From assembly GCA_019753155.1 (NCBI GenBank), contig JAIELG010000043.1, forward strand, positions 1 through 64,000: 64,000 bases of DNA, written 5' to 3'. A model generated the notes under the pieces. That model was not told the origin of the DNA. It saw nothing but the letters and a program-made list of their open reading frames with translations, and ran no database searches. Numbering within the stretch: the first letter of the stretch is position 1; the number at the start of each line of letters is the position of its first letter. Positions 1-64,000 of this stretch are shown here, one piece after another. Position numbers and translations under genes: made by a program. Source of the DNA: Burkholderiales bacterium (GTDB taxonomy: Bacteria; Pseudomonadota; Gammaproteobacteria; Burkholderiales; JABEVD01).

Positions 1-77
1 AACCGAAAATTCGCTGAAAAATTTACCCGCCAGAGCGGGTAAGGGAAAATACATCAGCGTTTTTCAGCAGCCTGTTA
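1..77. mobile_element. Probable terminal segment of an insertion element
   Basis: No gene lies here. A perfect 8-bp stem with a 4-base loop spans 23-42, and the segment ends at about 58-77 in a run reading TTTTTCAGCAGCCTGTTAG. That run resembles the terminal inverted repeats of DDE-transposase insertion elements. Directly after it an open frame continues into a methyltransferase C-terminus that lacks its N-terminal half. I infer that the window opens inside an insertion element that cut this gene. The family is not assigned and the other end lies outside the window. Confidence 0.4.
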
Positions 78-404
78 GAAACGCATCCCGTTGAGATGGG
101 GCATTATGGTGGAAATGAGCATGTTTATTTTAATTCTGAATATAGAACTCTATTGAGAAATGCTGGCTTTAAGAATTTGCAGGTATTGCCAATGGCATCC
201 AGACTTGATTCTATGCATCGCTTGCGTTCCCATATTCTTTCAATGCGCGATAGCGAATTGAGTTTCAAAAGTGCGATAGGGGTGATTTTTCGTGTAGCAT
301 ATTGGACTACCCTGTCGCGTATTTTAAGGATTTCTCCTTTATTCTCGTTAGGTTCTATGTGTTCACTTATTGCCACGAACTATATGTCCCGCAAACCGCT
401 ATGA
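78..404 (+). pseudogene. C-terminal remnant of a SAM-dependent methyltransferase
   Basis: The frame is open from the putative insertion-element boundary to the stop at 404, giving about 108 residues. It carries a pattern like the late part of class I methyltransferases: GHYGGNEHVYFN, then a short helix ending LLRNAGF. The SAM-binding GxGxG motif and the whole N-terminal Rossmann core are absent. An ATG at 96 could start a 102-residue product, but that would lack any catalytic core. It lies 36 bases before a glycosyltransferase gene, so it was probably a member of the EPS cluster before disruption. Methyltransferase identity is moderately supported; loss of function follows from the missing core. 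Confidence 0.5.
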
Positions 405-440
405 ACTTGATAGTTCCAGTGCGCAGATGATTCTTGCGAA

Positions 441-1559
441 ATGAAGATTGGTATAGACGGACGAGCACTTCAGGGTTTTCGAACTGGAGTTGGTAGATAT
501 GTGTATGAACTCTGCCGTGAACTGGACAGGATGTTACCTACGGCACAATTTTTTGTGTATAGCTCGATGCCGCTAGAAATGCCCGTACTGTCTGAGCGCT
601 GGGTTTTGCGTTTGGATGAATCCCCGTTTGCCAAATATATGAAGCCGGTGCTGTGGCTCAAGTATCGGTGCGGCCTGTTGTGCAAGAAAGATAATCTGGA
701 CGTGTTTTGGGGGGGGGCGACATTCTTGCCCCGACTTCCTTGCAAGGTGCGAACGGTCATAACGGTATATGACTTGAATTTTAAGATCGTTCCCCAGACG
801 ATGAGCATTACCCATAGATGGGCATTCAGGTTGTTCTTCAAGAAGGACGTTATGCGTGCCGATGTTGTTACGACTATTTCGAAGGGTTCGTCCAAGCGTT
901 TATTTGATCTGTTCGGAAGGGCTGTAGATACCATAGTTTATCCTGCGATCGATGCTTCCTTCAGTCCGCAATCCGAGACGGTCATTCGGGAGGTGTTATC
1001 ACGGCATGGCTTGTCTCCTCCATATCTGCTTGCGGTTGCAACCTGGGAGCCGAGGAAAAATTTGGAGCTGTTGCTCCATACTTTCCTGGATATGAAAAAA
1101 CAAGGGTTGCTAGGTGAGTATAAGCTTGTCCTTGTCGGTGGGCGCGGTTGGAAAGATCAGCGTTTGGCCGCCACACTTTCCGGGACTGATTCGGTCATCC
1201 CGCTGGGGTATATACCGGACGAGCATCTTGCCCCACTTTATTCGGGGGCGGAGCTTTTTATTTTTCCTTCCTTTTATGAAGGATTCGGGATGCCGGTAGC
1301 GGAAGCGAGCGCCTGCGGAACCACGGTGGTGACTTCGGATACGCCTGAATTGCGGGAAGCGGGGGAGGGGGGGAATGTGATTTACGTTGCTCCGACGCAA
1401 GAGGGTATTCGTCAAGGCATATTGGCTGGACTGTCGCCCGGAGAGATGCCGGACGCGCTGATTAAGGATAGTTACCCTTCCTGGGAAACCAGCGCCCACA
1501 AATTGGCTGCGACCCTTGTGGGTAAGTCAACTACCTGTCTACATCGAGAGCGTAAATAA
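441..1559 (+). CDS. Family 4 glycosyltransferase (EPS cluster)
   Basis: This 372-residue protein has the two-Rossmann GT-B layout of GT4 enzymes, which transfer sugars from nucleotide donors to lipid-linked acceptors at the cytoplasmic face of the inner membrane. Visible marks are the N-terminal GIDGRALQGFRTGVGRY loop (about residues 4-21) and the C-terminal FPSFYEGFGMPVAEASACG block (about 275-293) with the GT4 E-x7-E spacing. Donor and acceptor cannot be read from sequence. The stop abuts the ATG of the next gene, indicating an operon. A nine-G tract at 709-717 inside the gene is a possible slippage site. Base composition here is visibly richer in AT than in later genes. Confidence 0.88.
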   Translation: MKIGIDGRALQGFRTGVGRYVYELCRELDRMLPTAQFFVYSSMPLEMPVLSERWVLRLDESPFAKYMKPVLWLKYRCGLLCKKDNLDVFWGGATFLPRLPCKVRTVITVYDLNFKIVPQTMSITHRWAFRLFFKKDVMRADVVTTISKGSSKRLFDLFGRAVDTIVYPAIDASFSPQSETVIREVLSRHGLSPPYLLAVATWEPRKNLELLLHTFLDMKKQGLLGEYKLVLVGGRGWKDQRLAATLSGTDSVIPLGYIPDEHLAPLYSGAELFIFPSFYEGFGMPVAEASACGTTVVTSDTPELREAGEGGNVIYVAPTQEGIRQGILAGLSPGEMPDALIKDSYPSWETSAHKLAATLVGKSTTCLHRERK

Positions 1560-2873
1560 ATGTCCATTAAGACGTTGCCGGTTGAAAACTCGCTTTATTC
1601 GAATGGAGTTTATCCACTGTTGGTGGCGTCACTGGGACTTGGGACAGTGGCGTTAGCTAATACGGGGGGGGCGAACATACGAATTTGGGAGGTCTTGGTT
1701 GGCGTGTTCGTACTCTTTGTGTTTGTAAGATATTGCCTGGGAAGCAGAATATTTTCCCAGAACAGGATGACTGGCCTCCTGTTGCTGCCGTTAATAGTGA
1801 GTGTTTTATTATCCGGACTTAATGCGAATCGGCTTGATTTATGGGGTAAGCAAGGTTTGCTGTTGTCTCTGATGCTTGTGCTGTTTTTTGTGGTGAGTCA
1901 GCGCTGGTCACGTGTACAGATACTGCAGAATATGCGTTGGGTCATATATCCTGGCATTCTGGTCGCGGGATGGGGGATTCTTGAATTATTTCTCGATCCT
2001 GAGAACCTGCCTTTATATTATACGTCAGGTGGATTTATTATGCCTCGTGCCGTGTCGCTGTTTGCAGAGCCAAATGAGTTCTCAGAATATCTTGCTTTAC
2101 CGTTCGGTTTTTTGTTTTCTGCAATGCTATATCGTCATAAGTTCTCTTCGTGGGAACGCAAGATTTTTGGTTTAGGACTATCTGTTGTGATTGTGGCGCA
2201 AGTGCTTAGCTTTTCTCGTGGTGGAATGGTCGTGTTTGCAAGTGAGATACTTGCATGGTACTTGCTGACTTCGTTTTATAGTACGGGTAAGCTCCGGGTT
2301 TGGGGGCGAAAACTATTGTTTTTTATCGTGTCGTTACTTGCAATCGGTGGGTTGTTGGCTGGTCACGATGTTTTAAGTATAGTCGATGTTTTTGTCGAGA
2401 GACTCCAGGGGCTTTTTTCTGGTAACGATGTAACATCGCAGATACGATGGCAAGGTATTATTGATGCAATAGCTAATACGGTAGCTTCACCAGTAAATTT
2501 TGTCGTCGGTATGGGTTTCGGAAATTTGACTCTTCTTCTTGGTGAGGGTGTGGCAACGACAGCCAATGTCTTGGTTGACGTTTTTTCAGAGTTGGGTATT
2601 CTTGGGCTATTGTCTATTATGACAATTGTCGGTGCCGCGCTCGTTTTGCCTCTACGCATCTTGAGTGACTTAATGAGGAAGAGGGATGATGATATGCTTG
2701 CGGCATTTTTCGGAGCGTATCTGTCTTTTGTAGGACTTCTGGCGGGTGGGATGACATATGCTACCCATATGTTGAATATCTTTTGGTTTTCCTGCGGGCT
2801 GTTATTCGCAATATATCAGTACAAGAACTCACTGCTTGCCAGCGATAGAAGAAGCAACAATGATCACAATTGA
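1560..2873 (+). CDS. O-antigen ligase/polymerase-like (Wzy_C family) membrane protein
   Basis: This 437-residue protein is almost entirely hydrophobic, with about ten to twelve predicted membrane segments and a longer polar loop in the second half. The segment FSRGGMVVFASE (about residue 220) is typical of the Wzy/WaaL O-antigen ligase superfamily, which polymerises or transfers undecaprenyl-linked glycans on the periplasmic side. In this cluster a polymerase role is likelier than a ligase, but sequence alone cannot separate them. It starts directly after the previous stop and overlaps the next gene by 14 bases. An eight-G tract lies at 1664-1671. The gene is markedly AT-rich, as Wzy genes usually are, which suggests lateral acquisition. 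Confidence 0.82.
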   Translation: MSIKTLPVENSLYSNGVYPLLVASLGLGTVALANTGGANIRIWEVLVGVFVLFVFVRYCLGSRIFSQNRMTGLLLLPLIVSVLLSGLNANRLDLWGKQGLLLSLMLVLFFVVSQRWSRVQILQNMRWVIYPGILVAGWGILELFLDPENLPLYYTSGGFIMPRAVSLFAEPNEFSEYLALPFGFLFSAMLYRHKFSSWERKIFGLGLSVVIVAQVLSFSRGGMVVFASEILAWYLLTSFYSTGKLRVWGRKLLFFIVSLLAIGGLLAGHDVLSIVDVFVERLQGLFSGNDVTSQIRWQGIIDAIANTVASPVNFVVGMGFGNLTLLLGEGVATTANVLVDVFSELGILGLLSIMTIVGAALVLPLRILSDLMRKRDDDMLAAFFGAYLSFVGLLAGGMTYATHMLNIFWFSCGLLFAIYQYKNSLLASDRRSNNDHN

Positions 2874-3942
2874 TGTCCGTTGGCTGAACGCTTCAGGGAT
2901 GGGAACCTATCTGAGGAATATTGTTCCAGGCATCCTTCCGGCCTTTCCGGAAAGGCGTTTCGTCCTGATTGGCGACAGGGATGAAGTGGAGCAAATCGGG
3001 ATCCCGTCCAGTGCGAAGGTGGACGTGGTCGCTTCAAGTGCGAAGATGTATTCGATGGCCGAACAGTTTGAAATCCCGAAAAAAATTCCAAAAGAAACCC
3101 GTCTCTACTTTGCGCCGCACTACAATATCCCCCTGCTCTACAGGGGAAAGATGCTCGTGACGGTCTACGATCTTTTCCATCTGGCAATGCCCCATCTGGT
3201 CGGCGGCTTCCACAAGAGAATTTACGCGCGCTACATGCTGGATGCGGTGCGCCGCCGTGCGGATGCCATCCTGACGATTTCCCGCTTTACCAGGGATGAG
3301 TTGATCCGTTTTACCGGGGAGGGCCGTCAGACGATTTTCCCTATCCACCTGGGTGTCGACGAATCGTGGTTCGCCGCGAAGTCTTCATCGAGTCCGCACG
3401 GAAAACCCTATCTGCTCTATGTTGGGAATATCAAGCCCCACAAGAATCTGGTGGGGCTGATAAAGGCTTTTGGCACCCTTCTCGACGATATTCCGCATGA
3501 TCTCGTTCTGCTCGGGAAAAAGGAGGGGTTCATCACGGGAGACCGCTCATCTGTCCTTGAGGCGGGGAAGTTGCGTGGGAGAGTGCACTTCACCGGGCGG
3601 GTGGAAGATGTTATACTTAAAAGCTATATGGCACATGCAGATGCGTTGGTTTTCCCCTCTTTTTACGAGGGCTTTGGCCTGCCTCCCCTGGAGGCAATGG
3701 CTGCCGGCTGCCCCGTGATATCTTCCAATGTTGCTTCGCTGCCCGAAATATGCGGGGATGCTGCGCTGTATTGCGACCCGTATAGCACTGCCGATATCGC
3801 CGGGAAGATAGGGCTCCTGATGAGGGATGGATCGTTGAGGGATGAATTGCGCGTAAAAGGAGAGGCGCGTGCGCGGCAGTTCACATGGAATGCCTGCATT
3901 ACGGAAACCTGTGGGGTCATCGATGGTTTGCTGGCCTCGTGA
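2860..3942 (+). CDS. Family 4 glycosyltransferase (EPS cluster)
   Basis: The start at ATG 2860 (MITIDVRWLNASGMG) was chosen over an in-frame ATG at 2836. It begins with the GT4 N-terminal strand and glycine loop and has a purine-rich AGAAGAAG just upstream. The 360-residue product keeps the C-terminal GT4 block FPSFYEGFGLPPLEAMAAG (about residue 262) followed by the CPVISSN strand. It should add a sugar to a lipid-linked intermediate at the inner membrane; the sugar is unknown. It overlaps the upstream wzy-like gene by 14 bases and is followed by 65 bases with no other gene before the methyltransferase. Confidence 0.88.
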   Translation: MITIDVRWLNASGMGTYLRNIVPGILPAFPERRFVLIGDRDEVEQIGIPSSAKVDVVASSAKMYSMAEQFEIPKKIPKETRLYFAPHYNIPLLYRGKMLVTVYDLFHLAMPHLVGGFHKRIYARYMLDAVRRRADAILTISRFTRDELIRFTGEGRQTIFPIHLGVDESWFAAKSSSSPHGKPYLLYVGNIKPHKNLVGLIKAFGTLLDDIPHDLVLLGKKEGFITGDRSSVLEAGKLRGRVHFTGRVEDVILKSYMAHADALVFPSFYEGFGLPPLEAMAAGCPVISSNVASLPEICGDAALYCDPYSTADIAGKIGLLMRDGSLRDELRVKGEARARQFTWNACITETCGVIDGLLAS

Positions 3943-4007
3943 ACCGGCAGCGATTGGTTGTCATGATATAAAAACATCGGTTTTATTTTTAAAAAAGGTG
4001 GGGTGTA

Positions 4008-5252
4008 ATGTACAAGAAAGTGGAAAAGTGCAGGATTTGCGGCAATGCACATTTGGAGCGAGTTCTTGACTTGGGAGAGCAGATGCTTACCGGGATTTTT
4101 CCGCGCGAGAAAGGTGCAAAGATTACGTCGGGGCCGTTGCGTCTGGTGAAATGCATGGGGGGCGACGATGTTTGCGGACTTTTGCAGCTTGAGCATTCCT
4201 ATGATTTGGGTGAGATGTACGGCGAAAACTATGGTTATCGCTCCGGCCTGAATGCTTCCATGGTGGCGCACCTGCGCAGCAAGGTTGAAAGAATCCTCGG
4301 GAGGGTCGAGTTGCGTGAAGGCGATCTGGTGATCGATATCGGCAGCAACGACAGCACGACGTTGCAGGCATATCCTGCCCAGGGCCCGGTGCTGGTGGGA
4401 ATCGATCCGACCGGCGTCAAGTTTCATGCTTACTATCCGCCCCACATTCAGTTGATCCCCGATTTCTTTTCTTCCGCGCTGGTGAAGGAACGCTTCCCTG
4501 GGAAAAGGGCAAAAGTGATCACTTCGTTCTCCATGTTCTATGATCTGGAAGACCCCATTGGATTCATGCGGCAGGTATATGACGTACTCGCCGAAGATGG
4601 GGTTTGGGTTTTCGAGCAGAGCTACATGCCGACCATGCTGGAGACGAACTCTTACGACACGGTTTGCCATGAACACCTGGAATTTTATGCGTTGCGGCAG
4701 ATCAAGTGGATGGCGGATAGGGTCGGCTTCAGGATACTGGATGTGGAATTCAACGATGTTAACGGGGGAAGCTTCTCGATCACGGTGTCGAAGGCGGGGG
4801 GCGACTTGTCGGTGGTTCCGTCCGTGCAGAAGATACTCGATTCGGAGAGCGATCAGGGGCTTGACACGCTTGCACCCTATCAGGCGTTTGCCGCGAGAGC
4901 GGATAAAACGAGAAACGATTTGCTGGAATTTATCAATGGAGCTCATGTCCGGGGTAAAACGGTTGCCGCGCTTGGGGCTTCGACCAAAGGCAACGTGCTG
5001 CTGCAATATTGCGGCCTGACGGAAAAAGATATCGCATTCGTCGGCGAAGTGAATGAAGAAAAGTACGGGTGCTATACGCCGGGAACGTGGATACCGATCA
5101 TACCGGAAGCTGATTTGATAACGAAAAGACCGGATTACCTGATCGTGTTGCCCTGGCATTTCAAACGGTTTTTCCTGGAGCATGAGAAGTATGGGAAATC
5201 CATTCTGGTGTTTCCCTTGCCGAGCCTGGAAGTCGTGCAGAACAATGGCTAA
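4008..5252 (+). CDS. Zinc-containing SAM-dependent sugar C-methyltransferase-like protein
   Basis: This 414-residue protein has the three-part build of the NDP-sugar C-methyltransferase family (relatives act in deoxysugar pathways such as TylC3 and NovU). First comes an N-terminal putative zinc site (CRIC at residues 9-12 and later cysteines in KCMGGDDVC). Then follows a SAM domain with motif I VIDIGSNDSTTL (about 108-119). Last is a C-terminal domain with LGASTKGNVLLQYC. The expected role is methylation of a deoxysugar nucleotide or a related intermediate, in keeping with the rmd/gmd pair downstream. A strong AAGGTGGGG ribosome site precedes the ATG. It overlaps the next gene by 8 bases. Confidence 0.82.
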   Translation: MYKKVEKCRICGNAHLERVLDLGEQMLTGIFPREKGAKITSGPLRLVKCMGGDDVCGLLQLEHSYDLGEMYGENYGYRSGLNASMVAHLRSKVERILGRVELREGDLVIDIGSNDSTTLQAYPAQGPVLVGIDPTGVKFHAYYPPHIQLIPDFFSSALVKERFPGKRAKVITSFSMFYDLEDPIGFMRQVYDVLAEDGVWVFEQSYMPTMLETNSYDTVCHEHLEFYALRQIKWMADRVGFRILDVEFNDVNGGSFSITVSKAGGDLSVVPSVQKILDSESDQGLDTLAPYQAFAARADKTRNDLLEFINGAHVRGKTVAALGASTKGNVLLQYCGLTEKDIAFVGEVNEEKYGCYTPGTWIPIIPEADLITKRPDYLIVLPWHFKRFFLEHEKYGKSILVFPLPSLEVVQNNG

Positions 5253-6333
5253 AATCGCCATCGTTCACGACTATTTGTGCGGAATGGGGGGCTCGGAGCG
5301 GATATTCCAGTACATGTGCGAGGAATTCCCGGAAGCCGATATATACGCTCTTGCCCATAATCCGGACGTGACATATCCCTATTTCTCCGATCGCGGCATC
5401 CGCACTACCTGGATGAACCGCTTCGTGCAGTCGATGGATGCGTTCAGGTGGTCCTTCCCCATCTCGACTTATGTCATGGAGTCGCTCGACCTGAGCGGTT
5501 ACGACATCGTGCTGTCTTCCTCGGCAACAGTGGCGAAGTATGTCAAAGTTCCGGATGGAACTCACGTCTGTTATTGCTATATTCCGACCCGTGCAATATG
5601 GCACTTCGACGAATATTTCGGCGGCGGCATCAAGGGCAGGTTGTTCGGGTTGCTCCTTCCCTGGATGAAAAAGCGGGATTACGCGGCGGCGCAGCGGGTC
5701 GATCGCTTCATTGCGATCTCGGATGCGACTCAGGATTACATCCGGCAGTATTACGACCGCGAATCGGAGGTTATTCATTCTCCCATCGATTTGTCGAAAT
5801 TTTCACCCTCCTTGAAAGGGAAAGATCATTATCTGCTGGTTTCGAGGCTGGAGTACTGGAAAAGGGTTGATTATGCCGTCGAGGCCTTCAACAAGCTGGG
5901 GCTGCCGCTCAGGATAATCGGGACCGGAAAGGAGGAGGAGACGCTGCAGGCAATGGCGGGACACAATATTACGTTCCTCGGCTCTGTCGACGATGCTGCC
6001 CTCGCACGGGAATATGCTGAGGCGAAGGCGGTGGTGTTCACCCCTTTCCTGGAATACGGGCTGATCCCGCTGGAGGCCAATGCCAGCGGCACTCCCGTGA
6101 TCTGCTACGGCAAGGGAGGGATAACGGAGACGATGGTTCCCTTGGGAAGCGGTGAGTCTCCTACGGCTGTGTTTTTCTTTGAGCAGACTGCGGAGGCGTT
6201 GATCGAAGCCGTGCGGCAATTCGAGGCAGCGGAATTCGACAAAGCGCATCTGGTCAGACATGCCTCGAACTGGGGTGTTCCTGAATTCAAAAGGAAAATT
6301 CGCGCCGTGATCAATTCGGTGGAGGCTGCTTGA
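5245..6333 (+). CDS. Family 4 glycosyltransferase, mannosyltransferase-like
   Basis: The start at ATG 5245 (MAKIAIVHDYLCGMGGSER) fits the GT4 N-terminus; an earlier in-frame ATG at 5182 only adds residues read inside the methyltransferase. The 362-residue protein resembles WbaZ/mannosyltransferase-type GT4 enzymes: MGGSER loop, CYCYIPTRAIW, SRLEYWKRVD, and the C-terminal FLEYGLIPLEANASGTPVI block. It probably adds mannose or the GDP-derived deoxyhexose made by the adjacent genes; that substrate is inference from context. It overlaps the methyltransferase by 8 bases and the following epimerase by 4, so the block is translationally coupled. Confidence 0.85.
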   Translation: MAKIAIVHDYLCGMGGSERIFQYMCEEFPEADIYALAHNPDVTYPYFSDRGIRTTWMNRFVQSMDAFRWSFPISTYVMESLDLSGYDIVLSSSATVAKYVKVPDGTHVCYCYIPTRAIWHFDEYFGGGIKGRLFGLLLPWMKKRDYAAAQRVDRFIAISDATQDYIRQYYDRESEVIHSPIDLSKFSPSLKGKDHYLLVSRLEYWKRVDYAVEAFNKLGLPLRIIGTGKEEETLQAMAGHNITFLGSVDDAALAREYAEAKAVVFTPFLEYGLIPLEANASGTPVICYGKGGITETMVPLGSGESPTAVFFFEQTAEALIEAVRQFEAAEFDKAHLVRHASNWGVPEFKRKIRAVINSVEAA

Positions 6334-7235
6334 AGAACAAGCTGCTTTTGGTGGGGGGCACGGGCTTCGTGGGCTCGCATATCGCTCTGGCAGCGGGTTC
6401 TTCTTTCGACGTGGTTGCGAGCGGGAGAGAATGCGACGTGAGGAATGCGGATAGCGTGGCCGCCCTGATCGCAAGGGAGCGTCCGGATGGGGTAGTCCAT
6501 CTGGCGGCCATCACCACGCTTGCCGAATCGTTCGAAAACCCGCGCGAGGCCTTGGATGTCAATTTCGGCGGGGTTTTAAATGTGCTCACCGCATTGCAGG
6601 AATCAGGCTTCAGAGGGGGGATGCTTTTTGTGAGTTCGAGCGAGGTGTATGGCCCGCTTTTCGAAGGCGACTTGCCTGTGTCAGAAGAAAGGGTCTTGAA
6701 GCCTGCGAGTCCGTATGCCGTAGGCAAGATCGCGGCCGAGGCGCTTTGCCATCAGTGGAGCAGAACGGCGAACTTCAGGATCGTCTCGACTCGGCCTTTC
6801 AATCATATCGGCCCAGGGCAGAGCGTAAGGTTTGCGATTTCGGATTTTGCCCGGCAGGTTGTCGCCATCAGGCTGGGGCTTGCCGAACCCGTGATCCATG
6901 TCGGAGACATCGATACCACGCGCGATTTCACCGACGTGCGCGATGTGGTTCAGGCCTACCTGCTTCTGCTGGAGAGGGGACGAAACGGCGAGGTTTATAA
7001 TGTTTGCTCCGGCATCGAACGATCGATACGTTCGATGATTCAGCGTATGTGCGAAATTGCCGGCGTGGACGTGGAGCTGCGCTCTGATTCCGCGCGCATC
7101 CGCCCGAACGATCAGCGGCGCGTTCGTGGCGATCATGCCAAGATGTCTGCGGATACGGGTTGGCAGCCCGCGATACCGATCGACCGGACCCTCTCGGACC
7201 TTCTGGATTTCTGGAGCGAGAAGCTGAATGACTAA
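6330..7235 (+). CDS. rmd: NAD-dependent epimerase/reductase, probable GDP-6-deoxy-D-mannose reductase
   Basis: This 301-residue extended short-chain dehydrogenase opens with the nucleotide-binding loop GGTGFVGSH (residues 9-17) and carries the SSSEVY and YAVGK catalytic serine and Tyr-x3-Lys motifs (about residues 108-135). Rmd reduces GDP-4-keto-6-deoxymannose to GDP-D-rhamnose in the cytosol. The assignment rests on the fold plus the immediately following gmd, which makes the substrate. The start is TTG at 6330 inside a TTGA overlap with the previous stop, supported by GGAGG upstream. It overlaps gmd by 8 bases. An alternative would be another GDP-sugar 4-reductase. Confidence 0.75.
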   Translation: MKNKLLLVGGTGFVGSHIALAAGSSFDVVASGRECDVRNADSVAALIARERPDGVVHLAAITTLAESFENPREALDVNFGGVLNVLTALQESGFRGGMLFVSSSEVYGPLFEGDLPVSEERVLKPASPYAVGKIAAEALCHQWSRTANFRIVSTRPFNHIGPGQSVRFAISDFARQVVAIRLGLAEPVIHVGDIDTTRDFTDVRDVVQAYLLLLERGRNGEVYNVCSGIERSIRSMIQRMCEIAGVDVELRSDSARIRPNDQRRVRGDHAKMSADTGWQPAIPIDRTLSDLLDFWSEKLND

Positions 7236-8193
7236 AATTGCCCTGATCACCGGAGTTTCCGGGCCTGATGGCGCTTACCTTGCCAAACTGCTCATCGATA
7301 AAGGCTATCGAGTCGTCGGCGCATCGAGGGATGCCCAGGCGGCACCTTTCGTTAATCTTGGCAAACTGGGTATTCGCGACAGGGTAAAGGCCATCTCCAT
7401 CTCCCTCAACGATTTCAGGAGCGTGCTCCAGGCTCTGGTCGAGGTCAAGCCCGACGAGATTTACAACCTGGCGGCGCAAAGTTCGGTCGGGCTTTCCTTC
7501 GATCAGCCGGTCGAGACCATGGAAAGCATCAGCATAGGCACATTGAATCTGCTCGAAGCCATACGCTTCATCGGCAGGCCGGTGAAACTTTACAACGCGG
7601 GGTCGAGCGAATGTTTCGGCGATACCGGAGGGGTGGCCGCGGACGAGGCGACGCCTTTTCGCCCGAGGAGTCCCTATGCCGTTGCGAAGTCCGCAGCTTT
7701 CTGGGAAGTGGCGAATTACCGGGATGCATACGATCTGTTTGCCTGCTCGGGCATATTGTTCAACCACGAATCGCCCCTGCGTCCTGACCGTTTCGTGACG
7801 AAAAAGATCGTCAATGCCGCATGCAGAATCGCGGGCGGATCAGGCGAGCGGCTCAGTCTGGGAAACCTCGACATCCAGAGGGATTGGGGATGGGCGCCGG
7901 AATACGTGGAAGCGATGTGGCTGATGCTGCAGAGAACGCATCCGGAAGATTTCGTCATTGCCACGGGCGAATCCAATACGCTTCGGGATTTTGTTGCCTT
8001 GGTATTTTCGAGTCTCGGGCTGAATTGGCAGGATCACATCGATTTCGATCCCGGCCTTGTGCGCCCCAGCGAATTGATGGTCAGCAGGGCCGACCCAGGC
8101 AAGGCGGCGCGGGAACTCGGCTGGCGCGCGCAATACAGGATGAAGGAAGTCGTCGGATTGCTGGTAGAGAATAGCCGTCAAGCCTCGAATTAA
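7228..8193 (+). CDS. gmd: GDP-mannose 4,6-dehydratase
   Basis: This 321-residue SDR enzyme converts GDP-D-mannose to GDP-4-keto-6-deoxy-D-mannose, the entry step to GDP-rhamnose or GDP-fucose. Diagnostic features are the dinucleotide loop TGVSGPDGAYL (residues 8-18), NAGSSECFG, YAVAKSAAFW with the catalytic Tyr-Lys, and the Gmd hallmark FNHESPLRPDRFVTKKI. Its length matches the short bacterial Gmd class (about 320 residues). It is the last gene of the sugar-nucleotide and glycosyltransferase run, with 110 bases and a new promoter before the export block. With rmd it should supply the deoxysugar used by the upstream transferases. Confidence 0.92.
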   Translation: MTKIALITGVSGPDGAYLAKLLIDKGYRVVGASRDAQAAPFVNLGKLGIRDRVKAISISLNDFRSVLQALVEVKPDEIYNLAAQSSVGLSFDQPVETMESISIGTLNLLEAIRFIGRPVKLYNAGSSECFGDTGGVAADEATPFRPRSPYAVAKSAAFWEVANYRDAYDLFACSGILFNHESPLRPDRFVTKKIVNAACRIAGGSGERLSLGNLDIQRDWGWAPEYVEAMWLMLQRTHPEDFVIATGESNTLRDFVALVFSSLGLNWQDHIDFDPGLVRPSELMVSRADPGKAARELGWRAQYRMKEVVGLLVENSRQASN

Positions 8194-8241
8194 CGCTGCA
8201 GCCGGAATTCGGGCAGTTTTGTTAAGATTGCGTTTTGGTTG

Positions 8242-8270
8242 TTGCATATTTTAAAAAGTGGTTGTATATT
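8242..8270 (+). promoter_or_regulatory. Sigma-70-like promoter for the YjbE-like gene
   Basis: TTGCAT (8242-8247) and TATATT (8265-8270) are separated by 17 bases, about 34 bases before the ATG at 8304, which has an AAAGGGGG ribosome site. The AT-rich stretch stands out from its surroundings. Assigned from sequence only. Confidence 0.5.
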
Positions 8271-8303
8271 CGGCGAGTGCGGCTTTATCTAAAGGGGGCA
8301 GTC

Positions 8304-8822
8304 ATGAAGAAAGTTTCTATGGTTTTGGCATCGTTGCTGATGATGTCTTCGCTGGTTTTTGCGCAGGTGGCTCCAGCTCCAGGTGCGGGCGGCGGAGGCG
8401 GTACTGGTGAAGGTGGTGCCGGTGCCAGTGGCGGCGGCGGCGGTGGTGCCGGTGGTGAAGCTGGCGGTGCGGGCGGTGAAGGTGGTGCCGGTGCGGGCGG
8501 TGAAGGTGTGGGCGGCGGAGGCGGTACTGGTGCGGGCGGCGGTGCTGGTGAAGCGGGCGGCGGTGCAGGAGCAGAAGGCGGTGCTGGTGCAGGCGGTGCT
8601 GGTGCTGGTGCAGGCGGTGCTGGTGCTGCCGGTGGAGCGGGTGCTGGAGCAGGCGTTGGTGCCGCCGGCGGTGCCGCTGGTGCGGGATTGACTGGAGGGG
8701 CGATAGCTGGCGGCGTCGGCATCGCTGCCGGGGTTGGTGCCGCCGTCTCCATTGGTGGTTCGACCAACAATGGTCCGGCTGGAACCATCACTGGACCTAG
8801 CGGAACCGGCGGTACGCAGTAA
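8304..8822 (+). CDS. Secreted glycine-rich protein, YjbE/GfcA-position
   Basis: The start at ATG 8304 has a strong AAAGGGGG site; earlier in-frame codons do not. The 172-residue product has a clear signal peptide (MKKVSMVLASLLMMSSLVFA, cleavage before Gln). A long run of Gly-Gly-X triplets with Ala, Glu, Gly and Val (about residues 28-120) follows, then a hydrophobic GGAIAGGVGIAAGVGAAVSIGG stretch and a Gly/Thr/Ser tail. Its position directly before YjbF- and YjbG/H-type genes matches yjbE/gfcA, a small Gly/Thr-rich secreted protein of unknown biochemical role in E. coli EPS loci. The glycine expansion is far longer than in those proteins. It is likely periplasmic or extracellular. Confidence 0.72.
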   Translation: MKKVSMVLASLLMMSSLVFAQVAPAPGAGGGGGTGEGGAGASGGGGGGAGGEAGGAGGEGGAGAGGEGVGGGGGTGAGGGAGEAGGGAGAEGGAGAGGAGAGAGGAGAAGGAGAGAGVGAAGGAAGAGLTGGAIAGGVGIAAGVGAAVSIGGSTNNGPAGTITGPSGTGGTQ

Positions 8823-8837
8823 GTAATTCGCCGGGGT

Positions 8838-8865
8838 CGCCCCCCTTGGACGGTTATGGGGGGCG
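8838..8865. other. Stem-loop between the yjbE-like and yjbF-like genes
   Basis: A perfect 8-bp GC stem (8838-8845 with 8858-8865) encloses a 12-base loop, without a following T tract. It may stabilise or attenuate the upstream mRNA so that the glycine-rich protein is made in excess of the coupled downstream genes; that role is inference. The remaining 118 bases to the next start show nothing else. Confidence 0.35.
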
Positions 8866-8982
8866 CTGCCGTATGGCGGTCTTGTCAGGCAGCATGCCCA
8901 CAATGATGATGTCGTCCTGCGATGTCGTTTCGGTCCTGATTGTTGAGAATCGATCCCTTGGGCGTTTCCACAAGGGTCGAGT

Positions 8983-9645
8983 TTGAATATCGATTCCAGT
9001 CCTGTGCGTTTATCCAGAATACTTGTCTTTGCCGCTTCGATGTTGCTGGCTGCCTGTGCCAATCCGGTTGTGCAAACCATGCGGCATGTGGTCGATCTGA
9101 ACAAAAATACGAATAGCCGAAATTTCAACCCGGACTTCCGCTACCTGAGAGTCGTTTCCGGCGACGTGGTTGTATTCTTTGCGCTCGGAAACATGGATGC
9201 GGATTCCCATGGCCCGGTCGAGGTATGGTACAGCGCGGGCAGGGAAGTGCTGCGCCTTCAGAACGGGCATGTCGTCGGCACCACCGGACTCTTCACGGAA
9301 TGGCGAAACGTATCGATGCCTGTTTTACCGCCATGGTCGGCCCTTGCCAAAGAAAATCAGCCTTACAGGTGGACGCGCATTCGCGATGTCATGCCGGGAT
9401 ACCGGTACGGCATCAGGGATGATCTCGTTCTTCGCCCCATACCGACTCCCGAAAGGAGCAGTTTGTCCGGGCCGGAACCGAATAAGCTGGTCTGGTTCGA
9501 GGAGGAGGATGTCTCGAAGGCGTTGCCTCCCGCGCGCTATGCCGTGGATATGAGCGACGGTTCCGTCGTTTACGGCGAACTTTGTCTGGCGCGGGATCTC
9601 TGCTTCAGTTGGCAGCGCGTAGCTGATTTGAAGGGAAGCAAATGA
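8983..9645 (+). CDS. yjbF: YjbF/GfcB-family outer membrane lipoprotein
   Basis: This 220-residue protein has a signal peptide and lipobox ending LLAAC (Cys25), so it should be lipidated and outer-membrane bound. The mature part matches the YjbF/GfcB capsule lipoprotein family: VVQTMRHVVDLN, a V-SGD-VVFFALGNMD block and the REVLRLQNGHVVGTTGL strand pair near residue 85. Family members belong to group 4 capsule and colanic-like EPS export loci. The start is TTG 8983, supported by AAGGG seven bases upstream; GTG 9004 is an alternative. It overlaps the next gene by 4 bases (ATGA), so the lipoprotein and the fused barrel are coupled. Confidence 0.85.
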   Translation: MNIDSSPVRLSRILVFAASMLLAACANPVVQTMRHVVDLNKNTNSRNFNPDFRYLRVVSGDVVVFFALGNMDADSHGPVEVWYSAGREVLRLQNGHVVGTTGLFTEWRNVSMPVLPPWSALAKENQPYRWTRIRDVMPGYRYGIRDDLVLRPIPTPERSSLSGPEPNKLVWFEEEDVSKALPPARYAVDMSDGSVVYGELCLARDLCFSWQRVADLKGSK

Positions 9646-12600
9646 GGTCCGGATCGAGGCGTTTCTTCATTCCCCTTTCCGCATGCCTCATCCTGTATTC
9701 TTTTCCGGTTCATGCCGAGCGGCTGAGCGATTGGTTGCTGGAGCAGCCGTTTTCGCCCGACGCCTATCCCCTGGGACTTATCTGGAAGGTTCCGGGCGAG
9801 AGGGTTTCCCAGAACGAGTTGCGCTTCGATCTGTTGAAAAGTCTCTCCGGACTGGATCCTGAGGTAACAGCCGATCCCGGCTCGATGCGCCTGCTGCGAA
9901 ACTGGATAAGTACGCTTGCCATTACCGGTCGCGCGCCTGTGGCGGTGGCCGATGCGCGCTGGCTCCAGGCAAACCCATCGCGGGATCCGGTCATCATGCT
10001 GGGAGACGGCATCGAGCTTCCAATGCGGCCGCGCACGGTCACGGTGGTCACTGCATCCGGCAGGCTTTGCCGGGTGCAGCATGCCCCGAATGTCGAGGCG
10101 ATGGATTATGTCGAAATTTGCAGCCCGAACGGGCATGTCGACTGGGCCTATATGGCTCAGCCCGACGGAAAAGTGCAGCGCTTCGGAGTCGCTGCCTGGA
10201 ATCGCGAGAAACAGGATGAACCGGCACCTGGCGCCTGGATCTGGGCGCCTCCCAGGGATGGCGGATGGTCCGGACGGTTTTCGGAAAAACTGATTGCATT
10301 CCTGGCCACCCAGGGACCTGCGCCGGATTCGATGCAGGCTCCAGCCGTTCGGGGCGGTGCATCCCAGGCATGGCCTTTGTCCGATTTTCCGGAGATACAG
10401 TCCAGCCCCATTCTGCCCGCTCCCATTGACCCCCATATTCGTTCCCGCAGCCTTGTGGTGACTTCGAACGATTGGGGACAGGCCGGACTCCTGCAGAATC
10501 CGACTGCGAGGATGCGCAGTGCGGGGGAGTTTTCCTTCACCCTGAACCGGGTCTATCCCTACACGAGGGGAAACGTTTCTTTGCAACCCCTTGACTGGCT
10601 CGAAGTCGGGTTCCGTTACACCAATATCAGCAATCGGTTGTACGGTCCGGCGTCCTTGAGCGGTAGTCAGGCATACAAGCACAAGAGCATAGATGTCAAA
10701 TTCAACCTGATGAATGAATCGGCCTATGAACCCCAGCTTGCAGTCGGCCTGCGCGATTTGGCGGGGACGGCACTGTTCGGGGGGGAATATCTTGTGGCCA
10801 GCAAGCGCACCGGCCCCCTCGACTGGAGCCTCGGCCTGGGATGGGGATACGTTGGCGGGCGCGGCAACCTGGGGAATCCTTTGGGACTCATTGGCAATGT
10901 TTTCAAGACGCGTACTGCGCCGACGGGGACAGGCAACCTTGCCTTGAGCAGTTATTTTCGCGGACCCACGGCATTGTTCGGAGGCGTTCAGTACCAGAGT
11001 CCATGGGAACCCCTGATTCTCAAGCTGGAATACGACGGCAACAATTACCGGAACGAGCCGCTCAACAACCCTCTGGCGCAAGGTTCTCCCTGGAACTTCG
11101 CCGCAGTGTATCGCGCATCCAATTCAGTGGATTTGACTGCCGGCATGGAACGCGGCAATACCGCCATGTTCAGCATTTCATTGCATACCCAACTGGCCGA
11201 TCTGACCATGCCAAAGCTGGATGATCCGCCTCGCGTGCCCGTGGCTGAGCGTCGTCCGGAAAAAGCGCCGGACTGGGCGGCAACCAGCCGGGATATTGCG
11301 CAGCAGACCAATTGGCATGTGGGGCGCATCGCCGACCGGGAGCATGAACTTCGGGTGACGATCGACGATGCGAATAATCTCTACTGGCGCGATTACCTCG
11401 ATCGGGCTGCGGCGGTGCTGCACCGGGACGCGCCGGCCTCCGTGGATCGTTTTGTTTTCGTCTATCGAGAGCGCGGGATGGAGGTGGCTCAACACGAGAT
11501 AGACCGCGAAGCCTGGGTCGAGAAGCAAACCAGGGTATTGCCGCCATCCGGGCAGCGCGAAGCGGTGATTGCAGGCGAGCCGGAGCGGCCCCAACCTCAG
11601 GTGCCGCTTTATGAAGCGCATCCCCCGGTCTTCGAGTCCAAGCTCGGCATGAACTTCAATTACAATCTGGGCGGACCGAACGGATTCATCCTGTACCAGA
11701 TCGCGCCGATTGTGCATGCCAAGCTTAGATTCAACAAGGATACCTGGCTGCAGGGCGGCGTGCAGTATGGCGTGCTGGACAATTTCAACAAGTTTACCTA
11801 CGATGCGCCCAGCAACCTTCCCAGGGTGCGTACCTATTTGCGCGAATACATGGTCACGTCCAAGGCCACCATGCCCAATCTGCAATTGACCCATGTGGGC
11901 AGCCTGGGCGAAAATCAGTATTACAGCCTGTATGGGGGTTACTTGGAAGAAATGTTCGCCGGCGTGGGCGGCGAGTGGTTGTACCGGCCTTTCGCAGGCA
12001 GGACTGCGCTGGGCGTGGATGCAAATGCAGTGCGGCAGCGCAATTTCGCTCAGGATTTCGGCTTGCGCAATTACAATGTGCTGACCGGTCATGCGACCCT
12101 TTACTGGGATACAGGATGGAATGACGTGCTGGCGAACTTGAGTGCGGGGCGCTATCTGGCGGGAGATATGGGTGTCACCGTGGAACTGTCGCGCGCCTTT
12201 AAAAATGGCGTGCGCATGGGGGCATTTTTCACCAAGACCAATGTATCTGCGCAGCAATTCGGCGAGGGCAGTTTCGACAAGGGGATATATGTCACGATTC
12301 CTTTCGATGCCATGCTTACGAAATCCAGCGACCTTATCGGCAATTTGCTCTGGAGGCCCCTGACGCGCGATGGCGGCGCGAAGCTTTCCCGTCAGATCGC
12401 GCTTTATGATCTGACTCAGGCGAGGGACGACAGGCGTTACGAGCCTGCGCCGCTGCAAAATGACCTTCTGATCCCCGAGGACAGGCGTGAGGGCTGGAAA
12501 CCTGCGCCGCTTCAGCCTTATGTGCAGATCCCGCCCAGGCCGACCGTGGCCCAATGGGTATCCGAAAAACCGCGCTTCGAGCAAAAGTTGCGGGAAGCGC

Positions 12601-13667
12601 TTTATGCACGGGATTTTCGCAACATCGGCATTGCCTTCGACGGCTCGTACCGGCTGTCCGTGAGTCTGTCCAGTGAACGCATTCGTCCCGACAGCCGTGC
12701 GGTCGGGCGCGCGGCGCGAACGATTCTGCTCAATGCGCCGCTCGGGACGCGGGAAATCCGCATCACTTTCGCGGAGCATGTCGATCCCGTCGTGACCTAT
12801 GATTTTTTCGATCTGCCGCGCCTGAAACGCTACCTCAACGGGGAATTGGACCGGAATGCGCTGAAGAATTTCGTCGATATCGAATACATCAATCCGTCCG
12901 CGCGCGAAGCAGACCCCCTTGCCTGCCTGGATGATCCCGGTTCGGGCAGGCAGGATTTTTCGGATGTTTTCCTGCCCGACATGCGCCCGGTTGCCAGAGT
13001 GGAGCGGGATATCATGGGAGCAGTCGGCATCGCCTCCGATACCGATTGGCTCAAGGCGGGCGCAATCGGAGCCGGTCTGGTGCTGGGAAGCAGCCTGTTG
13101 GACAAGCCGGCCGACAATTTCGCCAGAAACCATGCTGCGAACAGCCTGCTCAGGAATTTCGACAGCGTGGGCAATGCACTTCCCTGGGTGGAAAGCGCGG
13201 GCGCTGCCATGGTCGCCCTTGGAAGCTCCGATCCGAGGCTTTCCCGGACGGGCTATGCGGCATCCGAAGCGGCCGTAACCTCCTATCTTGCCGTGGTGGG
13301 GCTGAAGTATGCAGTGGGGCGCGCCCGTCCGTGGACTGGGCAGGGCAGCAACAGCTTCAATCCTTTCGCCGGATCGGCGGCCAATGGCACGGACGGATTT
13401 CCTTCCGGGCATACCATCGTCGCATGGGCGGTCGCCACCCCGTTCGCGGAAGAATACGATGCCCCTTGGCTTTACGGGGTGGCCGCCCTCACCAATTTCG
13501 CGCGTGTCGGAAGCCGCAATCACTGGGTTTCGGACACTGTGGCGGGGAGCTTCCTGGGTTACGGGATAGGCAAGTTTTTCTGGGAATCTTCCCGAAAAGA
13601 GGACAAGGACAGGCCTTTCATCATGCTCGGCCCGACGGGGGTCAACGTTTCCTGGAAATTGCAATGA
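9642..13667 (+). CDS. Triple fusion: YjbG/GfcC + YjbH/GfcD beta-barrel + PAP2 phosphatase
   Basis: This 1341-residue secreted protein has a signal peptide (about 1-25, ending VHA). Residues 26-230 match YjbG/GfcC (polysaccharide-export beta-grasp type, with LQANPSRDPVIMLGDGIELP). About 265-1130 match the YjbH/GfcD outer-membrane family (SNDWGQAGLLQNPTARM, many alternating aromatic strands). The last 200 residues are a PAP2 domain with K-x6-RP (KYAVGRARP, about 1222), PSGH (about 1253) and R-x5-H-x3-D ending NHWVSD (about 1294); the usual Ser of the last motif is Ala. In E. coli yjbG and yjbH are separate genes and no phosphatase is attached. The PAP2 part is weakly hydrophobic, so a periplasmic location is likelier than a polytopic one. 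It overlaps both neighbours by ATGA. Confidence 0.82.
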   Translation: MRSGSRRFFIPLSACLILYSFPVHAERLSDWLLEQPFSPDAYPLGLIWKVPGERVSQNELRFDLLKSLSGLDPEVTADPGSMRLLRNWISTLAITGRAPVAVADARWLQANPSRDPVIMLGDGIELPMRPRTVTVVTASGRLCRVQHAPNVEAMDYVEICSPNGHVDWAYMAQPDGKVQRFGVAAWNREKQDEPAPGAWIWAPPRDGGWSGRFSEKLIAFLATQGPAPDSMQAPAVRGGASQAWPLSDFPEIQSSPILPAPIDPHIRSRSLVVTSNDWGQAGLLQNPTARMRSAGEFSFTLNRVYPYTRGNVSLQPLDWLEVGFRYTNISNRLYGPASLSGSQAYKHKSIDVKFNLMNESAYEPQLAVGLRDLAGTALFGGEYLVASKRTGPLDWSLGLGWGYVGGRGNLGNPLGLIGNVFKTRTAPTGTGNLALSSYFRGPTALFGGVQYQSPWEPLILKLEYDGNNYRNEPLNNPLAQGSPWNFAAVYRASNSVDLTAGMERGNTAMFSISLHTQLADLTMPKLDDPPRVPVAERRPEKAPDWAATSRDIAQQTNWHVGRIADREHELRVTIDDANNLYWRDYLDRAAAVLHRDAPASVDRFVFVYRERGMEVAQHEIDREAWVEKQTRVLPPSGQREAVIAGEPERPQPQVPLYEAHPPVFESKLGMNFNYNLGGPNGFILYQIAPIVHAKLRFNKDTWLQGGVQYGVLDNFNKFTYDAPSNLPRVRTYLREYMVTSKATMPNLQLTHVGSLGENQYYSLYGGYLEEMFAGVGGEWLYRPFAGRTALGVDANAVRQRNFAQDFGLRNYNVLTGHATLYWDTGWNDVLANLSAGRYLAGDMGVTVELSRAFKNGVRMGAFFTKTNVSAQQFGEGSFDKGIYVTIPFDAMLTKSSDLIGNLLWRPLTRDGGAKLSRQIALYDLTQARDDRRYEPAPLQNDLLIPEDRREGWKPAPLQPYVQIPPRPTVAQWVSEKPRFEQKLREALYARDFRNIGIAFDGSYRLSVSLSSERIRPDSRAVGRAARTILLNAPLGTREIRITFAEHVDPVVTYDFFDLPRLKRYLNGELDRNALKNFVDIEYINPSAREADPLACLDDPGSGRQDFSDVFLPDMRPVARVERDIMGAVGIASDTDWLKAGAIGAGLVLGSSLLDKPADNFARNHAANSLLRNFDSVGNALPWVESAGAAMVALGSSDPRLSRTGYAASEAAVTSYLAVVGLKYAVGRARPWTGQGSNSFNPFAGSAANGTDGFPSGHTIVAWAVATPFAEEYDAPWLYGVAALTNFARVGSRNHWVSDTVAGSFLGYGIGKFFWESSRKEDKDRPFIMLGPTGVNVSWKLQ

Positions 13668-14350
13668 AAAGGGTTTTCGCGGCGCTCGCATGCCTTGTCG
13701 TGATTCACTGCGCATATGGAGAATCCTGCCTGACCTTGGATCCGGAACTCGCGGGCCGCTATCGGGGCGAATGCAGGGATGGCCTTGCCGAAGGTCACGG
13801 AGACGCACAGGGGATCGCCCGATATCAGGGTGAATTTCACGCTGGACGCAAACACGGCAAGGGCGTCAAGATCTGGCCTTCGGGCGAGCGCTACGAAGGC
13901 GGCTTCGTCGACGATCGCAAACAGGGGTATGGAGTTTACACCTGGGCGAATGGCGAGCGTTACGAAGGAGGATTCGAAAACGATCGCCGCAGCGGCTTCG
14001 GAACCTATACTTGGCCGGATGGCAAAGCGTACAGGGGACAGTGGGAAAACGACCGGATTATGGGTTCCCCCGAAGCCTGGATGCTGGAGCATGCCCGTGT
14101 GCGCGCCCGTCTCGAGGAAGAAGCGAGGGCTTCGGTTGCGAAGCCGGGAACCCCGGTTTGCCGTCAGCTTGCAGTGGGCATCTCCGAACAGGACTGGATT
14201 CGCGGCATGGTCGTCGGGGCAAGCGGGCTTCTTGTGAATGTCAGGGTAGAGGATCCGGGGCGTTTTCCCCATACCTTGAACGGCACTGAAATTGCCGGGG
14301 GCGCGCTCGTTTGGGATGTCGGAACTTCCTGGATGCCCTGCATTAAATGA
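13664..14350 (+). CDS. Secreted MORN-repeat protein
   Basis: The start at ATG 13664 overlaps the upstream stop (ATGA) and is followed by a signal peptide (MKRVFAALACLVVIHCAYG). The 228-residue protein has four to five MORN repeats between about residues 38 and 125 (units such as YEGGFVDDRKQGYGVYTW). A charged helix and a C-terminal region with three cysteines follow, counting the Cys of the MPCIK end. MORN repeats form elongated beta sheets that can bind lipids or proteins. Here it is probably periplasmic and linked to EPS export because it is coupled on both sides (4-base overlaps) to the YjbH fusion and a lipid kinase. No enzymatic motif is seen. Confidence 0.75.
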   Translation: MKRVFAALACLVVIHCAYGESCLTLDPELAGRYRGECRDGLAEGHGDAQGIARYQGEFHAGRKHGKGVKIWPSGERYEGGFVDDRKQGYGVYTWANGERYEGGFENDRRSGFGTYTWPDGKAYRGQWENDRIMGSPEAWMLEHARVRARLEEEARASVAKPGTPVCRQLAVGISEQDWIRGMVVGASGLLVNVRVEDPGRFPHTLNGTEIAGGALVWDVGTSWMPCIK

Positions 14351-14697
14351 AAGGGAAAAACTTCCTGTTTCGCCTAGGTTGCGCCTGCAATGGGTTTGCC
14401 CAGGCGCTGCGGCGCGAGTCGAGCTTCCGTATTCAGGTTCTCGCCGCCATGCTCGCATTGGGCTCCATGATACTGATCCGTCCCACGCTCATATGGGCCG
14501 CGCTTGTCGTGATCACGGTCTGTCTGGTGCTTGCAGCGGAACTCGTCAATACCGCACTGGAACATACCCTGGACGGGCTGCATCCTCAAAATGCAGAGTT
14601 CGTGCGCATCGCCAAGGATTGCGCTGCCGCTGCCGTCCTGATCCTCGCCATGGCTTCCGTCGTGATCTATCTCATGATGCTGCTTGCTATTTCTTGA
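14347..14697 (+). CDS. dgkA: DgkA-type lipid kinase (diacylglycerol or undecaprenol kinase)
   Basis: This 116-residue integral membrane protein has three hydrophobic segments and the family signature ELVNTALEHTLD followed by KDCAAAAVL (about residues 60-98), where the Glu and Asn-Thr residues bind the nucleotide. DgkA proteins phosphorylate diacylglycerol or, in some bacteria, undecaprenol. Placement behind a PAP2-containing EPS exporter favours a lipid-carrier recycling role (inference). It overlaps the MORN gene by 4 bases at its start and converges with pilU, the 3-prime ends overlapping by 11 bases. It is the last gene of the export block. Confidence 0.88.
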   Translation: MKGKNFLFRLGCACNGFAQALRRESSFRIQVLAAMLALGSMILIRPTLIWAALVVITVCLVLAAELVNTALEHTLDGLHPQNAEFVRIAKDCAAAAVLILAMASVVIYLMMLLAIS

Positions 14698-15769
14698 ACT
14701 GGCCTTCGGAGAGGCGGATCCTGAGCTTCAGGTCTGTGGCTGAATCGGCGTTGCGCAGCGCTTCCTCCACCCTGATCTTCCCGCTTGCGTAAAGCTCGAA
14801 CAGCGATTGATCGAAAGTGCATACGCCGGGGTCCGTGCTTTTCCCCATCACCGCCTTGATTTCGTCCATGCTTCCCCTGCGGATCAACTCGGAAATATAA
14901 GGCGTGTTGAGCATGATCTCTACGGCAGGAACCCGTGTTCCCTCCTTTTCCGGGATCAGCCTTTGCGAGATCACGGCTTTCAAGTTGAGCGAGAGATCGA
15001 GGAGAAGCTGTCCCCTCGCATCTTCCGGAAAGAAATTGACGATGCGGTCTATCGCCTGATTGGCATTGTTCGAATGCAGCGTGGAAAGGCAAAGGTGCCC
15101 GGTTTCGGCATAAGTGATGGCATGCTGCATGGTCTGCCTGTCGAGTATTTCGCCTATCACGATCACGTCCGGGGCTTCCCGCATCGCATTCCTGAGCGCG
15201 GCATCGAACGAATCCGTGTCGATTCCGACTTCGCGTTGGTCGACCACCGATTTCTTGTGCCTGTGCAGAAATTCGATGGGATCTTCTATGCAAAGGATGT
15301 GCCCCGTCTCGTTTTCGTTGCGGCAGTTGATCATTGCAGCCAGCGTCGTCGATTTCCCCGAGCCGCTCGCGCCTGCCACGAGGATCAGCCCGCGCTTTTC
15401 CATGATCAGCTTTTCGAGAAAGACGGGCAATCCCAGGGATTCTATCGAAGGAATGTCGCTCTTGATGTATCTCACCACCATGGCGACTTCGTTGCGCTGG
15501 AGATAGACATTGATCCTGAATCGGCCTATTTCGTGCACGGAAATGGCCAGATTCATCTCGCGCGTGGCCTCGAACTCGCGTATCTGGGATTCGTTCATGA
15601 GGGAATAGGCCATTTCCCTCGTGGCTCCGGGGGCGAGCGGGGCTGTTTCGATCGGGCTCGTCGCCCCGCCGATCTTGATGTGGACAGGCGTGCCCACACT
15701 GCAGAAAAGATCGGACGCATCGCTTTCCGCCATGAGCCTGAGGTAATCGAGCATTTCCACTTTGTCCAT
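14687..15769 (-). CDS. pilU: Type IV pilus retraction ATPase PilU
   Basis: This 360-residue hexameric ATPase of the PilT/PilU family supports pilus retraction at the inner membrane. It has an N-terminal PAS-like domain (about 1-100), a Walker A GASGSGKST (about 137-145), an Asp box with IEDPIEF, and Walker B DVIVIGEI (about 200), then a His box ETGHLCLSTLH. Overall similarity and MDKVEML-DYL at the start fit PilU better than PilT. The segment after Walker B reads GEILDRQTM, where PilU usually has GEIRDRETM, so an Arg is replaced by Leu. PilT is not in the window, and PilU alone normally cannot drive retraction. Confidence 0.9.
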   Translation of the reverse strand: MDKVEMLDYLRLMAESDASDLFCSVGTPVHIKIGGATSPIETAPLAPGATREMAYSLMNESQIREFEATREMNLAISVHEIGRFRINVYLQRNEVAMVVRYIKSDIPSIESLGLPVFLEKLIMEKRGLILVAGASGSGKSTTLAAMINCRNENETGHILCIEDPIEFLHRHKKSVVDQREVGIDTDSFDAALRNAMREAPDVIVIGEILDRQTMQHAITYAETGHLCLSTLHSNNANQAIDRIVNFFPEDARGQLLLDLSLNLKAVISQRLIPEKEGTRVPAVEIMLNTPYISELIRRGSMDEIKAVMGKSTDPGVCTFDQSLFELYASGKIRVEEALRNADSATDLKLRIRLSEGQFKK

Positions 15770-15808
15770 TGTTCCATTATAGAAATTCCTGCGGCTTTGC
15801 CATTGTGA

Positions 15809-15837
15809 TTGAATGGAGCGGCGGCAGGTGGTAGAAT
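15809..15837 (+). promoter_or_regulatory. Candidate sigma-70 promoter upstream of tRNA-Cys
   Basis: TTGAAT (15809-15814) and TAGAAT (15832-15837) are spaced by 17 bases. A transcript would begin near 15844 and meet a terminator-like hairpin at 15860 before the tRNA at 15899. Confidence 0.45.
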
Positions 15838-15859
15838 GCTCGTTGCAATGGGATTTATC

Positions 15860-15884
15860 GGGAAAGCATTCGCTTTCCCTTTTT
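15860..15884 (+). terminator. Intrinsic terminator-like hairpin before tRNA-Cys
   Basis: A perfect 8-bp stem GGGAAAGC / GCTTTCCC (15860-15867 with 15872-15879) with a 4-base loop is followed by five T on the plus strand. It has the textbook form of a Rho-independent terminator but lies between a candidate promoter and the tRNA gene. Confidence 0.6.
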
Positions 15885-15898
15885 AATTTTACTCATAT

Positions 15899-15972
15899 GG
15901 CGGGGTGGCAGAGTGGTCATGCAGCGGCCTGCAAAGCCGTCCACACCGGTTCGATTCCGATCCCCGCCTCCA
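15899..15972 (+). tRNA. tRNA-Cys (GCA)
   Basis: The 74-base gene folds as a standard cloverleaf: acceptor GGCGGGG pairs with CCCCGCC (15962-15968), discriminator T and an encoded CCA at 15970-15972. The anticodon loop CTGCAAA carries GCA, and the T loop GGTTCGATTCC is intact. It decodes UGC and UGU. It marks the left boundary of the peptide and tail-collar gene region; no integrase or attachment repeat was found beside it. Confidence 0.96.
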
Positions 15973-15997
15973 TTTCAGCCTGGTGACTCATGTCAGG

Positions 15998-16492
15998 ATG
16001 CGCTTTCTTGCCGTCGCTATGATGCTGGCTGCGCCCGTTCGCAAGGCGAAGAATTTTTTGCGCAGGCCATGGTTCGAGAAGGCATGGTCTACTCCCGCAT
16101 GGTTTTTGCTGGGGGCAAGCCGCCTTGTCATTCTCTTCGTTCCTTTCAGGCGCCTTGCGCCTTTCCTTGGCGCGCAGTCGTATCCCTGGGTGCCGTGCGC
16201 AACTGCGGAAGGCGAAGCCAGGGCATTGTCGATTGCCCGGGTAATCGTTATGGCTGCCCGTCATACGCCGTGGGAGTCGAACTGTTTTGCGCAGGCGGTG
16301 ACCGCAAGAATTTTGCTCGGGCTTTACGATGTTCCGTACAGCCTGTTCTTCGGTATCGCAAATGATTCCATGATGGAGATGAAGGCGCATGCCTGGGTGG
16401 TCGCCGGACGGGTGCGCGTCACGGGAGGGGAGAGCTTCGGACAATTTACCGTGGTTGGCTGTTTTGTCGCATCCGTCCTGGCAAATGCATAA
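15998..16492 (+). CDS. Lasso-peptide B2-like transglutaminase-fold protease
   Basis: The product from ATG 15998 has 164 residues and matches the B2 (transglutaminase-like core) family that cleaves leader peptides in lasso RiPP pathways. Family marks are PWESNCFAQAV with the catalytic Cys (about 96) and MKAHAWVV with the catalytic His (about 131), then a short VTGG turn. The reading frame runs upstream into tRNA-Cys; ATG 15998, GTG 15983 or ATG 16019 are all possible starts and none has a strong ribosome site. Family B2 proteins are about 140-160 residues, which fits 15998. It stands 25 bases after the tRNA and converges with a GNAT gene 4 bases downstream. Confidence 0.82.
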   Translation: MRFLAVAMMLAAPVRKAKNFLRRPWFEKAWSTPAWFLLGASRLVILFVPFRRLAPFLGAQSYPWVPCATAEGEARALSIARVIVMAARHTPWESNCFAQAVTARILLGLYDVPYSLFFGIANDSMMEMKAHAWVVAGRVRVTGGESFGQFTVVGCFVASVLANA

Positions 16493-16496
16493 GAAG

Positions 16497-16973
16497 TTAC
16501 GAATCCGACCAAACCATCTCCATGCCGTCATCGCCATTTACTCGAAATCCTGCGGAAAGGTAGAGGTGTTTGGCGCGCATGTTCAGGGGATCGACCGAAA
16601 GCGTCAATATTTTATTCGAGCCTGCAGCCTCGTTTTGCAGCGCCCGAATCAGGCGGCGGCCATGGCCCTTGTTGCGTTCATGCGGCAGAAAAGCGATGTA
16701 GACCAGCCGGATCGCCCCGTCGCCGCGATGCGTGATCAAGCAACCTACGGGTTCGCCGTTTTTCTCGACGATGTCATGATCGGCATTCGGAAATTGTGTG
16801 CGGTATCCTGTTTGTTGGGATTCGAACTGCATCTGCATCAGGTTGGCCGCCATCGCCTCGGGAAGCCCAAGCTGCAATAAGTCATCCCTTGTAGAACGAT
16901 AAAGTGTTGCGAGAAAGGGCCTGTCCTGCAAGGCTGCAGAGCGGAGCGTCAATATGTCAACGTTATTGTTCAT
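16497..16973 (-). CDS. GNAT-family N-acetyltransferase
   Basis: This 158-residue protein has the GNAT fold: a first helix segment LRSAALQDRPFLATLYRSTR, the central strand VYIAFLPHERNKGHGRRLI containing the acetyl-CoA pyrophosphate loop (R-x2-G-x-G-type, about residues 98-107), and the C-terminal YLSAGFRVNGDDGMEM. The acceptor is unknown. From general familiarity, members with this particular N-terminus often sit near tail-collar (MdpB-like) gene triplets, and three such genes are in this region. It is transcribed against the surrounding genes, ends 4 bases from the B2 gene and has no clear ribosome site. Confidence 0.82.
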   Translation of the reverse strand: MNNNVDILTLRSAALQDRPFLATLYRSTRDDLLQLGLPEAMAANLMQMQFESQQTGYRTQFPNADHDIVEKNGEPVGCLITHRGDGAIRLVYIAFLPHERNKGHGRRLIRALQNEAAGSNKILTLSVDPLNMRAKHLYLSAGFRVNGDDGMEMVWSDS

Positions 16974-17093
16974 GGGAAAGGCGATTTGACGGATGAGTAT
17001 ATTGTAACTGCGGTTTGAAAGTCAGTGTACTCCATTGAAAACCATGCACAACTATGCGATATTGGCGTTTCGTCCACTCATCGATTGTGGAAT

Positions 17094-17741
17094 ATGAGCG
17101 TCAAAGAACCATCGAATCCTTTCGACCGCATTCCACCTTACCGCATCGTGCAGGACTTTCTGGGGAATGACCTGATCGAGCGTTTGCTGGAACACGCCAA
17201 AGTCCGCGAGCCGGAGTTCGTATCGACAAAAGTCGGCAATACGGAAGGGCATCTCGACACCGAAGTGCGTATTTCACGCGTGCTGCCGGATTTCGGGGTC
17301 CTGCGAACGGAGCTGGAGCTGCGGTTTAAGGGAGCGATGCCTGAGGCGATCGCCGGTCTCAGACTCACCCCTTTCGAACTGATTCGTTGCGAAATCGAAC
17401 TGGTGGCGCATAACGACGGCGCCTTTTACAAACGCCATATCGATACTCAAACAGAAATTCCGAATGCCGAAACGCAGCGGGTATTGACCGGCGTGCTTTA
17501 TTTTTATGCTTTGCCGAAGGGATTCAGCGGCGGTCAGCTGCGGTTGTATTCCTGCTCGCTTTCGGGAGAGAATTTCATCGATATCGAACCCGTGCGCGAT
17601 CAGTTGGTATTGTTTCCAGCCTGGGCGCCGCACGAGGTTTTGCCTGTGTCATGTCCTTCCGGAGAGTTTGCACAATCCCGTTTTGCCGTCAATTGCTGGT
17701 ATAGGCGCGCGAACCCGCATCAAGCGATTGCACATGAATGA
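17094..17741 (+). CDS. 2-oxoglutarate/Fe(II)-dependent oxygenase-like protein
   Basis: The product from ATG 17094 has 215 residues (GTG 17025 would add 23). It contains the iron-binding facial triad of the 2OG-Fe(II) superfamily: YKRHIDT (HxD, about residue 105), the distal His in AWAPHEVLP (about 180), and the 2OG-binding Arg in SRFAVNCWYRR (about 200). Related prolyl-4-hydroxylase-like proteins hydroxylate amino acid side chains in proteins or peptides. Here it opens an operon with an ATP-grasp protein, an asparagine-synthetase-like cyclase and a YkgJ protein, so peptide hydroxylation is a reasonable hypothesis. It overlaps the next gene by 8 bases. Confidence 0.8.
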   Translation: MSVKEPSNPFDRIPPYRIVQDFLGNDLIERLLEHAKVREPEFVSTKVGNTEGHLDTEVRISRVLPDFGVLRTELELRFKGAMPEAIAGLRLTPFELIRCEIELVAHNDGAFYKRHIDTQTEIPNAETQRVLTGVLYFYALPKGFSGGQLRLYSCSLSGENFIDIEPVRDQLVLFPAWAPHEVLPVSCPSGEFAQSRFAVNCWYRRANPHQAIAHE

Positions 17742-19005
17742 AGGGAACTCCGGAAAACGTCCTTTCCGGTTGTTGCGTTTCCTGTATGTGCGCTGGCCAT
17801 TCATGGCTAATTTCTACTCCCTGAGCAAATTGGGTTTCCCCTTCATGCTGCCTGATTTTCGCGCGAGCGCCATGAGGCGGCTGCGTGCCCGTGCCCGTCG
17901 CGAAATTTTCGCGCACCATCCGCCGGTGCGGCGCTGGCTGGAGCGCATGACGATGACGCTTTCCTGGCCATTCGGCGCGCTGGTGGACACGGTTTACAAT
18001 TTGAGAATGAGCGGAGCGTTCGACCGTCCACGAAACTTTCCGGATCTGATGGTGCGCGCCGGACATATGCTGACATTGGCCTTATTCGAAAACGTTCCGC
18101 CATTTGAATATGTCGCCTACCGTTTGAATGAACCCGGGCGGCGGGAGCGGGCAAGCGAATATCTTTATTGGAGCGAAGACAATATTTTTCGTGTCCTCAA
18201 CAGTCGCAACGGCGCAGATAACGACGACGTGCAGGACAAGGGGCGTTTTGCCGATATCTGCCGGCAGCACGGTTTTCCCTGCATTCCCACGCTGGCCATT
18301 TATCGGGGAGGCAGGCAAATTTTCCCCGATGCGCCATTTATCCCCAGCCAGCCCGCCCTGTGGGTGAAGGATCTTGCCGGCAGCCGGGGAAGCGGAGCGG
18401 GGCAATGGCGGCGTCAGGAAGGCGACTACACTTCTCCTGGAAGAAGGGTTGCCACACCCGAAGAACTTGCGGATTCATGGCGCAAACAAAGCTGCATCAT
18501 TCAGCCGGTAATCAACAACCATCCCGATTTGGCCTGCCTGTCCGACGGGACTCTGGCGGAAATCCGCATCATTACCGGGGTCGATCCCGAAGGCAATGCG
18601 CAACTTATTACGCACCAGATGACCATTCCCTGGGGCGGATTCGCCAATCGGCCTTTCTCCGTGCTGGGTATTCTGGACGATGATGGGCGCATATCTCGCG
18701 CCATCTCCGGCGACGGAAAGCCTGTGGAACGGCATCCGGAAACAGGCGCACCCATTGCTGAAATTGTCGTTCCATTCTGGCGCGAAGCGCGGGAATTGGT
18801 GAGCCGCGCTCATGGGCAGGCGTTTTCGCATTTCGTTTTTCTCGGCTGGGACGTCGCGATCACTGCAGAGGGGCCGGTATTGATCGAAACCAATTCTAAC
18901 CCCGGAGTTTTCCACCATCAGTTCGCCGACGACATTCCACTCGGGCATACCGTTTTTGCAACGATTGCTTCCCGATATTTCGAAAGGGCTGAAACATGCG
19001 ATTGA
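17734..19005 (+). CDS. ATP-grasp protein (sugar-transfer-associated type)
   Basis: The 423-residue product from ATG 17734 resembles the sugar-transfer-associated ATP-grasp family. Features are a basic N-terminal helical part (about 1-130), the central strand LWVKDLAGSRGSGAGQW resembling an ATP-grasp lysine/glycine loop (about 208), and a C-terminal LGWDVAITAEGPVLIETNSNPG (about 372) with the metal-binding Glu and Asn pair. ATP-grasp enzymes make amide or ester bonds through acyl-phosphates. The acceptor is unknown, and this family is also found in glycan clusters. Overlaps of 8 bases upstream and 10 downstream put it firmly in the operon with the cyclase, which points to peptide modification here. 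Confidence 0.75.
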   Translation: MNEGNSGKRPFRLLRFLYVRWPFMANFYSLSKLGFPFMLPDFRASAMRRLRARARREIFAHHPPVRRWLERMTMTLSWPFGALVDTVYNLRMSGAFDRPRNFPDLMVRAGHMLTLALFENVPPFEYVAYRLNEPGRRERASEYLYWSEDNIFRVLNSRNGADNDDVQDKGRFADICRQHGFPCIPTLAIYRGGRQIFPDAPFIPSQPALWVKDLAGSRGSGAGQWRRQEGDYTSPGRRVATPEELADSWRKQSCIIQPVINNHPDLACLSDGTLAEIRIITGVDPEGNAQLITHQMTIPWGGFANRPFSVLGILDDDGRISRAISGDGKPVERHPETGAPIAEIVVPFWREARELVSRAHGQAFSHFVFLGWDVAITAEGPVLIETNSNPGVFHHQFADDIPLGHTVFATIASRYFERAETCD

Positions 19006-20819
19006 TATGCGGCTTTTTTCATCGAGACGGGCAGACAGCGGAAAAAGGCCGCTTAGGGGCCATGGTCGATGCGATGATCGAACCTGGACTCGAACCGCAG
19101 ATCGCGCAACTGACCGAAGGGTCGCTCGCGCTTGCCGTGCTGGATTTCGCAAGAAAAACCCCTTTCGAGATTGCCCATGGTGAACATGGGCTGATCCTGG
19201 CGGCGGATTGTCGTCTCGACGAGCCGGAGGCATTGAGGCGGATGCTTGGCGTCGACGGCGCAGTGGCGGACGAAAGCTTGCTTCTGTCAGCGCTGCAAGA
19301 TTGGGGTTCTGCAGGCATTTCGAGAATACTGGGCGATTTCGCCTTTGCCGCATGGAACCCGCAAACTCGCTCCCTGCTTTGCGCGAGAGATTGCATGGGA
19401 ATCCGCCCTTTCTTCATGGCAAAAAATAACCGGCGGGATTTTGCTTTTGCTTCACTGCCGCGCGCCCTGCATGCGGGCGGTTTTGCGACGCGCCGTCTCG
19501 ACGAAAGCTATCTGGTCAACGATCTGTTGAATGTGTTTTCATGTCCGGAACGTTCCCTTTTCCAGGATATCTCGAAGCTGGCGCCAGGAAATTTCCTGCA
19601 TGTTTCCTCAAATGAAATTCGCCCGGAAGTCTATTGGAAGCTCGATCCTGAACTTGCCGGCAGCAGGACTTGTTCTTCTGAAGCGGCTGCGGAAGAGCTT
19701 TCGGAGAAATTGATCGAAGCCGTGCGTTGCCGCCTGCCGGAAACTGGCCCGGTAGCGGCACATCTCAGCGGAGGGCTGGATTCCTCTGCGATTTCAGTGC
19801 TGGCGGCGCGCATGTTGCGCCGCGAAAAACGCCCGCTCCTGGCCTATTCCTTTCTTCCTGAAATTCAGGGCGAGGAAGACGAGCGTCCTTTCGTCGAGGC
19901 CGTGCTGAAGCAGGAGAGCGACATCGAATGGATGCCGGTCACGATAGCCGATCCGGAAGCTTTTTTCATGCCGAGGATGGATTGCGATCAGTTGTTTCCT
20001 TCCGATTCTGGACATCCCGACATCCGGGTGTGCGCCGATGCGGCAGGCCGCGGCGCGGACATGCTGTTATCAGGCTGGGGAGGAGATGAGGGGGCTACCT
20101 TCAATGGTCGCGGCGCACTGGCCGAAGCCCTGCTCAACGGCCGATGGCGCTATCTGGCGCAGGAAATTGAATCCCTGAAACGCACCCGGAAATGGACTGT
20201 CATCCAGATCATGCGAGGTGAAGTGCTGGCTTATCTTTTTTCGGAGCGCCTGCGCAGTTTGCTGGGGAAGCATCGGCACGATATCGCTGCCCGCATCTTC
20301 AGGGTGTTGCAGCCCGGGTTTGCCGATGCCAGGCGAGGAGAACCCCTCAGGATCGGACCCAATGCGGCGATGAATCGCTATATACTCCTGAGCAGTTTTC
20401 ACCTTGCCAGGCGGGCCGAGCATTGGGCGCTGATGGGCGCAAGGCATGGTCTGGCTGTCGGCTTTCCGATGCTGGACCGGCGAGTGGTGGAGTTCTCGCT
20501 GTCCCTGCCAAGCGCGTTATTTTTGCGTGGGGGCTGGAAGCGGCGCGTTTTTCGCGATGCGATGGTCGACGTGCTGCCTGATGCAATCCGTATGCGTCAT
20601 GGCAAGCTCACCCCTATTCCTGAAGTATCAGGGATGATGGAAACTCAACGTGAGCGGCTTTTGCTGTATCTTGCCGAATTGCGCGGCCACCCGGTCATTT
20701 GTACCTTGTTCGATCTTGGCGAAGCCGAAAAGATATTGCGGTCGGACTGGGAAGGGGCCGACATTCCCACCTTGCTTCGGTTTTTAAACATGGCGACATA
20801 TGTGCAGCAGCACCACTGA
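18996..20819 (+). CDS. Asparagine-synthetase-like isopeptide cyclase (lasso C protein type)
   Basis: This 607-residue protein has an N-terminal glutaminase-like domain (about 1-190) and a C-terminal asparagine synthetase domain with the PP-loop SGGLDSS (about 258-264), LSGWGGDEGATF (about 355) and GFPMLDRRVVEFS. It begins MRLICGFF, so the catalytic Cys2 of true glutamine-dependent AsnB is missing; Cys is at position 5. That loss, plus a B2 protease and PqqD nearby, fits lasso-peptide C enzymes, which adenylate an Asp or Glu side chain and close the ring. A non-lasso amidation role stays possible. It overlaps the ATP-grasp gene by 10 bases. Confidence 0.82.
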   Translation: MRLICGFFHRDGQTAEKGRLGAMVDAMIEPGLEPQIAQLTEGSLALAVLDFARKTPFEIAHGEHGLILAADCRLDEPEALRRMLGVDGAVADESLLLSALQDWGSAGISRILGDFAFAAWNPQTRSLLCARDCMGIRPFFMAKNNRRDFAFASLPRALHAGGFATRRLDESYLVNDLLNVFSCPERSLFQDISKLAPGNFLHVSSNEIRPEVYWKLDPELAGSRTCSSEAAAEELSEKLIEAVRCRLPETGPVAAHLSGGLDSSAISVLAARMLRREKRPLLAYSFLPEIQGEEDERPFVEAVLKQESDIEWMPVTIADPEAFFMPRMDCDQLFPSDSGHPDIRVCADAAGRGADMLLSGWGGDEGATFNGRGALAEALLNGRWRYLAQEIESLKRTRKWTVIQIMRGEVLAYLFSERLRSLLGKHRHDIAARIFRVLQPGFADARRGEPLRIGPNAAMNRYILLSSFHLARRAEHWALMGARHGLAVGFPMLDRRVVEFSLSLPSALFLRGGWKRRVFRDAMVDVLPDAIRMRHGKLTPIPEVSGMMETQRERLLLYLAELRGHPVICTLFDLGEAEKILRSDWEGADIPTLLRFLNMATYVQQHH

Positions 20820-20847
20820 CGGCATGGTCGGTTCCAAGGAAGACGGT

Positions 20848-21378
20848 ATGTCATTATGCCTGTCTTGCGGAATTTGTTGCGACGGCGCGTTATTCGGCTG
20901 CGTGCCGATCGGCAATGCCGACAGTCTCGCCGCAATGGAAGCGGCAGCCATAGAGGTTCTTGTGCTTGACGGGCAGAGCCAATTCAAACAGCCCTGCCCT
21001 GCTTACTCCTGTAAAGGCTGTCGGATTTACGCCGACCGTCCGGCAAGCTGCCGGGAATTTTGCTGCAAGCTGCTGGCGGAATACGAAGGCGGGAAAATAT
21101 CCATGCTGGTTGCCAGGGAGAAAATAAAACAGGCCGGTTCTCTCAGGGACAGCCTCCTGGAAACATTGAGGCGTATCGACCCGGCATTGTCCGGCAGGTC
21201 TCTGGCGGAACTGTGGAAGCAGTGGGACAGTGCGGCAAAAGGGGCGGAAGGGTTGGTCTTCCGGCAAAAATTCGGATATGTGTTGATGCAAATGGCTGCA
21301 TTAAGGCGGTTTTTTGATCGACATTTTATTGCGCAGGCGTTCCCTCGCGGCGATGATTCGGAAGGGACCCGGAACTAG
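20848..21378 (+). CDS. YkgJ-family cysteine-cluster protein
   Basis: The start at ATG 20848 (MSLCLSCGICC) follows AAGGAAGACGG; in-frame ATGs at 20800 and 20824 are less well placed. The 176-residue protein has the YkgJ/Fe-S-like cysteine cluster: CLSCGICC near the N-terminus and CPAYSCKGCRIYADRPASCREFCC (about residues 50-74 in all), then an alpha-helical C-terminal half. Family members are thought to bind zinc or an Fe-S centre; function is unknown. It lies 28 bases after the cyclase on the same strand and its 3-prime end overlaps that of the opposing PqqD gene by 4 bases. Confidence 0.75.
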   Translation: MSLCLSCGICCDGALFGCVPIGNADSLAAMEAAAIEVLVLDGQSQFKQPCPAYSCKGCRIYADRPASCREFCCKLLAEYEGGKISMLVAREKIKQAGSLRDSLLETLRRIDPALSGRSLAELWKQWDSAAKGAEGLVFRQKFGYVLMQMAALRRFFDRHFIAQAFPRGDDSEGTRN

Positions 21379-21641
21379 CCCAGCATGCCGCGTTCGCGCA
21401 GCGCCTTGATGAATTCCTCAACTTCCTGGCGACAGGTGTCAAATGGAACGTCATATTCCTCCGTCAGGCGCGCCGCCAGTTCGTCGATGCCGATGGGGGA
21501 CTCCAGCAGTTCCCAGATGCGCGAGCCTACCGAATTCAGGCTGAAATAGCTGCCTTTTTCGATGCTCATCATCAACAGTTCTTCGCCCACCGCAGCCCCC
21601 AGCAAGTCGTTCGACCGCTGAAATAATTGATCCTCAGACAT
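21375..21641 (-). CDS. PqqD-family RiPP recognition element protein (B1-like)
   Basis: This 88-residue protein matches the PqqD family, winged-helix RiPP recognition elements that bind leader peptides and present them to modifying enzymes. Typical features are the strand GEELLMMSIEKGSYFSLNSVG, the helix SRIWELLESP and the acidic EEYDVPFDTCRQEVEEFI. In lasso pathways the B1 protein is a stand-alone PqqD of this size that binds an aromatic-x2-Pro leader motif. The candidate precursor nearby carries VWATPEI. It is the last gene of the minus-strand run (tail-collar genes, precursor, kinase, sulfotransferase). An alternative family name is the PqqD partner of HprK-related systems. Confidence 0.85.
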   Translation of the reverse strand: MSEDQLFQRSNDLLGAAVGEELLMMSIEKGSYFSLNSVGSRIWELLESPIGIDELAARLTEEYDVPFDTCRQEVEEFIKALRERGMLG

Positions 21642-21656
21642 GAAAGCCTCCTGTTT

Positions 21657-22496
21657 TCAAATATAGCCGAATCTGGACATGACCCGGTGGTGCGTTTGTG
21701 TGATCGCCTGCTGCTGCTCCGGGTTCAGCACTTCCCGCCAGATGCCGGCGCAACCGGAACGAAAGAAAGGTGCCGTCGATTGCATGGGCCGCTCGCGAAA
21801 GCCGGCGACTTTTTCCTGGCGCTGCAAAGCGGAAAAATCGGTGCAACGGACGGCGTGTTCTATCGCATCGGCCGAAGCTGCGAGGCCGAGAAAATCCGCT
21901 GCCGCCTGCATGGTGGCGATGGGCGATTCATGCAGATCCTCGTAGCGGATGACGTGGACCGGTACATCATTCTGTTCGATCCAGCTTTCGACATGGCGGC
22001 TCCAGTCGTAAGCCACCTGATGAAGTCGAGGAAGATTGTGTCTGCGATCCAGGACCATCTGCGGGCTATTCATCAATTTTATCGCCTGTTCGATCGAGAT
22101 TCCGCAGTGAAATGCGAATGAAATCGCCACGTCGCGCGGATCGCGGATTACATAGCACCCCGCTCGCGCGCATCCATGACCCAGCAGCGGCTCGCCGCCC
22201 GCTATGGTCCTGTAGGCGTCATGCACCTTGACGTAAATATCGCCATCCGCTTTCGAGGTGATCTCTTTCACCACTCGCGGCCGCAATGCATCCACCTCGT
22301 CGTGCGATAGCAGGCTGGAATCGATCAGGGTGATTTCCTCGAAATTGTCGCGATTGACGATGTCGCGCTGAGGCAAGCCGATCTCGTTGATGTCCACCGC
22401 TTCCTCTTTGCCGGACAACAGGTTGGCGAGCAGCAGGCGCAGCCAGGTATTGCCGGATTTCGGATAGGATGCGAGCCAGATGATCGCGCCGGCCAT
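21657..22496 (-). CDS. Sulfotransferase-domain protein
   Basis: This 279-residue protein has both PAPS-binding elements: the 5-prime phosphosulfate loop ASYPKSGNTWLR near residues 8-19 and the 3-prime phosphate loop VIRDPRDVAISF (about 110-121), plus the late DFLGL and GIWREVL segments. It should transfer sulfate from PAPS to a hydroxyl or amine group in the cytosol. The start at ATG 22496 shares one base with the upstream kinase stop (TGATG) and has GAGG at proper distance; ATG 22502 is two codons earlier. Coupling to the HprK-like kinase and PqqD suggests a peptide substrate, but glycolipid or sugar sulfation is not excluded. Confidence 0.85.
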   Translation of the reverse strand: MAGAIIWLASYPKSGNTWLRLLLANLLSGKEEAVDINEIGLPQRDIVNRDNFEEITLIDSSLLSHDEVDALRPRVVKEITSKADGDIYVKVHDAYRTIAGGEPLLGHGCARAGCYVIRDPRDVAISFAFHCGISIEQAIKLMNSPQMVLDRRHNLPRLHQVAYDWSRHVESWIEQNDVPVHVIRYEDLHESPIATMQAAADFLGLAASADAIEHAVRCTDFSALQRQEKVAGFRERPMQSTAPFFRSGCAGIWREVLNPEQQQAITQTHHRVMSRFGYI

Positions 22497-23398
22497 CAGC
22501 ATGCCTCGAACAGGTGTTTCTGCACAAGGGTGACGACTTCTTCCAGTTTTTCGATTTCTTGCGGTCTTGTCAATCGATAGGCGCTGACATGGCCGAGCAG
22601 CCTGGCGATCTGGCCGAAAAGCGCAGCATCGAGCTCCATGCGGGAGGCGAGGGCCGACCGGTAAACATCGGATCGCAGCAATGCGGCCGCGTCGCTTAGG
22701 CCCAATGGCTCGATTACGGCTTCCTGACCGCGAGACTCCGCCGTGCGCAGCACCAGTATCTTCGAAAGCGGCATCGCGGCGCTTTCGCCGGACGGGTCGA
22801 CATGGTATTTTTCTATCGTTTCCCGTACCGCTCCACCCTGGCGTTGAGACAGGGAAAGCCGTTCGACGGCATCGATCCACAAACGGTGTTGACGGCTGTC
22901 GGGCAATACCCAGGGGCAGCCGTCGGCCTCGAAGCGAACTACGGAAATATCGTCACTGACGAAGCTGCAACCGGCCTGGCAAAGCGCTGCGGATAAAGTC
23001 GATTTTCCCATGCCGCTTGGTCCGCAAATAGCGATGGCTCGACCGTCACGGGCGACGGCCGATGCGTGCAGGGCCAGCGTGCCGCGCTGGTGCAGCAATA
23101 CGCCGAAGCCGGTGCCGAGCAGGAAAGGGACGGTATCGGCCTCGGCATTTTCGACATCGACGATAATTTCCCTGCCTGAACGCACCCTCATGCGGGCGAC
23201 GCCGGGAATATGCAGCAGAAAATCGTCCCCTGAAATCATCCAGTTCGGCCCGCGCAATGTGACCTGATCCAAGGTTTCGGGAAGGCGGCCTCTTTCAATC
23301 CTGACATCGGGTTCAAGCCCCGTTTTTTCGGGATCCGCCACACCTGTGAGCGTAATTTCAGAGGCGACAACCAGGCCGGATATCAGGTAATGCAACAA
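22496..23398 (-). CDS. HprK-like serine kinase (peptide-tailoring type)
   Basis: This 300-residue protein has an HPr kinase-like core: LHASAVARDGRAIAICGPSGMGKST with Walker A (about 125-133), followed by the SFVSDDISVVRF acidic strand. It lacks the N-terminal sensor domain of true HprK. Homologues in lasso clusters such as paeninodin phosphorylate the C-terminal serine of the precursor, and the adjacent candidate precursor ends in Ser. Other members belong to HprK-related/PqqD systems of unknown function. It lies 12 bases after the precursor gene, and its stop overlaps the sulfotransferase start by one base. Confidence 0.82.
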   Translation of the reverse strand: MLHYLISGLVVASEITLTGVADPEKTGLEPDVRIERGRLPETLDQVTLRGPNWMISGDDFLLHIPGVARMRVRSGREIIVDVENAEADTVPFLLGTGFGVLLHQRGTLALHASAVARDGRAIAICGPSGMGKSTLSAALCQAGCSFVSDDISVVRFEADGCPWVLPDSRQHRLWIDAVERLSLSQRQGGAVRETIEKYHVDPSGESAAMPLSKILVLRTAESRGQEAVIEPLGLSDAAALLRSDVYRSALASRMELDAALFGQIARLLGHVSAYRLTRPQEIEKLEEVVTLVQKHLFEAC

Positions 23399-23410
23399 TG
23401 CTTCCCAACC

Positions 23411-23566
23411 TCAGGAAGTATGTCCTGAAGGGCCCCCTTCCACCGGGGTGGTGAACTTCGCCTTGAGCGTGACATCCTTGATCATCTGGTCGCAGATTTC
23501 AGGCGTAGCCCAAACCTTCCTGGCGCGAGGCCGGGAGGGGGGCTCTGGAGTTTCTGGATCGGCCAT
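23411..23566 (-). CDS. Candidate RiPP precursor peptide (51 residues)
   Basis: The start at 23566 follows GAGGAG with good spacing; a longer in-frame version from 23641 lacks one. The peptide begins MADPETPEPPSRPRARK, continues VWATPEICDQMIKDVTLK and ends AKFTTPVEGGPSGHTS. The aromatic-x2-Pro-x-Ile pattern (Trp19, Pro22, Ile24) is what PqqD/B1 proteins recognise in lasso leaders. Thr33 could be the penultimate leader Thr. Glu43 is the only acidic residue in the C-terminal 20, at ring position 8 if the core begins at Ala36 or 9 if at Lys35; neither start is typical, since Gly is usual. The terminal Ser suits the adjacent HprK-like kinase. Function is inferred from context and size. Confidence 0.68.
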   Translation of the reverse strand: MADPETPEPPSRPRARKVWATPEICDQMIKDVTLKAKFTTPVEGGPSGHTS

Positions 23567-23682
23567 TGCATCTCCTCGTTTGTGTGTAACAGTCACAACA
23601 TCGTCGTAAGTGCATTCATGATGAACGGAGTCGATATCCATCCGTTCGATTCTATCGTATCAATCCAGGGGAACGGCCAATA

Positions 23683-23697
23683 ACTTTGTATCAAAGT
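23683..23697. promoter_or_regulatory. Palindrome upstream of the precursor gene
   Basis: ACTTTG-TAT-CAAAGT is a perfect 6-bp inverted repeat in the 169-base gap between the first tail-collar gene and the precursor. On the minus strand the bases AACTTTACAC just before it also occur in the palindromic element upstream of the PEP-CTERM gene (29706-29724). It could be an operator or an RNA stem; no clear -35/-10 pair was found here. Confidence 0.35.
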
Positions 23698-23735
23698 GTA
23701 AAGTTGTGTCGCGTGAAGACAGTATTTTGGGCCGG

Positions 23736-24329
23736 TCATGGATGTTGCGGGAAAAGGCCATCGTTGCAGATGCAATAAAGCAAAGGCAGGTAGGGCTGCC
23801 GATTCTCGTGAGTTGCATTGCCGCCGGTTATCCCCAGGGTCGATGCATGCAGGGTCGTGTCGACCTGAGCGCCGGAAGCGGCCAAGGTGAAATTGGGAAT
23901 GATGGCGCTGGCATCGGGTCCGCTTACTTGCGCCGGGCGAGCCAGCCAGGAGCTGTTTGCCACGGGTACTGCCAAACTGTTGGCCTGAGAACCAATCGGC
24001 GACGTCAATTTTTCCATCACCAGGGTGTGATTATGGGAAGGGATTTGAGAGACGGATACGGTTGCCGATTCGGTTCCGTGCTTGCTTCCAAGCAGCCAGT
24101 TTATGGCGCTGCCGGGAGCAGTGCTTGAACCGACCCCGACGGCGGCTTGCCCGTTCAGGTTGGGCAAAACGAAGGATTGCGGGTTCGGCGGATTTCCATA
24201 GGTATTGCCGACGATGGCGGCTAGCGCCTGGTATTGGGCGATGGGAACTGCCTGACCGTTGCACTCCAGCCAGCCTTGAGGCGCGAATGAAAATGCAAAG
24301 GGGCGGATTTCGCCTATGAATGCATCCAT
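23736..24329 (-). CDS. Tail-collar domain protein 1 (MdpB-like)
   Basis: This 197-residue protein has the phage tail-collar fold seen in microcystin-dependent (MdpB-like) proteins. The N-terminal core is GEIRPFAFSFAPQGWLECNGQ, with later FVLPNLNGQAAVGVG and SHNHTL. The C-terminal closing strand YLPLLYCICNDGLFP follows a Gly/Ser/Ala-rich middle. No signal peptide or membrane segment is seen. It is the third of three tandem genes on the minus strand and the most diverged, with NPPNPQSF where the others have GGDG. No other phage structural gene is present, so these are not an obvious prophage remnant. Confidence 0.85.
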   Translation of the reverse strand: MDAFIGEIRPFAFSFAPQGWLECNGQAVPIAQYQALAAIVGNTYGNPPNPQSFVLPNLNGQAAVGVGSSTAPGSAINWLLGSKHGTESATVSVSQIPSHNHTLVMEKLTSPIGSQANSLAVPVANSSWLARPAQVSGPDASAIIPNFTLAASGAQVDTTLHASTLGITGGNATHENRQPYLPLLYCICNDGLFPQHP

Positions 24330-24342
24330 GATCTATTCTCCC

Positions 24343-24891
24343 TTATTGAAATTGCGGATAAATTCCGTTCAGACAAATGATGTAGTTTACAGCCAGGCCG
24401 GGCATGACATTGTTATGCCCCTGGCTGCCGCCTGCCGAAACAACACTGGCCGTGTTGGGACTGGCTTGAACCGCGGTCGAGGACGGTAAGCCGTCTTTGA
24501 TGTACAGTGTGTTTTGTCCTGTGGTGTTGGCGAAAGTCACTGTCGTATCGAACGTTCCGGTGGTGGCGGCAACTCCGGCGGTGTTGAGCGTATGGGCATG
24601 AGCTGCCATGCTCGCCGTGGTGAGTGTGACAGTCTCCGTCCCGCCCTGCTGTCCGAGGGCATAGTTTGTCACGGTAGTTCCCTCCGTGTATGTACCCTGG
24701 CTGAGGCCGACGCGACCGCGAAAATCCGGAACGGCGAAAGTATTCACGCCGTCGCCGCCGTAAGCGGCGCCTATGAGGCTGAAAAGCGTGTTGTAAGCGC
24801 TGACCTGAAGCAACGTGCCGTCGCACAGGTGCCAATCCACCGGAGCGAAATTTCCGGCAAAGAGGCGAATTTCTCCGATATAGGGATCCAT
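24343..24891 (-). CDS. Tail-collar domain protein 2 (MdpB-like)
   Basis: This 182-residue tail-collar protein starts MDPYIGEIRLFAGNFAPVDWHLCDG, with the conserved LFSLIGAAYGGDG, FAVPDFRGRVGLSQG and AHAHTLN blocks, then Thr/Ala-rich variable sequence and the closing NYIICLNGIYPQFQ. Tail-collar domains form trimeric or fibre-like assemblies in phage tails, while the free-standing bacterial MdpB-like proteins are of uncertain function. It is separated by 13 bases from the first paralogue and 25 from the third, so the three are probably co-transcribed and made in parallel. No secretion signal is visible. Confidence 0.87.
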   Translation of the reverse strand: MDPYIGEIRLFAGNFAPVDWHLCDGTLLQVSAYNTLFSLIGAAYGGDGVNTFAVPDFRGRVGLSQGTYTEGTTVTNYALGQQGGTETVTLTTASMAAHAHTLNTAGVAATTGTFDTTVTFANTTGQNTLYIKDGLPSSTAVQASPNTASVVSAGGSQGHNNVMPGLAVNYIICLNGIYPQFQ

Positions 24892-24916
24892 GGTGATTCC
24901 TTTTCAAATAGGTGAT

Positions 24917-25459
24917 TTACGGGCGCATCGGATAAAGGCCGACCGTTGCAATGCAGAAACTGGTCACGCTGAAAGGCTGCATGTTGGAGTGCGCGCCGCC
25001 GCTGCCTGTATTCTGCACGCTTCCGGGATTCAGCGGGATCATGCCCGAGCCTGGCGCTGCAAGCGCATTTTGCTGGGTCGGCACGGCAGCGCTCGTTCCT
25101 ACCGAGGATATGAAATTGTTCGCAATTTCCTTGATCGTGCCCCCCCCCTTTTTGCCCGCCAGTTGATGGTTGTGCGCAGGCAACTGTGCCACGGTAAGGG
25201 TGACGTTTTCCGGGCCGCCGTTTTTGCCCTGCACATAAGTGCTTCCTGCGGGACTTTGGCCTCTGTTCACGGCCACCCGCCCACGCAGGTCGGGTAGCGC
25301 GAAGGTCGTTCTGCCGTCCCCGCCGTACATGTTGCTGAGCAGGCTGAAAAGGGCGTTATATTGATTGACAGGCAATGTCCTGCCGTCACAGGGCATCCAG
25401 TCCATAGGAATTTTGCCGAATGCGAAATTCCGGATTTCGCCAAGATACCAATCTCCCAT
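24917..25459 (-). CDS. Tail-collar domain protein 3 (MdpB-like)
   Basis: The start at 25459 (MGDWYLGEIRNFAFG) follows AGGAGGAG; an ATG one codon earlier is too close to that site. The 180-residue protein keeps the LFSLLSNMYGGDGRTTFALPDLRGRV core, PAHNHQL, and the C-terminal FSVTSFCIATVGLYPMRP. It is the first gene of the tandem triplet and heads the minus-strand run that continues through the precursor, kinase, sulfotransferase and PqqD. A nine-base homopolymer (plus-strand C, 25140-25148) lies in the codons for Lys-Gly-Gly-Gly and could allow frameshift switching. Confidence 0.87.
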   Translation of the reverse strand: MGDWYLGEIRNFAFGKIPMDWMPCDGRTLPVNQYNALFSLLSNMYGGDGRTTFALPDLRGRVAVNRGQSPAGSTYVQGKNGGPENVTLTVAQLPAHNHQLAGKKGGGTIKEIANNFISSVGTSAAVPTQQNALAAPGSGMIPLNPGSVQNTGSGGAHSNMQPFSVTSFCIATVGLYPMRP

Positions 25460-25612
25460 CATCTCCTCCTTTTTGTGATTCGCAGGCCGCACTTGGATCG
25501 TGGCTCGACATTGCCACGTTCTTACAAATCGATTAAAGCATGTGAAATGACAAATACCAAATTGCATGGCTTCTGAACGGACAAAAAATTTACCGGATGC
25601 CATCCGCCCCTG

Positions 25613-25630
25613 GAGCAGGTTAACCTGCTC
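25613..25630. promoter_or_regulatory. Perfect 18-bp palindrome in the divergent intergenic region
   Basis: GAGCAGGTTAACCTGCTC reads identically on both strands and sits in the 379-base gap between the tail-collar triplet (minus) and the exporter gene (plus). Its length and central position suit a dimeric repressor or activator site controlling both units. The rest of the gap holds a candidate exporter promoter at 25746-25774 and no gene. Confidence 0.5.
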
Positions 25631-25745
25631 ATGAATTTGAAAGAATCCGATGGTGCGAAATCCGAGGCGCAGATGCAGTTTTTGAGCCGGATTGGTCCCG
25701 TCTGCATGAGAGAATCAATGAAAGGGATTGTGCCTTGATTTGCGG

Positions 25746-25774
25746 TTCGGGGCACTTTACCATGTGCATATAAT
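25746..25774 (+). promoter_or_regulatory. Candidate promoter of the ABC exporter gene
   Basis: A perfect TATAAT (25769-25774) has TTCGGG 17 bases upstream (25746-25751). The expected start near 25781 leaves a leader of about 58 bases before ATG 25839. The -10 is convincing and the -35 is weak. Confidence 0.45.
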
Positions 25775-25838
25775 GACCATTTTGAGGGACCAATGCGATG
25801 GCAACAGGACGATCCTGCTGCGGGATTGAATCCGTCTG

Positions 25839-27539
25839 ATGGTTGACTATCTGCGCGTATTCCTGCGTTTCGACCCTGCTGCGATCCGGCGCGCGGTTCT
25901 GTTCAACTTTGCAGCAGCATTCGCCGAGGGAGCGAGCCTCCTGATGCTCCTGCCGTTGCTTTCCCTGGCGGGGGTGCTCGGGGAGGCCGGCAGCAGGCGG
26001 GGCTGGATGCCGCCCGTTGACCGGGCCTTATCGATGCTCGGGTTCAAGTGGAATATCGAAATCGCGCTGCTCGTTTTTGTCGCGCTGATCTTTCTCCAGT
26101 CGCTCCTGGTGATGCTCAGAGACCGCGAATCCAATGCCTTGCAGTTTCGCTTCGGGGATCACTTGCGGAAAAAACTTTACGCTGCGATTGGCGCTTCCAG
26201 CTGGCGCTTCCTTGCGGAGCATCACAGCGGAGAACTGCTTTCCGTGCTTGCCACCGATGTGCAGCGCATCGGGGCGGGAACCCACTTTATGCTCCGCTTT
26301 TTCACCGTGTCGGTGCTTGCTGTCGCCTACCTTGCCGTGGCGCTCAGACTTTCAATCGGACTCACCTTGCTCGCGCTGGCGACAGGATCGATGCTCTGGA
26401 TGTTGCTGCGCGGCGCCGATAACGTTGCAAAACAGGGGGGAATGATGCTGAGCGAAGCGAACCGCTCGCTGTTCGGGCAGATCCAGGAATTCCTGTCAGC
26501 CATGAAACTCATCAAGATCCATGGCGAAGAGAAAGACAGCGTGAGCAGCTTCAATCGCGGGGTCGATCAGGTCAGCAATCGCTCGATCGAATTTTATCGG
26601 GTCAGGACAAGGGTACAGGCGGTATATCATGTGGGCGGGGCAATGGCGCTCGCTTGTCTCAGCTACTCGGCCCTCGTCTGGTTCGAATTGCCGGCGGCGC
26701 ATTTGCTGGTGATGATTGCCATCTTCGCACGCATGCTGCCCCAGCTCGCCGAATTGCAAAGCGGAAGACAGCAAATGCTGCATATGCTCCCTGCCTATGC
26801 CGCCTGGCGTGGACTGGTCGATGCCTGCGAAGCGAATCGCGATCCTGTGGAGGCGGTCGGCAATCGCGTGCCACTCGAGCTGGGCATCACTTTCGAGCAG
26901 GTCGGATACAGCCGCCCGCACCACAGGCTTTTTATCCCGCAATTGACTATTCCTGCGAGAAAGACCACCGCGATAATCGGGGTTTCCGGTTCGGGCAAGA
27001 CGACTTTTCTCGATCTTTTGAGCGGTTTGCTCATCCCCGAGTGCGGCGCCATCCTGATCGACGGCATGCCTTTGCAGCAATGCTGTGGATGGCGGCAGAG
27101 CATTGCTTACATCCCACAGGAAACCCAGATCCGGAGCGGCACAATCCGCGACAATCTGCTTTGGGGCAATTCAATCACGCAGGATGCCGAGATCGAAAAG
27201 GCGCTGTCGCAGTCGGCTCTGGCCGGATGGGTGCAGAAGCTGCCTGCAGGACTCGAAACCGAAGTCGGAGAACGGGGCATCAGGCTCTCCGGGGGCGAAA
27301 AACAGCGCTTGGCGCTCGCCCGGGCCCTCCTCAGACATCCTCAGCTTCTGGTGCTCGACGAAGCCACCAGTGCGCTCGATGCGGGCAACTACAGGCTGGT
27401 GGCCGATGCGATCCGCGCGTTGCGCGGCAGCATGACGGTGCTTGTCGTCACCCACAGGATCGACGAGCTTTCCGGGTTAATCGACGGCATTGTTCGTGTG
27501 GATGAAGGTGAGGTCGGAAAATGGCAGCCGACAGCATGA
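25839..27539 (+). CDS. ABC transporter, fused permease and ATPase (peptide exporter type)
   Basis: This 566-residue half-transporter has about six membrane segments in residues 1-310 and a nucleotide-binding domain in 335-560. The domain has Walker A GVSGSGKTT (about 381), signature RLSGGEKQRLALARA (about 482), Walker B LLVLDEATSALDA (about 503) and the switch His in VTHRID. Homodimers of this type export peptides or lipids across the inner membrane. In a cluster with B1, B2, C and a precursor it fits the lasso D (McjD-like) role. It lacks an N-terminal peptidase domain, so leader removal would fall to the B2 protein. It overlaps the nucleotidyltransferase gene by 19 bases. Confidence 0.88.
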   Translation: MVDYLRVFLRFDPAAIRRAVLFNFAAAFAEGASLLMLLPLLSLAGVLGEAGSRRGWMPPVDRALSMLGFKWNIEIALLVFVALIFLQSLLVMLRDRESNALQFRFGDHLRKKLYAAIGASSWRFLAEHHSGELLSVLATDVQRIGAGTHFMLRFFTVSVLAVAYLAVALRLSIGLTLLALATGSMLWMLLRGADNVAKQGGMMLSEANRSLFGQIQEFLSAMKLIKIHGEEKDSVSSFNRGVDQVSNRSIEFYRVRTRVQAVYHVGGAMALACLSYSALVWFELPAAHLLVMIAIFARMLPQLAELQSGRQQMLHMLPAYAAWRGLVDACEANRDPVEAVGNRVPLELGITFEQVGYSRPHHRLFIPQLTIPARKTTAIIGVSGSGKTTFLDLLSGLLIPECGAILIDGMPLQQCCGWRQSIAYIPQETQIRSGTIRDNLLWGNSITQDAEIEKALSQSALAGWVQKLPAGLETEVGERGIRLSGGEKQRLALARALLRHPQLLVLDEATSALDAGNYRLVADAIRALRGSMTVLVVTHRIDELSGLIDGIVRVDEGEVGKWQPTA

Positions 27540-28747
27540 AGGTCTTCGATCGTCCTTGCGTGAGGAAATTCATACTCGATGCGCTCAATCCGGATGCTGC
27601 GCTGCCGGACATCGGCGCGATGCAGGAAGCGGATTGGGCCTGCCTCCTGCAATCGGCTCAAACGCATCGTCTCGGTCCCATGCTTCATGACAGGCTCGGC
27701 CATTTCGTCTCAATTCCAATCGAGGTTAGGGATCGTTTGCAGGCGATGCATCGAAAAAGCGTCTTGCGCAATCTGAATATTTACCGGGAACTGGTCACGG
27801 TGACGCGGAAGCTGGAAGCCGAGCAAATTCCTTCAATTGCGCTGAAAGGCGCCTTTCTCGCTCGTTTCGCCTATTCCGATCCCGGACTCAGACCGATGCG
27901 CGATCTGGATTTGCTGGTCACGGTCGATCAGGCGGTCAAGGCTTTCGAATGCCTCAAGGCGTGCGGATACCGGCCCATGTCCGAAGGCTTGCCCGAAGCC
28001 TATTTGTCGGACTATCACCATCTGCCCGGGCTGATAAGCCCGGACGGCATCAATATCGAACTCCATCATCGCTTGAGCGCTCCTGGCGGGCACTCTCCCG
28101 ATTTCGGCGAAGATATTTGGGCGCGCAGCATATCGAAAATGATCGGCGGGACTGAGGTCGGATTTCTCTGTCCGGAGGATCTCCTGCTTCATTTATGCAC
28201 CCACGCCGCGATCGATCACCGGCTCGATCTGGGCCCCCTTGCGCTTGTCGACGTCGCTTTTCTGGTCGAAACCCATAGGATCGATTGGCGGGATTTCGCA
28301 AGTCGCGCCCAAGGCAAGCGCTGTGCGTTTGCCTTGCTTTGTCTGGCGAAGCTGCATCTCGGTGCGAAGATCCCCGACGAGATCATCGAAGCCGGTCCTG
28401 AAAGCGATGCAGCCTGGCTGGAGTCCGCAGAGTATCTGTTGTTTTTCGGGCGCATCAGCCAAAACTTGATGGGTAATACCATGCAGCGAATTCTGTATCC
28501 GGGGAATTTCATGGAAAGTTTACGCATCCCTTTCGATATCGTATTTCCGCCACGTTCTGCCATTTCACTGCATTTCCCGGTAAGGGCCGATTCTCCGCAA
28601 GCGTTTCTGTATTATCCATTGAACTGGCTTCGATTGTTCGCCGAAAAATTGCCGTTTTTGTTGAAAGCGCTTTCCGATCGAAAACGGGCCCGAAAGTGGG
28701 CTCTGCACAGGAAAACATTCTCCGACTGGATTCGGGAAAAAGACTGA
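27521..28747 (+). CDS. Nucleotidyltransferase-family protein (NTP_transf_5 type)
   Basis: This 408-residue protein matches the putative nucleotidyltransferase family often found with HprK-like kinases and in lasso clusters. The key block is LKGAFLARFAYSDPGLRPMRDLDLLV (about residues 107-132), where the Asp pair would bind metal, then GINIELHHRLS (about 173). The remainder is alpha-helical. Whether it transfers a nucleotide to a peptide, protein or small molecule is unknown. The start at ATG 27521 has GGTGAGG at good distance; ATG 27536 in an ATGA overlap is the alternative. It is the last gene of the plus-strand unit with the exporter. Confidence 0.8.
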   Translation: MAADSMKVFDRPCVRKFILDALNPDAALPDIGAMQEADWACLLQSAQTHRLGPMLHDRLGHFVSIPIEVRDRLQAMHRKSVLRNLNIYRELVTVTRKLEAEQIPSIALKGAFLARFAYSDPGLRPMRDLDLLVTVDQAVKAFECLKACGYRPMSEGLPEAYLSDYHHLPGLISPDGINIELHHRLSAPGGHSPDFGEDIWARSISKMIGGTEVGFLCPEDLLLHLCTHAAIDHRLDLGPLALVDVAFLVETHRIDWRDFASRAQGKRCAFALLCLAKLHLGAKIPDEIIEAGPESDAAWLESAEYLLFFGRISQNLMGNTMQRILYPGNFMESLRIPFDIVFPPRSAISLHFPVRADSPQAFLYYPLNWLRLFAEKLPFLLKALSDRKRARKWALHRKTFSDWIREKD

Positions 28748-28775
28748 TATCTGCGGAAGCATGACCGAGTCGAAC

Positions 28776-28802
28776 TTGAAAATCATGAATCTCGGGTATA
28801 GT
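28776..28802 (+). promoter_or_regulatory. Candidate promoter of the small lipoprotein gene
   Basis: TTGAAA (28776-28781) and TATAGT (28797-28802) are 15 bases apart, a tight but possible spacing, about 70 bases before the lipoprotein start at 28870. Confidence 0.35.
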
Positions 28803-28869
28803 ATCAAAGCAAGCTGAGCCGCGAGGGGTGGCTTCTGCCTTTGGTGTTCAATACTTAATGGGGGGGAAT

Positions 28870-29172
28870 ATGAAGCTCTGGTCCAGATTGTTCGTCACGC
28901 TTGCGATTACATCTTCGGTGTTCGGTTGCGCGGTTGCGCCAACGCCCGGAGACAAGCCCGATCCAACCCCGCCGCGCCTTCATGTTGGCGACAAAAACAT
29001 AGCATTATGGGACCGTCCCGGCGCTTTCGGCCCGGTTCCCTCCGAGTTGCAGGGCGCGGGCGACTCGCTTTGCCAGTCCATTGGGTTGAAGAAAGCTATC
29101 GGATATCATCCGAAAGCCGAGGACGTGAATGGTAACCCGATCAAGGGTGGCGGGTATTTCTGTTCCAACTGA
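28870..29172 (+). CDS. Small secreted lipoprotein of unknown function
   Basis: The start at ATG 28870 is preceded by a run of seven G that serves as a ribosome site; the upstream in-frame ATGs are less likely. The 100-residue product has a signal peptide and lipobox SVFGC, then a Pro-rich mature N-terminus (APTPGDKPDPTPPR). A short conserved-looking domain with two cysteines follows (DSLCQSIG and the final GGYFCSN), which may form a disulfide. I recognise no family. It has its own promoter candidate and a good terminator, so it is probably a single-gene unit at the right edge of the peptide region. Confidence 0.72.
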   Translation: MKLWSRLFVTLAITSSVFGCAVAPTPGDKPDPTPPRLHVGDKNIALWDRPGAFGPVPSELQGAGDSLCQSIGLKKAIGYHPKAEDVNGNPIKGGGYFCSN

Positions 29173-29187
29173 TCTGGTCTACTCCAG

Positions 29188-29220
29188 ACAGGGCCGCAGC
29201 TTGCTGTGGCCCTGTTTCTT
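29188..29220 (+). terminator. Rho-independent terminator after the lipoprotein gene
   Basis: ACAGGGCC (29188-29195) pairs with GGCCCTGT (29208-29215), closing an inner CAGC/GCTG stem, followed by TTCTT. It lies 15 bases after the stop codon at 29172. Confidence 0.75.
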
Positions 29221-29340
29221 TATCCCAAGCCGAATTCAGCGCGAGCCGATGTCCGTATTGGGCTCTGCCGGGAGTCCGCGAACCACGGTATAATGCCCGG
29301 AAGGATGCCCGGAAGCCGCAGGCATTCCCGAGCGTCCTCT

Positions 29341-29429
29341 GCCCGGGTGGTGAAATTGGTAAACACATCGGACTTAAAATCCGACGAGGGGCAACTCTCC
29401 TACCGGTTCGATTCCGGTTCCGGGCACCA
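29341..29429 (+). tRNA. tRNA-Leu (UAA)
   Basis: This is an 89-base type II tRNA with a long variable arm: acceptor GCCCGGG pairs with TCCGGGC (last pair G-U), the anticodon loop ACTTAAAAT carries TAA, the T loop reads GGTTCGATTCC, and CCA is encoded at 29427-29429. A TATAAT at 29289-29294 is a candidate -10 element about 45 bases upstream, though no good -35 partner is seen. It decodes UUA and UUG. It and tRNA-Cys bracket the peptide/tail-collar region. Confidence 0.95.
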
Positions 29430-29546
29430 AATCAATGAATTATGGGTATCCGTAAAGTTTTGTGTATCGGAGTGCGACAAGATTGCCTGGATATTCTTTC
29501 CCGATATCGAAAATTATTTTGATCACCGGATCACCTATGTCTCCAC

Positions 29547-29614
29547 TGTCATTTCGAGCTTGTCGAGAAATCCTGTCTTTCGGGATGGGATCCCTCGAAT
29601 TCCTCGGGATGACA
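29547..29614. repeat. Dispersed palindromic repeat, copy A
   Basis: This is a 68-base element starting TGTCATTTCGAGCTTGTCGA and ending CTCGGGATGACA, with outer inverted ends (TGTCAT against ATGACA). Related copies lie at 29857-29904 (inverted, partial) and 30771-30870, on both sides of the PEP-CTERM gene. It looks like a REP/MITE-type intergenic repeat. Confidence 0.65.
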
Positions 29615-29705
29615 ACATCGCTCCGTTCGGGATGGCGGTGCGGGCCCCGGTGTAACGCAAGCGGGTAAGCCGGGATGACACCCGGTGGGCGTCATCCCGC
29701 AACAG

Positions 29706-29724
29706 GTGTCAGAAAACTTTACAC
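29706..29724 (+). promoter_or_regulatory. Candidate activator site upstream of the PEP-CTERM gene
   Basis: GTGTCAGAAAACTTTACAC is an imperfect inverted repeat with GTGT and ACAC ends, about 125 bases before the candidate sigma-54 promoter. The distance and form suit an enhancer-binding response regulator; PEP-CTERM/EPS systems commonly encode PrsK/PrsR with RpoN. The protein itself is not in the window. Confidence 0.45.
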
Positions 29725-29830
29725 GTGCCTTGCCTTACCGTGCCTTGCCTTGCCAATTTCACGCTGTCATGAATTGTCATATGGCATATCCATATGAATA
29801 AATTTATTTATATTATAAATGAAATATGAG

Positions 29831-29846
29831 TGGCATGATTGATGCT
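29831..29846 (+). promoter_or_regulatory. Candidate sigma-54 promoter of the PEP-CTERM gene
   Basis: TGGCATGATTGATGCT has the invariant GG (29832-29833) and GC (29844-29845) separated by exactly 10 bases and matches the -24/-12 consensus closely. Transcription would start near 29857, leaving a leader of about 120 bases containing a partial copy of the dispersed repeat. Confidence 0.55.
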
Positions 29847-29856
29847 TTATATTCCA

Positions 29857-29904
29857 GGATTTCTCGACAAGCTCGAAATGACATTAGGAAGCTCGAAATG
29901 ACAT
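29857..29904. repeat. Dispersed palindromic repeat, inverted partial copy B
   Basis: GATTTCTCGACAAGCTCGAAATGACA is the inverse of the left part of copy A, followed by a second AGCTCGAAATGACAT. It lies in the 5-prime leader of the PEP-CTERM gene. The remainder of 29430-29979 holds the sites listed and a short CGTGCCTTGCCT tandem repeat near 29724-29755, but no gene. Confidence 0.6.
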
Positions 29905-29979
29905 GGGGCATTTTCCGCAAGAGGGAAAAACGTATCCGGCGCAGATCGACAACATTCAATTTTTCATGGGTAAACGGAA

Positions 29980-30723
29980 ATGAAGCACAAATACAAACAT
30001 GCAGTATTGTTTGCAGCGGGTCTTTTGAGCGCGAATCTGGCGCAGGCGGCATTGAGCAGCAATGGGAATGGTCTGGTGTACGACAGCGTGGCGAATGTCA
30101 CCTGGAGTTCCGACGCCAATCTTTTCGGCACGATGCTGGCCGGCAATGCCAACCTGGTGAACCAGATCATTGCCGCGTCGCCCACGGTGACGGATACCTC
30201 CAATGCCCTCGACACGCCTGCGAACAGCGGTTTTCATAGCGTAAGCGCGGCGGATTTCGGCCCGGGCTATACGAGCTGGTTTGGCGCGATGGCCTTCACG
30301 AAATATCTCAACAGCACCCATTATCTGGGGCAAAACACCTGGATGCTGCCGACGACCTACGATCAGACCTGTGGCGGTTACTGCACCAACAGCATGCTTG
30401 GGGAGCTGTTCTACACGGGGCTGGGCGGCGTGGCGGGTCAATCCGTCACCACCACCCACAATGCCAGCTACAGCCTGTTCACGAATATTCAGAATTCCGT
30501 GTACTGGTCCGGTACGGAGTACGCGGCGAATCCTAACAACGCGTGGTTCTTCGCCACCAACAGCGGCGGCCAGGTCGCGCCCTTCAAGTACAGCTACGAC
30601 TATTCGTGGGCCGTGCTTCCCGGCAATGCTGGCGCTTCGGTGCCGGAGCCTGCGGGCCTGGCGTTGTTTGGCATTGGGCTGCTGGGGTTGATGGCAGGGC
30701 GGCGGCGTCCAAGCTTCTGGTGA
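29980..30723 (+). CDS. PEP-CTERM sorting domain protein
   Basis: This 247-residue secreted protein has a signal peptide (about 1-25, ending AQAA), a body rich in Asn, Ser, Trp and Tyr with the DUF1566/Lcl-like pattern NTWMLPTTYD and VYWSGTEYA-NPNNAWFF, and a classic PEP-CTERM tail. The tail comprises VPEPAGL (about 224), a short hydrophobic helix and RRRPSFW. Exosortase (EpsH/XrtA type) recognises such tails and couples export to EPS production, which suits the EPS cluster at the window start; the exosortase gene itself is not here. A weak ribosome site precedes the ATG, and control by sigma-54 is likely from the upstream sites. Confidence 0.88.
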   Translation: MKHKYKHAVLFAAGLLSANLAQAALSSNGNGLVYDSVANVTWSSDANLFGTMLAGNANLVNQIIAASPTVTDTSNALDTPANSGFHSVSAADFGPGYTSWFGAMAFTKYLNSTHYLGQNTWMLPTTYDQTCGGYCTNSMLGELFYTGLGGVAGQSVTTTHNASYSLFTNIQNSVYWSGTEYAANPNNAWFFATNSGGQVAPFKYSYDYSWAVLPGNAGASVPEPAGLALFGIGLLGLMAGRRRPSFW

Positions 30724-30770
30724 TTCGGACCCTTCGGCTGCGCTCAGGACAGGCCTTCGGCTGCCTCCAC

Positions 30771-30870
30771 TGTCATTTCGAGCCTGTCGAGAAATCCCAG
30801 GATCCCTCGAATTCCTCGGGATGACAGCACCGCTTCCTCGGAATGACAACATCGCTTCCTCGGGATGACA
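30771..30870. repeat. Dispersed palindromic repeat, copy C with tandem tail units
   Basis: TGTCATTTCGAGCCTGTCGA through CTCGGGATGACA repeats copy A with few changes, then its last unit (CGCTTCCTCGGGATGACA type) recurs twice more to 30870. Just before it, at 30732-30755, is a second repeat-like string, CTTCGGCTGCGCTCAGGACAG. Together these fill the gap after the PEP-CTERM gene. Confidence 0.65.
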
Positions 30871-30955
30871 CCACCGCTCCGTCCGGGATGGCGAGCGGAA
30901 CCTGGTGGATCTGGACTGCATCACCCATGTGAAGCGGTGATTTGCGTTGGACACC

Positions 30956-31561
30956 TCAGGCGATTTTGACTGGAATTCCCCAGCTTCCCTCGAAAAAGCG
31001 CGACTCCACAGGTTTTCTCGAACGATCGGCGAGCTCCTTCTCCTTCAATCCGGCATCGAGGATATCGGGGGACGCGGGATGTCCCACGGCGATCATGGAC
31101 ATGCAGGCGTAGCGCTCCGGAACGGAAAATGCCGACCTCGCCTTGTCGGGGTCGAAGCCGCCCATCTGGTGCGCGGCAAGGCCGAGCGCATGCGCCTGGA
31201 GCACAAGGTTCTCGCTCGCCGCCCCGGTGTCGTACTGTCCGAAACGGTTCGGGCTGGCGTTGAATTCGAAAAGCGTGTCGGCAATGGAAAGCATCAGAAT
31301 GGGTGCGTTTTTCGCCCATGCCTGGTTTCCCGGAACCATGCACTCGAATGCGCGCTGCCAGGAATCGGGGTCGATGAACCTGTCCCAGACGATGTAGCGC
31401 CATGGCTCGTCTCCGAAACAGGAAGGCGCCCATCTTGCGGCTTCCAGGAGGGAGGCGAGATGTTCCCTTGATACCGGCTTTGCGGGGTCGAGCGCACGCG
31501 GGCTCCAGCGGCCCGAAATGATGTCGTGCATGGGATGATTCGTTCTGGCGGGCTTTTCCAT
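30956..31561 (-). CDS. Nitroreductase-family FMN oxidoreductase
   Basis: This 201-residue protein belongs to the nitroreductase superfamily of FMN-dependent NAD(P)H oxidoreductases. The FMN-binding pattern is visible at the start (GRWSPRALDPAKPVS, residues 18-32), in the middle (ARWAPSCFGDEPWRYIV, about 42-58), and late (HALGLAAHQMGGFD, about 128-141). The natural substrate is unknown; quinones and nitroaromatics are common. The start at 31561 has AAGGAA at good distance. It follows an old yellow enzyme gene by 10 bases on the same strand, so two flavin reductases are made together at the end of a minus-strand operon. Confidence 0.88.
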   Translation of the reverse strand: MEKPARTNHPMHDIISGRWSPRALDPAKPVSREHLASLLEAARWAPSCFGDEPWRYIVWDRFIDPDSWQRAFECMVPGNQAWAKNAPILMLSIADTLFEFNASPNRFGQYDTGAASENLVLQAHALGLAAHQMGGFDPDKARSAFSVPERYACMSMIAVGHPASPDILDAGLKEKELADRSRKPVESRFFEGSWGIPVKIA

Positions 31562-31571
31562 TTGATTCCTT

Positions 31572-32681
31572 TCAATCGATCAGGCGCATGTAGGGATGAG
31601 ATTCCAGTATAGGATAGTCCGTATAGCCTTCGCTTCCTCCGCCGTAGAAGGTCTCGGGGTCGGGTGCGTTGAGCGGCTTGCCCGCTCTGAACCGCTCAGG
31701 AAGATCAGGGTTCGCGATGAAAAGCCTGCCGAAGGAAACCATGTCGGCGCCGTCGTTTTCAAGGATCGTTTGCGCTTTCGCAAGATCGAAGCCGCCGCCC
31801 GCCATCATTTTCCCCTTGAATTGCCGCCTGAAACGCTGCGCATTGTCGCGCAACACGTCCCCTTCCGCGAGGTCGCTCTCGGAGGGCTCCATCATATGGA
31901 TATAGGCTATTCCCATCGCGCTCAAACCCGATACCGCCTTCGAGAAGACGATCTGAGGATCCGCATCGATCATCCCGAAATCTCGATTCGAGGGGGAGAG
32001 CTTCACGCCCACCCTGTCCGCGCCCCATATTCCGGCAACGGCTTCGGCTGTTTCGAAAAGGAAGCGGCAGCGGTTCGCGCTCATGCCGCCGTACCGGTCT
32101 CGCCTGATGTTGCTTCCCGTCTGCAGGAACTGATCCAGCAGATAGCCGCCTCCGGCATGCAACTCGACCCCGTCGAATCCGGCTTCCTGCGCGTTTTTGG
32201 CGGCCCTTTCGAAGTCCGCGACGATGCCCCGGATTTCCGCTATTTCCAGCATCCTGGGGGTTGGGAAATTCCTGAAGCCTTCGGGCGTCCGTATTCTGCC
32301 CAGAGCCGCAATCGGGGAAGGCGCGACGGGAAGCGCTCCGTCGAGCAGATGAGGGCTCGATACCCTGCCGCAATGCCAGAGCTGGGCGAATATTCTGCCC
32401 CCTTTCGCATGCACTGCATCCACGACGCGCTTCCAGCCGGCGACATGATCGGGGCTGCAAATTCCGGGAGAATGGTCCAGGCCCCGACCCTGGAGGGAAA
32501 TCCACGCAGCTTCGGATACGATCAGCCCGGCCTGCGCCCGCTGCGAGTAATATTCCGCGTTGACGGAACCCATCGCGCCTTCCGCATTTGCCCTCGTGCG
32601 CGACATCGGGGCCATGACGATGCGGTTGGGAAGCGTCAATGGCCCAACTTGGATGGGGGAAAAAAGAAGGTTCATGGTCAT
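31572..32681 (-). CDS. Old yellow enzyme family oxidoreductase (NemA-like)
   Basis: The start at 32681 overlaps the upstream stop (ATGA). The 369-residue TIM-barrel flavoprotein shows the OYE pattern: LFSPIQVGPLTLPNRIVMAPM at the N-terminus, QLWHCGRVSSP, the substrate-binding GFDGVELHAGGGYLLDQFLQ (about 180; the common His-Gly-x-Asn appears as HAGGGY), RYGG, and the C-terminal SFGRLFIANPDLPERF. OYEs reduce activated alkenes, nitro compounds and N-ethylmaleimide using NAD(P)H and FMN. A much longer open frame upstream is not coding. It is co-transcribed with a nitroreductase and a membrane protein, suggesting an electrophile or redox detoxification unit. Confidence 0.88.
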   Translation of the reverse strand: MTMNLLFSPIQVGPLTLPNRIVMAPMSRTRANAEGAMGSVNAEYYSQRAQAGLIVSEAAWISLQGRGLDHSPGICSPDHVAGWKRVVDAVHAKGGRIFAQLWHCGRVSSPHLLDGALPVAPSPIAALGRIRTPEGFRNFPTPRMLEIAEIRGIVADFERAAKNAQEAGFDGVELHAGGGYLLDQFLQTGSNIRRDRYGGMSANRCRFLFETAEAVAGIWGADRVGVKLSPSNRDFGMIDADPQIVFSKAVSGLSAMGIAYIHMMEPSESDLAEGDVLRDNAQRFRRQFKGKMMAGGGFDLAKAQTILENDGADMVSFGRLFIANPDLPERFRAGKPLNAPDPETFYGGGSEGYTDYPILESHPYMRLID

Positions 32682-33511
32682 TGGAAATAATTCAGGATGA
32701 CGATGCCGATCACGATTGCGCTCGGGACGAGCGCCAGGGTCGTAGTCAGCGCGATTACGGAATGGTCCGGAAAGTCCGGTTTGAGCTGAACCAGCACCTG
32801 CACCAGTTTGTCTGCCAGAAAAGTGCAAAGCACGAGCAGGATGATTGCGCGCGGGATTTCGCTGTAATAGGCGCCGATCAGCATCAGGCTTGCGAATAGG
32901 GTATAGGCGAGGGCGATGCCGGAATGCCCCGCCCTGCTGTCCGGGGAGGTCTGGGCGACGAAAAGCCAGCTTGCAATGGCAATGCCGAGCGACAGGCTCA
33001 TCTGTCCGAGCAGGGCGCTGCTCGCAACATAAAGGGCGATCCCGCCGCCCACCGCCGCGATAGCGAGCATGATGACGCCTGCCGGGCGCTCCTTCGAGAC
33101 GGTTTCGATATGGGACCATGTCACAGCCCAGAGCAGCACGATCGTCGAAATGTTTCCGGCGGCTTCCTGCATGGACCATTTGGCGAGCACGGGCTTCAAA
33201 AGCAGCCATACTGCCGCAAGCGAGAACAGCCACCTGATCCCGTGGAGCGCTGTGCCGGGAAGCTTCTTCAGGTCGAACGGGAGGAAAAGCAGGAATGCGG
33301 CAAGGCCGAAATAAGGCAGATACTCCAGGAGCTTCGCAGGCGGAAAGGCGGACGGGGCAAGCATGCACGGCGCAAGGGAAGCTGCCGCGAGTGCCGCTGC
33401 GAAAAGACCGGGCAGATTGAACAGGATTGCGATGCCGCAGATTGCGAATGCGATGAGCATGGGCGCGATCATCCCCTCCAGGGCGAAGGGCAGAAGCGAT
33501 TCCGCAAGCAT
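32678..33511 (-). CDS. Integral membrane protein of unknown function
   Basis: This 277-residue protein has about eight hydrophobic segments spread along its length and short loops (for example LLFLPFDLKKLPG and HIETVSKERPAG). No transporter or enzyme motif that I recognise is present. It shares one base (TGATG) with the upstream thioredoxin gene and overlaps the downstream OYE gene by 4 bases, so it is translated as part of a redox-related operon. A role in membrane redox or transport is only a guess from context. Confidence 0.72.
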   Translation of the reverse strand: MLAESLLPFALEGMIAPMLIAFAICGIAILFNLPGLFAAALAAASLAPCMLAPSAFPPAKLLEYLPYFGLAAFLLFLPFDLKKLPGTALHGIRWLFSLAAVWLLLKPVLAKWSMQEAAGNISTIVLLWAVTWSHIETVSKERPAGVIMLAIAAVGGGIALYVASSALLGQMSLSLGIAIASWLFVAQTSPDSRAGHSGIALAYTLFASLMLIGAYYSEIPRAIILLVLCTFLADKLVQVLVQLKPDFPDHSVIALTTTLALVPSAIVIGIVILNYFQ

Positions 33512-33873
33512 CAGCTTTCGCGGGATCCGAGATCCCTTCTCACTTCATCCATGGAGAGCGATTTCGCCTGCCTGATGATTTCTTCCAGTATGGGGGGCGG
33601 GGGCGCGCCGGCTTCCCGGAACACCATGATTTTTGAGCGGAATATCATCAGGGTGGGGACTGCCTTGATTTCGAATTCCCTGGCGAGATCGGAATCCTTG
33701 TCTGCATCGACTCTGGCGAAAACGATATCCTGGAAGGCATCCGACGCGCTTTCGAAAACAGGGGCGAAAGCCTGACAGTTCGCGCACCATGTGGCATGGA
33801 ACTCCACGATGACGAGATCGTTGCTGACGATGGCGTGCTCCAGGCTGTATCGGCTCAATTCCCTGACAGGCAT
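33511..33873 (-). CDS. Thioredoxin-family protein with WCANC site
   Basis: This 120-residue single-domain thioredoxin fold protein has the active site ATWCANCQAF (about residues 28-37), Cys-Ala-Asn-Cys in place of Cys-Gly-Pro-Cys, and the cis-Pro loop VPTLMIF (about 72). There is no signal peptide, so it is cytosolic. The CANC variant suggests altered redox potential; a disulfide reductase role is probable. It lies 30 bases after pabB and one base before the membrane protein gene on the same strand. Confidence 0.85.
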   Translation of the reverse strand: MPVRELSRYSLEHAIVSNDLVIVEFHATWCANCQAFAPVFESASDAFQDIVFARVDADKDSDLAREFEIKAVPTLMIFRSKIMVFREAGAPPPPILEEIIRQAKSLSMDEVRRDLGSRES

Positions 33874-33903
33874 GTATTCTGGTTCCTTATAGAGGATTCA
33901 AGT

Positions 33904-35268
33904 CTAGCATGATGGATGGGGCGATTCCAGAAGGCGCAGCATGGCTTTCGCCTTATCCCTGATTTCCCCATACTCGGCTTCCAGCGTGGAGTCCGCGACT
34001 ATTCCCCCTCCCGCCCAAAGACTGAGCCTGCCGTTTGCCGCCGCCATGGTCCTGATCGCGATGCTGCTGTCCATGTTTCCGTCGAAGCCGACATAGGCTA
34101 TGGCGCCGCAATAGAGGCCGCGCCTGAAAGGTTCCAGCGCTTCTATGATCTGCATCGCGCGGATTTTTGGCGCACCCGTGACCGAGCCTCCGGGAAAAGC
34201 CGACCTGAGAAGGGAGAGCGCATCGTTCGGTTCCATGATGCGTCCGCTGATCGTGCTGACCATGTGGTGCACCGTTGCGAAACTTTCGATTTCGAACAGG
34301 GCTTCCACCTTCACCGTTCCGGTTTCGCAGACTTTCCCGAGGTCGTTTCGCAACAGGTCGACGATCATCAAATTCTCGGCCCTGTCCTTTTCGCTTTCGA
34401 GGAGGGATTGCGCAAGGAACGCATCCGTCGCTGGATGCTCCGAGCGCGGGCGCGTTCCCTTGATGGGTTTCGTTTCCACATGGCCTGCGACGACTTTCAG
34501 GAACCGCTCCGGGGAAGCGCTCAATACCCTGCAATGCGGATTGGAAAGAAATGCCGAGAAAGGCGCGGGATTGGCTGTTCTCGACGAAAGGTAGAGCTGC
34601 CAGGGATCGCCGACACAGGGGGCTTCGAAGCGCTGCGCGAAATTAACCTGGTAGCAGTCACCGGAATCTATGTATGCCTTGATTTTATAGAAAGCGAGCG
34701 CATACTCCGGATATTCCGGAGCCGCTTCGAGCTTTCCCGTCAGCCTGAAGGTTTCGCGGGATGCGGTCTTCGGTTTCGAGAGCCTTTCGAGCAGTTCTTC
34801 CCACATGTTTCGAGTGTGCGGGTCGCGGCAATTTGATGCGAGATGGGCCTGTCTTGTTTCGTGATCCACGACTATCGCCCAGTCGTAGATGCCTATTGCA
34901 AGATCCGGCAGGCCGGATGCTTTCTTGTCGAGCACAGCGATGCGGTTGAGTTTCAGGCCAAGGTCGTACCCGAAATAACCTATTGCCCCGCCCGTGAAGG
35001 GGAGTTCAGACCGGCTCGAATATGGGAGGAGCCGGCGTCTTACGAGTTCGAAGGGGTCATCTTCGGAAAGAATCTTGCCATGTTCATCCGAGATTTCCGT
35101 CACGCCGTCATGAGTCACGAAAGTGACGAAAGGGGAAGCTGCCAGGATGTCGTAGCGCCCGATCCCCGCGCTGTCTAGGAAAACCGGCCAGGGCAGATCC
35201 GAGATCGCTTCGAAAAGAGCGGGGACGTTCGCAGGATAAGGAATGACCGTCCTCAAGGGGACTCCCAT
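33904..35268 (-). CDS. pabB: Aminodeoxychorismate synthase component I
   Basis: The start at 35268 (MGVPLRTVIPYP) lies 16 bases inside the hrpA 3-prime end; the longer open frame upstream is not homologous. The 454-residue protein has the chorismate-utilising domain with KPIKGTRPR (about 318, where Lys is typical of PabB rather than anthranilate synthase), LLRNDLGKV, and GGSVTGAPKIRAM (about 390). With glutamine amidotransferase PabA it makes aminodeoxychorismate for folate synthesis; pabA and pabC are not in the window. Anthranilate synthase TrpE is the main alternative, disfavoured by the Lys. Confidence 0.88.
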   Translation of the reverse strand: MGVPLRTVIPYPANVPALFEAISDLPWPVFLDSAGIGRYDILAASPFVTFVTHDGVTEISDEHGKILSEDDPFELVRRRLLPYSSRSELPFTGGAIGYFGYDLGLKLNRIAVLDKKASGLPDLAIGIYDWAIVVDHETRQAHLASNCRDPHTRNMWEELLERLSKPKTASRETFRLTGKLEAAPEYPEYALAFYKIKAYIDSGDCYQVNFAQRFEAPCVGDPWQLYLSSRTANPAPFSAFLSNPHCRVLSASPERFLKVVAGHVETKPIKGTRPRSEHPATDAFLAQSLLESEKDRAENLMIVDLLRNDLGKVCETGTVKVEALFEIESFATVHHMVSTISGRIMEPNDALSLLRSAFPGGSVTGAPKIRAMQIIEALEPFRRGLYCGAIAYVGFDGNMDSSIAIRTMAAANGRLSLWAGGGIVADSTLEAEYGEIRDKAKAMLRLLESPHPSC

Positions 35269-38200
35269 AATTTGTCGAGCCGTTTTGCGGAAACAGGCAT
35301 GGGTGTTTTGAGTTCCTGGGCGAAAAGGGAAACCCTGAGTTCCTCGACCATCCAGCGATACTCGTCGTTCTTCCCGTGTTTCAGGAACCTCTGCCACCTC
35401 GGGGAAATTTCGGCAGCGGAGGCCGCATCCCTGGATAGCGCATTGGGCAGTTTGTCCAGCCGGATCAGCATCGCCTTGAGATACCGGGGATAATGTTTCA
35501 GACGTTCGTATTCCATATTCGAAATGAAATCCGGATAAACGAGATGGGACAACTGTTCTTTCATGTCGGAGCAGGCGGCATTCCAGGCGGGGGGGTTGCC
35601 GGCATCGAGTTTTGCCTTCGCTCTCTGGTAAAGGCCCAATATCTCGTCCAGCAATTTCAAGGCTTCCAGAAGCATGGCCTGAAGTTCCGGCTTCGCTTTT
35701 GCAATTTTCATTCTGAATTGCGCCTCGGAACGGGGCAGTTCGGGCAGGAGGGCGTTCATTGCGACAAGGGTCAGGATTGCTTCCCTGAAGTCGGAAGCGA
35801 GTCCGGCATGGCGCAGGATGAGCGCATTGGGGATGCTTTTTTCGAGTTGCTGGAATTGCGCCTTCAGTTCCAGCCTGAAGAGGCGTGAAATTCCGAATCT
35901 TGTTTTTTGCGCAGCTTTTTCGGGGGTATCCAGCATGACGAGGGAGACGCTCGTTTTATCGTCTGCGATGGCGGGGTAGCCTGTCAGGCCATTTTCGAAT
36001 TCCATCTTTTCCGGAAGATCGCCGAAGTTCCACTGGATCAGCCCTTTTTGCTCGAATTCGGTGCGGCTTCCGAAATCCTCTTCGGCCAGTGATCCGAAGC
36101 GGTTTCTGAGGCTGTCGAGATCCCGCCCCATGCCGATTTCTTCACCTGCCTCGTCCACGATCTTGTAGTTCATCCTGAGGTGCGCGGGGAGTTCAGGCCA
36201 TGCCTGGATGTCGGCCGATTTTTGCAATGTTTTGCGCATTGCCTCCAATAGCGGGCCTGACGTATCCATGCAAAGGTCCACATGCCCGGATAGCGGAATG
36301 AGCTTCGTCCTGACGGCCTTGGGCAGGGATTTGATGAGGAAGGTGATTTTTTCGCGCAGCAGTCCCGGAACGAGACGGTCGAAGTCGGCTGTTTCGATCT
36401 GGTTGAGCAGATGCAGGGGGACGGTGACCGTGACCCCGTCCATCACGTGCCCCGGCTCGAAGCGGTAGGTGAGGGCGAGCTTGACGCCCCTGACGCTCAT
36501 TTCGTCGGGGAAGCGATCCACGGTCACGCTTTGCGCTTCATGCCGCATCAGCGCTTCCTTCGTCAGGAAGAGCAGCTTCGGATTGTTTCTTTCGGCCTCC
36601 CTGCGCCATTTTTCGAAAGTCGCGCCGTTATATATCCCATGAGGGATCAGGCTCGAATAGAACTCGTAGAGTTGGTTTTCATCGACGAGAACGTCGTTTC
36701 GCCTCGATTTGTGTTCGAGTTCCCCGATCTCGATGAGCAGTTTCCTGTTGTGTTCGAAAAAAGGCGCCCTCGTATCGAATTCGCCCGCGGCGAGCGCGCT
36801 GCGGATGAAGATTTCACGGGATGTCGCGGGGTCTATGGCGCCGTAATGCACCCTTCTTTTCGGAACGACGACGAGTCCGTATAGCGTGACCTGCTCGAAA
36901 GCCACAACCTGGGCTGATTTTTTCTCCCAGTGCGGGTCGAAATAGTGGCGCTTCAACAGGTGCTCGCCCGCCTTTTCTATCCATGCCGAATCGATCTCGG
37001 CCACCGTCCTCGCATAAAGCCTGGAAGTTTCCGTGATTTCCGCGGCCATCAGCCATTTCGGTTTCTTTTTTACATTCGATCCGGGGAAAATCGTGAACCT
37101 GATCCCCCTTGCGCCCATGTACCTGTCCTCGAATTTGAAGCCGATATTGCCCAGGAGTCCGGAGAGCAGCGCCCTGTGGATTTCTTCGTAATTTGCCGGG
37201 GCATCGTTCATGCGCAGCCCCATTTCCGAAATCTGCGCATGGATTTGCCCGTGCAGGTCGCGCCATTCCCTGAGTCTCACGAGGGAAAGGAAGCGTTTTC
37301 TGCATTCTTCGAAGAGCTTGCGGTTCGACAGATTTTTCTGGGCTTCGCTGAAAAATTCCCAGAGCTTGAGATAAGACATGAAATCGGAGCGCTCATCGAG
37401 AAACGGCTGGTGCGCGATTTGCGCCGCCTCTCTCTTGTCCGATGGGACTTCCCTCGGGTCCTGGATGCTGAGGGCGGATGCGATGACCAATACTTCGCTC
37501 AATGCGCTCCCGGCCGCCAAAATCATTCTGCCTATTCTCGGGTCGCAGGGTAGCTTCGCAAGCTTCATTCCTGTTTTCGTGATTTCGCGGGATTCATCCA
37601 CTGCGCCGAGTTCGCCGAGGAGCTGGTAGCCGTCTGCGATCATGCGGGGACTGGGCGGATCGATGAACGGGAAGGTTTCGACTTCCCCCAGCCTCATGCT
37701 TTTCATTTTCAGAATGACCGAGGCGAGGGAGGAGCGCAGGATTTCCGGGTCGGTGAACGCCTGCCTTGCTTCGAAATCGGCATTGGAATAGAGCCGGATG
37801 CAGGTTCCGGCCATCACCCGCCCGCTTCTGCCGGAACGCTGGTTGGCGGAAGCTTTCGAAATCTTCTCTATAAGGAGCTGTTCGACCTTGTTCCTGTAAC
37901 TGTAGCGGTTGATCCTTGCAAGGCCGGGGTCGATCACGACCCCGATGTTGGGAACGGTGAGCGAAGTCTCGGCGACGTTTGTGGAAAGGACAATGCGCCT
38001 TGCCCCCCCTTCCGAAAAAATCCTCTCCTGTTCCTGGACCGAAAGGCGCGAATACAGGGGAAGTATTTCCACTCCGACAGGATGGTGCTTGCGCAGCGCT
38101 TCCGCCGTATTCCTGATTTCGCGCTCGCCCGGCAGGAAAACCAGTATGTCGCCCGGATGCCTTGCGACTTCGTCGACCGCCCTGAGAATCGCCGTCTCGA

Positions 38201-38843
38201 TATCCGGCTCTTCCTCGTCCTCCGCGGGACGGTAGCGGATTTCGACCGGGTGGGATCTTCCCGAGACCTGGATCACGGGGGCATTTTCGAAATGCCTGGA
38301 GAAGCGTTCGGCGTCTATCGTGGCGGATGTGACGATGAGTTTAAGGTCGGGCCGCCTCGGCAGCAGCGTTTTAAGGTAGCCGAGCAGGAAATCGATATTG
38401 AGGCTGCGCTCGTGCGCTTCGTCCACGATCAGGGTGTCGTAGCTGCGAAGAAGCGGATCGGAGCGCGTTTCCGCGAGCAGTATTCCGTCCGTCATGAGTT
38501 TGATATAGGCGTCCTCGCTCGTCCTGTCGGTGAATCTTACCTTGTAGCCGACATACCGGCCCACTTCGGAGTTGAGTTCTTTCGCTATCCTGCCTGCTAT
38601 GCTTCGCGCCGCGACCCGCCTCGGCTGGGTGTGGCCGATCATGCCATGAATCCCGCGCCCGATTTCGAGGCAGATCTTGGGCAATTGCGTCGTTTTCCCG
38701 GAGCCGGTTTCGCCGCATACGATGACGACCTGGTTTTCCAGGATCGCCTTGCCGATTTCGCCCCTGTGCTGAACTACAGGGAGTGTTGCTTCGAATGTCG
38801 GAACGGGCAGATTGCGCCGCCTCGATTCGACCTGTTCCGTCAT
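35253..38843 (-). CDS. hrpA: DEAH-box ATP-dependent RNA helicase HrpA
   Basis: This 1196-residue protein (E. coli HrpA is 1300) has helicase motifs in order: CGETGSGKTTQ (motif I, about 44), TQPRRVAARS (Ia), DEAH (II), VTSATID (III), LSTNVAETSLT (V) and QRSGRSGR (VI). The helicase-associated HA2/OB domains and the HrpA-specific C-terminal DUF3418 region follow. HrpA unwinds RNA and has been linked to ribosome-stalling rescue in E. coli. The start at 38843 overlaps the upstream PAP2 stop (ATGA). An in-frame start at 38885 is possible but less well supported. Confidence 0.93.
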   Translation of the reverse strand: MTEQVESRRRNLPVPTFEATLPVVQHRGEIGKAILENQVVIVCGETGSGKTTQLPKICLEIGRGIHGMIGHTQPRRVAARSIAGRIAKELNSEVGRYVGYKVRFTDRTSEDAYIKLMTDGILLAETRSDPLLRSYDTLIVDEAHERSLNIDFLLGYLKTLLPRRPDLKLIVTSATIDAERFSRHFENAPVIQVSGRSHPVEIRYRPAEDEEEPDIETAILRAVDEVARHPGDILVFLPGEREIRNTAEALRKHHPVGVEILPLYSRLSVQEQERIFSEGGARRIVLSTNVAETSLTVPNIGVVIDPGLARINRYSYRNKVEQLLIEKISKASANQRSGRSGRVMAGTCIRLYSNADFEARQAFTDPEILRSSLASVILKMKSMRLGEVETFPFIDPPSPRMIADGYQLLGELGAVDESREITKTGMKLAKLPCDPRIGRMILAAGSALSEVLVIASALSIQDPREVPSDKREAAQIAHQPFLDERSDFMSYLKLWEFFSEAQKNLSNRKLFEECRKRFLSLVRLREWRDLHGQIHAQISEMGLRMNDAPANYEEIHRALLSGLLGNIGFKFEDRYMGARGIRFTIFPGSNVKKKPKWLMAAEITETSRLYARTVAEIDSAWIEKAGEHLLKRHYFDPHWEKKSAQVVAFEQVTLYGLVVVPKRRVHYGAIDPATSREIFIRSALAAGEFDTRAPFFEHNRKLLIEIGELEHKSRRNDVLVDENQLYEFYSSLIPHGIYNGATFEKWRREAERNNPKLLFLTKEALMRHEAQSVTVDRFPDEMSVRGVKLALTYRFEPGHVMDGVTVTVPLHLLNQIETADFDRLVPGLLREKITFLIKSLPKAVRTKLIPLSGHVDLCMDTSGPLLEAMRKTLQKSADIQAWPELPAHLRMNYKIVDEAGEEIGMGRDLDSLRNRFGSLAEEDFGSRTEFEQKGLIQWNFGDLPEKMEFENGLTGYPAIADDKTSVSLVMLDTPEKAAQKTRFGISRLFRLELKAQFQQLEKSIPNALILRHAGLASDFREAILTLVAMNALLPELPRSEAQFRMKIAKAKPELQAMLLEALKLLDEILGLYQRAKAKLDAGNPPAWNAACSDMKEQLSHLVYPDFISNMEYERLKHYPRYLKAMLIRLDKLPNALSRDAASAAEISPRWQRFLKHGKNDEYRWMVEELRVSLFAQELKTPMPVSAKRLDKLWESP

Positions 38844-39457
38844 GGTTCGATCCATGTGGGGGCGAGCGTGGTCTTGAGTACCCACCTGACGGCAAGGACG
38901 ATCAGCAGGGCCGAAACATAGCCCGCGAGGACGTCAGCCGGAAAATGCGCGCCCAGGCTGATTCTCGAAAGCCCTGCCCAGACGACGAAAAACAGGCCGA
39001 TTCTCCTGGAATTGTGGCGCAGCATCGGCCAGAGGCTTGCGGTCAGGAGCATTGCGAAGGAGGCATGCCCAGATGGCAGGCTGTAATGATATTCGGGCCT
39101 GCCGAATACATGTATGGATGAGGGCGGCAGGATAAGGAGGGGCCTGGGGAAATCGAGCCAGGATTTCACGAGGTTGAGCATTTGTCCGTCCAGCATGTAG
39201 GCGATGCAGAATACGGAAATCGTCAAGAGCCAGTTCACGGCCTTTTTTCTTGCGCTGTCCGGGTGGTTGATCTGGATGTTCGACAGGCTTCCTATCGCAA
39301 CCAGACAGGCGAAGCCGAGATAGACCGGGAAATTGTCGTGGCCTGCGAGCAGGGTGCCGAGCATCATGAACTGGTCCAGGAAGTCGGAATGGATACCGTT
39401 GATCGCATTAAAGAGCCAGATATTGGCGCCTCCCCAGTCGTATAGGATTTCCTTCAT
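38840..39457 (-). CDS. PAP2-family membrane phosphatase
   Basis: The start at 39457 shares one base with the upstream stop (TGATG). The 205-residue polytopic protein has all three phosphatidic acid phosphatase motifs: K-x6-RP as KSWLDFPRP, PSGH as LPSGHASFA, and SR-x5-H-x3-D as SRISLGAHFPAD. It probably dephosphorylates a lipid phosphate or pyrophosphate (undecaprenyl-PP or phosphatidate) at the inner-membrane periplasmic face. Compared with the PAP2 domain fused to YjbH in this window it is a conventional hydrophobic enzyme. It overlaps hrpA by 4 bases. Confidence 0.87.
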   Translation of the reverse strand: MKEILYDWGGANIWLFNAINGIHSDFLDQFMMLGTLLAGHDNFPVYLGFACLVAIGSLSNIQINHPDSARKKAVNWLLTISVFCIAYMLDGQMLNLVKSWLDFPRPLLILPPSSIHVFGRPEYHYSLPSGHASFAMLLTASLWPMLRHNSRRIGLFFVVWAGLSRISLGAHFPADVLAGYVSALLIVLAVRWVLKTTLAPTWIEP

Positions 39458-40023
39458 CAGGAGAGCGCCATCACCCACAGGGCCGTCCCGCCCAATGCGG
39501 AAATTATGGCCATGGCAAAAAGCCATTTCTTGCGCGTGAGTGCCGTGATCGATGCCAGCGAAATGGCGATCTGGATCAGGGTCATGGCCTGCGCGAGCTT
39601 GTGGTGGGGATGCATCAACTGCTCGCTTTTCTCGTCGGCTTTTTTGGATTCCTCTTCGAGTGCGTCGGCTTTTTGCTTGATTGCGCCTTTTTCGGCCTTG
39701 TATTTCTCGATCTGCTTCTTGTAATAATCCGCTTTTCCGGGATCTGCGAGATCGGAAGCGAGTTCCATCAGGTGGCCCTTATTGCTGACCGCCTGGTAAT
39801 AATTCCACTGGTCTGAAGCCTGGGTTTTTTTCAGGACGGCTTCGTTCTTGTAGAGCATCGCATCGTTTTGCGTGTCGCCGCCCTGGTAGCTCACGATGGC
39901 GCCTATCGATGCGAGGATCGCGGTGAAGATCGCGATCTGTTGTGCAAGGGAGGAGCCGCTGTGGGCTTCGTGTTCGATATGATGCGTTTCCGGGCCGTGT
40001 ACGTGAAAGCCGTGTTCTGACAT
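39457..40023 (-). CDS. DUF4337-family membrane protein
   Basis: This 188-residue protein starts with a His-rich N-terminus (HGFHVHGPETHHIEHEAH), then a membrane segment (IAIFTAILASIGAIVSY), a long charged helix with coiled-coil character (about 70-135, rich in Lys and Glu) and two C-terminal membrane segments. This layout is that of the DUF4337 family, whose function is unknown. It opens the minus-strand operon running to hrpA and pabB and diverges from the antiporter gene, whose start is 109 bases away. Confidence 0.8.
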   Translation of the reverse strand: MSEHGFHVHGPETHHIEHEAHSGSSLAQQIAIFTAILASIGAIVSYQGGDTQNDAMLYKNEAVLKKTQASDQWNYYQAVSNKGHLMELASDLADPGKADYYKKQIEKYKAEKGAIKQKADALEEESKKADEKSEQLMHPHHKLAQAMTLIQIAISLASITALTRKKWLFAMAIISALGGTALWVMALS

Positions 40024-40131
40024 GTGTTCTCCTGGTTGAAATTTTCCGTAATTATACCGAACGGCGAACCGGACGGTTTCTTAATTCTGGCATCACTATT
40101 CGTATATACTCCGGAAGAACAGGGTTGCAAT

Positions 40132-41367
40132 ATGGATCTGTTCGAAATTTCAGGAATACTCCTGACCGCTGCTGCGGTTGGAAGTTACATCAACGACAGG
40201 TGGATCAGGCTGCCCTCTTCGATCGGCCTGATGCTTCTGGCCATGGCGGCGGGTCTTGCAGGCATGCTGCTTGAGATCGCCGGACTCATCGATATCGCCC
40301 CCATCGATGCTTTCCTGCTTCGCATCGATTTCAGCGAAACGGTGTTTCACGGCATGCTTTCTTTCCTGCTGTTTGCCGGCGCTTCACAGCTCAATGTCGA
40401 CGACCTGAAAAATGCGAAACTGCCGGTCGCGATCACGGCCACGGTCAGCACCCTCATATCCACCTTGCTGATCGGATTCGCTTTCTACCTGCTGGCAAGC
40501 GCGATGGGGTTTCCTCGGGTGAGCCTGCTTTACGCCATGCTGTTCGGCGCCATACTGTCGCCGACCGACCCCATCGCGGTGATCGGCATCATCAAGAAAA
40601 TGAATGCGCCCAAAGCCATAGAAACCAAGATCGCGGGTGAGTCCCTGTTCAACGACGGTGTTGCGATCGTGTTCTACCTGATCATACTCGAACTCATCAA
40701 TGGAGGCGTCGCGCCCACCTTCACCAGAGCAGCCGGGCTTCTGGTCCAGGAGGCAGGAGGAGGCCTGCTGATCGGCTGGGCGATAGGATGGATTGCGCGC
40801 AGGATGCTGTCCGGGATCGACGCCTATCAGGCCGAACTCCTGATTACGCTCGCGGTGGCTTCTGGGGGTTATCTTCTTGCGGAGAAGCTTCATGTCTCGG
40901 CGCCGATCGCGATGGTGGTGTCCGGGATCATCATCGGCAACCGGAGGCGCAATGCATTTTCGGCCAGAAAAAGAGAGCATATCGATTCATTCTGGGAACT
41001 GGTGGACGAGATACTGAATGCCGTGCTGTTCATTCTTATCGGACTCGAAATGATGGTGATCCATATCGACCTGTCGGCTGCGATATTGAGTTCGCTATGT
41101 ATACCCGTGGCGTTGGCTGCGCGATTCGTCAGCATCGGTATTCCCGTCCAGTTGATGCGGCCTGTTTACGCATTCCAGCGGGGCACGACCGCGGTCATGA
41201 CCTGGGGCGGCCTCAGGGGGGCGCTTTCGATCGCAATGGTGCTTGCGCTGCACCGGCAGGACATCAAGGATGTGTTTTTGCCCTGCGTTTATTTCGTCGC
41301 GGTATTTTCCATCGCGGTCCAGGGCATGACCTTCGGCAGGCTGTTGAAGAAATACGATATGGCCTGA
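40132..41367 (+). CDS. CPA1-family Na+/H+ (or K+/H+) antiporter
   Basis: The start at ATG 40132 (MDLFEISGILL) was chosen because the preceding in-frame part from 40024 is not membrane-like. The 411-residue protein has about twelve membrane segments and the CPA1 motifs GAILSPTDPIAVIGIIKK (about 140) and GESLFNDGVAIVFY (about 166), where the Asn-Asp pair is the ion site. It then has MTWGGLRGALSIAM (about 355). It exchanges monovalent cations for protons across the inner membrane, giving pH or salt homeostasis. It lacks the long cytosolic tail of NhaP2-type proteins. It converges with the PilZ-like gene 2 bases downstream. Confidence 0.9.
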   Translation: MDLFEISGILLTAAAVGSYINDRWIRLPSSIGLMLLAMAAGLAGMLLEIAGLIDIAPIDAFLLRIDFSETVFHGMLSFLLFAGASQLNVDDLKNAKLPVAITATVSTLISTLLIGFAFYLLASAMGFPRVSLLYAMLFGAILSPTDPIAVIGIIKKMNAPKAIETKIAGESLFNDGVAIVFYLIILELINGGVAPTFTRAAGLLVQEAGGGLLIGWAIGWIARRMLSGIDAYQAELLITLAVASGGYLLAEKLHVSAPIAMVVSGIIIGNRRRNAFSARKREHIDSFWELVDEILNAVLFILIGLEMMVIHIDLSAAILSSLCIPVALAARFVSIGIPVQLMRPVYAFQRGTTAVMTWGGLRGALSIAMVLALHRQDIKDVFLPCVYFVAVFSIAVQGMTFGRLLKKYDMA

Positions 41368-41369
41368 TG

Positions 41370-41771
41370 CTACTTGTTCTGGGTGAGGGCTTTTGTGCCT
41401 TTTTCTTCCCGGATGATTTCTTCCTCGCCCGGAACCAGAGGGCACGAGGCAAGCTTGATTTTCAGTACGGTGGCGCCGTCTTCATGGATGTCCGTGAAAT
41501 CGAGTCCTATCAGGAAACCGGATTCGCCCTGCAGGATGGAGTAGATCGCGCGCGCATCGGCATTGAGTTCGTAAGGGAGCGGGTAACGGTCGCAGGGAGG
41601 CAGGTAAACCGTGACTTTCGCTTTCGTCGAAAGCGGAACGTGGAAATCGCAATGAAAGCTCAGGCCCTTCATCGAAATTTCCACCGTTTTCCCCAGGCAG
41701 GAGATTTTCGAATCCTCCGATGTGAAGCGCACTCTCCACCAGGCATAATGCCGGTCGTAATCTCGAATCAT
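41370..41771 (-). CDS. PilZ-domain-like protein
   Basis: The start at 41771 (MIRDYDRHYAWWRVRF) was chosen; the longer frame adds non-conserved residues. The 133-residue protein has a PilZ-like arrangement: an Arg-containing N-terminal segment WWRVRF, then VEISMKGLSFHCD, which stands for the (D/N)xSxxG motif, and a later strand GFLIGLDFTDI. PilZ domains bind cyclic di-GMP and control motility or EPS. The usual RxxxR is imperfect here and the Asp is Glu, so binding is uncertain. It stands alone, converging with the antiporter. Confidence 0.62.
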   Translation of the reverse strand: MIRDYDRHYAWWRVRFTSEDSKISCLGKTVEISMKGLSFHCDFHVPLSTKAKVTVYLPPCDRYPLPYELNADARAIYSILQGESGFLIGLDFTDIHEDGATVLKIKLASCPLVPGEEEIIREEKGTKALTQNK

Positions 41772-41995
41772 TGCCGCATCCTGCAATTGCACTGCGGAAT
41801 TATAGCATGAGCCCGGATGGTCCAATCCGGCGCAGTGACGGGAAAGCGGCACCCTTCAGCGGAACGTATGAGATGTGATGCTTGCCCCCGACATTTTCGG
41901 AATTTCGCTGAAATTCCAGCAAATCCATGCCCGGTAGTGATAGGATTACGAGGAGGCAGGAAATTATTATAATCGCCAAGCACCCGGGTTCGGTA

Positions 41996-42193
41996 TTAAG
42001 CGGCGATCTGCTCGAATGAGAAATGCGGGACGTCCGCACGGTCGCGGGCATGCTCGATGGTCATGGCGCAGATGTTACCTGCCGCGTCTAGTTCGAGCAG
42101 CGTGTCTTCGTCGAAATCGCGGGTTTCCGCGACGACAGCCTAGCGAAACTCGATGTAAAGCGTGTCCGTATCCTGAAAATATTTGATTTTCAT
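41996..42193 (-). pseudogene. DUF2283-family gene with internal stop
   Basis: Read from 42193, the 66-codon frame gives MKIKYFQDTDTLYIEFR, a TAG stop at codon 18 (42140-42142), then continues in frame with AETRDFDEDTLLELD, GNICAMTIEHA and FSFEQIAA before a TAA. This is the complete DUF2283 pattern except for the stop. It overlaps the upstream DUF4258-like remnant by 4 bases (ATGA), as an intact pair would. The small size and pairing recall two-gene toxin-antitoxin-like modules, though that function is not established. Confidence 0.75.
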
Positions 42194-42425
42194 GGCGTAA
42201 AGCCCCGATCAAAAAATGCGTTGTGAACTGTTTCGCCGTCCGGAAGAAGCACTACCCTAAGGTATTTCCACCCGCCTCGGGAATAGGCCCCCATCTCCGG
42301 ATTCTACCATCATGTTGCACGAATTCCCTTGCGGGATTATCGACGACCTGCAGAACCCAATCGATTGCGATCCCGGCCCTGTCCGGCCGTTGCCGCATTA
42401 CGGTAAAATATTAAGTGAATTTCAT
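42190..42425 (-). pseudogene. DUF4258-like gene with stop and frameshift
   Basis: From ATG 42425 the fifth codon is TAA; downstream the frame reads YFTVMRQRPDRAGIAIDWVL and VQHDGRIRRWGPIPEAG. A one-base shift is then needed to reach YLRVVLLPDGETVHNAFFD and the stop at 42190. The total of 236 bases is not a multiple of three, consistent with one lost base. The pattern is that of small DUF4258-like partners of DUF2283 genes. The flanking bases 41772-41995 and 42426-42662 contain no recognisable gene; TAGAAT at 42630 may be a weak -10 element for rep. Confidence 0.7.
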
Positions 42426-42662
42426 CAGGCTTGCCTTCCTCGCCACAGCTAGTATAGACGTGAGGCGGCGATCTGAATGCGACGCTGCCCGGTCTCGTAT
42501 TTCATCATCATTTCCGGATATTTTCATGGCAGATCGCATCACATTTCCAATAACTCCGCATTGAAGCAACATCTGTCGATGGAGGGAAAATCAATCCCGG
42601 GGGAACCTCTCTCGCCGGGCATTTGATGATAGAATTGCCTATCCCGCTTTTTTGTTTCCGCG

Positions 42663-44636
42663 ATGTCCTCCAGGCTCAATCCCATGCAATCCGCCGCCGT
42701 CAGGCATATAGACGGCCCCCTGCTCGTGCTTGCCGGGGCGGGCAGCGGGAAGACGCGCGTAATCACGCACAAGATCGCCTACCTCATCGAGGAATGCGGC
42801 TATTTGCCCACCCATATCGCGGCGATCACCTTTACCAACAAGGCCGCGAAGGAAATGCAGGACAGGGTGGGGAAACTGCTCAAGGGAGGCGTTCGCGGGT
42901 TGACGTTGTCCACGTTCCATTCCCTCGGGCTTGCCATAGTGAGGAGCGAGTCAAGCTGCCTCGGGCTGAAGAAAAGCTTTTCCATACTCGATTCCGCGGA
43001 CAGCTTCGGCATCCTGGCTTCATTGTGCAAGACGACCGACAAAAAAGCGATCAGGCAGGCTTCCAGCCTGATTTCAGGATGGAAGAACAGGCTTGTCGCC
43101 CCCGGCGAGGCTGCCGCCGCTGCGAAAAACGATGAAGAACATCTCGCCGCGAGAATTTATGCCGATTACCAGGCGACATTGCAGGCCTATCAGGCAGTCG
43201 ACTTCGACGACCTCATCAGGCTTCCCGCGGCGCTGTTCGAGCAGGACTGCGAAGCGCTCGACAGGTGGCGGACGAAGCTGCGTTATCTTCTGATAGACGA
43301 ATACCAGGACACCAATCTTTGCCAGTACAGGCTGATCCGGCAGCTCGCCGGGTCGAGGGGCGCGCTCACCGCGGTGGGGGACGACGATCAGGCGATCTAT
43401 GCCTGGCGCGGCGCATCGACGGAGAACCTCGCTTCATTGCAGACGGATTATCCCAACCTTGAAGTGATCAAGCTGGAGCAGAATTACCGCTCCACGGTCA
43501 GGATACTGCAGGCCGCAAACAGCCTCATTTCCCACAATCCCAAGCTTTTCGAAAAGAAGCTCTGGTCGGACCTCGGACATGGGGAACCGATCCGGGCGGT
43601 GGCGGCGAGAGACGAAGAGCATGAGGCGGAGAGCGTGGTGCGTTCGCTCCTCGCACACAGGTTCGAACACAGGGGGCGCTACTCGGACTATGCGATCCTC
43701 TACCGCGGCAACCATCAGGCGAGGCTCTTCGAGCAGCACCTGCGCAACGAAAGGGTACCCTACAGGATCAGCGGCGGGATATCCTTTTTCGACAGGTCGG
43801 AAATCAAGGACATCCTCGCCTATCTCAGGCTGCTTGTGAATCCGGATGACGATCCCGCTTTCGTGCGCGCGGTGACAACCCCGAAGCGCGGAGTGGGGAA
43901 CCAGACGCTGGAAGCGCTCGGGAAATATGCAGGTGGGCGGCATGTGAGCATGTTCGAGGCGGCATTCGAAGCGGGTCTCGCCCACGAGATTTCTGAAAAA
44001 CAGCTCCAGCCATTGCTCGCCTTCTGCAATTTCATCAATAATCTGCAATTTGCGGCGCAGAGAACGCCTGCGGGGGAAATCATGAACGATCTCCTCAAGG
44101 CCATCGATTTCGAGGCGCACCTTTTCGACACGGAGGAATCGAGGCAGGCGAAGGCGAAATGGGAGAACGTGACGGAGTTCGCCTCCTGGATAGGGAAAAA
44201 ATCCGAAGAGGAGGAGAAGAGCATCATCGAACTCGCGCAGACGATCGCGCTCATGAACCTCATCGACAGGCAGGACGAGGCATGCGACGAAGTCCAGCTC
44301 TCCACCTTGCATGCCGCGAAAGGGCTGGAATTCGGGCATGTTTTTCTGGTCGGGGTGGAAGAGGGGATATTGCCGCACCAGGAATCCATGAGTGATGCGG
44401 GTATCGAGGAGGAGCGCAGATTGATGTACGTGGGCGTGACGCGCGCGCGGGAGAGCCTGCATCTGAGTTACTGCCTGAAGAGGAAGCGTGCGAAGGAATT
44501 GAAGGTTTGCGAGCCGAGCCGGTTCATTTCCGAGCTTGGCGATGAGATCAAATTTTCAGGCACTGCCGTCACGAAGGAAGTGGGGAATGCGAAACTTGCA
44601 ATGTTGAAATCCGCGCTTGGAAATAAATCAATTTGA
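42663..44636 (+). CDS. rep: ATP-dependent DNA helicase Rep
   Basis: This 657-residue superfamily 1A helicase (E. coli Rep 673) has motif I LVLAGAGSGKTRVI (about 21), Ia ITFTNKAAKEMQDR, motif II DEYQDTN (about 213), motif III VGDDDQAIYAWRGA, motif IV QNYRS, motif V LSTLHAAKGLEFGHVFL (about 545) and motif VI YVGVTRARE. Rep translocates 3-prime to 5-prime and clears proteins ahead of replication forks. Its sequence is closer to Rep than to UvrD. It leads the plus-strand unit continuing with ridA 12 bases downstream. Confidence 0.92.
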   Translation: MSSRLNPMQSAAVRHIDGPLLVLAGAGSGKTRVITHKIAYLIEECGYLPTHIAAITFTNKAAKEMQDRVGKLLKGGVRGLTLSTFHSLGLAIVRSESSCLGLKKSFSILDSADSFGILASLCKTTDKKAIRQASSLISGWKNRLVAPGEAAAAAKNDEEHLAARIYADYQATLQAYQAVDFDDLIRLPAALFEQDCEALDRWRTKLRYLLIDEYQDTNLCQYRLIRQLAGSRGALTAVGDDDQAIYAWRGASTENLASLQTDYPNLEVIKLEQNYRSTVRILQAANSLISHNPKLFEKKLWSDLGHGEPIRAVAARDEEHEAESVVRSLLAHRFEHRGRYSDYAILYRGNHQARLFEQHLRNERVPYRISGGISFFDRSEIKDILAYLRLLVNPDDDPAFVRAVTTPKRGVGNQTLEALGKYAGGRHVSMFEAAFEAGLAHEISEKQLQPLLAFCNFINNLQFAAQRTPAGEIMNDLLKAIDFEAHLFDTEESRQAKAKWENVTEFASWIGKKSEEEEKSIIELAQTIALMNLIDRQDEACDEVQLSTLHAAKGLEFGHVFLVGVEEGILPHQESMSDAGIEEERRLMYVGVTRARESLHLSYCLKRKRAKELKVCEPSRFISELGDEIKFSGTAVTKEVGNAKLAMLKSALGNKSI

Positions 44637-44648
44637 TAAGGAGTCAAA

Positions 44649-45029
44649 ATGACTAAGGCAATCATCAGCACCACTGGGGCGCCCAGGGCGATAGGAACCT
44701 ATTCCCAGGCCGTGCGTGTAGGGGACACGGTATATCTTTCGGGCCAGATCGGCCTCGATCCTGCGACGATGCTGCTGGAGGATGGGGTGGAAGCGCAAAT
44801 CCACAGGGTTTTCAGAAACCTTGCCGCAGTTGCGCAGGCTTGTGGCGGCGATCTGGGCAATCTCGTCAAACTCAACGTCTACATGACTGACCTCGGGCAT
44901 TTTTCCATGCTCAACGAGATCATGGGGGGCTATTTCACCGAACCCTATCCCGCGCGCGCCGCGGTCGGGGTGGCGAGCCTGCCCAGAGGGGCTCATGTCG
45001 AAATGGACGGGATTCTGGTCCTGAATTGA
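44649..45029 (+). CDS. ridA: RidA-family enamine/imine deaminase
   Basis: This 126-residue protein has the Rid/YjgF/UK114 fold and the archetypal RidA residues: [19 protein letters not shown], and [20 protein letters not shown] (about residues 101-120) with the catalytic Arg. It hydrolyses reactive 2-aminoacrylate made by PLP enzymes and acts in the cytosol as a trimer. A good AAGGAG site precedes the ATG. Its stop overlaps the TTG start of recG by 4 bases. Confidence 0.93.
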
Positions 45030-47023
45030 AGGAAAAGCTCGCCAGGCTGGGAATCCTTTCTCCCTGGGGCCGCGTGCTCCACCTGCCGATCAGGTACGAG
45101 GACGAGACCCGTCTTTACCCGATAAAAGATGCGCCTCAAGGTGAATCCGTCCTTGTCGAGGGCGAGATCGTCGAATCCGGGGTGAAGTTCCAGGGAAGGC
45201 GCATCCTCTCATGTCGCATCGAGGACGGGAGCGGCGCGCTGGATGCGCGCTTCATGAATTTCTACCCCAGCCAGGTGAAGGCGCTGGCCAAGGGCAAGAG
45301 AATGCGTTTCTTCGGGGAGATCAGGGCGGGATTTTTCGGGAAGGAAATGATCCACCCCAAGGTTTCATCGGCAGCGCTCCCCCTGCACGAAGCCCTGACC
45401 CCGATCTATCCCACGACTGCCGGACTTTCCCAGAAAAAGCTCAAGGCGCTCATCGATGAAGCGCTCGAAAGCGTGGAGCTTTTCGATACGCTTCCCGATT
45501 CCGTCCTCGCGCGCTTCAATCTCGAAGGATTCGAGGAAAGCGTGCGCTTTTTGCACGATCCGTCGCCCGAGGCATTGCGCAGGGATTTGGACGAACGCAC
45601 CCACCCGGCATGGGTGCGGATGAAATTCGACGAACTGCTTGCACAGCAGCTCTCCCTGAGGCTGCATTACAGGAACAGGAGAGGGCGCAATGCGCCTGTT
45701 TTTTCCGGCGAGGGAAGGCTGGTTTCGGCGCTTCTGGAATCCCTTGCCTTCGAACTCACGAAATCCCAGAAAAAGGTGTTCGACGAAATTTGCCGCGACC
45801 TTGCCGCGGGAAACCCCATGCAGCGCCTGTTGCAGGGGGATGTGGGAAGCGGCAAGACCATTGTCGCGGCGCTTGCGGCCCTTCTTGCGATAGAGTCGGG
45901 ATTCCAGGCCGCGATCATGGCGCCCACGGAGATTCTCGCCGAGCAGCATTACGACAAGTTCTCCAAATGGCTGAAGCCCTTGGGGCTGGAAATCGCATGG
46001 CTTGCTTCCAGCCTGAAGAAGAAGGAAAAAGAGGATGCATTGTCGAGGATACTCCTGGGGGAAGCGCATCTTGCCATAGGCACGCACGCGCTTTTCCAGG
46101 AACAGGTGGTTTTCAGGAATCTCGGGCTTGCAGTCATCGATGAACAACACCGTTTCGGCGTCCACCAGAGGCTTGCCCTGCGCCTCAAGGGGGCGGAACT
46201 GGAGCCGCACCAGTTGATGATGAGCGCGACCCCGATACCGAGAACGCTTGCAATGAGCTATTATGCCGACCTCGACGTTTCCGTGATCGATGAGCTGCCT
46301 CCCGGAAGGACGCCGGTCACGACCAAGCTGGTGTCGAACGACAGGCGCGAGGAAGTGATCCGAAAGGTGAGGGATGCCTGCCTCGAAGGAAGCCAGGCCT
46401 ACTGGGTGTGCCCCCTGATCGAGGAATCCGAATCGCTCCAGCTCCAGACGGCGATGGACACCCATGCGCGATTGGTGGAGGATTTTCCGGAAATCCGGGT
46501 CGGGCTTGTCCACGGCAGGATGCCCAATATCGAGAAGGCCGCAGTGATGCGGGATTTCCAGGATGGTAGAATCAAGCTGCTGGTTGCAACGACGGTCATC
46601 GAGGTCGGGGTCGACGTGCCGAACGCATCGGTGATGGTCATAGAACATGCCGAGCGCATGGGCCTCTCGCAGCTTCACCAGTTGCGCGGGCGGGTGGGCA
46701 GGGGAAGCGTGGGCAGCGTCTGTCTGCTGCTCTACCAGGGGCCGCTCGGGATGACGGCGAAAGAAAGATTGAAGGCGATCTTCGAGAGTTCGGATGGATT
46801 CGAGATATCGAGGCGCGATCTGGCATTGCGCGGCCCCGGTGAATTCATGGGGGTGAGGCAGAGCGGCGTGCCCATGCTGAAATATGCGAGCGTGGATGAA
46901 GACGAGGCATTGCTGGAAGAAGCCAGGGGCGCGGCAGACATGTTGCTGGAGGAAAATCCGGATGCGGTCAACAGGCATCTGGAGCGCTGGCTGGGCGAAA
47001 AATCCGAATATTTGAGGGTATGA
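45026..47023 (+). CDS. recG: ATP-dependent DNA helicase RecG
   Basis: This 665-residue protein has the wedge/OB domain ([25 protein letters not shown], about 45-70) and helicase motifs [12 protein letters not shown] (motif I, about 270), [23 protein letters not shown] (II, about 373), [12 protein letters not shown] (III) and QLRGRVGRG (VI). RecG remodels stalled forks and branched DNA. The start is TTG 45026 within TTGA. Compared with E. coli RecG (693 residues) the N-terminal 20-25 residues including the GVG motif are missing; no upstream in-frame start restores them. It overlaps ubiC by 4 bases. Confidence 0.92.
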
Positions 47024-47550
47024 CCTTGAAACAGGGATGGAGCAGGCGCCCGGTCGGGGCAAATAATCTCGGGAAATGGATGGTCGACAGGGGGTCGCTG
47101 ACGGAACGCATCGCGGGCAGATGCGAAAATTTTTCGGTGAGGCATGTCGTGAACCGTTTCATGGCGGCCAATCGCGACGAATTCTGGCGGATCGGGCTGG
47201 AGAGGCGGAAATCCGCATTCGTGAGAGAAGTGTTCCTGTGCTGCGGAGAAACTCCGGTTGTTTTCGCCCATTCGGTAGCGGCGAGAAAAAGCCTGAAAGG
47301 CGCATGGCGTTCGCTCAAATTCCTGGGGAAGAAATCCCTGGGAAGCGCTCTTCTCTCGAACCCGAAGGTGGGGCGGGAAGCACTCGAATTTCGCCGGATC
47401 AACAGGCGTCACCCGCTATATGAAAAATCATGCCGGTTTCTGGGCTATCGCCCGGCAGAGCTCTGGGCGAGGCGCTCCCTGTTCACCCGCGGCAGGAATG
47501 CCATACTGGTGACCGAAGTTTTCCTCCCCCAAATCCTGGAGCTGCCTTGA
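47020..47550 (+). CDS. ubiC: Chorismate-pyruvate lyase
   Basis: This 176-residue protein removes pyruvate from chorismate to give 4-hydroxybenzoate, the first committed ubiquinone precursor. UbiC features include [12 protein letters not shown] (about 20-31), the strand [11 protein letters not shown] (about 66), and the C-terminal [12 protein letters not shown] and LVTEVFLP. Length agrees with E. coli UbiC (165). It overlaps recG by ATGA and ubiA by TTGA, so ubiC and ubiA are coupled as in many proteobacteria. Confidence 0.9.
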
Positions 47551-48395
47551 ACAGATGGATGCTTTACGCGAAGCTGATGCGGATAGACAAGCCGATCGGC
47601 ATCCTGCTTCTGCTCTGGCCCACGCTGTGGGGGTTGTGGATGGCATCGAACGGTCATCCCCACCCTGAAGTTCTCTTCGTTTTCCTGATAGGCACGGCCT
47701 TGATGCGCTCTGCTGGCTGCGTCGTGAACGACTATGCCGACAGGGAATATGATCCCCATGTGGAACGAACGAAGGAGCGACCGCTGGCCTCGAAAAAGAT
47801 ATCCAGGAAGGAAGCGCTGACTCTCGCTGCAAGCCTTGCAGGAGCGGCATTCCTGCTGGTGCTTCTGATGAACCGCCTGACGGTCATGCTCTCCTTCGCC
47901 GCCCTTTTCCTCGCGGTCAGTTATCCTTACACCAAGCGCTTTTTCGCGATTCCCCAGGCCTATCTCGGCATCGCTTTCGGTTTCGGTATTCCCATGGCTT
48001 TCGCAGCGGAAACAGGCGCCGTTCCGGGAATCGCCTGGCAAATCCTGCTGGCTAATTTCTTCTGGACCATCGCCTACGACACGGAATACGCCCTGGTCGA
48101 CAGGGAGGACGATATCAGGATAGGCATCAGAACCTCCGCCCTCACTTTCGGCAGATTCGACATCCTTGCCGTCATGCTCTGCTACGCTTTCCTGCTCGTC
48201 ATTCTCGCCATTGTCGGGATGGAACTGGAACGGGGCCTGTTTTACTATTCGGGACTTGCCGCCGCTTCCGCATTGATGCTGTATCATTACACCCTGATCC
48301 GGCGCCGCGAGCGGGAGAAATGCTTCAGGGCATTTCTGCACAACAACTGGGTGGGCGGCGCGATCTTCCTGGGAATCCTGCTGGATTACCTGTGA
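47547..48395 (+). CDS. ubiA: 4-hydroxybenzoate polyprenyltransferase
   Basis: The start is TTG 47547 in a TTGA overlap with ubiC and has GGAG at good distance; ATG 47559 is an alternative. The 282-residue membrane protein has about eight or nine membrane segments and the two Asp-rich prenyl diphosphate sites [20 protein letters not shown] (about 65-84) and [13 protein letters not shown] (about 178-190). It attaches the polyprenyl tail to 4-hydroxybenzoate in ubiquinone synthesis. Its 3-prime end overlaps the opposing exbD by 10 bases. Confidence 0.92.
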
Positions 48396-48802
48396 CTTGC
48401 CGGATCGGTCACGAAGCCGATTCGGGTCATTCCCGCTTTTGCGGCATCCGACATCACCTGCGCTACCAGTTCGTAATGCGCCAGCCGATCCGCGCGGATG
48501 TGCAGTTCGGGCTGCGGCTGCTTTTTTTCTTCGAGCATGAATCGCTGCGGCAAAGAGGAAGGGTCGATACGTTTCCCGTTCCAGAAAAAACTGCCGTCCT
48601 CGCGTATGGCGAATTCGATGTGATCGGTTTTGGCGATGTTGGGGCTGGAGGATGCTTTGGGCAAATCGATTTTCACCGAGTGGGTCAGCAGCGGCGCGGT
48701 GATGATGAAAATCACGAGCAGCACCAGCATCACATCCACGAGCGGCACCACGTTGATTTCCGCCATCGGTTGGCGGCGCGAACCGAAGCTTCCGATCGTC
48801 AT
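48386..48802 (-). CDS. exbD: Biopolymer transport protein ExbD/TolR family
   Basis: This 138-residue protein has one N-terminal membrane helix preceded by [20 protein letters not shown], with the conserved proton-path Asp in PLVDVML (about residue 23). A periplasmic domain with the DLPKASS and LHIRADR strands follows. It forms the proton-driven stator with ExbB that energises TonB. The operon order receptor-PepSY-tonB-exbB-exbD marks it as ExbD rather than TolR. It lies 16 bases after exbB. Confidence 0.9.
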
Positions 48803-48818
48803 GTGGATTTTCCCATGA

Positions 48819-49493
48819 TCAGCATTTTTTCTCTCCCATCGTCAGCAGCGCATAAAGGTCATGAGCAAAATTGTCCAGTTGCGCGAGCCATATCCTGTTG
48901 CTGCGGGTGAATGCGTTGTAGGCGAGCACCGCGGGGATTGCCACGGCAAGGCCCACCGCCGTCATGATCAACGCTTCTCCCACCGGCCCCGCCACCTTGT
49001 CGAGCGTCCCCTGACCGCTCATGCCGATCCCGACCAGCGCATGATAAATCCCCCATACCGTGCCGAACAGACCGACGAACGGGGCAGCGGAGCCTGCGGA
49101 AGCCAGAACCGTCAGACCATGCTCGACGCTTGCGGCCTCCTGGTCTATCCCATTGCGCAACACTCTGGTCAGGTATTCGGCCATGCCGCCCGCAGCCAAT
49201 AATTTTCCCATTCCGCGCTGAGTCCCGCTGTCGATTGCCAGAGCTTGTCGCGCCAATTCGGAGAAGGCATTATTCTCTGTGCCCAGTTTCGCTCTCATCT
49301 CCTGCAGCGAAGAGGCGTCCCAGAATTGCTTCAAAAACGCATCCGCCTGTTTGTGTGCCGCCATATTGGCGATGGACTTGGTTACGATCAGGTACCAGCT
49401 TGCGATCGACAGCATCAGCAAGAGTCCCAACACGCCCTTTCCCATGACATCGCAGTTCGAGATGAAGTGGGCGAATCCAAAATTTGTTTCCAT
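48819..49493 (-). CDS. exbB: Biopolymer transport protein ExbB (MotA/TolQ/ExbB family)
   Basis: The start at 49493 (METNFGFAHF) has AAGGA upstream. The 224-residue inner-membrane protein has three membrane segments: one near residue 20, then APFVGLFGTVWGIYHALVGIG (about 135-155) and GPVGEALIMTAVGLAVAIPAVLAYNAF (about 168-194). The latter two form the conserved proton-channel helices. It partners with ExbD and TonB. It starts one base after the tonB stop, so the genes are coupled. Confidence 0.92.
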   Translation of the reverse strand: METNFGFAHFISNCDVMGKGVLGLLLMLSIASWYLIVTKSIANMAAHKQADAFLKQFWDASSLQEMRAKLGTENNAFSELARQALAIDSGTQRGMGKLLAAGGMAEYLTRVLRNGIDQEAASVEHGLTVLASAGSAAPFVGLFGTVWGIYHALVGIGMSGQGTLDKVAGPVGEALIMTAVGLAVAIPAVLAYNAFTRSNRIWLAQLDNFAHDLYALLTMGEKKC

Positions 49494-49494
49494 G

Positions 49495-50118
49495 TCAGAG
49501 TCCTTCCAGAATAAAATCGAATGGCTGCAAGGCCACAGTGCGCACAGGTACGCCATTGCGTACCTGCGGTCTGCAGCGCCAGGTTTTTACCGCATCCAGC
49601 GCAGCCTCGTCGAGACGATGGTAGCCCGAGCTTGTTTTCACGTTTGCCTCCACAACCCGCCCGTCTTCCCCCAGCTCGACCCGCAGCACGACCTTGCCCT
49701 GCTCGTTCATGCGCATGGAGCGTGCGGGATAATCGGGTGGCGCGCGCTCGGGGCAGTTCACCGAAAGTTCGGCGGGCAACGCCACCGGGCGCGGCGGCAT
49801 GGGCGGCGCCTCGGCGGGCTGCGGCGCAGGTGGTGGAGGTGAAGCGATCGCGACCGCCTCGTCCGGGACGACTGCCGGAGCCTCAACCACCGGTTGCCGA
49901 GGCTTGGGCGGCTCGACCGGCCGGTGTTTGGGATGCGGCTTGGGTTTGGCCGGTTTTGGCTGATTGACGAGATTCACCATCATGATCTGCTCTTCTGCCG
50001 GGGCGGCTGCAACGATGCGATAGACCCAAAGGCCGTACAATGCAGCGCCATGCAGCGCCAGTACCAGCAGCAAGCCGATAAACTGTTCGCGTTTGAGCTT
50101 GTGCAGGAATTCAGGCAT
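49495..50118 (-). CDS. tonB: TonB energy-transducing protein
   Basis: This 207-residue protein has one N-terminal membrane anchor (about 12-33, FIGLLLVLALHGAALYGLWV), a Pro/Lys-rich periplasm-spanning region (about 50-118) and a C-terminal TonB domain (about 125-207). The domain has PPDYPARSMRMNEQGKVVLRV and the GYHRLDEAALDAVKTWRCRP core. It passes ExbBD energy to outer-membrane receptors. The start overlaps the PepSY gene by 8 bases. It is dedicated to the adjacent receptor by location, although it may serve others. Confidence 0.93.
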   Translation of the reverse strand: MPEFLHKLKREQFIGLLLVLALHGAALYGLWVYRIVAAAPAEEQIMMVNLVNQPKPAKPKPHPKHRPVEPPKPRQPVVEAPAVVPDEAVAIASPPPPAPQPAEAPPMPPRPVALPAELSVNCPERAPPDYPARSMRMNEQGKVVLRVELGEDGRVVEANVKTSSGYHRLDEAALDAVKTWRCRPQVRNGVPVRTVALQPFDFILEGL

Positions 50119-51337
50119 GGACCGTTATTCCGGTTTGCAGGCGCCCAGCCCGCGAGATGCGCCTGGCATTGCGCTTCTTCCACCAGATGTAAATGCCGGT
50201 GACCGACAGCATGGTGATGACCAGACCCAGGAGGCACACCAGAATACGGTAGGCCAGCCAGCCGTGCAAATTGGCAAAATGCAGGGCGCGCAGCCAGTTG
50301 GTCACGGTGTTGCCGCTGTGTTCTCCGTCAGGCAGAAACGTTTTTTTGAGTTTTCCCGTGTCTCCATCGACCCATATGCCGACACCGCCCCATTCGCCAT
50401 CGCTGATGTCCCGACTGCTTCGCACGTCATAGGTGTAGGCACCCACTTCCGGCAGGTAGCCGAAGCCGATGGGGCCATTGACGGCAAAGCCTTTCCCCCT
50501 GGCGACTTGCGCCATCAACTGTTCCGCCCTGCCCTGCGCTTCGTGCCAGCCCAGGCGCGGATCGAACTTCGGAGTCTTCAACAGGTGCGAGGCGAAGTCC
50601 TGTTCCGCCGTGCGGTAATCGAATAATTTTGCCGTGGTCCATTCATAGACCGATCCCATATTGAACATCACGCTGGACCAGGCAAAGACGAAGATCAGCG
50701 GCCATAGCCACAGGCCGGATGCGCGGTGCAGATCGAAATTGAGGCGGTATCCGGATGCGGGCCATTTGATTTTCCATGCGAGCTTCCAGCGGGAGAAAAA
50801 CCGCGAAAATACCACCGGGAAAGTCAGGTAAACGGCATGGAAACAATCGATGGTCCATGCCAGAGCCACGATTCCCAGCACCCATGTTCCCCACTTGCCC
50901 AAGGCCAGATTCATATGCAACTCGTAGATGAACGGCATCAGATTGATTTTTCCCTGCAACCAATCACCATTCAAGCGATGCCCCAATTCTTTTCCCGTCC
51001 ACGGATCCAGGAACATCTGGTCGAAGTCGAGCGGGTAAGGTTTTCCCGTCGCCGGATCGGTGCGCGGACCGGCATGCATCAGCACCTGTTCTCTTCCGAC
51101 CAGGAAATAATGCACCCGCGCATGAGGTTCTGCCGCCTCCGCTTTTTCTGCGAGCGTCGCCATATCGAGCGGTTTCGCATCCGGAGTGGGCTTGACGGCG
51201 AACAGTTGCGGGTTGATCAGCTTTTCCATGTCGGTATTGAACGCCAGCAGGCTTCCGGTCAATCCGACGATGATGAGAAATGCCGCCATCAGCAGCCCGA
51301 CCCATCGATGCAGCCAGACGAAAAATTTACGAGCCAT
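50111..51337 (-). CDS. PepSY-domain membrane protein (siderophore/iron reductase-like)
   Basis: This 408-residue protein has the PepSY-TM architecture: an N-terminal membrane segment after KFFVWLHRWVGLLMAAF with conserved His, a periplasmic PepSY region (about 35-140), the HRASGLWLWPLIFVFAWSSVMF membrane segment with a His (about 207), and a last pair flanking LHFANLHGWLAYRILVCLLG. Such proteins are often encoded with TonB receptors and are thought to reduce ferric siderophores at the inner membrane, with paired His able to bind haem. It lies 30 bases after the receptor gene. Confidence 0.85.
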   Translation of the reverse strand: MARKFFVWLHRWVGLLMAAFLIIVGLTGSLLAFNTDMEKLINPQLFAVKPTPDAKPLDMATLAEKAEAAEPHARVHYFLVGREQVLMHAGPRTDPATGKPYPLDFDQMFLDPWTGKELGHRLNGDWLQGKINLMPFIYELHMNLALGKWGTWVLGIVALAWTIDCFHAVYLTFPVVFSRFFSRWKLAWKIKWPASGYRLNFDLHRASGLWLWPLIFVFAWSSVMFNMGSVYEWTTAKLFDYRTAEQDFASHLLKTPKFDPRLGWHEAQGRAEQLMAQVARGKGFAVNGPIGFGYLPEVGAYTYDVRSSRDISDGEWGGVGIWVDGDTGKLKKTFLPDGEHSGNTVTNWLRALHFANLHGWLAYRILVCLLGLVITMLSVTGIYIWWKKRNARRISRAGRLQTGITVHA

Positions 51338-51367
51338 GTCAACTTGCCCCGGTAAATGGCGGAAATG

Positions 51368-53650
51368 TCAATATTCGAGCTTCAGCGATGCCATCGCCGA
51401 GCGCGGTTCGCTGTACAAAACATTCACCAAATTTCCAGCGGAGCCGGAAGCCCAGTTGGCTATGTTGATATATTCCTTGTCGAGCAGATTTTTTACGTTC
51501 AACTGGGCGGTCACTTTGGATTTTCCCCATGTCGTGTGGTAGCTCGCCATCGCGTTGACCAGCGCATATCCCGCTGTCGAAATCCTGTTGGTCGCATCCA
51601 CGGAAGAGCCGCGTGCCGTCACTCCGCCGCCGATTGTCCAGCCGGCCCAGTCGCCCTGCTTGAAATCGTAGGTGCTCCACAGACTTCCCATGTTATGGGG
51701 GGTGCTCGCCATCCTGTTGCCGACCAGAAAGGTGGATGACGAACCCGGAGTGTCGGCGCTTTTGCTAACCCTCGCATCGGTGTAGGCATAGGTCACGATC
51801 AAATTCCAGTTGGGGCGTACTTCACCCTTGACATCGAGTTCGACTCCCTCGCTCCTGATTTCGCCTATGGTTGTCTGGGGTGCCCCTTGAGCTTGACATC
51901 CGGCCGGATTATGCTGCGGGTTGGTGTCGCAGGTGGGGACATTCGTCTTGGTCAGATCGAAATAGGCCAGTGAAGCGTTCAACTTGCCGCCCAGGACTTC
52001 CGACTTGACGCCGATTTCCTTTTCCTTAGCATCGCTGGATTTCAATGGCTGTCCGAGCCAGTCCGTGCCCGTGTTGGTTGCAAACCCGCCGGCATAATGG
52101 CCGTACACGCTCAACCATGGCTCCGCTTTCCACAGCAAGCCCAGTCTCGGCGTGACGGCATGATCCGACATGGGCTTGCCCGCTATCTGGGTGTTGTTGC
52201 CTCCCAACGATGTTCCTGATGAACTCCAGGAAGAGTTGCTGACCTGCTGGTATCTCAATCCGACCGTGATATCGATGCGCTTGGGCAGTTTGATCTGGTC
52301 TTGCAAATAAGCGCCCTTGCTGGTGGCAATGGACCCATACCCTAAAGAGGCATTGGGATCCATGGTTACCGGCGTTACTGGCCCTGGATTGAATACGTTG
52401 ACGGTCGTCGTGGCAAAGCCGGTGGCCAACAGGATGGATCCCTGATTATTCACCCGATAATAATCCGCGCCCAGAAGCAGGGTATGCCTCAGCACTGCCG
52501 TGTCGAAATGCCCGGTCAGGTCCAGGCTGGATGCCACGGTGTCATCCGAAGTTTTGGGGAATGAATAGGGCGATTGAGTTGCCTGCAACACGTTCCCCGC
52601 ATAGGCAAAACCCGTGATGTTTCCGGTATTGCCGCTGCCCTTCACATAATTTTCGATGACTTGATGCCTGATGGACCAGTCATCGTTGAATTCATGCGAC
52701 CAGCCGAGCCGGATATCCGTCCTGTCCGTGGTCACTGCCATGGGATAGGGATAAAGCAGATTCCGGCTTTTTGATATCGGGACGAATTGTCCGTTGAAGT
52801 AGGGGAGAACCTGTGCATTGTCGTTCGTATAGGGATTATGGGTGTTTTCGATTTTGAATGACACTTGCGTTTGCGGGCTGACGATCCATTTCAAGCTCGG
52901 GGCAATGAAAGTTTTTTGATTCCTGTCGCCCTGCCGCCATGAATCGGTGGTGTCGTAGTTAGCATCCAGTCGATACAGCAAAGAACCGGAATCGTTGATC
53001 GCTCCGGTCGCATCGAAGTCCGTGATGTAGTGATTCCAGGAGCCTGCCGACTGCTGCAGCGAATAGTAGGCGCTGGACTGGGATTGCCTGGTTACGATGT
53101 TGACGATGCCGCCCGGTTCGATTGCGCCGTAAAGAATAGCCGCCGGCCCCTTCATTACTTCGATGCTTTGTGCATTGGACAGGTTTCTCAGCCCGAAGCC
53201 GCCATACTCGACAATACGGAATCCGTCCACAAAGACCGTGCTGGTCTGAAAGCCGCGCATGGTGATGGATTCTTCACCATAGCTCCATGAGTTGGAAACC
53301 ACTCCGCTGACATTCGTCAGAGCCTGATCCAGTGTCGTGGCCTGCTGTTCCTTCAAAATCTGTTCAGGGACAACCTGAACGTTTACGGGGGTTTCCATCA
53401 GCGGCGTGTCGGTTTTGGTCGCAGTCGCAGCCTCTTTCACGACATAGCCGGAAATTTTTGCCCTGCGTACCCGAATGGGCGACATTTCCGTGGTTTTGGC
53501 GTCACCGGATGTTTCGGTCGAAGCCTTTTCGCCCTTGTTCGCCGGCTGGCCGTAATCTTCGGCACGCGCCGCAAGCGAGTTCGCCGTAAAAGCGATGGCC
53601 AGAGCCAGCGCCAACGGTTTCATTTTCATATACGGTTGTCGAGCCCGCAT
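51368..53650 (-). CDS. TonB-dependent siderophore receptor
   Basis: This 760-residue outer-membrane receptor has a signal peptide (cleavage near residue 30, SLAARA-ED), a plug domain (about 75-185; VQVVPEQILKEQQATTLDQAL, GAIEPGGIVNIVTRQ) and a 22-strand barrel ending LEY, with C-terminal aromatic residues. The start at 53650 is supported by an AAAGGGGGAA site. The plug and barrel follow the TonB-dependent siderophore receptor family (hydroxamate or catechol type not resolved). There is no N-terminal signalling domain for a FecR/sigma system. It heads the five-gene iron operon. Confidence 0.93.
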   Translation of the reverse strand: MRARQPYMKMKPLALALAIAFTANSLAARAEDYGQPANKGEKASTETSGDAKTTEMSPIRVRRAKISGYVVKEAATATKTDTPLMETPVNVQVVPEQILKEQQATTLDQALTNVSGVVSNSWSYGEESITMRGFQTSTVFVDGFRIVEYGGFGLRNLSNAQSIEVMKGPAAILYGAIEPGGIVNIVTRQSQSSAYYSLQQSAGSWNHYITDFDATGAINDSGSLLYRLDANYDTTDSWRQGDRNQKTFIAPSLKWIVSPQTQVSFKIENTHNPYTNDNAQVLPYFNGQFVPISKSRNLLYPYPMAVTTDRTDIRLGWSHEFNDDWSIRHQVIENYVKGSGNTGNITGFAYAGNVLQATQSPYSFPKTSDDTVASSLDLTGHFDTAVLRHTLLLGADYYRVNNQGSILLATGFATTTVNVFNPGPVTPVTMDPNASLGYGSIATSKGAYLQDQIKLPKRIDITVGLRYQQVSNSSWSSSGTSLGGNNTQIAGKPMSDHAVTPRLGLLWKAEPWLSVYGHYAGGFATNTGTDWLGQPLKSSDAKEKEIGVKSEVLGGKLNASLAYFDLTKTNVPTCDTNPQHNPAGCQAQGAPQTTIGEIRSEGVELDVKGEVRPNWNLIVTYAYTDARVSKSADTPGSSSTFLVGNRMASTPHNMGSLWSTYDFKQGDWAGWTIGGGVTARGSSVDATNRISTAGYALVNAMASYHTTWGKSKVTAQLNVKNLLDKEYINIANWASGSAGNLVNVLYSEPRSAMASLKLEY

Positions 53651-53831
53651 AGTTCCCCCTTTGTTTTTTGTGTCATGCCCATGGGGCCGGTCGCGTCAAA
53701 CGACCCTGAGAATGGTAAGGAAAGGCCATGCTGATGAGAATGTGGCATGGTGCCGCGCGACAAAACGCCGCAAGCCTTCTGCCGAGGAACGCCTGAACTG
53801 AAACTGGCGCATTCCGTCGATATCGACCGAT

Positions 53832-54020
53832 CTATGCGAAAAAAAGCCGCAAAGGCAGTGGCTCACGAGGCGGCGTATCAACCTTGTCTTGGGAGGGACG
53901 ACTGTCGATGACTTCGGGCATATTTGCGCCATTTGCCACGTCATAACGTAGGTTGAACGAGTATCCACACCCCGCAAGAAACGCGGTTACCGCAGTGACG
54001 ATCAGGCGTAGTAGTTGCAT
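53832..54020 (-). CDS. Possible small lipoprotein
   Basis: This 62-residue frame begins with a signal peptide (MQLLRLIVTAVTAFLAGCGY) containing a good lipobox, FLAGC, and continues with a short polar tail of low complexity (SRPSQDKVDTPPREP). It lies upstream of the iron operon on the same strand with a weak GAGAG ribosome site. There is no recognised family, and so short a frame could be chance, but the lipobox is a specific match. The bases 53651-53831 between it and the receptor hold no gene that I can support and no clear Fur box. Confidence 0.42.
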   Translation of the reverse strand: MQLLRLIVTAVTAFLAGCGYSFNLRYDVANGANMPEVIDSRPSQDKVDTPPREPLPLRLFFA

Positions 54021-54229
54021 AGGCTCTCTAACTCGAACTCGATAGCCTAATTGGTGTAAATAAAAACGACATATTGGCGCCTATTCAGGATTTCTTTTCA
54101 TAATGGTCTAAATTCAAAGGGAAATCAATATTTATGCCCTCTCCAAAATGGACACAACTACACCAGAGCATCATCCGAAACTGCTCGAACAGCCGGCGGC
54201 AGGGCCATGAAGTCCGCTTCTGGTCGAAA

Positions 54230-54248
54230 GCGCCGCTTGATGCGGCGC
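54230..54248. other. GC-rich hairpin before the bidirectional terminator
   Basis: GCGCCGC (54230-54236) and GCGGCGC (54242-54248) form a perfect 7-bp stem with a 5-base loop, 10 bases from the terminator. The region 54021-54229 contains no supported gene; a 20-codon frame at 54149 is too short to judge. Confidence 0.4.
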
Positions 54249-54258
54249 AAACAAAAAA

Positions 54259-54279
54259 CCCCGCGTTTGCGGGGTTTTT
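54259..54279 (-). terminator. Bidirectional intrinsic terminator after ompA
   Basis: CCCCGC (54259-54264) pairs with GCGGGG (54269-54274) around GTTT, with A run on the left and T run on the right, so it works on both strands. It lies 18 bases past the ompA stop (54297) on the minus strand. Confidence 0.85.
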
Positions 54280-54296
54280 CATGATGCAGGTCTTGC

Positions 54297-55409
54297 TTAC
54301 TTCCTGGTGCCGGATACTTCGACAACCACGCGGCGATCGGGTTGCAGGCACTTGACCAGCTTCTTGGTTTTCTTGTTGCCCTTGCATTCGCCGGGTTTGG
54401 TCACCGGATCGGTTTTTCCCTTGCCGGAAGTGAAGATCTTGGTGGCTTCGATTCCGTCGTTATCCACGAGGTACTTCTTGACGGATTCTGCGCGGCGCAC
54501 GGAAAGCTTCGCGTTGTATTCGTCCGTGCCGATCCTGTCGGTGTGGCCCGTCACGCTGATGGCATCGTAATTGACGCTCTTGAGGTCGTTTGCGAGCTTG
54601 TCGAGCGATTGCTTGCCTTCGGGCTTCACGTCAGTCTTGTCGAAATCGAACAGGGAGCCGGCGGAGAGCGTGAGTTTTTCAGGCGCTGGAGCCGGGGCAG
54701 GCGCGGCCGGTGCCGGTGCTGGTGCCGGAGCAGGTGCAGCCGGTGCCGGTGCGGGCGCCGCTGCAGCGACCGGCTGCGGCGCGGGCTTGCTTCCGAAGGG
54801 GAAAACGAGGCTCAAGGAGTATACGTTTATGGGGCTGCGACCATTGAAGCCATCATTGATGATATAACGCTCCCATTCGCCCCTCACCTTGACGGCAGGC
54901 ACGATGTCATATTGTGCGCCGAACCCGACTTTCAGGCCGACTTCGTTCTGCTTGGGATTGGGAGTGACGACCGTAGGGCCGACGAACGTATCCTTGGTAG
55001 TGGCATACTGCGCGCCGATGCGGGCAAAAGCGGAAAACCTCTCGGTGAAAGGAACGAAAGTGAGGAAATCCAGGTTCACGCCCGAAGCCTTGAACGTGCC
55101 GGTCACCGGGTTGGTCGACGTTACGCCGAATTTTCCGAGATTGAAGTATCCGCCTTCGAAGGCGAACCCGTTGCCGAGGTTGTAGCCGCCGAAGATTTTG
55201 TAGGCCTTGTCCCTGGGCTGGGTGGTGATGCCGGTTCCGGCTACGCCGCCCCGGGCATTGGCTATGGTCCCCGCATAATCGAATTTCGCGCTGGATTGTC
55301 CTGCGCCGATGCCGACATACCAGCCCTCGTCGTCAGCCATCGCAGCCGAGCCGCTCAAGGCGCCCAAGCCCAACAGGCCCAGCGCCACGTAAATTTTCGC
55401 AGATTTCAT
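54297..55409 (-). CDS. OmpA-family outer membrane protein
   Basis: This 370-residue protein has a signal peptide (about 1-25, ending AAMA) and an eight-strand OmpA-type barrel (about 27-205, beginning DEGWYVGIGAGQSSAKFD). An Ala-Pro linker (about 208-240) leads to a C-terminal peptidoglycan-binding OmpA domain (SLFDFDKTDVKPEGKQSLDKLA; GHTDRIGTDEYNAKLSVRRAESVKKYL). A late insertion with two cysteines (GECKGNKKTKKLVKCLQPDRRVVVEV) precedes the end. It links the outer membrane to the wall. It is monocistronic with its own promoter and terminator. Confidence 0.93.
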   Translation of the reverse strand: MKSAKIYVALGLLGLGALSGSAAMADDEGWYVGIGAGQSSAKFDYAGTIANARGGVAGTGITTQPRDKAYKIFGGYNLGNGFAFEGGYFNLGKFGVTSTNPVTGTFKASGVNLDFLTFVPFTERFSAFARIGAQYATTKDTFVGPTVVTPNPKQNEVGLKVGFGAQYDIVPAVKVRGEWERYIINDGFNGRSPINVYSLSLVFPFGSKPAPQPVAAAAPAPAPAAPAPAPAPAPAAPAPAPAPEKLTLSAGSLFDFDKTDVKPEGKQSLDKLANDLKSVNYDAISVTGHTDRIGTDEYNAKLSVRRAESVKKYLVDNDGIEATKIFTSGKGKTDPVTKPGECKGNKKTKKLVKCLQPDRRVVVEVSGTRK

Positions 55410-55499
55410 TTCTTCTCCTTAGTATCTGAAAGATTCTTAACGCTCCTTGAACCGGTCGCGTTGACATGTTTTGAAAGTATGGAAGTGCTTTCTATCAAT

Positions 55500-55527
55500 A
55501 GTATATATGCTAAATATTTCAAGTCAA
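55500..55527 (-). promoter_or_regulatory. Promoter of ompA
   Basis: On the minus strand TTGACT (55527-55522) and TATACT (55505-55500) are 16 bases apart, near consensus. The leader to the start at 55409 would be about 85 bases. Confidence 0.65.
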
Positions 55528-55609
55528 AGTACGATAGCGAAGTCTACCTTGCCTTGAGCCCGGCTTATCGGCTATATTCAAAACGGTAGGGCGATCGGGA
55601 GGGAAGCTT

Positions 55610-56629
55610 ATGAGCATCGAGGACGAACTTCAGTCGACCGTGGCAGATCTTGTTCAGGAAGGCCGAGGGATACTTGCCGCCGACGAAAGCCAGCCCACCA
55701 TCGCCAGGCGTTTCGCGCCATTCGGCGTGGAATCGACGGCCGAGACGAGGCGTGCCTACCGTTCGCTTCTTTTTTCCACTCCGGGCATCGAAGCCTATAT
55801 CAGCGGGGCGATTCTGTTCGATGAGACGCTCGCGCAGTGCGGCGACGACGGCAGGCTCCTGCCGGACATCCTCGCTGCGAGGGGCATAGTGCCTGGGGTC
55901 AAGGTCGACAGGGGTACGATTCCCCTCGCGCATGCTCGCGGGGATACCATCACGGAAGGACTCGATGGGTTGGCCGTCCGGCTCAGGCTTTACAAGGCGC
56001 AGGGCGCGCGCTTTGCCAAATGGCGTGAAACCTATCTCATCACGGAGCGCAACCCCACACTGCTCGGGATGGAAGCGAATGCCGACATGCTGGCCCGTTA
56101 CGCATCGATCTGCCAGGAAGAAGGTTTCGTCCCCATAGTCGAACCCGAAGTGCTCATGGACGGCGACCACACTTTGGGGCGCTGTTCCGAAGTCACCGAA
56201 ATGGTGCTGCATTCGGTATTTCATGCCCTTTACCGGCATCGCGTGATCCTGGAATACATCCTGCTGAAACCGAACATGGTTTTGCCGGGCAATGCGCATC
56301 TGCCCAAGGCGACTCCGATGCAGGTGGCGCAGGCTACCGTCAGGGTGTTGCGCCGAACGGTTCCGGCCGCAGTACCCAGCATCAACTTCCTTTCCGGCGG
56401 GCAAGGCCCGACGGAAGCGACAGCAAATCTCAATGCCATGAATGCCCTGTTTCCCGATGCGCCCTGGACGCTTTCCTTTTCATACGCACGCGCCCTGCAG
56501 CAGCCCGTGCTTCAGGCCTGGACGGGAAAAAGCGAAAACAGAGCTGCCGCAGAGCAAGCGTTTCAATTGCGGGCGAAGCTCAATGGACTTGCCCGCCTCG
56601 GCAAATACAATCCGGAAATGGAAAAATGA
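55610..56629 (+). CDS. Class I fructose-bisphosphate aldolase
   Basis: This 339-residue protein follows the eukaryote-like class I aldolase pattern: GRGILAADESQPTIARRF (about 18-35), SGAILFDETL, PGVKVDRG (about 95), VEPEVLMDG (about 178) and YILLKPNMVLPG (about 220), where Lys forms the Schiff base. It cleaves or condenses fructose-1,6-bisphosphate. It lies immediately before ppsA with a 4-base overlap, so the two steps of gluconeogenesis are co-produced, which could supply hexose for EPS. The ribosome site is GGGAGGG. Confidence 0.92.
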   Translation: MSIEDELQSTVADLVQEGRGILAADESQPTIARRFAPFGVESTAETRRAYRSLLFSTPGIEAYISGAILFDETLAQCGDDGRLLPDILAARGIVPGVKVDRGTIPLAHARGDTITEGLDGLAVRLRLYKAQGARFAKWRETYLITERNPTLLGMEANADMLARYASICQEEGFVPIVEPEVLMDGDHTLGRCSEVTEMVLHSVFHALYRHRVILEYILLKPNMVLPGNAHLPKATPMQVAQATVRVLRRTVPAAVPSINFLSGGQGPTEATANLNAMNALFPDAPWTLSFSYARALQQPVLQAWTGKSENRAAAEQAFQLRAKLNGLARLGKYNPEMEK

Positions 56630-59037
56630 CACGCTATATTCGCTGGTTTTCGGAGCTTGGCATGGATGACGTGCCTCTGGTTGGCGGGAAAAACGCCTCC
56701 CTCGGGGAAATGTACAGGGAACTCACTCCGCAGGGACTGAATGTGCCCAACGGATTCGCCATAACGGCCGAGGCCTACCGCTACATCCTGGACGAGGCAG
56801 GGGCGTGGCCGAAACTGCATGAGGCCCTCGACGGACTCGATGTGAACGATGTGGACGACCTTGCGCGCCGTGCGCAAAGCGCGCGGGAAGTGGTCTACAG
56901 TGCGCCGCTTCCGGAAAACCTCGTATCCGAAATCCTGGAGGCTTATGCGAAATTGAAGCGTGAGTACGACTCCCAGCTCACCGTTGCGGTCAGGAGTTCG
57001 GCAACCGCGGAGGATCTTCCAACGGCGAGCTTCGCAGGCCAGCACGAGACCTTCCTCAATATTGCGGGAGAATCGAAACTCATCGATTCGGTCAGGCTCT
57101 GTTTCGCAAGCCTCTTCATGGATCGCGCCATACGCTACCGGGTGGACAACGGTTTCGATCATTTCAAGGTGTACCTCTCGGCGGGCGTCATGAAAATGGT
57201 GCGCTCCGACCTCGCATCGAGCGGCGTGATTTTTTCCGTGGATACGGAAACCGGGTTTTCCGATGTGGTGTTCGTCACGGGCGCATACGGCCTGGGCGAG
57301 AACGTGGTGCAGGGCACCGTGGATCCCGACGAATTCTATGTGTTCAAGCCTTCCCTGAAGGCCGGAAAACGCGCCGTGCTGCGCCGGGCCCTGGGCGGCA
57401 AGGAGATCAGGATGGTGTATTCGGACGGCGTGGGAAGGGAAGCGACCCGCAACATCCCGACGCCGAAAGAGGACCAGAGGCGTTTTTGCATCAGCGACGA
57501 AGAAGTGCTGGAACTTGCGGATTGCGCGGTCAGGATAGAGGATCATTACAGCGCCAAGGCGGGGCGCATCATGCCCATGGACATGGAATGGGCGAAGGAC
57601 GGCATCGACGGCAAGCTTTACATGGTCCAGGCGAGGCCCGAGACGGTGGCGTCGCGCAAGCCGTTCGACATGCTAGAGGAATTCGAACTGGAAGGGCGCG
57701 GCGAAGTGCGCGCATCAGGCCGGGCCGTAGGCGGGAGAGTCGCATCGGGATGCGCCCGTGTCATCACCAATGTGGGGCAACTCAACGAATTCCTGCCCGG
57801 GGAAGTGCTCGTTGCGGATACCACGACGCCCGACTGGGGAACCGTGATGAAGCTTGCATCGGCGGTTGTGACCAACCGGGGAGGGCGCACCTGCCATGCC
57901 GCGATCGTTGCCCGCGAGCTTGGCATCCCGGCCGTGGTGGGATGCGACAATGCGACGGAATCGATCCGCACCGGCGAAGAGGTGACGGTGGTCTGCTCGG
58001 AGGGCGATCTGGGTCATGTCTATTCGGGCATACTCCCCGTCAGGTGCGTGCTCACCGATCTTTCGTCCCTGCCGAGGCCGCAGACGCGCCTGATGATCAA
58101 TATAGGCAATCCGGATATCGCGTTCCAGACAAGATTTCTGCCCAATGACGGGGTGGGGCTTGCCAGGATGGAATTCATCATCAACCAGTACATCAAGGCC
58201 CATCCCATGGCCCTGCTTCATCCGGAGAAGGTGGAAGACGCCGAAGAGCGCGCCAGAATAAAAGGGCTTATCCGCCACCATGAAAGCGCGACCCGATTTT
58301 TCGTGGAAAGGCTCTCCGAAGGGGTCGGGACCATCGCTGCCGCGTTTTACCCCAAGCCCGTGATCGTGCGCATGTCGGATTTCAAGACGAACGAATATGC
58401 GACCCTGCTGGGAGGGCGCTGGTTCGAGCCTAGGGAAGAGAATCCCATGCTGGGGTTTCGCGGCGCATCGCGCTATACCCATCCTGCCTATGCGGAAGGG
58501 TTCGCCATGGAGTGCATGGCCATGAAGCGCGTGCGCAACGACATGGGACTCACCAATGTCAGGCTGATGATCCCGTTCTGCCGCAGGGTGGAGGAAGGGG
58601 AGAGGGTGCTGGAAGCGATGGCGCAGCATGGCCTCGCGCGCGGCGAAAACGGACTCGAGATCTACGTCATGTGTGAAATCCCCAACAACGTGATTCAGAT
58701 CGACGCATTTTCCAGGCTGTTCGACGGTTTTTCCATAGGCTCGAACGACCTGACGCAACTGGTCCTCGGCGTGGACAGGGATTCCCGGATCGTTTCCTTC
58801 GACTTCGACGAAAGGGATCCCGGAGTCAAGGAGATGATCCGGCTTACCGTGGAGGGGGCAAAGCGCAACGGACGCCACTCCGGAATTTGCGGCCAGGCGC
58901 CTTCGGATTATCCCGAGATGGCCGAATACCTGGTCGAGATCGGCATCGACTCGATCAGCCTCAATCCCGATACGGTGCTCAGGACAACGCGCCATATTCT
59001 CGAAGTCGAAAAGCGCCTCAATCGCCCCCCCAGATAG
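56626..59037 (+). CDS. ppsA: Phosphoenolpyruvate synthase
   Basis: This 803-residue enzyme (E. coli PpsA 792) converts pyruvate, ATP and water to PEP, AMP and phosphate. It has the N-terminal PEP/pyruvate-binding ATP-grasp domain (DVPLVGGKNASLGEM, about 10; VRSSATAEDLPTASFAGQ, about 122), the swivelling domain with the phospho-His in TNRGGRTCHAAIVARE (His about 424), and the C-terminal barrel with GSNDLTQLVLGVDRDS and GICGQAPSD. All catalytic residues are present. It overlaps the aldolase gene by 4 bases. Its position before nifA seems to be coincidental adjacency. Confidence 0.95.
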   Translation: MTRYIRWFSELGMDDVPLVGGKNASLGEMYRELTPQGLNVPNGFAITAEAYRYILDEAGAWPKLHEALDGLDVNDVDDLARRAQSAREVVYSAPLPENLVSEILEAYAKLKREYDSQLTVAVRSSATAEDLPTASFAGQHETFLNIAGESKLIDSVRLCFASLFMDRAIRYRVDNGFDHFKVYLSAGVMKMVRSDLASSGVIFSVDTETGFSDVVFVTGAYGLGENVVQGTVDPDEFYVFKPSLKAGKRAVLRRALGGKEIRMVYSDGVGREATRNIPTPKEDQRRFCISDEEVLELADCAVRIEDHYSAKAGRIMPMDMEWAKDGIDGKLYMVQARPETVASRKPFDMLEEFELEGRGEVRASGRAVGGRVASGCARVITNVGQLNEFLPGEVLVADTTTPDWGTVMKLASAVVTNRGGRTCHAAIVARELGIPAVVGCDNATESIRTGEEVTVVCSEGDLGHVYSGILPVRCVLTDLSSLPRPQTRLMINIGNPDIAFQTRFLPNDGVGLARMEFIINQYIKAHPMALLHPEKVEDAEERARIKGLIRHHESATRFFVERLSEGVGTIAAAFYPKPVIVRMSDFKTNEYATLLGGRWFEPREENPMLGFRGASRYTHPAYAEGFAMECMAMKRVRNDMGLTNVRLMIPFCRRVEEGERVLEAMAQHGLARGENGLEIYVMCEIPNNVIQIDAFSRLFDGFSIGSNDLTQLVLGVDRDSRIVSFDFDERDPGVKEMIRLTVEGAKRNGRHSGICGQAPSDYPEMAEYLVEIGIDSISLNPDTVLRTTRHILEVEKRLNRPPR

Positions 59038-59053
59038 CCCCCTTTTCTGCATG

Positions 59054-59067
59054 GGTATGAAAATTGC
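59054..59067 (+). promoter_or_regulatory. Weak candidate sigma-54 element upstream of nifA
   Basis: GG (59054-59055) and GC (59066-59067) are 10 bases apart with TTGC at -12, but the -24 half is GGGTATG instead of TGGCACG. No NifA box is seen upstream, so autoregulation is doubtful. The 106-base gap holds nothing else. Confidence 0.3.
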
Positions 59068-59143
59068 TTGGATATTCTCTGAACTTGCGGTTATTCGCAG
59101 GGTCGAAATTGTATGTCGGGTGAAAATTTAATGGAGTGTCAGC

Positions 59144-60757
59144 TTGGCCAGATTACATGACAAGGAAAGCAATATCGAGCTGATAACGATCTACGAGATC
59201 AGCAAGATACTGAGTTCGTCCCTCGATTTGCACAAGACGATCAGGGAAGTGCTTAACGTGTTGTCTTCGCATCTGAAGATGTACCGCGGCATGGTCAGCC
59301 TGGTGCAGGACAACGGGGATTTGCAAGTGGTTGGTGCATCGGGCCTGTCCGACGAGGAAATCGGCCGGGGGCGCTTCAGGATAGGCGAGGGCGTGACCGG
59401 AAAAATCATGAAATCCGGCATGCCCGTCGTGATTCCCGATATCGCCAAAGAGCCGCTGTTTCTCAACAGAACGGGATCGCGCAACCTGGAAGCGGGGCAG
59501 GTGATTTCCTTTGTAGGCGTGCCGGTCAAGGTGGGCCGCGAGACGATAGGCGTCATCAGCGTCGACCGCGAACAGGCCGGACAGCGCCCCAATTTCCAGG
59601 GGGACACCCGTTTTCTTTCCATGGTCGCCAATCTGATCGGGCAGACGGTCAGGCTGCATCAGAGTGTCGCGAACGAGCGGCAGCAGCTCATGATGGAAAA
59701 AAGCCGACTGCAGAAGGAACTGCACGGGAAATACAACCTTGACAACGTGATCGGCCAGAGCAAGATCATGCAGGAAGTGTTCGCCGAAGTGCATCAGGCC
59801 GCTCCCGGAAAGTCCACTGTACTCCTGCGCGGAGAAAGTGGGACGGGAAAGGAAGTGATCGCTCGCTCCATCCATTACCTGAGTTCGAGGCGCGACAAGC
59901 CTTTCATCAAGGTCAATTGCGCCGCGCTTTCCGAAACCCTGCTTGAATCCGAACTGTTCGGGCATGAGAAAGGTTCGTTCACGGGCGCCACTCAGGAGCG
60001 CAAGGGGCGTTTCGAGCTTGCCAACGGCGGAACCCTCTTTCTGGACGAAATCGGCGATATTTCACCGGGTTTTCAGACCAAGCTCCTGAGGGTGTTGCAG
60101 GAACGCGAGTTCGAGCGCGTGGGGGGGAACAAGCCCATAAAAGTGGACATCCGCCTCATCACCGCGACCAACCGCAACCTGGAGGAAGCCGTGGCAAAGG
60201 GAGAATTCAGGGCCGATCTCTATTACAGGATCAACGTGGTGAGCATTTTTCTGCCGCCCTTGCGGGAGCGGCGGGAGGATATTCCCCTGCTCGTCGATTA
60301 TTTTTTGCAGAAATTCAACCTCGAAAACCAGAAAAGGATAGGAATTACGCCCGAGGCGTTGAAAATCATGCTGGACTGCTATTGGCCGGGGAATGTCCGG
60401 GAGCTCGAGAATTGCGTCGAGCGCACGATGACCATGACGCGCGGCAGCGCGATACGGGAAGTGGATCTGCCATGCCAGCAAAACAAGTGTTTTTCGCTCT
60501 CCCTGAGGAGCTACGGCAATCCCGGCAGGCCGATCATTCCCATCGTGGCCGAGCGCGCGGAGGAACATGCGCCTGAACCCGAACCCGATTTCCAGGGGCA
60601 GGAGCCTTCATCCTTCGCATCCGAGCGGGAACGGCTGGTCTGGGCGATGGAGCAATGCGGCTGGGTGCAGGCCAAGGCGGCGAGACTCCTCAAGCTGACT
60701 TCCCGCCAGATGGGCTATGCCCTGCAGAAACACAAGATCGAAATCAAGCGCTTCTAG
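59144..60757 (+). CDS. nifA: Nif-specific sigma-54 activator NifA
   Basis: This 537-residue enhancer-binding protein has an N-terminal GAF domain (about 22-170), an AAA+ sigma-54 domain (about 200-430) and a C-terminal Fis-type helix-turn-helix ([19 protein letters not shown], about 507-525). The AAA+ domain has Walker A GESGTGKE, the loop GSFTGA (Ala of GAFTGA replaced by Ser) and LFLDEIGDI. Four cysteines at the end of the AAA+ domain and linker are spaced C-x11-C-x19-C-x4-C, the pattern of oxygen-sensitive NifA proteins in rhizobia and betaproteobacteria. The start is TTG 59144 with GGAG upstream; ATGs nearby are out of frame. Confidence 0.93.
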
Positions 60758-60773
60758 TGTAGTTTTCGCTACA
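60758..60773 (+). promoter_or_regulatory. NifA upstream activator site 1 for nifB
   Basis: TGT-N10-ACA matches the NifA box exactly, starting directly after the nifA stop codon and about 100 bases before the -24 element. Confidence 0.75.
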
Positions 60774-60786
60774 CTTGCGACATCCC

Positions 60787-60802
60787 TGTATGGATTCATA
60801 CA
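60787..60802 (+). promoter_or_regulatory. NifA upstream activator site 2 for nifB
   Basis: A second exact TGT-N10-ACA lies 29 bases after the first, close to three helical turns, so both boxes face the same side of the DNA. Confidence 0.72.
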
Positions 60803-60857
60803 TTCGCTGCTTACCCTGTAAGCCAGCGTTTCAGCGCCTTTCGGCCCGATATGGGAT

Positions 60858-60872
60858 TGGCATGGTTGTTGC
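60858..60872 (+). promoter_or_regulatory. Sigma-54 promoter of nifB
   Basis: TGGCATGGTTGTTGC has invariant GG (60859-60860) and GC (60871-60872) at 10-base spacing and matches the TGGCACG-N4-TTGC consensus except for one base. It gives a leader of about 37 bases before nifB. Confidence 0.85.
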
Positions 60873-60920
60873 TCTGTTCTCATTGACGGATTTCCGGTAA
60901 ATCGATGGAAGGAGCTGACA

Positions 60921-62456
60921 ATGCAGGGGCAATTACAAACAAGACCGCTCGATGATGTGATGCAGCAGATCGCCGAGCACAAGGGGTGCGGAACTTCCAG
61001 TGATGCCGGCAAGGCGAGCTGCGGTTCTTCTTCCGCTCCGGAGGACATGGCGCCAGAAGTATGGGAAAAGGTCAAAAACCATCCCTGTTACAGTGAGGAA
61101 GCGCATCACCATTATGCGCGCATGCACGTGGCGGTTGCGCCCGCCTGCAATATCCAGTGCAATTACTGCAACAGGAAATACGACTGCGCCAACGAAAGCC
61201 GGCCCGGCGTGGTGAGTGAGAAGCTGACCCCCGAGCAGGCATCCAAGAAAGTGCTGGCCGTGGCTTCCACCATTCCGCAGATGACCGTGCTCGGGATCGC
61301 GGGTCCAGGGGATCCTCTTGCGAACCCCGAAAAGACTTTCAAGACTTTCGAGCTGATCTACAAGGCGGCGCCCGACATCAAGCTTTGCCTGTCCACCAAT
61401 GGTCTCGCCCTGCCCGATCATGTGGATACGATCAAGTCGTTCAATGTGGATCATGTGACCATCACCATCAACATGGTCGATCCGGAGGTGGGGCAGCATA
61501 TCTATCCCTGGATATTCTGGAAGCATCAACGCGTCACCGGGATCGAGGCCGCCAGGATACTTACGGAACGCCAGATGCTGGGGCTGGAGATGCTGACCGC
61601 CGCAGGAATACTGTGCAAGGTGAACTCGGTCATGATCCCCGGCATCAACGACAAGCACCTGGTCGAAGTCAATCGCGCGGTGAAATCGAGAGGCGCTTTC
61701 CTGCACAACATCATGCCGCTGATTTCGGCGCCTGAGCATGGCACGGTTTTCGGACTGAACGGGCAGCGCGGACCCACTGCGCAGGAATTGAAAGCGCTTC
61801 AGGACGATTGCGAGGGCGAGATGAACATGATGCGCCATTGCCGTCAGTGCCGTGCGGACGCGGTGGGGCTGCTCGGCGAGGACAGGAGCGCCGAATTCAC
61901 CACGGACAAGATCATGGAAATGGATGTCGAATATGACATCGAGAAAAGGCGCGCCTATCAGGAAATCGTCGAGCAGGACAGACTGGAAAAAGTCGCGGCC
62001 AAGAACGCGGAACTTATCGAACTGCAGGAGGAATACTCCGATGTGAAGATACTGATTGCGGTCGCCACGAAGGGCAGCGGCAGGATCAACGAGCATTTCG
62101 GCCATGCCCAGGAGTTCCAGATTTACGAGATCGGCGTCGAAGGCACCAAGTTCGTTGGGCACAGGCGTGTTGACCTGTACTGCCAGGGCGGATACGGGGA
62201 GGAGGATACGCTTCCTACCGTCATTCGCGCCATCAACGATTGCGTCGCTGTGTTCGTGGCGAAAATAGGCGGATGCCCCAAGGATGAATTGCGTGCCGCT
62301 GGGATTGATCCCGTGGACAAATATGCCCACGAATTCATCGAGCAGTCGGCGGTGCGCTATTTCAAGGAATACCTGGGGAAGATCAAATCCGGGGAAATCG
62401 TCCACATGGACCGCGGCGACGCCGACATCCGCCAGGGCGCCTATATTGCAGCTTGA
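60921..62456 (+). CDS. nifB: FeMo-cofactor biosynthesis radical SAM protein NifB
   Basis: This 511-residue protein builds NifB-co, the [8Fe-9S-C] precursor of the FeMo cofactor. The radical SAM site [14 protein letters not shown] lies at about residues 76-89, with [12 protein letters not shown] and [16 protein letters not shown] downstream and further cysteines ([10 protein letters not shown], about 307) for the substrate clusters. The C-terminal part (about 375-490, [22 protein letters not shown]) is a NifX/NafY-like cofactor-binding domain, so this is the fused form. A strong GGAAGGAG site precedes the ATG. Confidence 0.96.
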
Positions 62457-62490
62457 TTGATTATTTTATTTGAACCATCTGGAGAAAACC

Positions 62491-62712
62491 ATGACATACA
62501 AAATCATTTCATCTCAATGCACAGCCTGCTCTGCATGCGAGCCTGAATGCCCGAACGTGGCGATTTACGAGAAGGATGGCACTTTCGTCATCAATCCGAA
62601 GAAATGCACCGAGTGCATCGGTTATTTCGACGATCCCCAGTGCGTCGCGGTATGTCCGGTCGACAATACCTGCGTGATCGACAACAGTTACCCGCGCTAC
62701 CAGGCCGCATAG
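62491..62712 (+). CDS. fdxN: Nif-associated 2[4Fe-4S] ferredoxin
   Basis: The start at ATG 62491 has GGAG upstream; the frame from 62470 is less well placed. The 73-residue protein has two cluster motifs: [13 protein letters not shown] (about 10-22) and [20 protein letters not shown] (about 39-58). The second has an insertion between its second and third cysteines typical of FdxN-type ferredoxins encoded after nifB. It probably donates electrons to NifB or nitrogenase maturation. It sits 34 bases after nifB. Confidence 0.92.
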
Positions 62713-62721
62713 GAGAACAGC

Positions 62722-63069
62722 ATGAATGTGACGATTACACCGGGCGCGGAAAAATTCATCAGCCGGATGATCCGATTCAACGGCGGAGAAGGTTTCAGGT
62801 TGAGCGTAACCGCCGGGGGTTGCTCCGGGCTTGCGTCGGAGTTTTCGGTCGAGGCTGCGCCCATGCCGGGGGACAGCGTGGTGCAGGCGGGCGGGGTCAA
62901 GCTTTTTCTTCCCGCCGAAAGTCGCCTGCTGCTCGAAGGCGTGACCATAGATTTTGTCGATACGCCGACGAAAACGGGACTCTCCTTCATTGATCCCAAG
63001 GCGGCCCCATGCGGCTGCAGCAGTTCGAGCACGGCCAGCATCGATATTGCGTCCATCGTCAGAAACTGA
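62722..63069 (+). CDS. IscA/HesB-family iron-sulfur carrier (nif-linked)
   Basis: This 115-residue A-type carrier has the three ligand cysteines: LSVTAGGCSGL (about Cys34) and the C-terminal pair in APCGCSSSS (about 97-99). It accepts and delivers Fe-S clusters. Location in the nifB unit, 9 bases after fdxN, indicates the nif-associated member (often called nifIscA or HesB-like). The start has AGGAG upstream. The Ser-rich tail after the Cys pair is longer than in housekeeping IscA. Confidence 0.88.
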   Translation: MNVTITPGAEKFISRMIRFNGGEGFRLSVTAGGCSGLASEFSVEAAPMPGDSVVQAGGVKLFLPAESRLLLEGVTIDFVDTPTKTGLSFIDPKAAPCGCSSSSTASIDIASIVRN

Positions 63070-63070
63070 T

Positions 63071-63580
63071 TTGGACGCTGCAGACGAAGCCTGGCTCGAA
63101 CGTGCGTGCCTGGGCGGGGGCCTGCCTGCGGATGCGGAGCACCATTTGCGTCTCGCGGGGCTGGCCTATGCCGAAGACGAGGTGGCTGAAGCGCATCTTC
63201 ATCGCGCGATGGAAGCGGCTCCGGAGCATGCCGCAGTATTGATCGGGCTGTATCGCTTCTATTTCTACAAGGGGCGATTGCTCGACGCGCTCGAAGTGGC
63301 GCAAATATGCCTCGCCAAGGCGGCGCGGGACAATGACCTGGAAGAGGACTGGCGTCTGGTGCGCCATGGGGATGCGAATTTCGGGAGTTTCGAGGCCATA
63401 TTGCCGCGTTTTTATCTCTTCACCCTGAAGGCCTACGGCTATTTGAACATGCGCCTTGGCAGGCTTCAGGAAGGCAGGGAAGTCGTTCTGAAGCTTCTGG
63501 AACTGGATCCGGGAGACAAAATCGGGGCGAAAGTGCTTTTGAACGTGCTGAATCGGGAAGGGCTGGACGAGGATGACTGA
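63071..63580 (+). CDS. TPR-like protein of the nif cluster
   Basis: The 169-residue frame begins at TTG 63071, one base after the previous stop, and no better start is visible. It is alpha-helical with repeat character: LAYAEDEVAEAHLHRAMEAAPEHAAVLIGLYRFYFYKGRLLDALEVAQICLAKA fits at least one tetratricopeptide-like pair (given here in outline, about residues 30-85), and GYLNMRLGRLQEGREVVLKLLELDP fits another near 125-150. Similar proteins sit after nifB/fdxN in other diazotrophs; function is unknown, possibly scaffolding. It overlaps the next gene by 8 bases. Confidence 0.68.
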   Translation: MDAADEAWLERACLGGGLPADAEHHLRLAGLAYAEDEVAEAHLHRAMEAAPEHAAVLIGLYRFYFYKGRLLDALEVAQICLAKAARDNDLEEDWRLVRHGDANFGSFEAILPRFYLFTLKAYGYLNMRLGRLQEGREVVLKLLELDPGDKIGAKVLLNVLNREGLDEDD

Positions 63581-64000
63581 TATCGTTGAGGCCAAAAACT
63601 GGCTCGGGGTCGATCTGGACTGCAAGGAATGCGGCAATTTCGGCGGTCGCTGCCGCCTCATGGAAGCCTGCGTCGAAGACCGCTATGCGAAAAGGATAGA
63701 CCGATTCTTCGACTGGAATCCCGGCATGGCGAAGAATTACCTGAGTCATCCCTATTTCGAGGTGAGGGCGGTTGCCGCCAAGCATGTCGAGGTGGAGTTC
63801 CTGCCGAGACTCATGATGGATGGTGACGAAACGGTAAGGTGGAGCGTCGCAGCGAGACTCCCTTCCGAACACCTGATGAACATGAGGTGCGACCCGGACA
63901 GGGAAGTCAGGATACGCGTGGCGGCGCGTCTGGACGAGGCGAATCTAGGCGCCATGATCGACGACCCGGATTATTACGTGCGCCAGATCATCGCGCGGCG
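63573..64000 (+). CDS. LRV-type FeS leucine-rich repeat variant protein (partial, runs off window)
   Basis: The frame opens at ATG 63573 with GAGG upstream and stays open to the window end (142 codons seen). The N-terminus has a four-cysteine cluster, CKECGNFGGRCRLMEAC (about 17-33), then helical repeats about 24 residues long: HPYFEVRAVAAKHVEVEFL, DGDETVRWSVAARLP, DPDREVRIRVAARLD, DPDYYVRQIIARR. This is the layout of the nif-linked LRV protein of Azotobacter, which carries a [4Fe-4S] cluster. Function is unknown. It overlaps the TPR-like gene by 8 bases, so the nifB operon continues past the window. Confidence 0.85.
   Translation, partial: MTDIVEAKNWLGVDLDCKECGNFGGRCRLMEACVEDRYAKRIDRFFDWNPGMAKNYLSHPYFEVRAVAAKHVEVEFLPRLMMDGDETVRWSVAARLPSEHLMNMRCDPDREVRIRVAARLDEANLGAMIDDPDYYVRQIIAR

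Follow-up and report, generated by a model that had tools for sequence, protein, structure and literature searches.

Among described systems, the paeninodin and pseudomycoidin lasso-peptide clusters come closest to the locus analyzed here. According to the excerpted accounts of these systems, HprK acts as a kinase on the C-terminal Ser, hexoses are attached by PsmN, and a sulfotransferase gene has been noted in some Firmicutes clusters of this type (PMC8498205, PMC9266682). The same excerpts report that CanE hydroxylates the linear lasso precursor of canucin A with the aid of B1, so that oxygenases are already known as lasso tailoring enzymes. For corallotide, the part of the report at hand describes a PF13640 oxygenase that acts together with an ATP-grasp ligase (PMC13097080).

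The window, by which we mean the whole 64,000-nucleotide stretch of a Burkholderiales contig (JAIELG010000043.1) that was analyzed, has B1, B2, C, D, an HprK-like kinase and a nucleotidyltransferase in common with the paeninodin and pseudomycoidin clusters as excerpted (PMC8498205, PMC9266682). To these it adds a prolyl-hydroxylase-like oxygenase, a PF14397 ATP-grasp, a GNAT acetyltransferase and three collar proteins, and residue 1 of its core also differs (Lys, or Leu in the related block of genome G287). As in canucin A, a 2OG enzyme is encoded among the lasso genes; however, CanE is described as beta-hydroxylating a C-terminal Asp, whereas the C-terminus in the window is Ser and the oxygenase most resembles prolyl hydroxylases. 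Corallotide likewise combines an ATP-grasp ligase and a PF13640 oxygenase within one RiPP cluster, but its ATP-grasp belongs to the TIGR04187 family, its core is a repeated KIVAD, and the portion of the report available describes no lasso B1/B2/C set (PMC13097080). In engineered lasso-graspetide chimeras, lasso enzymes and an ATP-grasp ligase also process one peptide, although these are presented in the excerpt as man-made fusions (PMC13003496), whereas the combination in the window is natural and its ATP-grasp is of a different family. We read the locus, with a probability of roughly 0.6, as a kinase-type (paeninodin/pseudomycoidin-like) lasso-peptide island in which the oxygenase and the PF14397 ATP-grasp were recruited as precursor tailoring enzymes. 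Counting against this reading are the below-threshold scores of the cyclase, PqqD and kinase, the unusual residue 1, the exceptions to the ring-proline rule, the oxygenase clusters without a close ATP-grasp, the distant B2 gene of UR115 and the low scores of the L127 and L141 ATP-grasps, all given below.

The island and its lasso-type genes

Judged by its borders, the cluster is an island between a tRNA-Cys gene (15899-15972, plus strand), which in relatives adjoins the same T2SSE-type ATPase gene, and a tRNA-Leu(taa) gene (29341-29429, plus strand), both found with ARAGORN. In the sister species G037, the same two tRNA genes lie 3.9 kb apart without the island, and the flank next to tRNA-Cys is shared as well; in G287, the block lies on a different contig from the one bearing that flank. 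An exopolysaccharide locus (YjbH) is situated 2 kb upstream of the island.

The gene for the B2 leader peptidase (Transglut_core3/lasso_biosyn_B2; 15998-16492, plus strand; PF13471, E = 3.9e-18) scores above the lasso threshold of NF033537 (74.8 bits; cut-off 33). It is followed by a GNAT acetyltransferase gene (16497-16973, minus strand; PF00583) and, beyond the genes treated in the next section, by three genes on the minus strand: PqqD, the B1 leader-binding protein (21375-21641; PF05402, E = 3.1e-21, above cut-off), which reaches 73.1 bits against a cut-off of 80 for the lasso model lasso_PqqD_Bac (NF033536); a sulfotransferase (21657-22511; PF00685, E = 8e-24); and the HprK-like kinase (22496-23398), whose similarity is clear although its scores are below the cut-offs of Hpr_kinase_C (21.2 bits) and HprK_rel_A (48.6 bits; cut-off 200). 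The open reading frame of a 51-aa precursor peptide (23411-23566, minus strand) comes next and has homologues beside HprK in G287, G227 and UR115. Three collar-domain proteins (23736-24329, 24343-24891 and 24917-25603, minus strand; PF07484) precede an ABC exporter (25839-27539, plus strand; PF00005, PF00664), an NTP_transf_5 nucleotidyltransferase (27521-28747, plus strand; PF14907, E = 1.2e-52) with a putative PsmN-like role, and a small conserved protein (28828-29172, plus strand; 57% identity in G287).

The precursor consists of a leader, WATPEI...DVT-L, and the core KAKFTTPVEGGPSGHTS, with Glu9 and a C-terminal Ser; GAGGAGAT immediately precedes its ATG. The precursors of the window, G287, G227 and UR115 all have Thr followed by E9, in line with the Thr(-2) and Asp/Glu at 7-9 expected of lasso precursors, and those of all three lineages described below have WxxP...T(-2), F4, P7, E9 and the C-terminal Ser in common. 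This Ser is found in every precursor of the window's cyclase clade. The paeninodin precursor, too, has T(-2), an acidic residue at core position 9 and Ser at its C-terminus. Six window-clade precursors were tried against NCBIfam and matched no model, and no precursor was readable at loci L181 and L184.

The oxygenase, ATP-grasp and AsnB genes

The original prediction placed an oxygenase and an ATP-grasp in one overlapping operon with the cyclase, and the open reading frames and sequence agree. The 2OG-Fe(II) oxygenase gene (17094-17741; PF13640, E = 2.7e-16), the PF14397 ATP-grasp ligase gene (17734-19005; E = 2.1e-27; 423 aa) and the AsnB-type lasso cyclase gene (18996-20819; PF00733, E = 1.5e-31, with GATase_7; 607 aa) form, in this order, one packed operon on the plus strand, with overlaps of exactly 8 bases between the first two and exactly 10 bases between the last two. 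The oxygenase frame opens at GTG 17025; counted from the ATG at 17094, the protein has 215 aa. The cyclase is above the PF00733 cut-off, and its highest-scoring NCBIfam model is lass_lactam_cya, for lasso cyclases (293 bits; cut-off 525).

A second species of the genus has these three genes in the same order (locus L031; identities of 63%, 62% and 57% for the oxygenase, ATP-grasp and AsnB, respectively), and so does the alphaproteobacterial plasmid CP131057.1 from Hyphomicrobiales bacterium UR115 (54%, 47% and 45%), there with one additional 2OG-like ORF inserted. In all three lineages they face PqqD-sulfotransferase-HprK-precursor, with similar identity across the enzymes. Given that three genes recur in the second species and on the UR115 plasmid with their order kept, their co-occurrence is, on these comparisons, more than chance. 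The 30 kb read from UR115 contains no B2, ABC or nucleotidyltransferase match, and the plasmid's B2 gene lies some 230 kb from there; Cys5 of the cyclase is replaced in the UR115 homologue, as seen when the N-termini are compared.

A YkgJ-like Cys-cluster protein had been counted as the fourth member of the set. Its ORF (20800-21378, plus strand; PF03692, 21.6 bits, just below the 23-bit cut-off) has a second ATG at 20848 that removes a 20-base overlap with AsnB. A tblastn search of the other fetched regions found no YkgJ homologue, which leaves its place in the set unsupported; the trio of the predicted four genes stands at two further loci, and YkgJ, by its distribution, is a lineage-specific passenger.

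The prediction had also offered modification of the tail-collar proteins. This would make the three collar-domain proteins the substrates and the peptide machinery a means of delivery or a co-factor, an idea to which the joint recurrence of the collar triplet and GNAT in lasso-type clusters lends some appeal. However, UR115, with both the oxygenase and the ATP-grasp, and Tistrella pTM3, with the oxygenase, have a precursor but no collar match in the fetched regions. The collar proteins were therefore rejected as the substrate, and we consider this explanation very improbable.

Relatives of the oxygenase and the ATP-grasp

In an alignment of five sequences, H115, D117, H180 and R196 of the oxygenase are invariant, and a profile search of the PDB returned prolyl hydroxylases as the closest solved structures (6t8m, E = 1e-14; 4iw3, E = 5e-12; EGLN1). 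By its HxD...H and Arg motif and its P4H-family similarity, the enzyme is prolyl 4-hydroxylase-like. Ten of its 11 strong matches (at least 170 bits) lie beside lasso genes, a count that includes several that were in the profile or found through B2; among loci reached by the oxygenase search rather than by B2, three of six plasmid records and three of four new genome loci were lasso-linked. In the sister clusters L147 and L141a, the oxygenase is retained, with a TPR-2OG protein upstream of it and without a close ATP-grasp match, so that the ATP-grasp is dispensable.

In the ATP-grasp, K212, D373, E385 and N387 are kept in all five lasso-linked sequences. PF14397 ATP-grasps occur in 2 of 37 regions around alphaproteobacterial lasso B2 genes and at three close loci, consistent with the earlier claim that this type is not usual in lasso pathways. 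All three close ATP-grasps adjoin lasso genes; among these and the strong oxygenase matches taken together, several belonged to the profile or were reached through B2. The other two, L127 (directly upstream of ABC and B2) and L141 (on the strand of B2 and AsnB), belong to lasso operons whose cyclases form a clade separate from the window's in the tree, and, given scores of roughly 30 bits against the three-sequence profile, below non-lasso members, they may have been recruited separately or be neighbors by chance. Searches for a graspetide-type ATP-grasp by profile gave only PF14397 above cut-off (TIGR02291, 31.6 bits; cut-off 314). No solved structure resembling the ATP-grasp was found by sequence search, no relative was found in viral contigs and no ATP-grasp relative in phages, and the profile search of genome contigs returned only the G287 contig, which was already known. 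The literature searched contained no mention of PF14397 or its full name, and two predicted structures (pLDDT 51 and 32) were too low for use.

In all 10 regions around distant PF14397 genes there was no match to B2, PqqD, HprK or the oxygenase, and one of the 10 had an AsnB match (24%). Capsule loci lacking RiPP genes, which the original prediction named as the setting that would speak against it, thus fit PF14397 at large but not the close subfamilies, whose lasso-gene neighbors place the oxygenase and ATP-grasp in a RiPP locus. These distant regions, together with the sugar transfer in the PF14397 name and the nearby YjbH locus, could also be explained if the two enzymes served cell-surface polysaccharide assembly beside lasso genes by accident. 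We regard this as unlikely, because the two genes form one overlapping run with that of the cyclase and were inherited together with it in three lineages, the sequence read from two lineages (L031 and L054) has no exopolysaccharide neighbor, and the YjbH side lies outside the island borders. The spacing of the tRNA genes in G037 and the separate contig of the G287 block likewise argue that the exopolysaccharide neighbors are not partners. Given that the trio recurs beside lasso genes, that close oxygenases occur in lasso clusters and that distant PF14397 regions are without lasso matches, the oxygenase and ATP-grasp are most plausibly interpreted as tailoring enzymes of the precursor, rather than as capsule genes or collar-modifying enzymes.

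Proposed tailoring of the core

From the gene content, overlaps, block conservation, precursor and catalytic motifs, all read directly from the sequence, we infer the following reactions, their order and a threaded product. PqqD (B1) would hold the leader while the oxygenase hydroxylates one core residue, ring Pro7 or Lys3, prior to folding. The C-terminal Ser would be phosphorylated by the HprK-like kinase, with possible further decoration by the nucleotidyltransferase and sulfotransferase. B2 would cleave two residues past the conserved Thr, AsnB would close the ring between Glu9 and the freed N-terminus, and export of the product would fall to the ABC protein. The ATP-grasp would activate a second carboxylate and ligate it to an amine (Lys1, Lys3 or a free amino acid); since Glu9 is the sole acidic side chain of the core, this carboxylate is most likely the C-terminal one. 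Four of the five ATP-grasp-linked cores (window, G287, UR115 and L141b) have a single acidic side chain, and L127 has two, which makes the C-terminus the probable substrate of the second ligase.

In a more tentative proposal, which we hold with the odds against it, one precursor would be handled by two carboxylate-activating enzymes in a natural lasso-type pathway: AsnB would use its only acidic side chain, the PF14397 ATP-grasp its C-terminal carboxylate, and a ring residue would be hydroxylated. If true, the product would be a lasso whose tail is covalently closed or one extended by an amino acid, and PF14397 enzymes would be peptide ligases too, beyond their association with sugars. Lasso-peptide tailoring would then gain a ligase family, and PF14397 ATP-grasps their first testable substrate; with single-carboxylate cores, one mass measurement would tell whether and where the ligase acts on the peptide.

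Each of the six precursors in the cyclase clade of the window has Lys at core position 2 or 3. This would suit a graspetide-like crosslink in which that Lys is hydroxylated by the oxygenase and joined by the ATP-grasp to either the ring Glu or the C-terminus, similar to CorB/CorC of corallotide, where, in the excerpted account, CorC, a member of PF13640, and an ATP-grasp together act on a Lys-Asp isopeptide (PMC13097080). Nevertheless, PF14397 is distinct from the family of graspetide synthetases, Tistrella and A. oryzae have the oxygenase but no core Lys, L147 and L141a have the Lys without an adjacent ATP-grasp, and Glu9 is not free if it is the lasso acceptor; such a crosslink therefore seems doubtful.

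As for the oxygenase in the precursor-tailoring reading, its target may be the ring Pro or Lys. P-x-[DE] was present in six of the seven cores with an oxygenase and in one of the 22 without, in a post hoc count that ignores kinship among rows. The count covered 33 rows with four left out: G227 (oxygenase undetermined), the second Tistrella precursor (distant from the oxygenase), L141b (oxygenase truncated) and TSH100 (another 2OG enzyme). Rows L134, L140 (two), L150 and perhaps L158 begin about one residue inside the probable core, which leaves the motif call unaffected. As an oxygenase signature, the ring proline was drawn from five clusters and held in one of three later ones (L141a, but not L147 or L183), so that it serves as a lead only; Lys2/3, true of the window's clade, failed as a signature in Tistrella and A. 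oryzae.

The first core residue is Lys in the window, Leu in G287, Gly in UR115 and Ala in L141a and L147. Lasso peptides usually begin with Gly, Ala, Ser or Cys, and Lys or Leu is unusual; a Priestia peptide annotated to the paeninodin family has Leu1 as well.

Gene content and borders of the cluster

The four genes named in the original prediction were confirmed by open reading frames, Pfam and a sequence check: a 2OG-Fe(II) oxygenase (17094-17741), a PF14397 ATP-grasp (17734-19005), an AsnB-type cyclase (18996-20819) and, next to it, a YkgJ-like protein. The ATP-grasp gene overlaps the oxygenase gene by 8 bases and the AsnB gene by 10 bases, from which we infer that the three are probably translationally coupled. 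Around them lie genes for B2 (leader peptidase), GNAT, PqqD (leader binder), sulfotransferase, an HprK-like kinase, three collar-domain proteins, an ABC exporter and a nucleotidyltransferase, and the minus strand encodes a 51-aa precursor (23411-23566) between the genes for the kinase and the collar proteins. As judged from sequence, the cluster is a variant of kinase-type lasso clusters, and its point of interest is the ligase.

In the available text of earlier reports, known lasso tailoring enzymes comprise kinase, nucleotidyltransferase, acetyltransferase and 2OG hydroxylase, and a sulfotransferase gene is noted in some clusters (PMC8498205, PMC9266682). The available text of PMC8498205, PMC8939145, PMC13003496 and PMC13097080 describes no natural lasso cluster with an ATP-grasp, and that of PMC13352647 does not mention ATP-grasp. 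A lasso/ATP-grasp hybrid has been made by engineering, according to the accessible part of PMC13003496, whereas the window's combination is encoded in one cluster. Our literature search found no paper naming PF14397, ATPgrasp_ST or the full name, although subscription papers fell mostly outside it and absence is unproven.

The cluster is bordered by tRNA-Cys (15899-15972) and tRNA-Leu(taa) (29341-29429). In G037, another species of the genus, these tRNA genes are 3.9 kb apart, the tRNA-Cys flank is that of the window (genes for YjbH and a T2SSE-type ATPase, at 66-78% DNA identity), and no close lasso-type AsnB was found (best match, 31%). In G287, a further species, separate contigs (C120 and C124) hold the tRNA-Cys site and the cluster. 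Given this spacing in G037 and the separate contigs in G287, we therefore regard the exopolysaccharide neighbours as the insertion site and not as members of the system. One window gene (9642-13667) encodes a 1341-aa protein in which a YjbH exopolysaccharide domain is fused to a C-terminal PAP2 phosphatase domain, and a repetitive Gly/Ala-rich ORF (8235-8822) adjoins the exopolysaccharide genes.

Conservation and association with lasso genes

A close lasso-type AsnB (at least 57% identity) occurs in three of the nine genus genomes, the window's own counted, and the ATP-grasp in two; the third AsnB carrier is G227, whose contig ends inside AsnB. In G287 (region L031, contig JAJZTT010000022.1), identities with the window are 63-64% for the oxygenase, 62% for the ATP-grasp, 57% for AsnB, 70% for PqqD, 56% for the sulfotransferase, 60% for both kinase and B2, 47% for GNAT, 57% for ABC and 44% for the nucleotidyltransferase; three collar genes are present too, and the cluster has no YkgJ. 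On plasmid CP131057.1 of the Hyphomicrobiales bacterium UR115, they are 54% (oxygenase), 47% (ATP-grasp), 45% (AsnB), 59% (PqqD), 51% (sulfotransferase) and 47% (kinase), and gene order and orientation equal those of the window, save one ORF inserted between oxygenase and ATP-grasp, which is 2OG-like by eye and has no Pfam match. Collar, B2, ABC and nucleotidyltransferase genes were unmatched in the 30-kb region examined here; B2 lies near 630 kb on the same plasmid. The main point of the original prediction, a lasso-type operon with an extra ligase and oxygenase, holds; collar proteins are disfavoured as substrate, having no match in this UR115 region, and YkgJ, absent in G287, is no longer counted as a member.

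We also checked the oxygenase association by searches independent of lasso genes, using plasmid records and family f339. Three of six plasmid records were lasso clusters (UR115, Tistrella pTM3 and A. oryzae); the others were a LanM lanthipeptide cluster, a locus near an NRPS gene and a locus in neither. On Pseudanabaena galeata plasmid pPg_03 (L084, 1703-12523), oxygenase relatives adjoin a Nif11-leader precursor and a LanM lanthipeptide synthetase. Family f339 gave five loci besides G1062, one being A. oryzae again; lasso genes occur at three of the other four, and the fourth has none on its 9.8-kb contig. In three genomes with weak oxygenase relatives (61-96 bits), none of the lasso genes (B2, PqqD, kinase, cyclase) was matched. 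PF14397 at large was found in 16 of 300 genomes in the order search and 7 of 398 in the phylum search, with differing cut-offs. Ten other PF14397 regions, from 3/14 other order genomes and 6/6 other phylum genomes, all lacked a B2, PqqD, kinase or oxygenase match; one had an AsnB match (24%), and these regions were not called capsule loci.

Lasso B2 survey and cyclase tree

Lasso B2 was found at 39 places in 32 of 385 genomes, which we take to be alphaproteobacterial because the matches include contigs of UR115, Tistrella and Thalassobaculum. Scored with our own profiles, the 37 regions spanning these places contained kinase and cyclase together in 19, the oxygenase in two (L141, L147) and the PF14397 ATP-grasp in two (L127, 39.2 bits; L141, 67.3 bits; Pfam cut-off, 31.4). 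The L127 ATP-grasp is directly upstream of ABC and B2, and that of L141 shares its strand with a B2 and an AsnB. In the cyclase tree (32 rows), the window, G287, G227, UR115, L147 and L141a, one of the sets in L141, form a supported clade, and L127, Tistrella pTM3 and L141b, another set in L141, form a second, separate supported group; two cyclase clades thus include lasso operons with a PF14397 enzyme. L147 and L141a have no ATP-grasp beside the oxygenase, and a TPR-2OG protein (PF13759) is encoded upstream of it.

Region L141 (G1305:C3:1-20000) holds at least three adjoining lasso-type sets, with AsnB at 3.1, 8.7 and 15.6 kb, three precursors that differ from one another and a single, truncated oxygenase. 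A collar (PF07484) triplet and GNAT recur jointly in the window (23736-25603 with 16497-16973) and at L127, L134, L140, L147, L150, L151, L056, L076, L181 and L184; GNAT matches are confined to loci with the triplet. No paper combining lasso peptide and a collar term was among the literature matches listed.

Precursors and candidate substrates

Cores were predicted from two residues past a conserved Thr, giving KAKFTTPVEGGPSGHTS (window), LNKFTSPTEYSVLGSASYGAGS (G287), LAKFSSPTEYSVPGSASYGAGS (G227) and GKAFANPTEASPATGS (UR115). All four share F4, P7, E9 and a C-terminal Ser. Glu9 is consistent with a predicted nine-residue lasso ring, and the Ser would, by analogy, fit the paeninodin kinase chemistry in the available part of PMC8498205. 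No NCBIfam model matches the precursors of the window, G287, UR115, Tistrella, L141a or L147. A kinase-type lasso precursor on a Thalassobaculum sp. OXR-137 plasmid (L057, 10220-10447) has the core GPSTFSSGQAAHVS after Thr(-2), without Asp/Glu for ring closure.

All five lasso-linked ATP-grasps retain K212, D373, E385 and N387 (window numbering), the residues that align with the customary ligands of ATP and Mg. The presumed ring acceptor is the sole acidic side chain in four of five ATP-grasp-linked cores (window, G287, UR115, L141b); the L127 core has two. AsnB would use the single acidic side chain as ring acceptor and the ligase another carboxylate. Because AsnB would use the only acidic side chain in these four cores, the ligase substrate is most likely the C-terminal carboxylate or a carboxylate outside the peptide, by a counting argument only.

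The nearest solved structures to the oxygenase profile are prolyl 4-hydroxylase 6t8m, 4iw3 (a bacterial prolyl hydroxylase) and EGLN1. A ring-closing P-x-[DE] occurs in 6/7 oxygenase-positive versus 1/22 oxygenase-negative cores, the rule having been drawn from the first five positives; among later positives it is present in L141a and absent from L147 and L183, and L181 and L184 have no readable precursor. Each of the six window-clade precursors has Lys at core position 2-3, and those of Tistrella and A. oryzae do not. The oxygenase may act on Pro, ranked first among candidate targets, or on Lys, ranked second.

Follow-up and report, generated by a model that had tools for sequence, protein, structure and literature searches.

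A lysine-first candidate lasso precursor beside an HprK-like kinase and three phage-tail-collar genes in a Burkholderiales bacterium

Which macrocycle, if any, is formed from a small peptide that lacks the usual glycine at the first position of its core? This question is raised by a 51-codon ORF in the 64,000-nucleotide stretch of Burkholderiales DNA analysed here (the window), for which the first-pass annotation had considered possible a lasso core of a new type, or else some other macrocycle. Our analysis indicates that the ORF very probably encodes precursor A of a lasso peptide that is tailored by a kinase and closed by a Lys35-Glu43 ring. The ORF lies on the minus strand, from 23566 to 23411 (no strand had been given), and all residues quoted earlier are in place: the aromatic-x2-Pro-x-Ile leader signature (W19-x2-P22-x-I24), which is also conserved in homologues, T33, K35, A36, E43, which is the sole acid of the C-terminal part, and S51, the last residue. 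It forms the 3' portion of a longer ORF of 76 codons that begins with an ATG at 23641; since a GAGGAG ribosome-binding site is found 5 bases upstream of the ATG at 23566, the 51-aa form is the likelier precursor. Between its stop codon and the TTG that starts the gene of the HprK-like kinase lie 12 bases, a spacing like that of a coupled operon. A complete B1, B2, C and D set surrounds the ORF together with the kinase, and the whole cluster stretches from tRNA-Cys (15899-15972) to tRNA-Leu (29341-29429):

15998-16492, plus strand: lasso leader peptidase B2, above the NF033537 cut-off, catalytic Cys and His invariant
16497-16973, minus strand: GNAT acetyltransferase, conserved
17094-17741, plus strand: 2OG-Fe(II) oxygenase (PF13640)
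17734-19005, plus strand: ATP-grasp protein (PF14397), conserved in close clusters
18996-20819, plus strand: asparagine-synthase-like macrolactam cyclase (C), best NCBIfam match lasso cyclase, 293 of 525 bits
20800-21378, plus strand: CxxCxxCC-domain protein, weak match below cut-off
21375-21641, minus strand: PqqD-like leader-recognition protein (B1/RRE), 73.1 of 80 bits, just below cut-off
21657-22502, minus strand: sulfotransferase (PF00685)
22496-23398, minus strand: HprK-like peptide kinase, TTG start, H111-K132-D149-D150 invariant in 11 homologues
23411-23566, minus strand: candidate lasso precursor A, 51 aa, predicted leader 1-34 and core K35-S51 (KAKFTTPVEGGPSGHTS)
23736-24329, minus strand: collar-domain protein 1 (PF07484)
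24343-24891, minus strand: collar-domain protein 2 (PF07484)
24917-25462, minus strand: collar-domain protein 3 (PF07484)
25839-27539, plus strand: ABC transporter (lasso D), predicted export
27521-28747, plus strand: NTP_transf_5 nucleotidyltransferase, annotated like the PsmN-type enzyme
28870-29172, plus strand: small protein whose N terminus resembles that of a lipoprotein, with 60% identity to its counterpart in a same-genus cluster (L037, 3078-3374, minus strand)

Although B1 and C score below the exception-level cut-offs, these lasso models are their best matches. Two motifs of the cyclase, SGGLDSS (258-264) and SGWGGDEG, are invariant in 4 homologues, and its Cys stands at position 5, not as an N-terminal nucleophile. 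Searches of PDB sequences retrieved only distant Asn-synthetase-type proteins for C, HPr kinase for the kinase and no match for B2; the role of the His-Lys-Asp-Asp motif in lasso kinases has been described (PMC9266682). Among close relatives, the CxxCxxCC-domain protein was detected in the window only. The small lipoprotein-like protein, which has no Pfam or PHROG match, is a possible immunity or export partner.

Homologous small ORFs with a conserved core occupy the same position, next to the same kinase, in same-genus genomes, in Methylobacter and in Pseudomonas. The two outcomes named beforehand as refuting the candidate, a lack of homologues in related clusters or of conservation in their C-terminal part, were looked for and did not occur. 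The two same-genus precursors (E 6e-5 and 1.6e-3) end in ...STNLAKFSSPTEYSVPGSASYGAGS and ...GTNLNKFTSPTEYSVLGSASYGAGS and are both embedded in related clusters, while those of Methylobacter sp. and Pseudomonas defluvii were reached with a profile of the kinase and lie beside that same kinase. This profile also retrieved further genomes of the order Methylococcales and of Pseudomonas, a second type within the same genus, and 28 other genomes in a 399-genome sample of the phylum, across which small ORFs homologous to the precursor again adjoin related kinases. A scan of 848 kb of kinase loci for the leader box, the Thr and a C-terminal Ser, with no acid required, found 35 small ORFs against 2.5 expected by chance from Markov-shuffled sequence or 3 from reversed sequence. 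Between the two same-genus precursors (L036/L037), dN is 0.11 and dS 0.78, which points to purifying selection on the homologous precursors. Homologues, dN/dS and scan controls together confirm that the ORF is real, beyond chance. The Ser proposed to suit the adjacent kinase is likewise retained: it ends 11 of the 11 aligned precursors, most of which were found without the Ser criterion, whereas its conservation in the wider scan, where it was a criterion, is not independent.

The 51-aa sequence had no match in viral contigs, and a class-wide search with a precursor profile gave only chance-level matches beyond the window. A match on a Sphingopyxis plasmid (E 8) was discarded as noise, being antisense and located in a conjugation region, and the weak matches in other Burkholderiales include repeated 41-aa frames that are, by length alone, probably unrelated short genes.

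The homologues also provide a register for the core. After removal of near-duplicates and of four probable chance matches (L040 3881, L058 2729, L059 6856 and L117 2629), 28 precursors were available. When residue 1 is set two positions after the Thr, an Asp or Glu stands at core position 8 or 9 in 24 of them, compared with a mean of 4.0 and a maximum of 12 in 20,000 shuffles with random placement of the acid; the exact 24/28 is somewhat favourable, since removals were made by eye with the sequences known and related precursors are not independent, but the gap between 24 and 4.0 is too large for either to matter. Read in this register, the window core would be KAKFTTPVEGGPSGHTS, with Lys1, Glu9, a nine-residue Lys1-Glu9 ring and an eight-residue tail. 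An odd precursor thus becomes readable by register instead of by the Gly1 rule, and homology settles the question of its macrocycle.

Both Lys35 (nine-residue ring) and Ala36 (eight-residue ring) had been offered as partners of Glu43, and the register retains the former. It also bears out the suggestion that Thr33 obeys the penultimate-leader rule if Lys35 is residue 1, as the homologues fix residue 1 by Thr(-2). A lasso ring from Ala36 to Glu43 as residue 8 would use an amino acid that is common at position 1, and eight-residue rings are predicted at other loci (L058, L063 and L107). However, it would put Leu34 instead of Thr at -2, while in all close homologues the residue aligned with Thr33 stands at -2, and most of them have Glu at 9, which makes this ring very improbable.

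Reading Lys35 as residue 1 does not make the core exceptional in kind. Over the 28 precursors, residue 1 is Gly (11), Ala (4), Leu (3), Thr (3), Asn (2) or, once each, Lys, Phe, Val, Ser and Gln; it is thus other than Gly in 17 of 28, and Lys in the window precursor only. Lys1 is rare, yet it does not appear to define a new core type, because residue 1 varies across the kinase-tailored lasso family. The proposal of a new core type, or of another macrocycle, therefore loses its ground: Glu43, as the ninth core residue, gives a ring of ordinary size, and non-Gly first residues are common. The wide range of first residues that this family accepts, with Lys among them, is relevant to genome-mining rules and to cyclase engineering. 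Ordinary Gly1-Glu9 cores occur in it as well, for instance in two Pseudomonas genomes (GAKFGFPNE in G917 and GKPVSWPTE in G843).

A macrocycle of another kind would join the epsilon-amine of Lys37 (core Lys3) to Glu43 through a side-chain amide, made by the ATP-grasp protein or the cyclase. Core Lys3 is indeed invariant in the five closest precursors, and close clusters share the ATP-grasp gene. Nevertheless, such a crosslink fails family-wide because many relatives devoid of a core Lys keep the acid at 8/9 (L060, L061, L063, L097, L099, L107, L109 and L115). Besides, the same register is found in clusters with no detected ATP-grasp, and the window protein belongs to PF14397, with a weak match to a RimK-like model, leaving this crosslink very unlikely. 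A graspetide, which combines a RimK-like ATP-grasp with an acid-rich core, was also considered and rejected, given the single acid in the core and the assignment of the ATP-grasp to PF14397.

Some precursors depart from the register. In a closely related Methylobacter precursor (L040 6655-6876, plus strand), the core GCKNTACGAEDAFTGTGS (GCKNTACGAED) carries its acids at 10/11 instead of 8/9; it contains two Cys and does not fit a ring of 7-9 residues. Three tandem Lys/Arg-rich precursors (L104 12282-12965, minus strand), such as AGSGKKKIRTKEQNKKVGS, lie beside a lasso-type cluster; they have no acid at core positions 7-10 and Glu12 only, and may form a different ring or product.

The ORF, the synteny, the Thr(-2)/acid register and the conserved enzyme motifs are established by sequence, and from them we infer the chemistry, threading, export and bioactivity of the lasso product. 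PqqD/B1 would bind the W-x2-P-x-I leader, and the HprK-like kinase would phosphorylate Ser51, at the C-terminus, while the precursor is still linear. B2 would then cut after Leu34, leaving Thr33 at -2, and the asparagine-synthase-like cyclase would adenylate Glu43 and join it to the alpha-amine of Lys35. The predicted product is a nine-residue ring threaded by an eight-residue tail (17 aa, 1681.84 Da before tailoring), which the ABC protein would export. Calculated masses are 1761.81 Da with phosphate, 1761.80 Da with sulfate (9.5 mDa lower) and 1841.77 Da with both. Tailoring beyond phosphorylation is predicted from the neighbouring genes only: sulfate may come from the sulfotransferase, a hydroxyl from the 2OG oxygenase and a phospho-sugar from the PsmN-like nucleotidyltransferase. 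The core has no Tyr. As the sole case among the 28 precursors, Lys1 may be poorly cyclised, and its uniqueness would also suit a peptide that is phosphorylated or sulfated but left uncyclised, or a decaying window gene with no product. Such an outcome is hardly to be expected, however, as every gene of the cluster is open with intact motifs and the homologous precursors are under purifying selection.

The kinase-tailored lasso reading finds its closest parallel in the paeninodin family (PadeA/PadeK of Paenibacillus dendritiformis; NF033524), with which the window shares the leader box, Thr(-2), the C-terminal Ser, an HprK-like kinase with His-Lys-Asp-Asp, split B1/B2, C and D (PMC9266682). It differs in being proteobacterial, in having Lys as residue 1 and in adding the sulfotransferase, the collar triplet, the 2OG oxygenase, the ATP-grasp and the GNAT. 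Because the window peptide has no match to the NF033524 model (2 of 11 precursor homologues match weakly, best E 0.011), it appears to be of the same kind as paeninodin but not a member of that model. The paeninodin kinase modifies the C-terminal Ser while the precursor is still linear (reviewed in PMC9266682). The C-terminal Ser is also the target of the proteobacterial SyanK of Sphingobium in SyanA, a polyphosphorylated lasso peptide likened here by description only (PMC9266682). In contrast, BsfK is a lasso kinase that modifies Ser3 and not the C-terminus (PMC10368454). Since kinases of both habits exist, paeninodin-like phosphorylation of Ser51 is a best guess by analogy. BsfA of Bradymonas is otherwise comparable, being a phosphorylated lasso peptide with split B1/B2 and a YxxPxL leader (PMC10368454), but it has Ile(-2) where the window precursor has Thr(-2). 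Pseudomycoidin (PsmK/PsmN), from a Bacillus host, similarly combines kinase and nucleotidyltransferase in one cluster, and PsmN attaches hexoses to the Ser once it is phosphorylated (PMC9266682); the likeness of PsmN to the window NTP_transf_5 protein rests on annotation. As for the sulfotransferase, a passage of PMC8498205 credits Zhu et al. with noting one in Firmicute lasso clusters.

The unexpected part of the cluster is its association with phage-tail-collar genes. The collar proteins resemble by sequence the tip of the T4 short tail fibre (E 1.6e-7); an AlphaFold model of collar 2 from 8 sequences had a pLDDT of 34 and was left unused. Across 43 kinase loci, collar genes are present in 17 of the 27 with a sulfotransferase and in 0 of the 16 without (Fisher 2e-5), a figure that ignores relatedness and includes loci cut by contig ends as well as three (L106, L110 and L118) that show no lasso core genes. 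Beside sulfotransferase-bearing lasso clusters, the collar triplet of the window recurs at L036, L037, L040, L041, L059, L061, L063, L097, L098, L105, L107 and L108. Four same-genus genomes were examined, and in each of them the only three collar genes are those of the triplet close to the lasso genes; collar genes likewise fall inside the lasso cluster in 3 of 3 cases in Methylobacter and 6 of 6 in Pseudomonas G917. Following the collar triplet in G843 revealed a third lasso cluster, which has a precursor of its own, NMGNPGNDGSGTSTLS, whereas lasso genes are absent from the vicinity of one triplet (G676, L065). A literature search, with most subscription journals outside it, returned no paper linking lasso peptides with a tail collar or collar domain, and the novelty of the link is provisional. 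Tentatively, and with the odds rather against it, the peptide and the three collar proteins could form one functional unit, in which a phosphorylated, possibly sulfated peptide acts jointly with a phage-tail-tip-like protein complex, or is bound or carried by it. The linkage between precursor, sulfotransferase and collar makes two questions testable: what the sulfotransferase targets in lasso clusters, and for what reason a lasso peptide is accompanied by phage-tip-like proteins.

Cluster arrangement also varies between genomes. G843 carries three separate lasso clusters (L057, L058 and L063) within about 60 kb, and in the L057 precursor the leader box is duplicated, with KAWTTPEIR occurring twice. 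In the same-genus cluster L037, the flanking genes differ from the tRNA-Cys/tRNA-Leu setting of the window, which suggests that the lasso cluster has moved horizontally.
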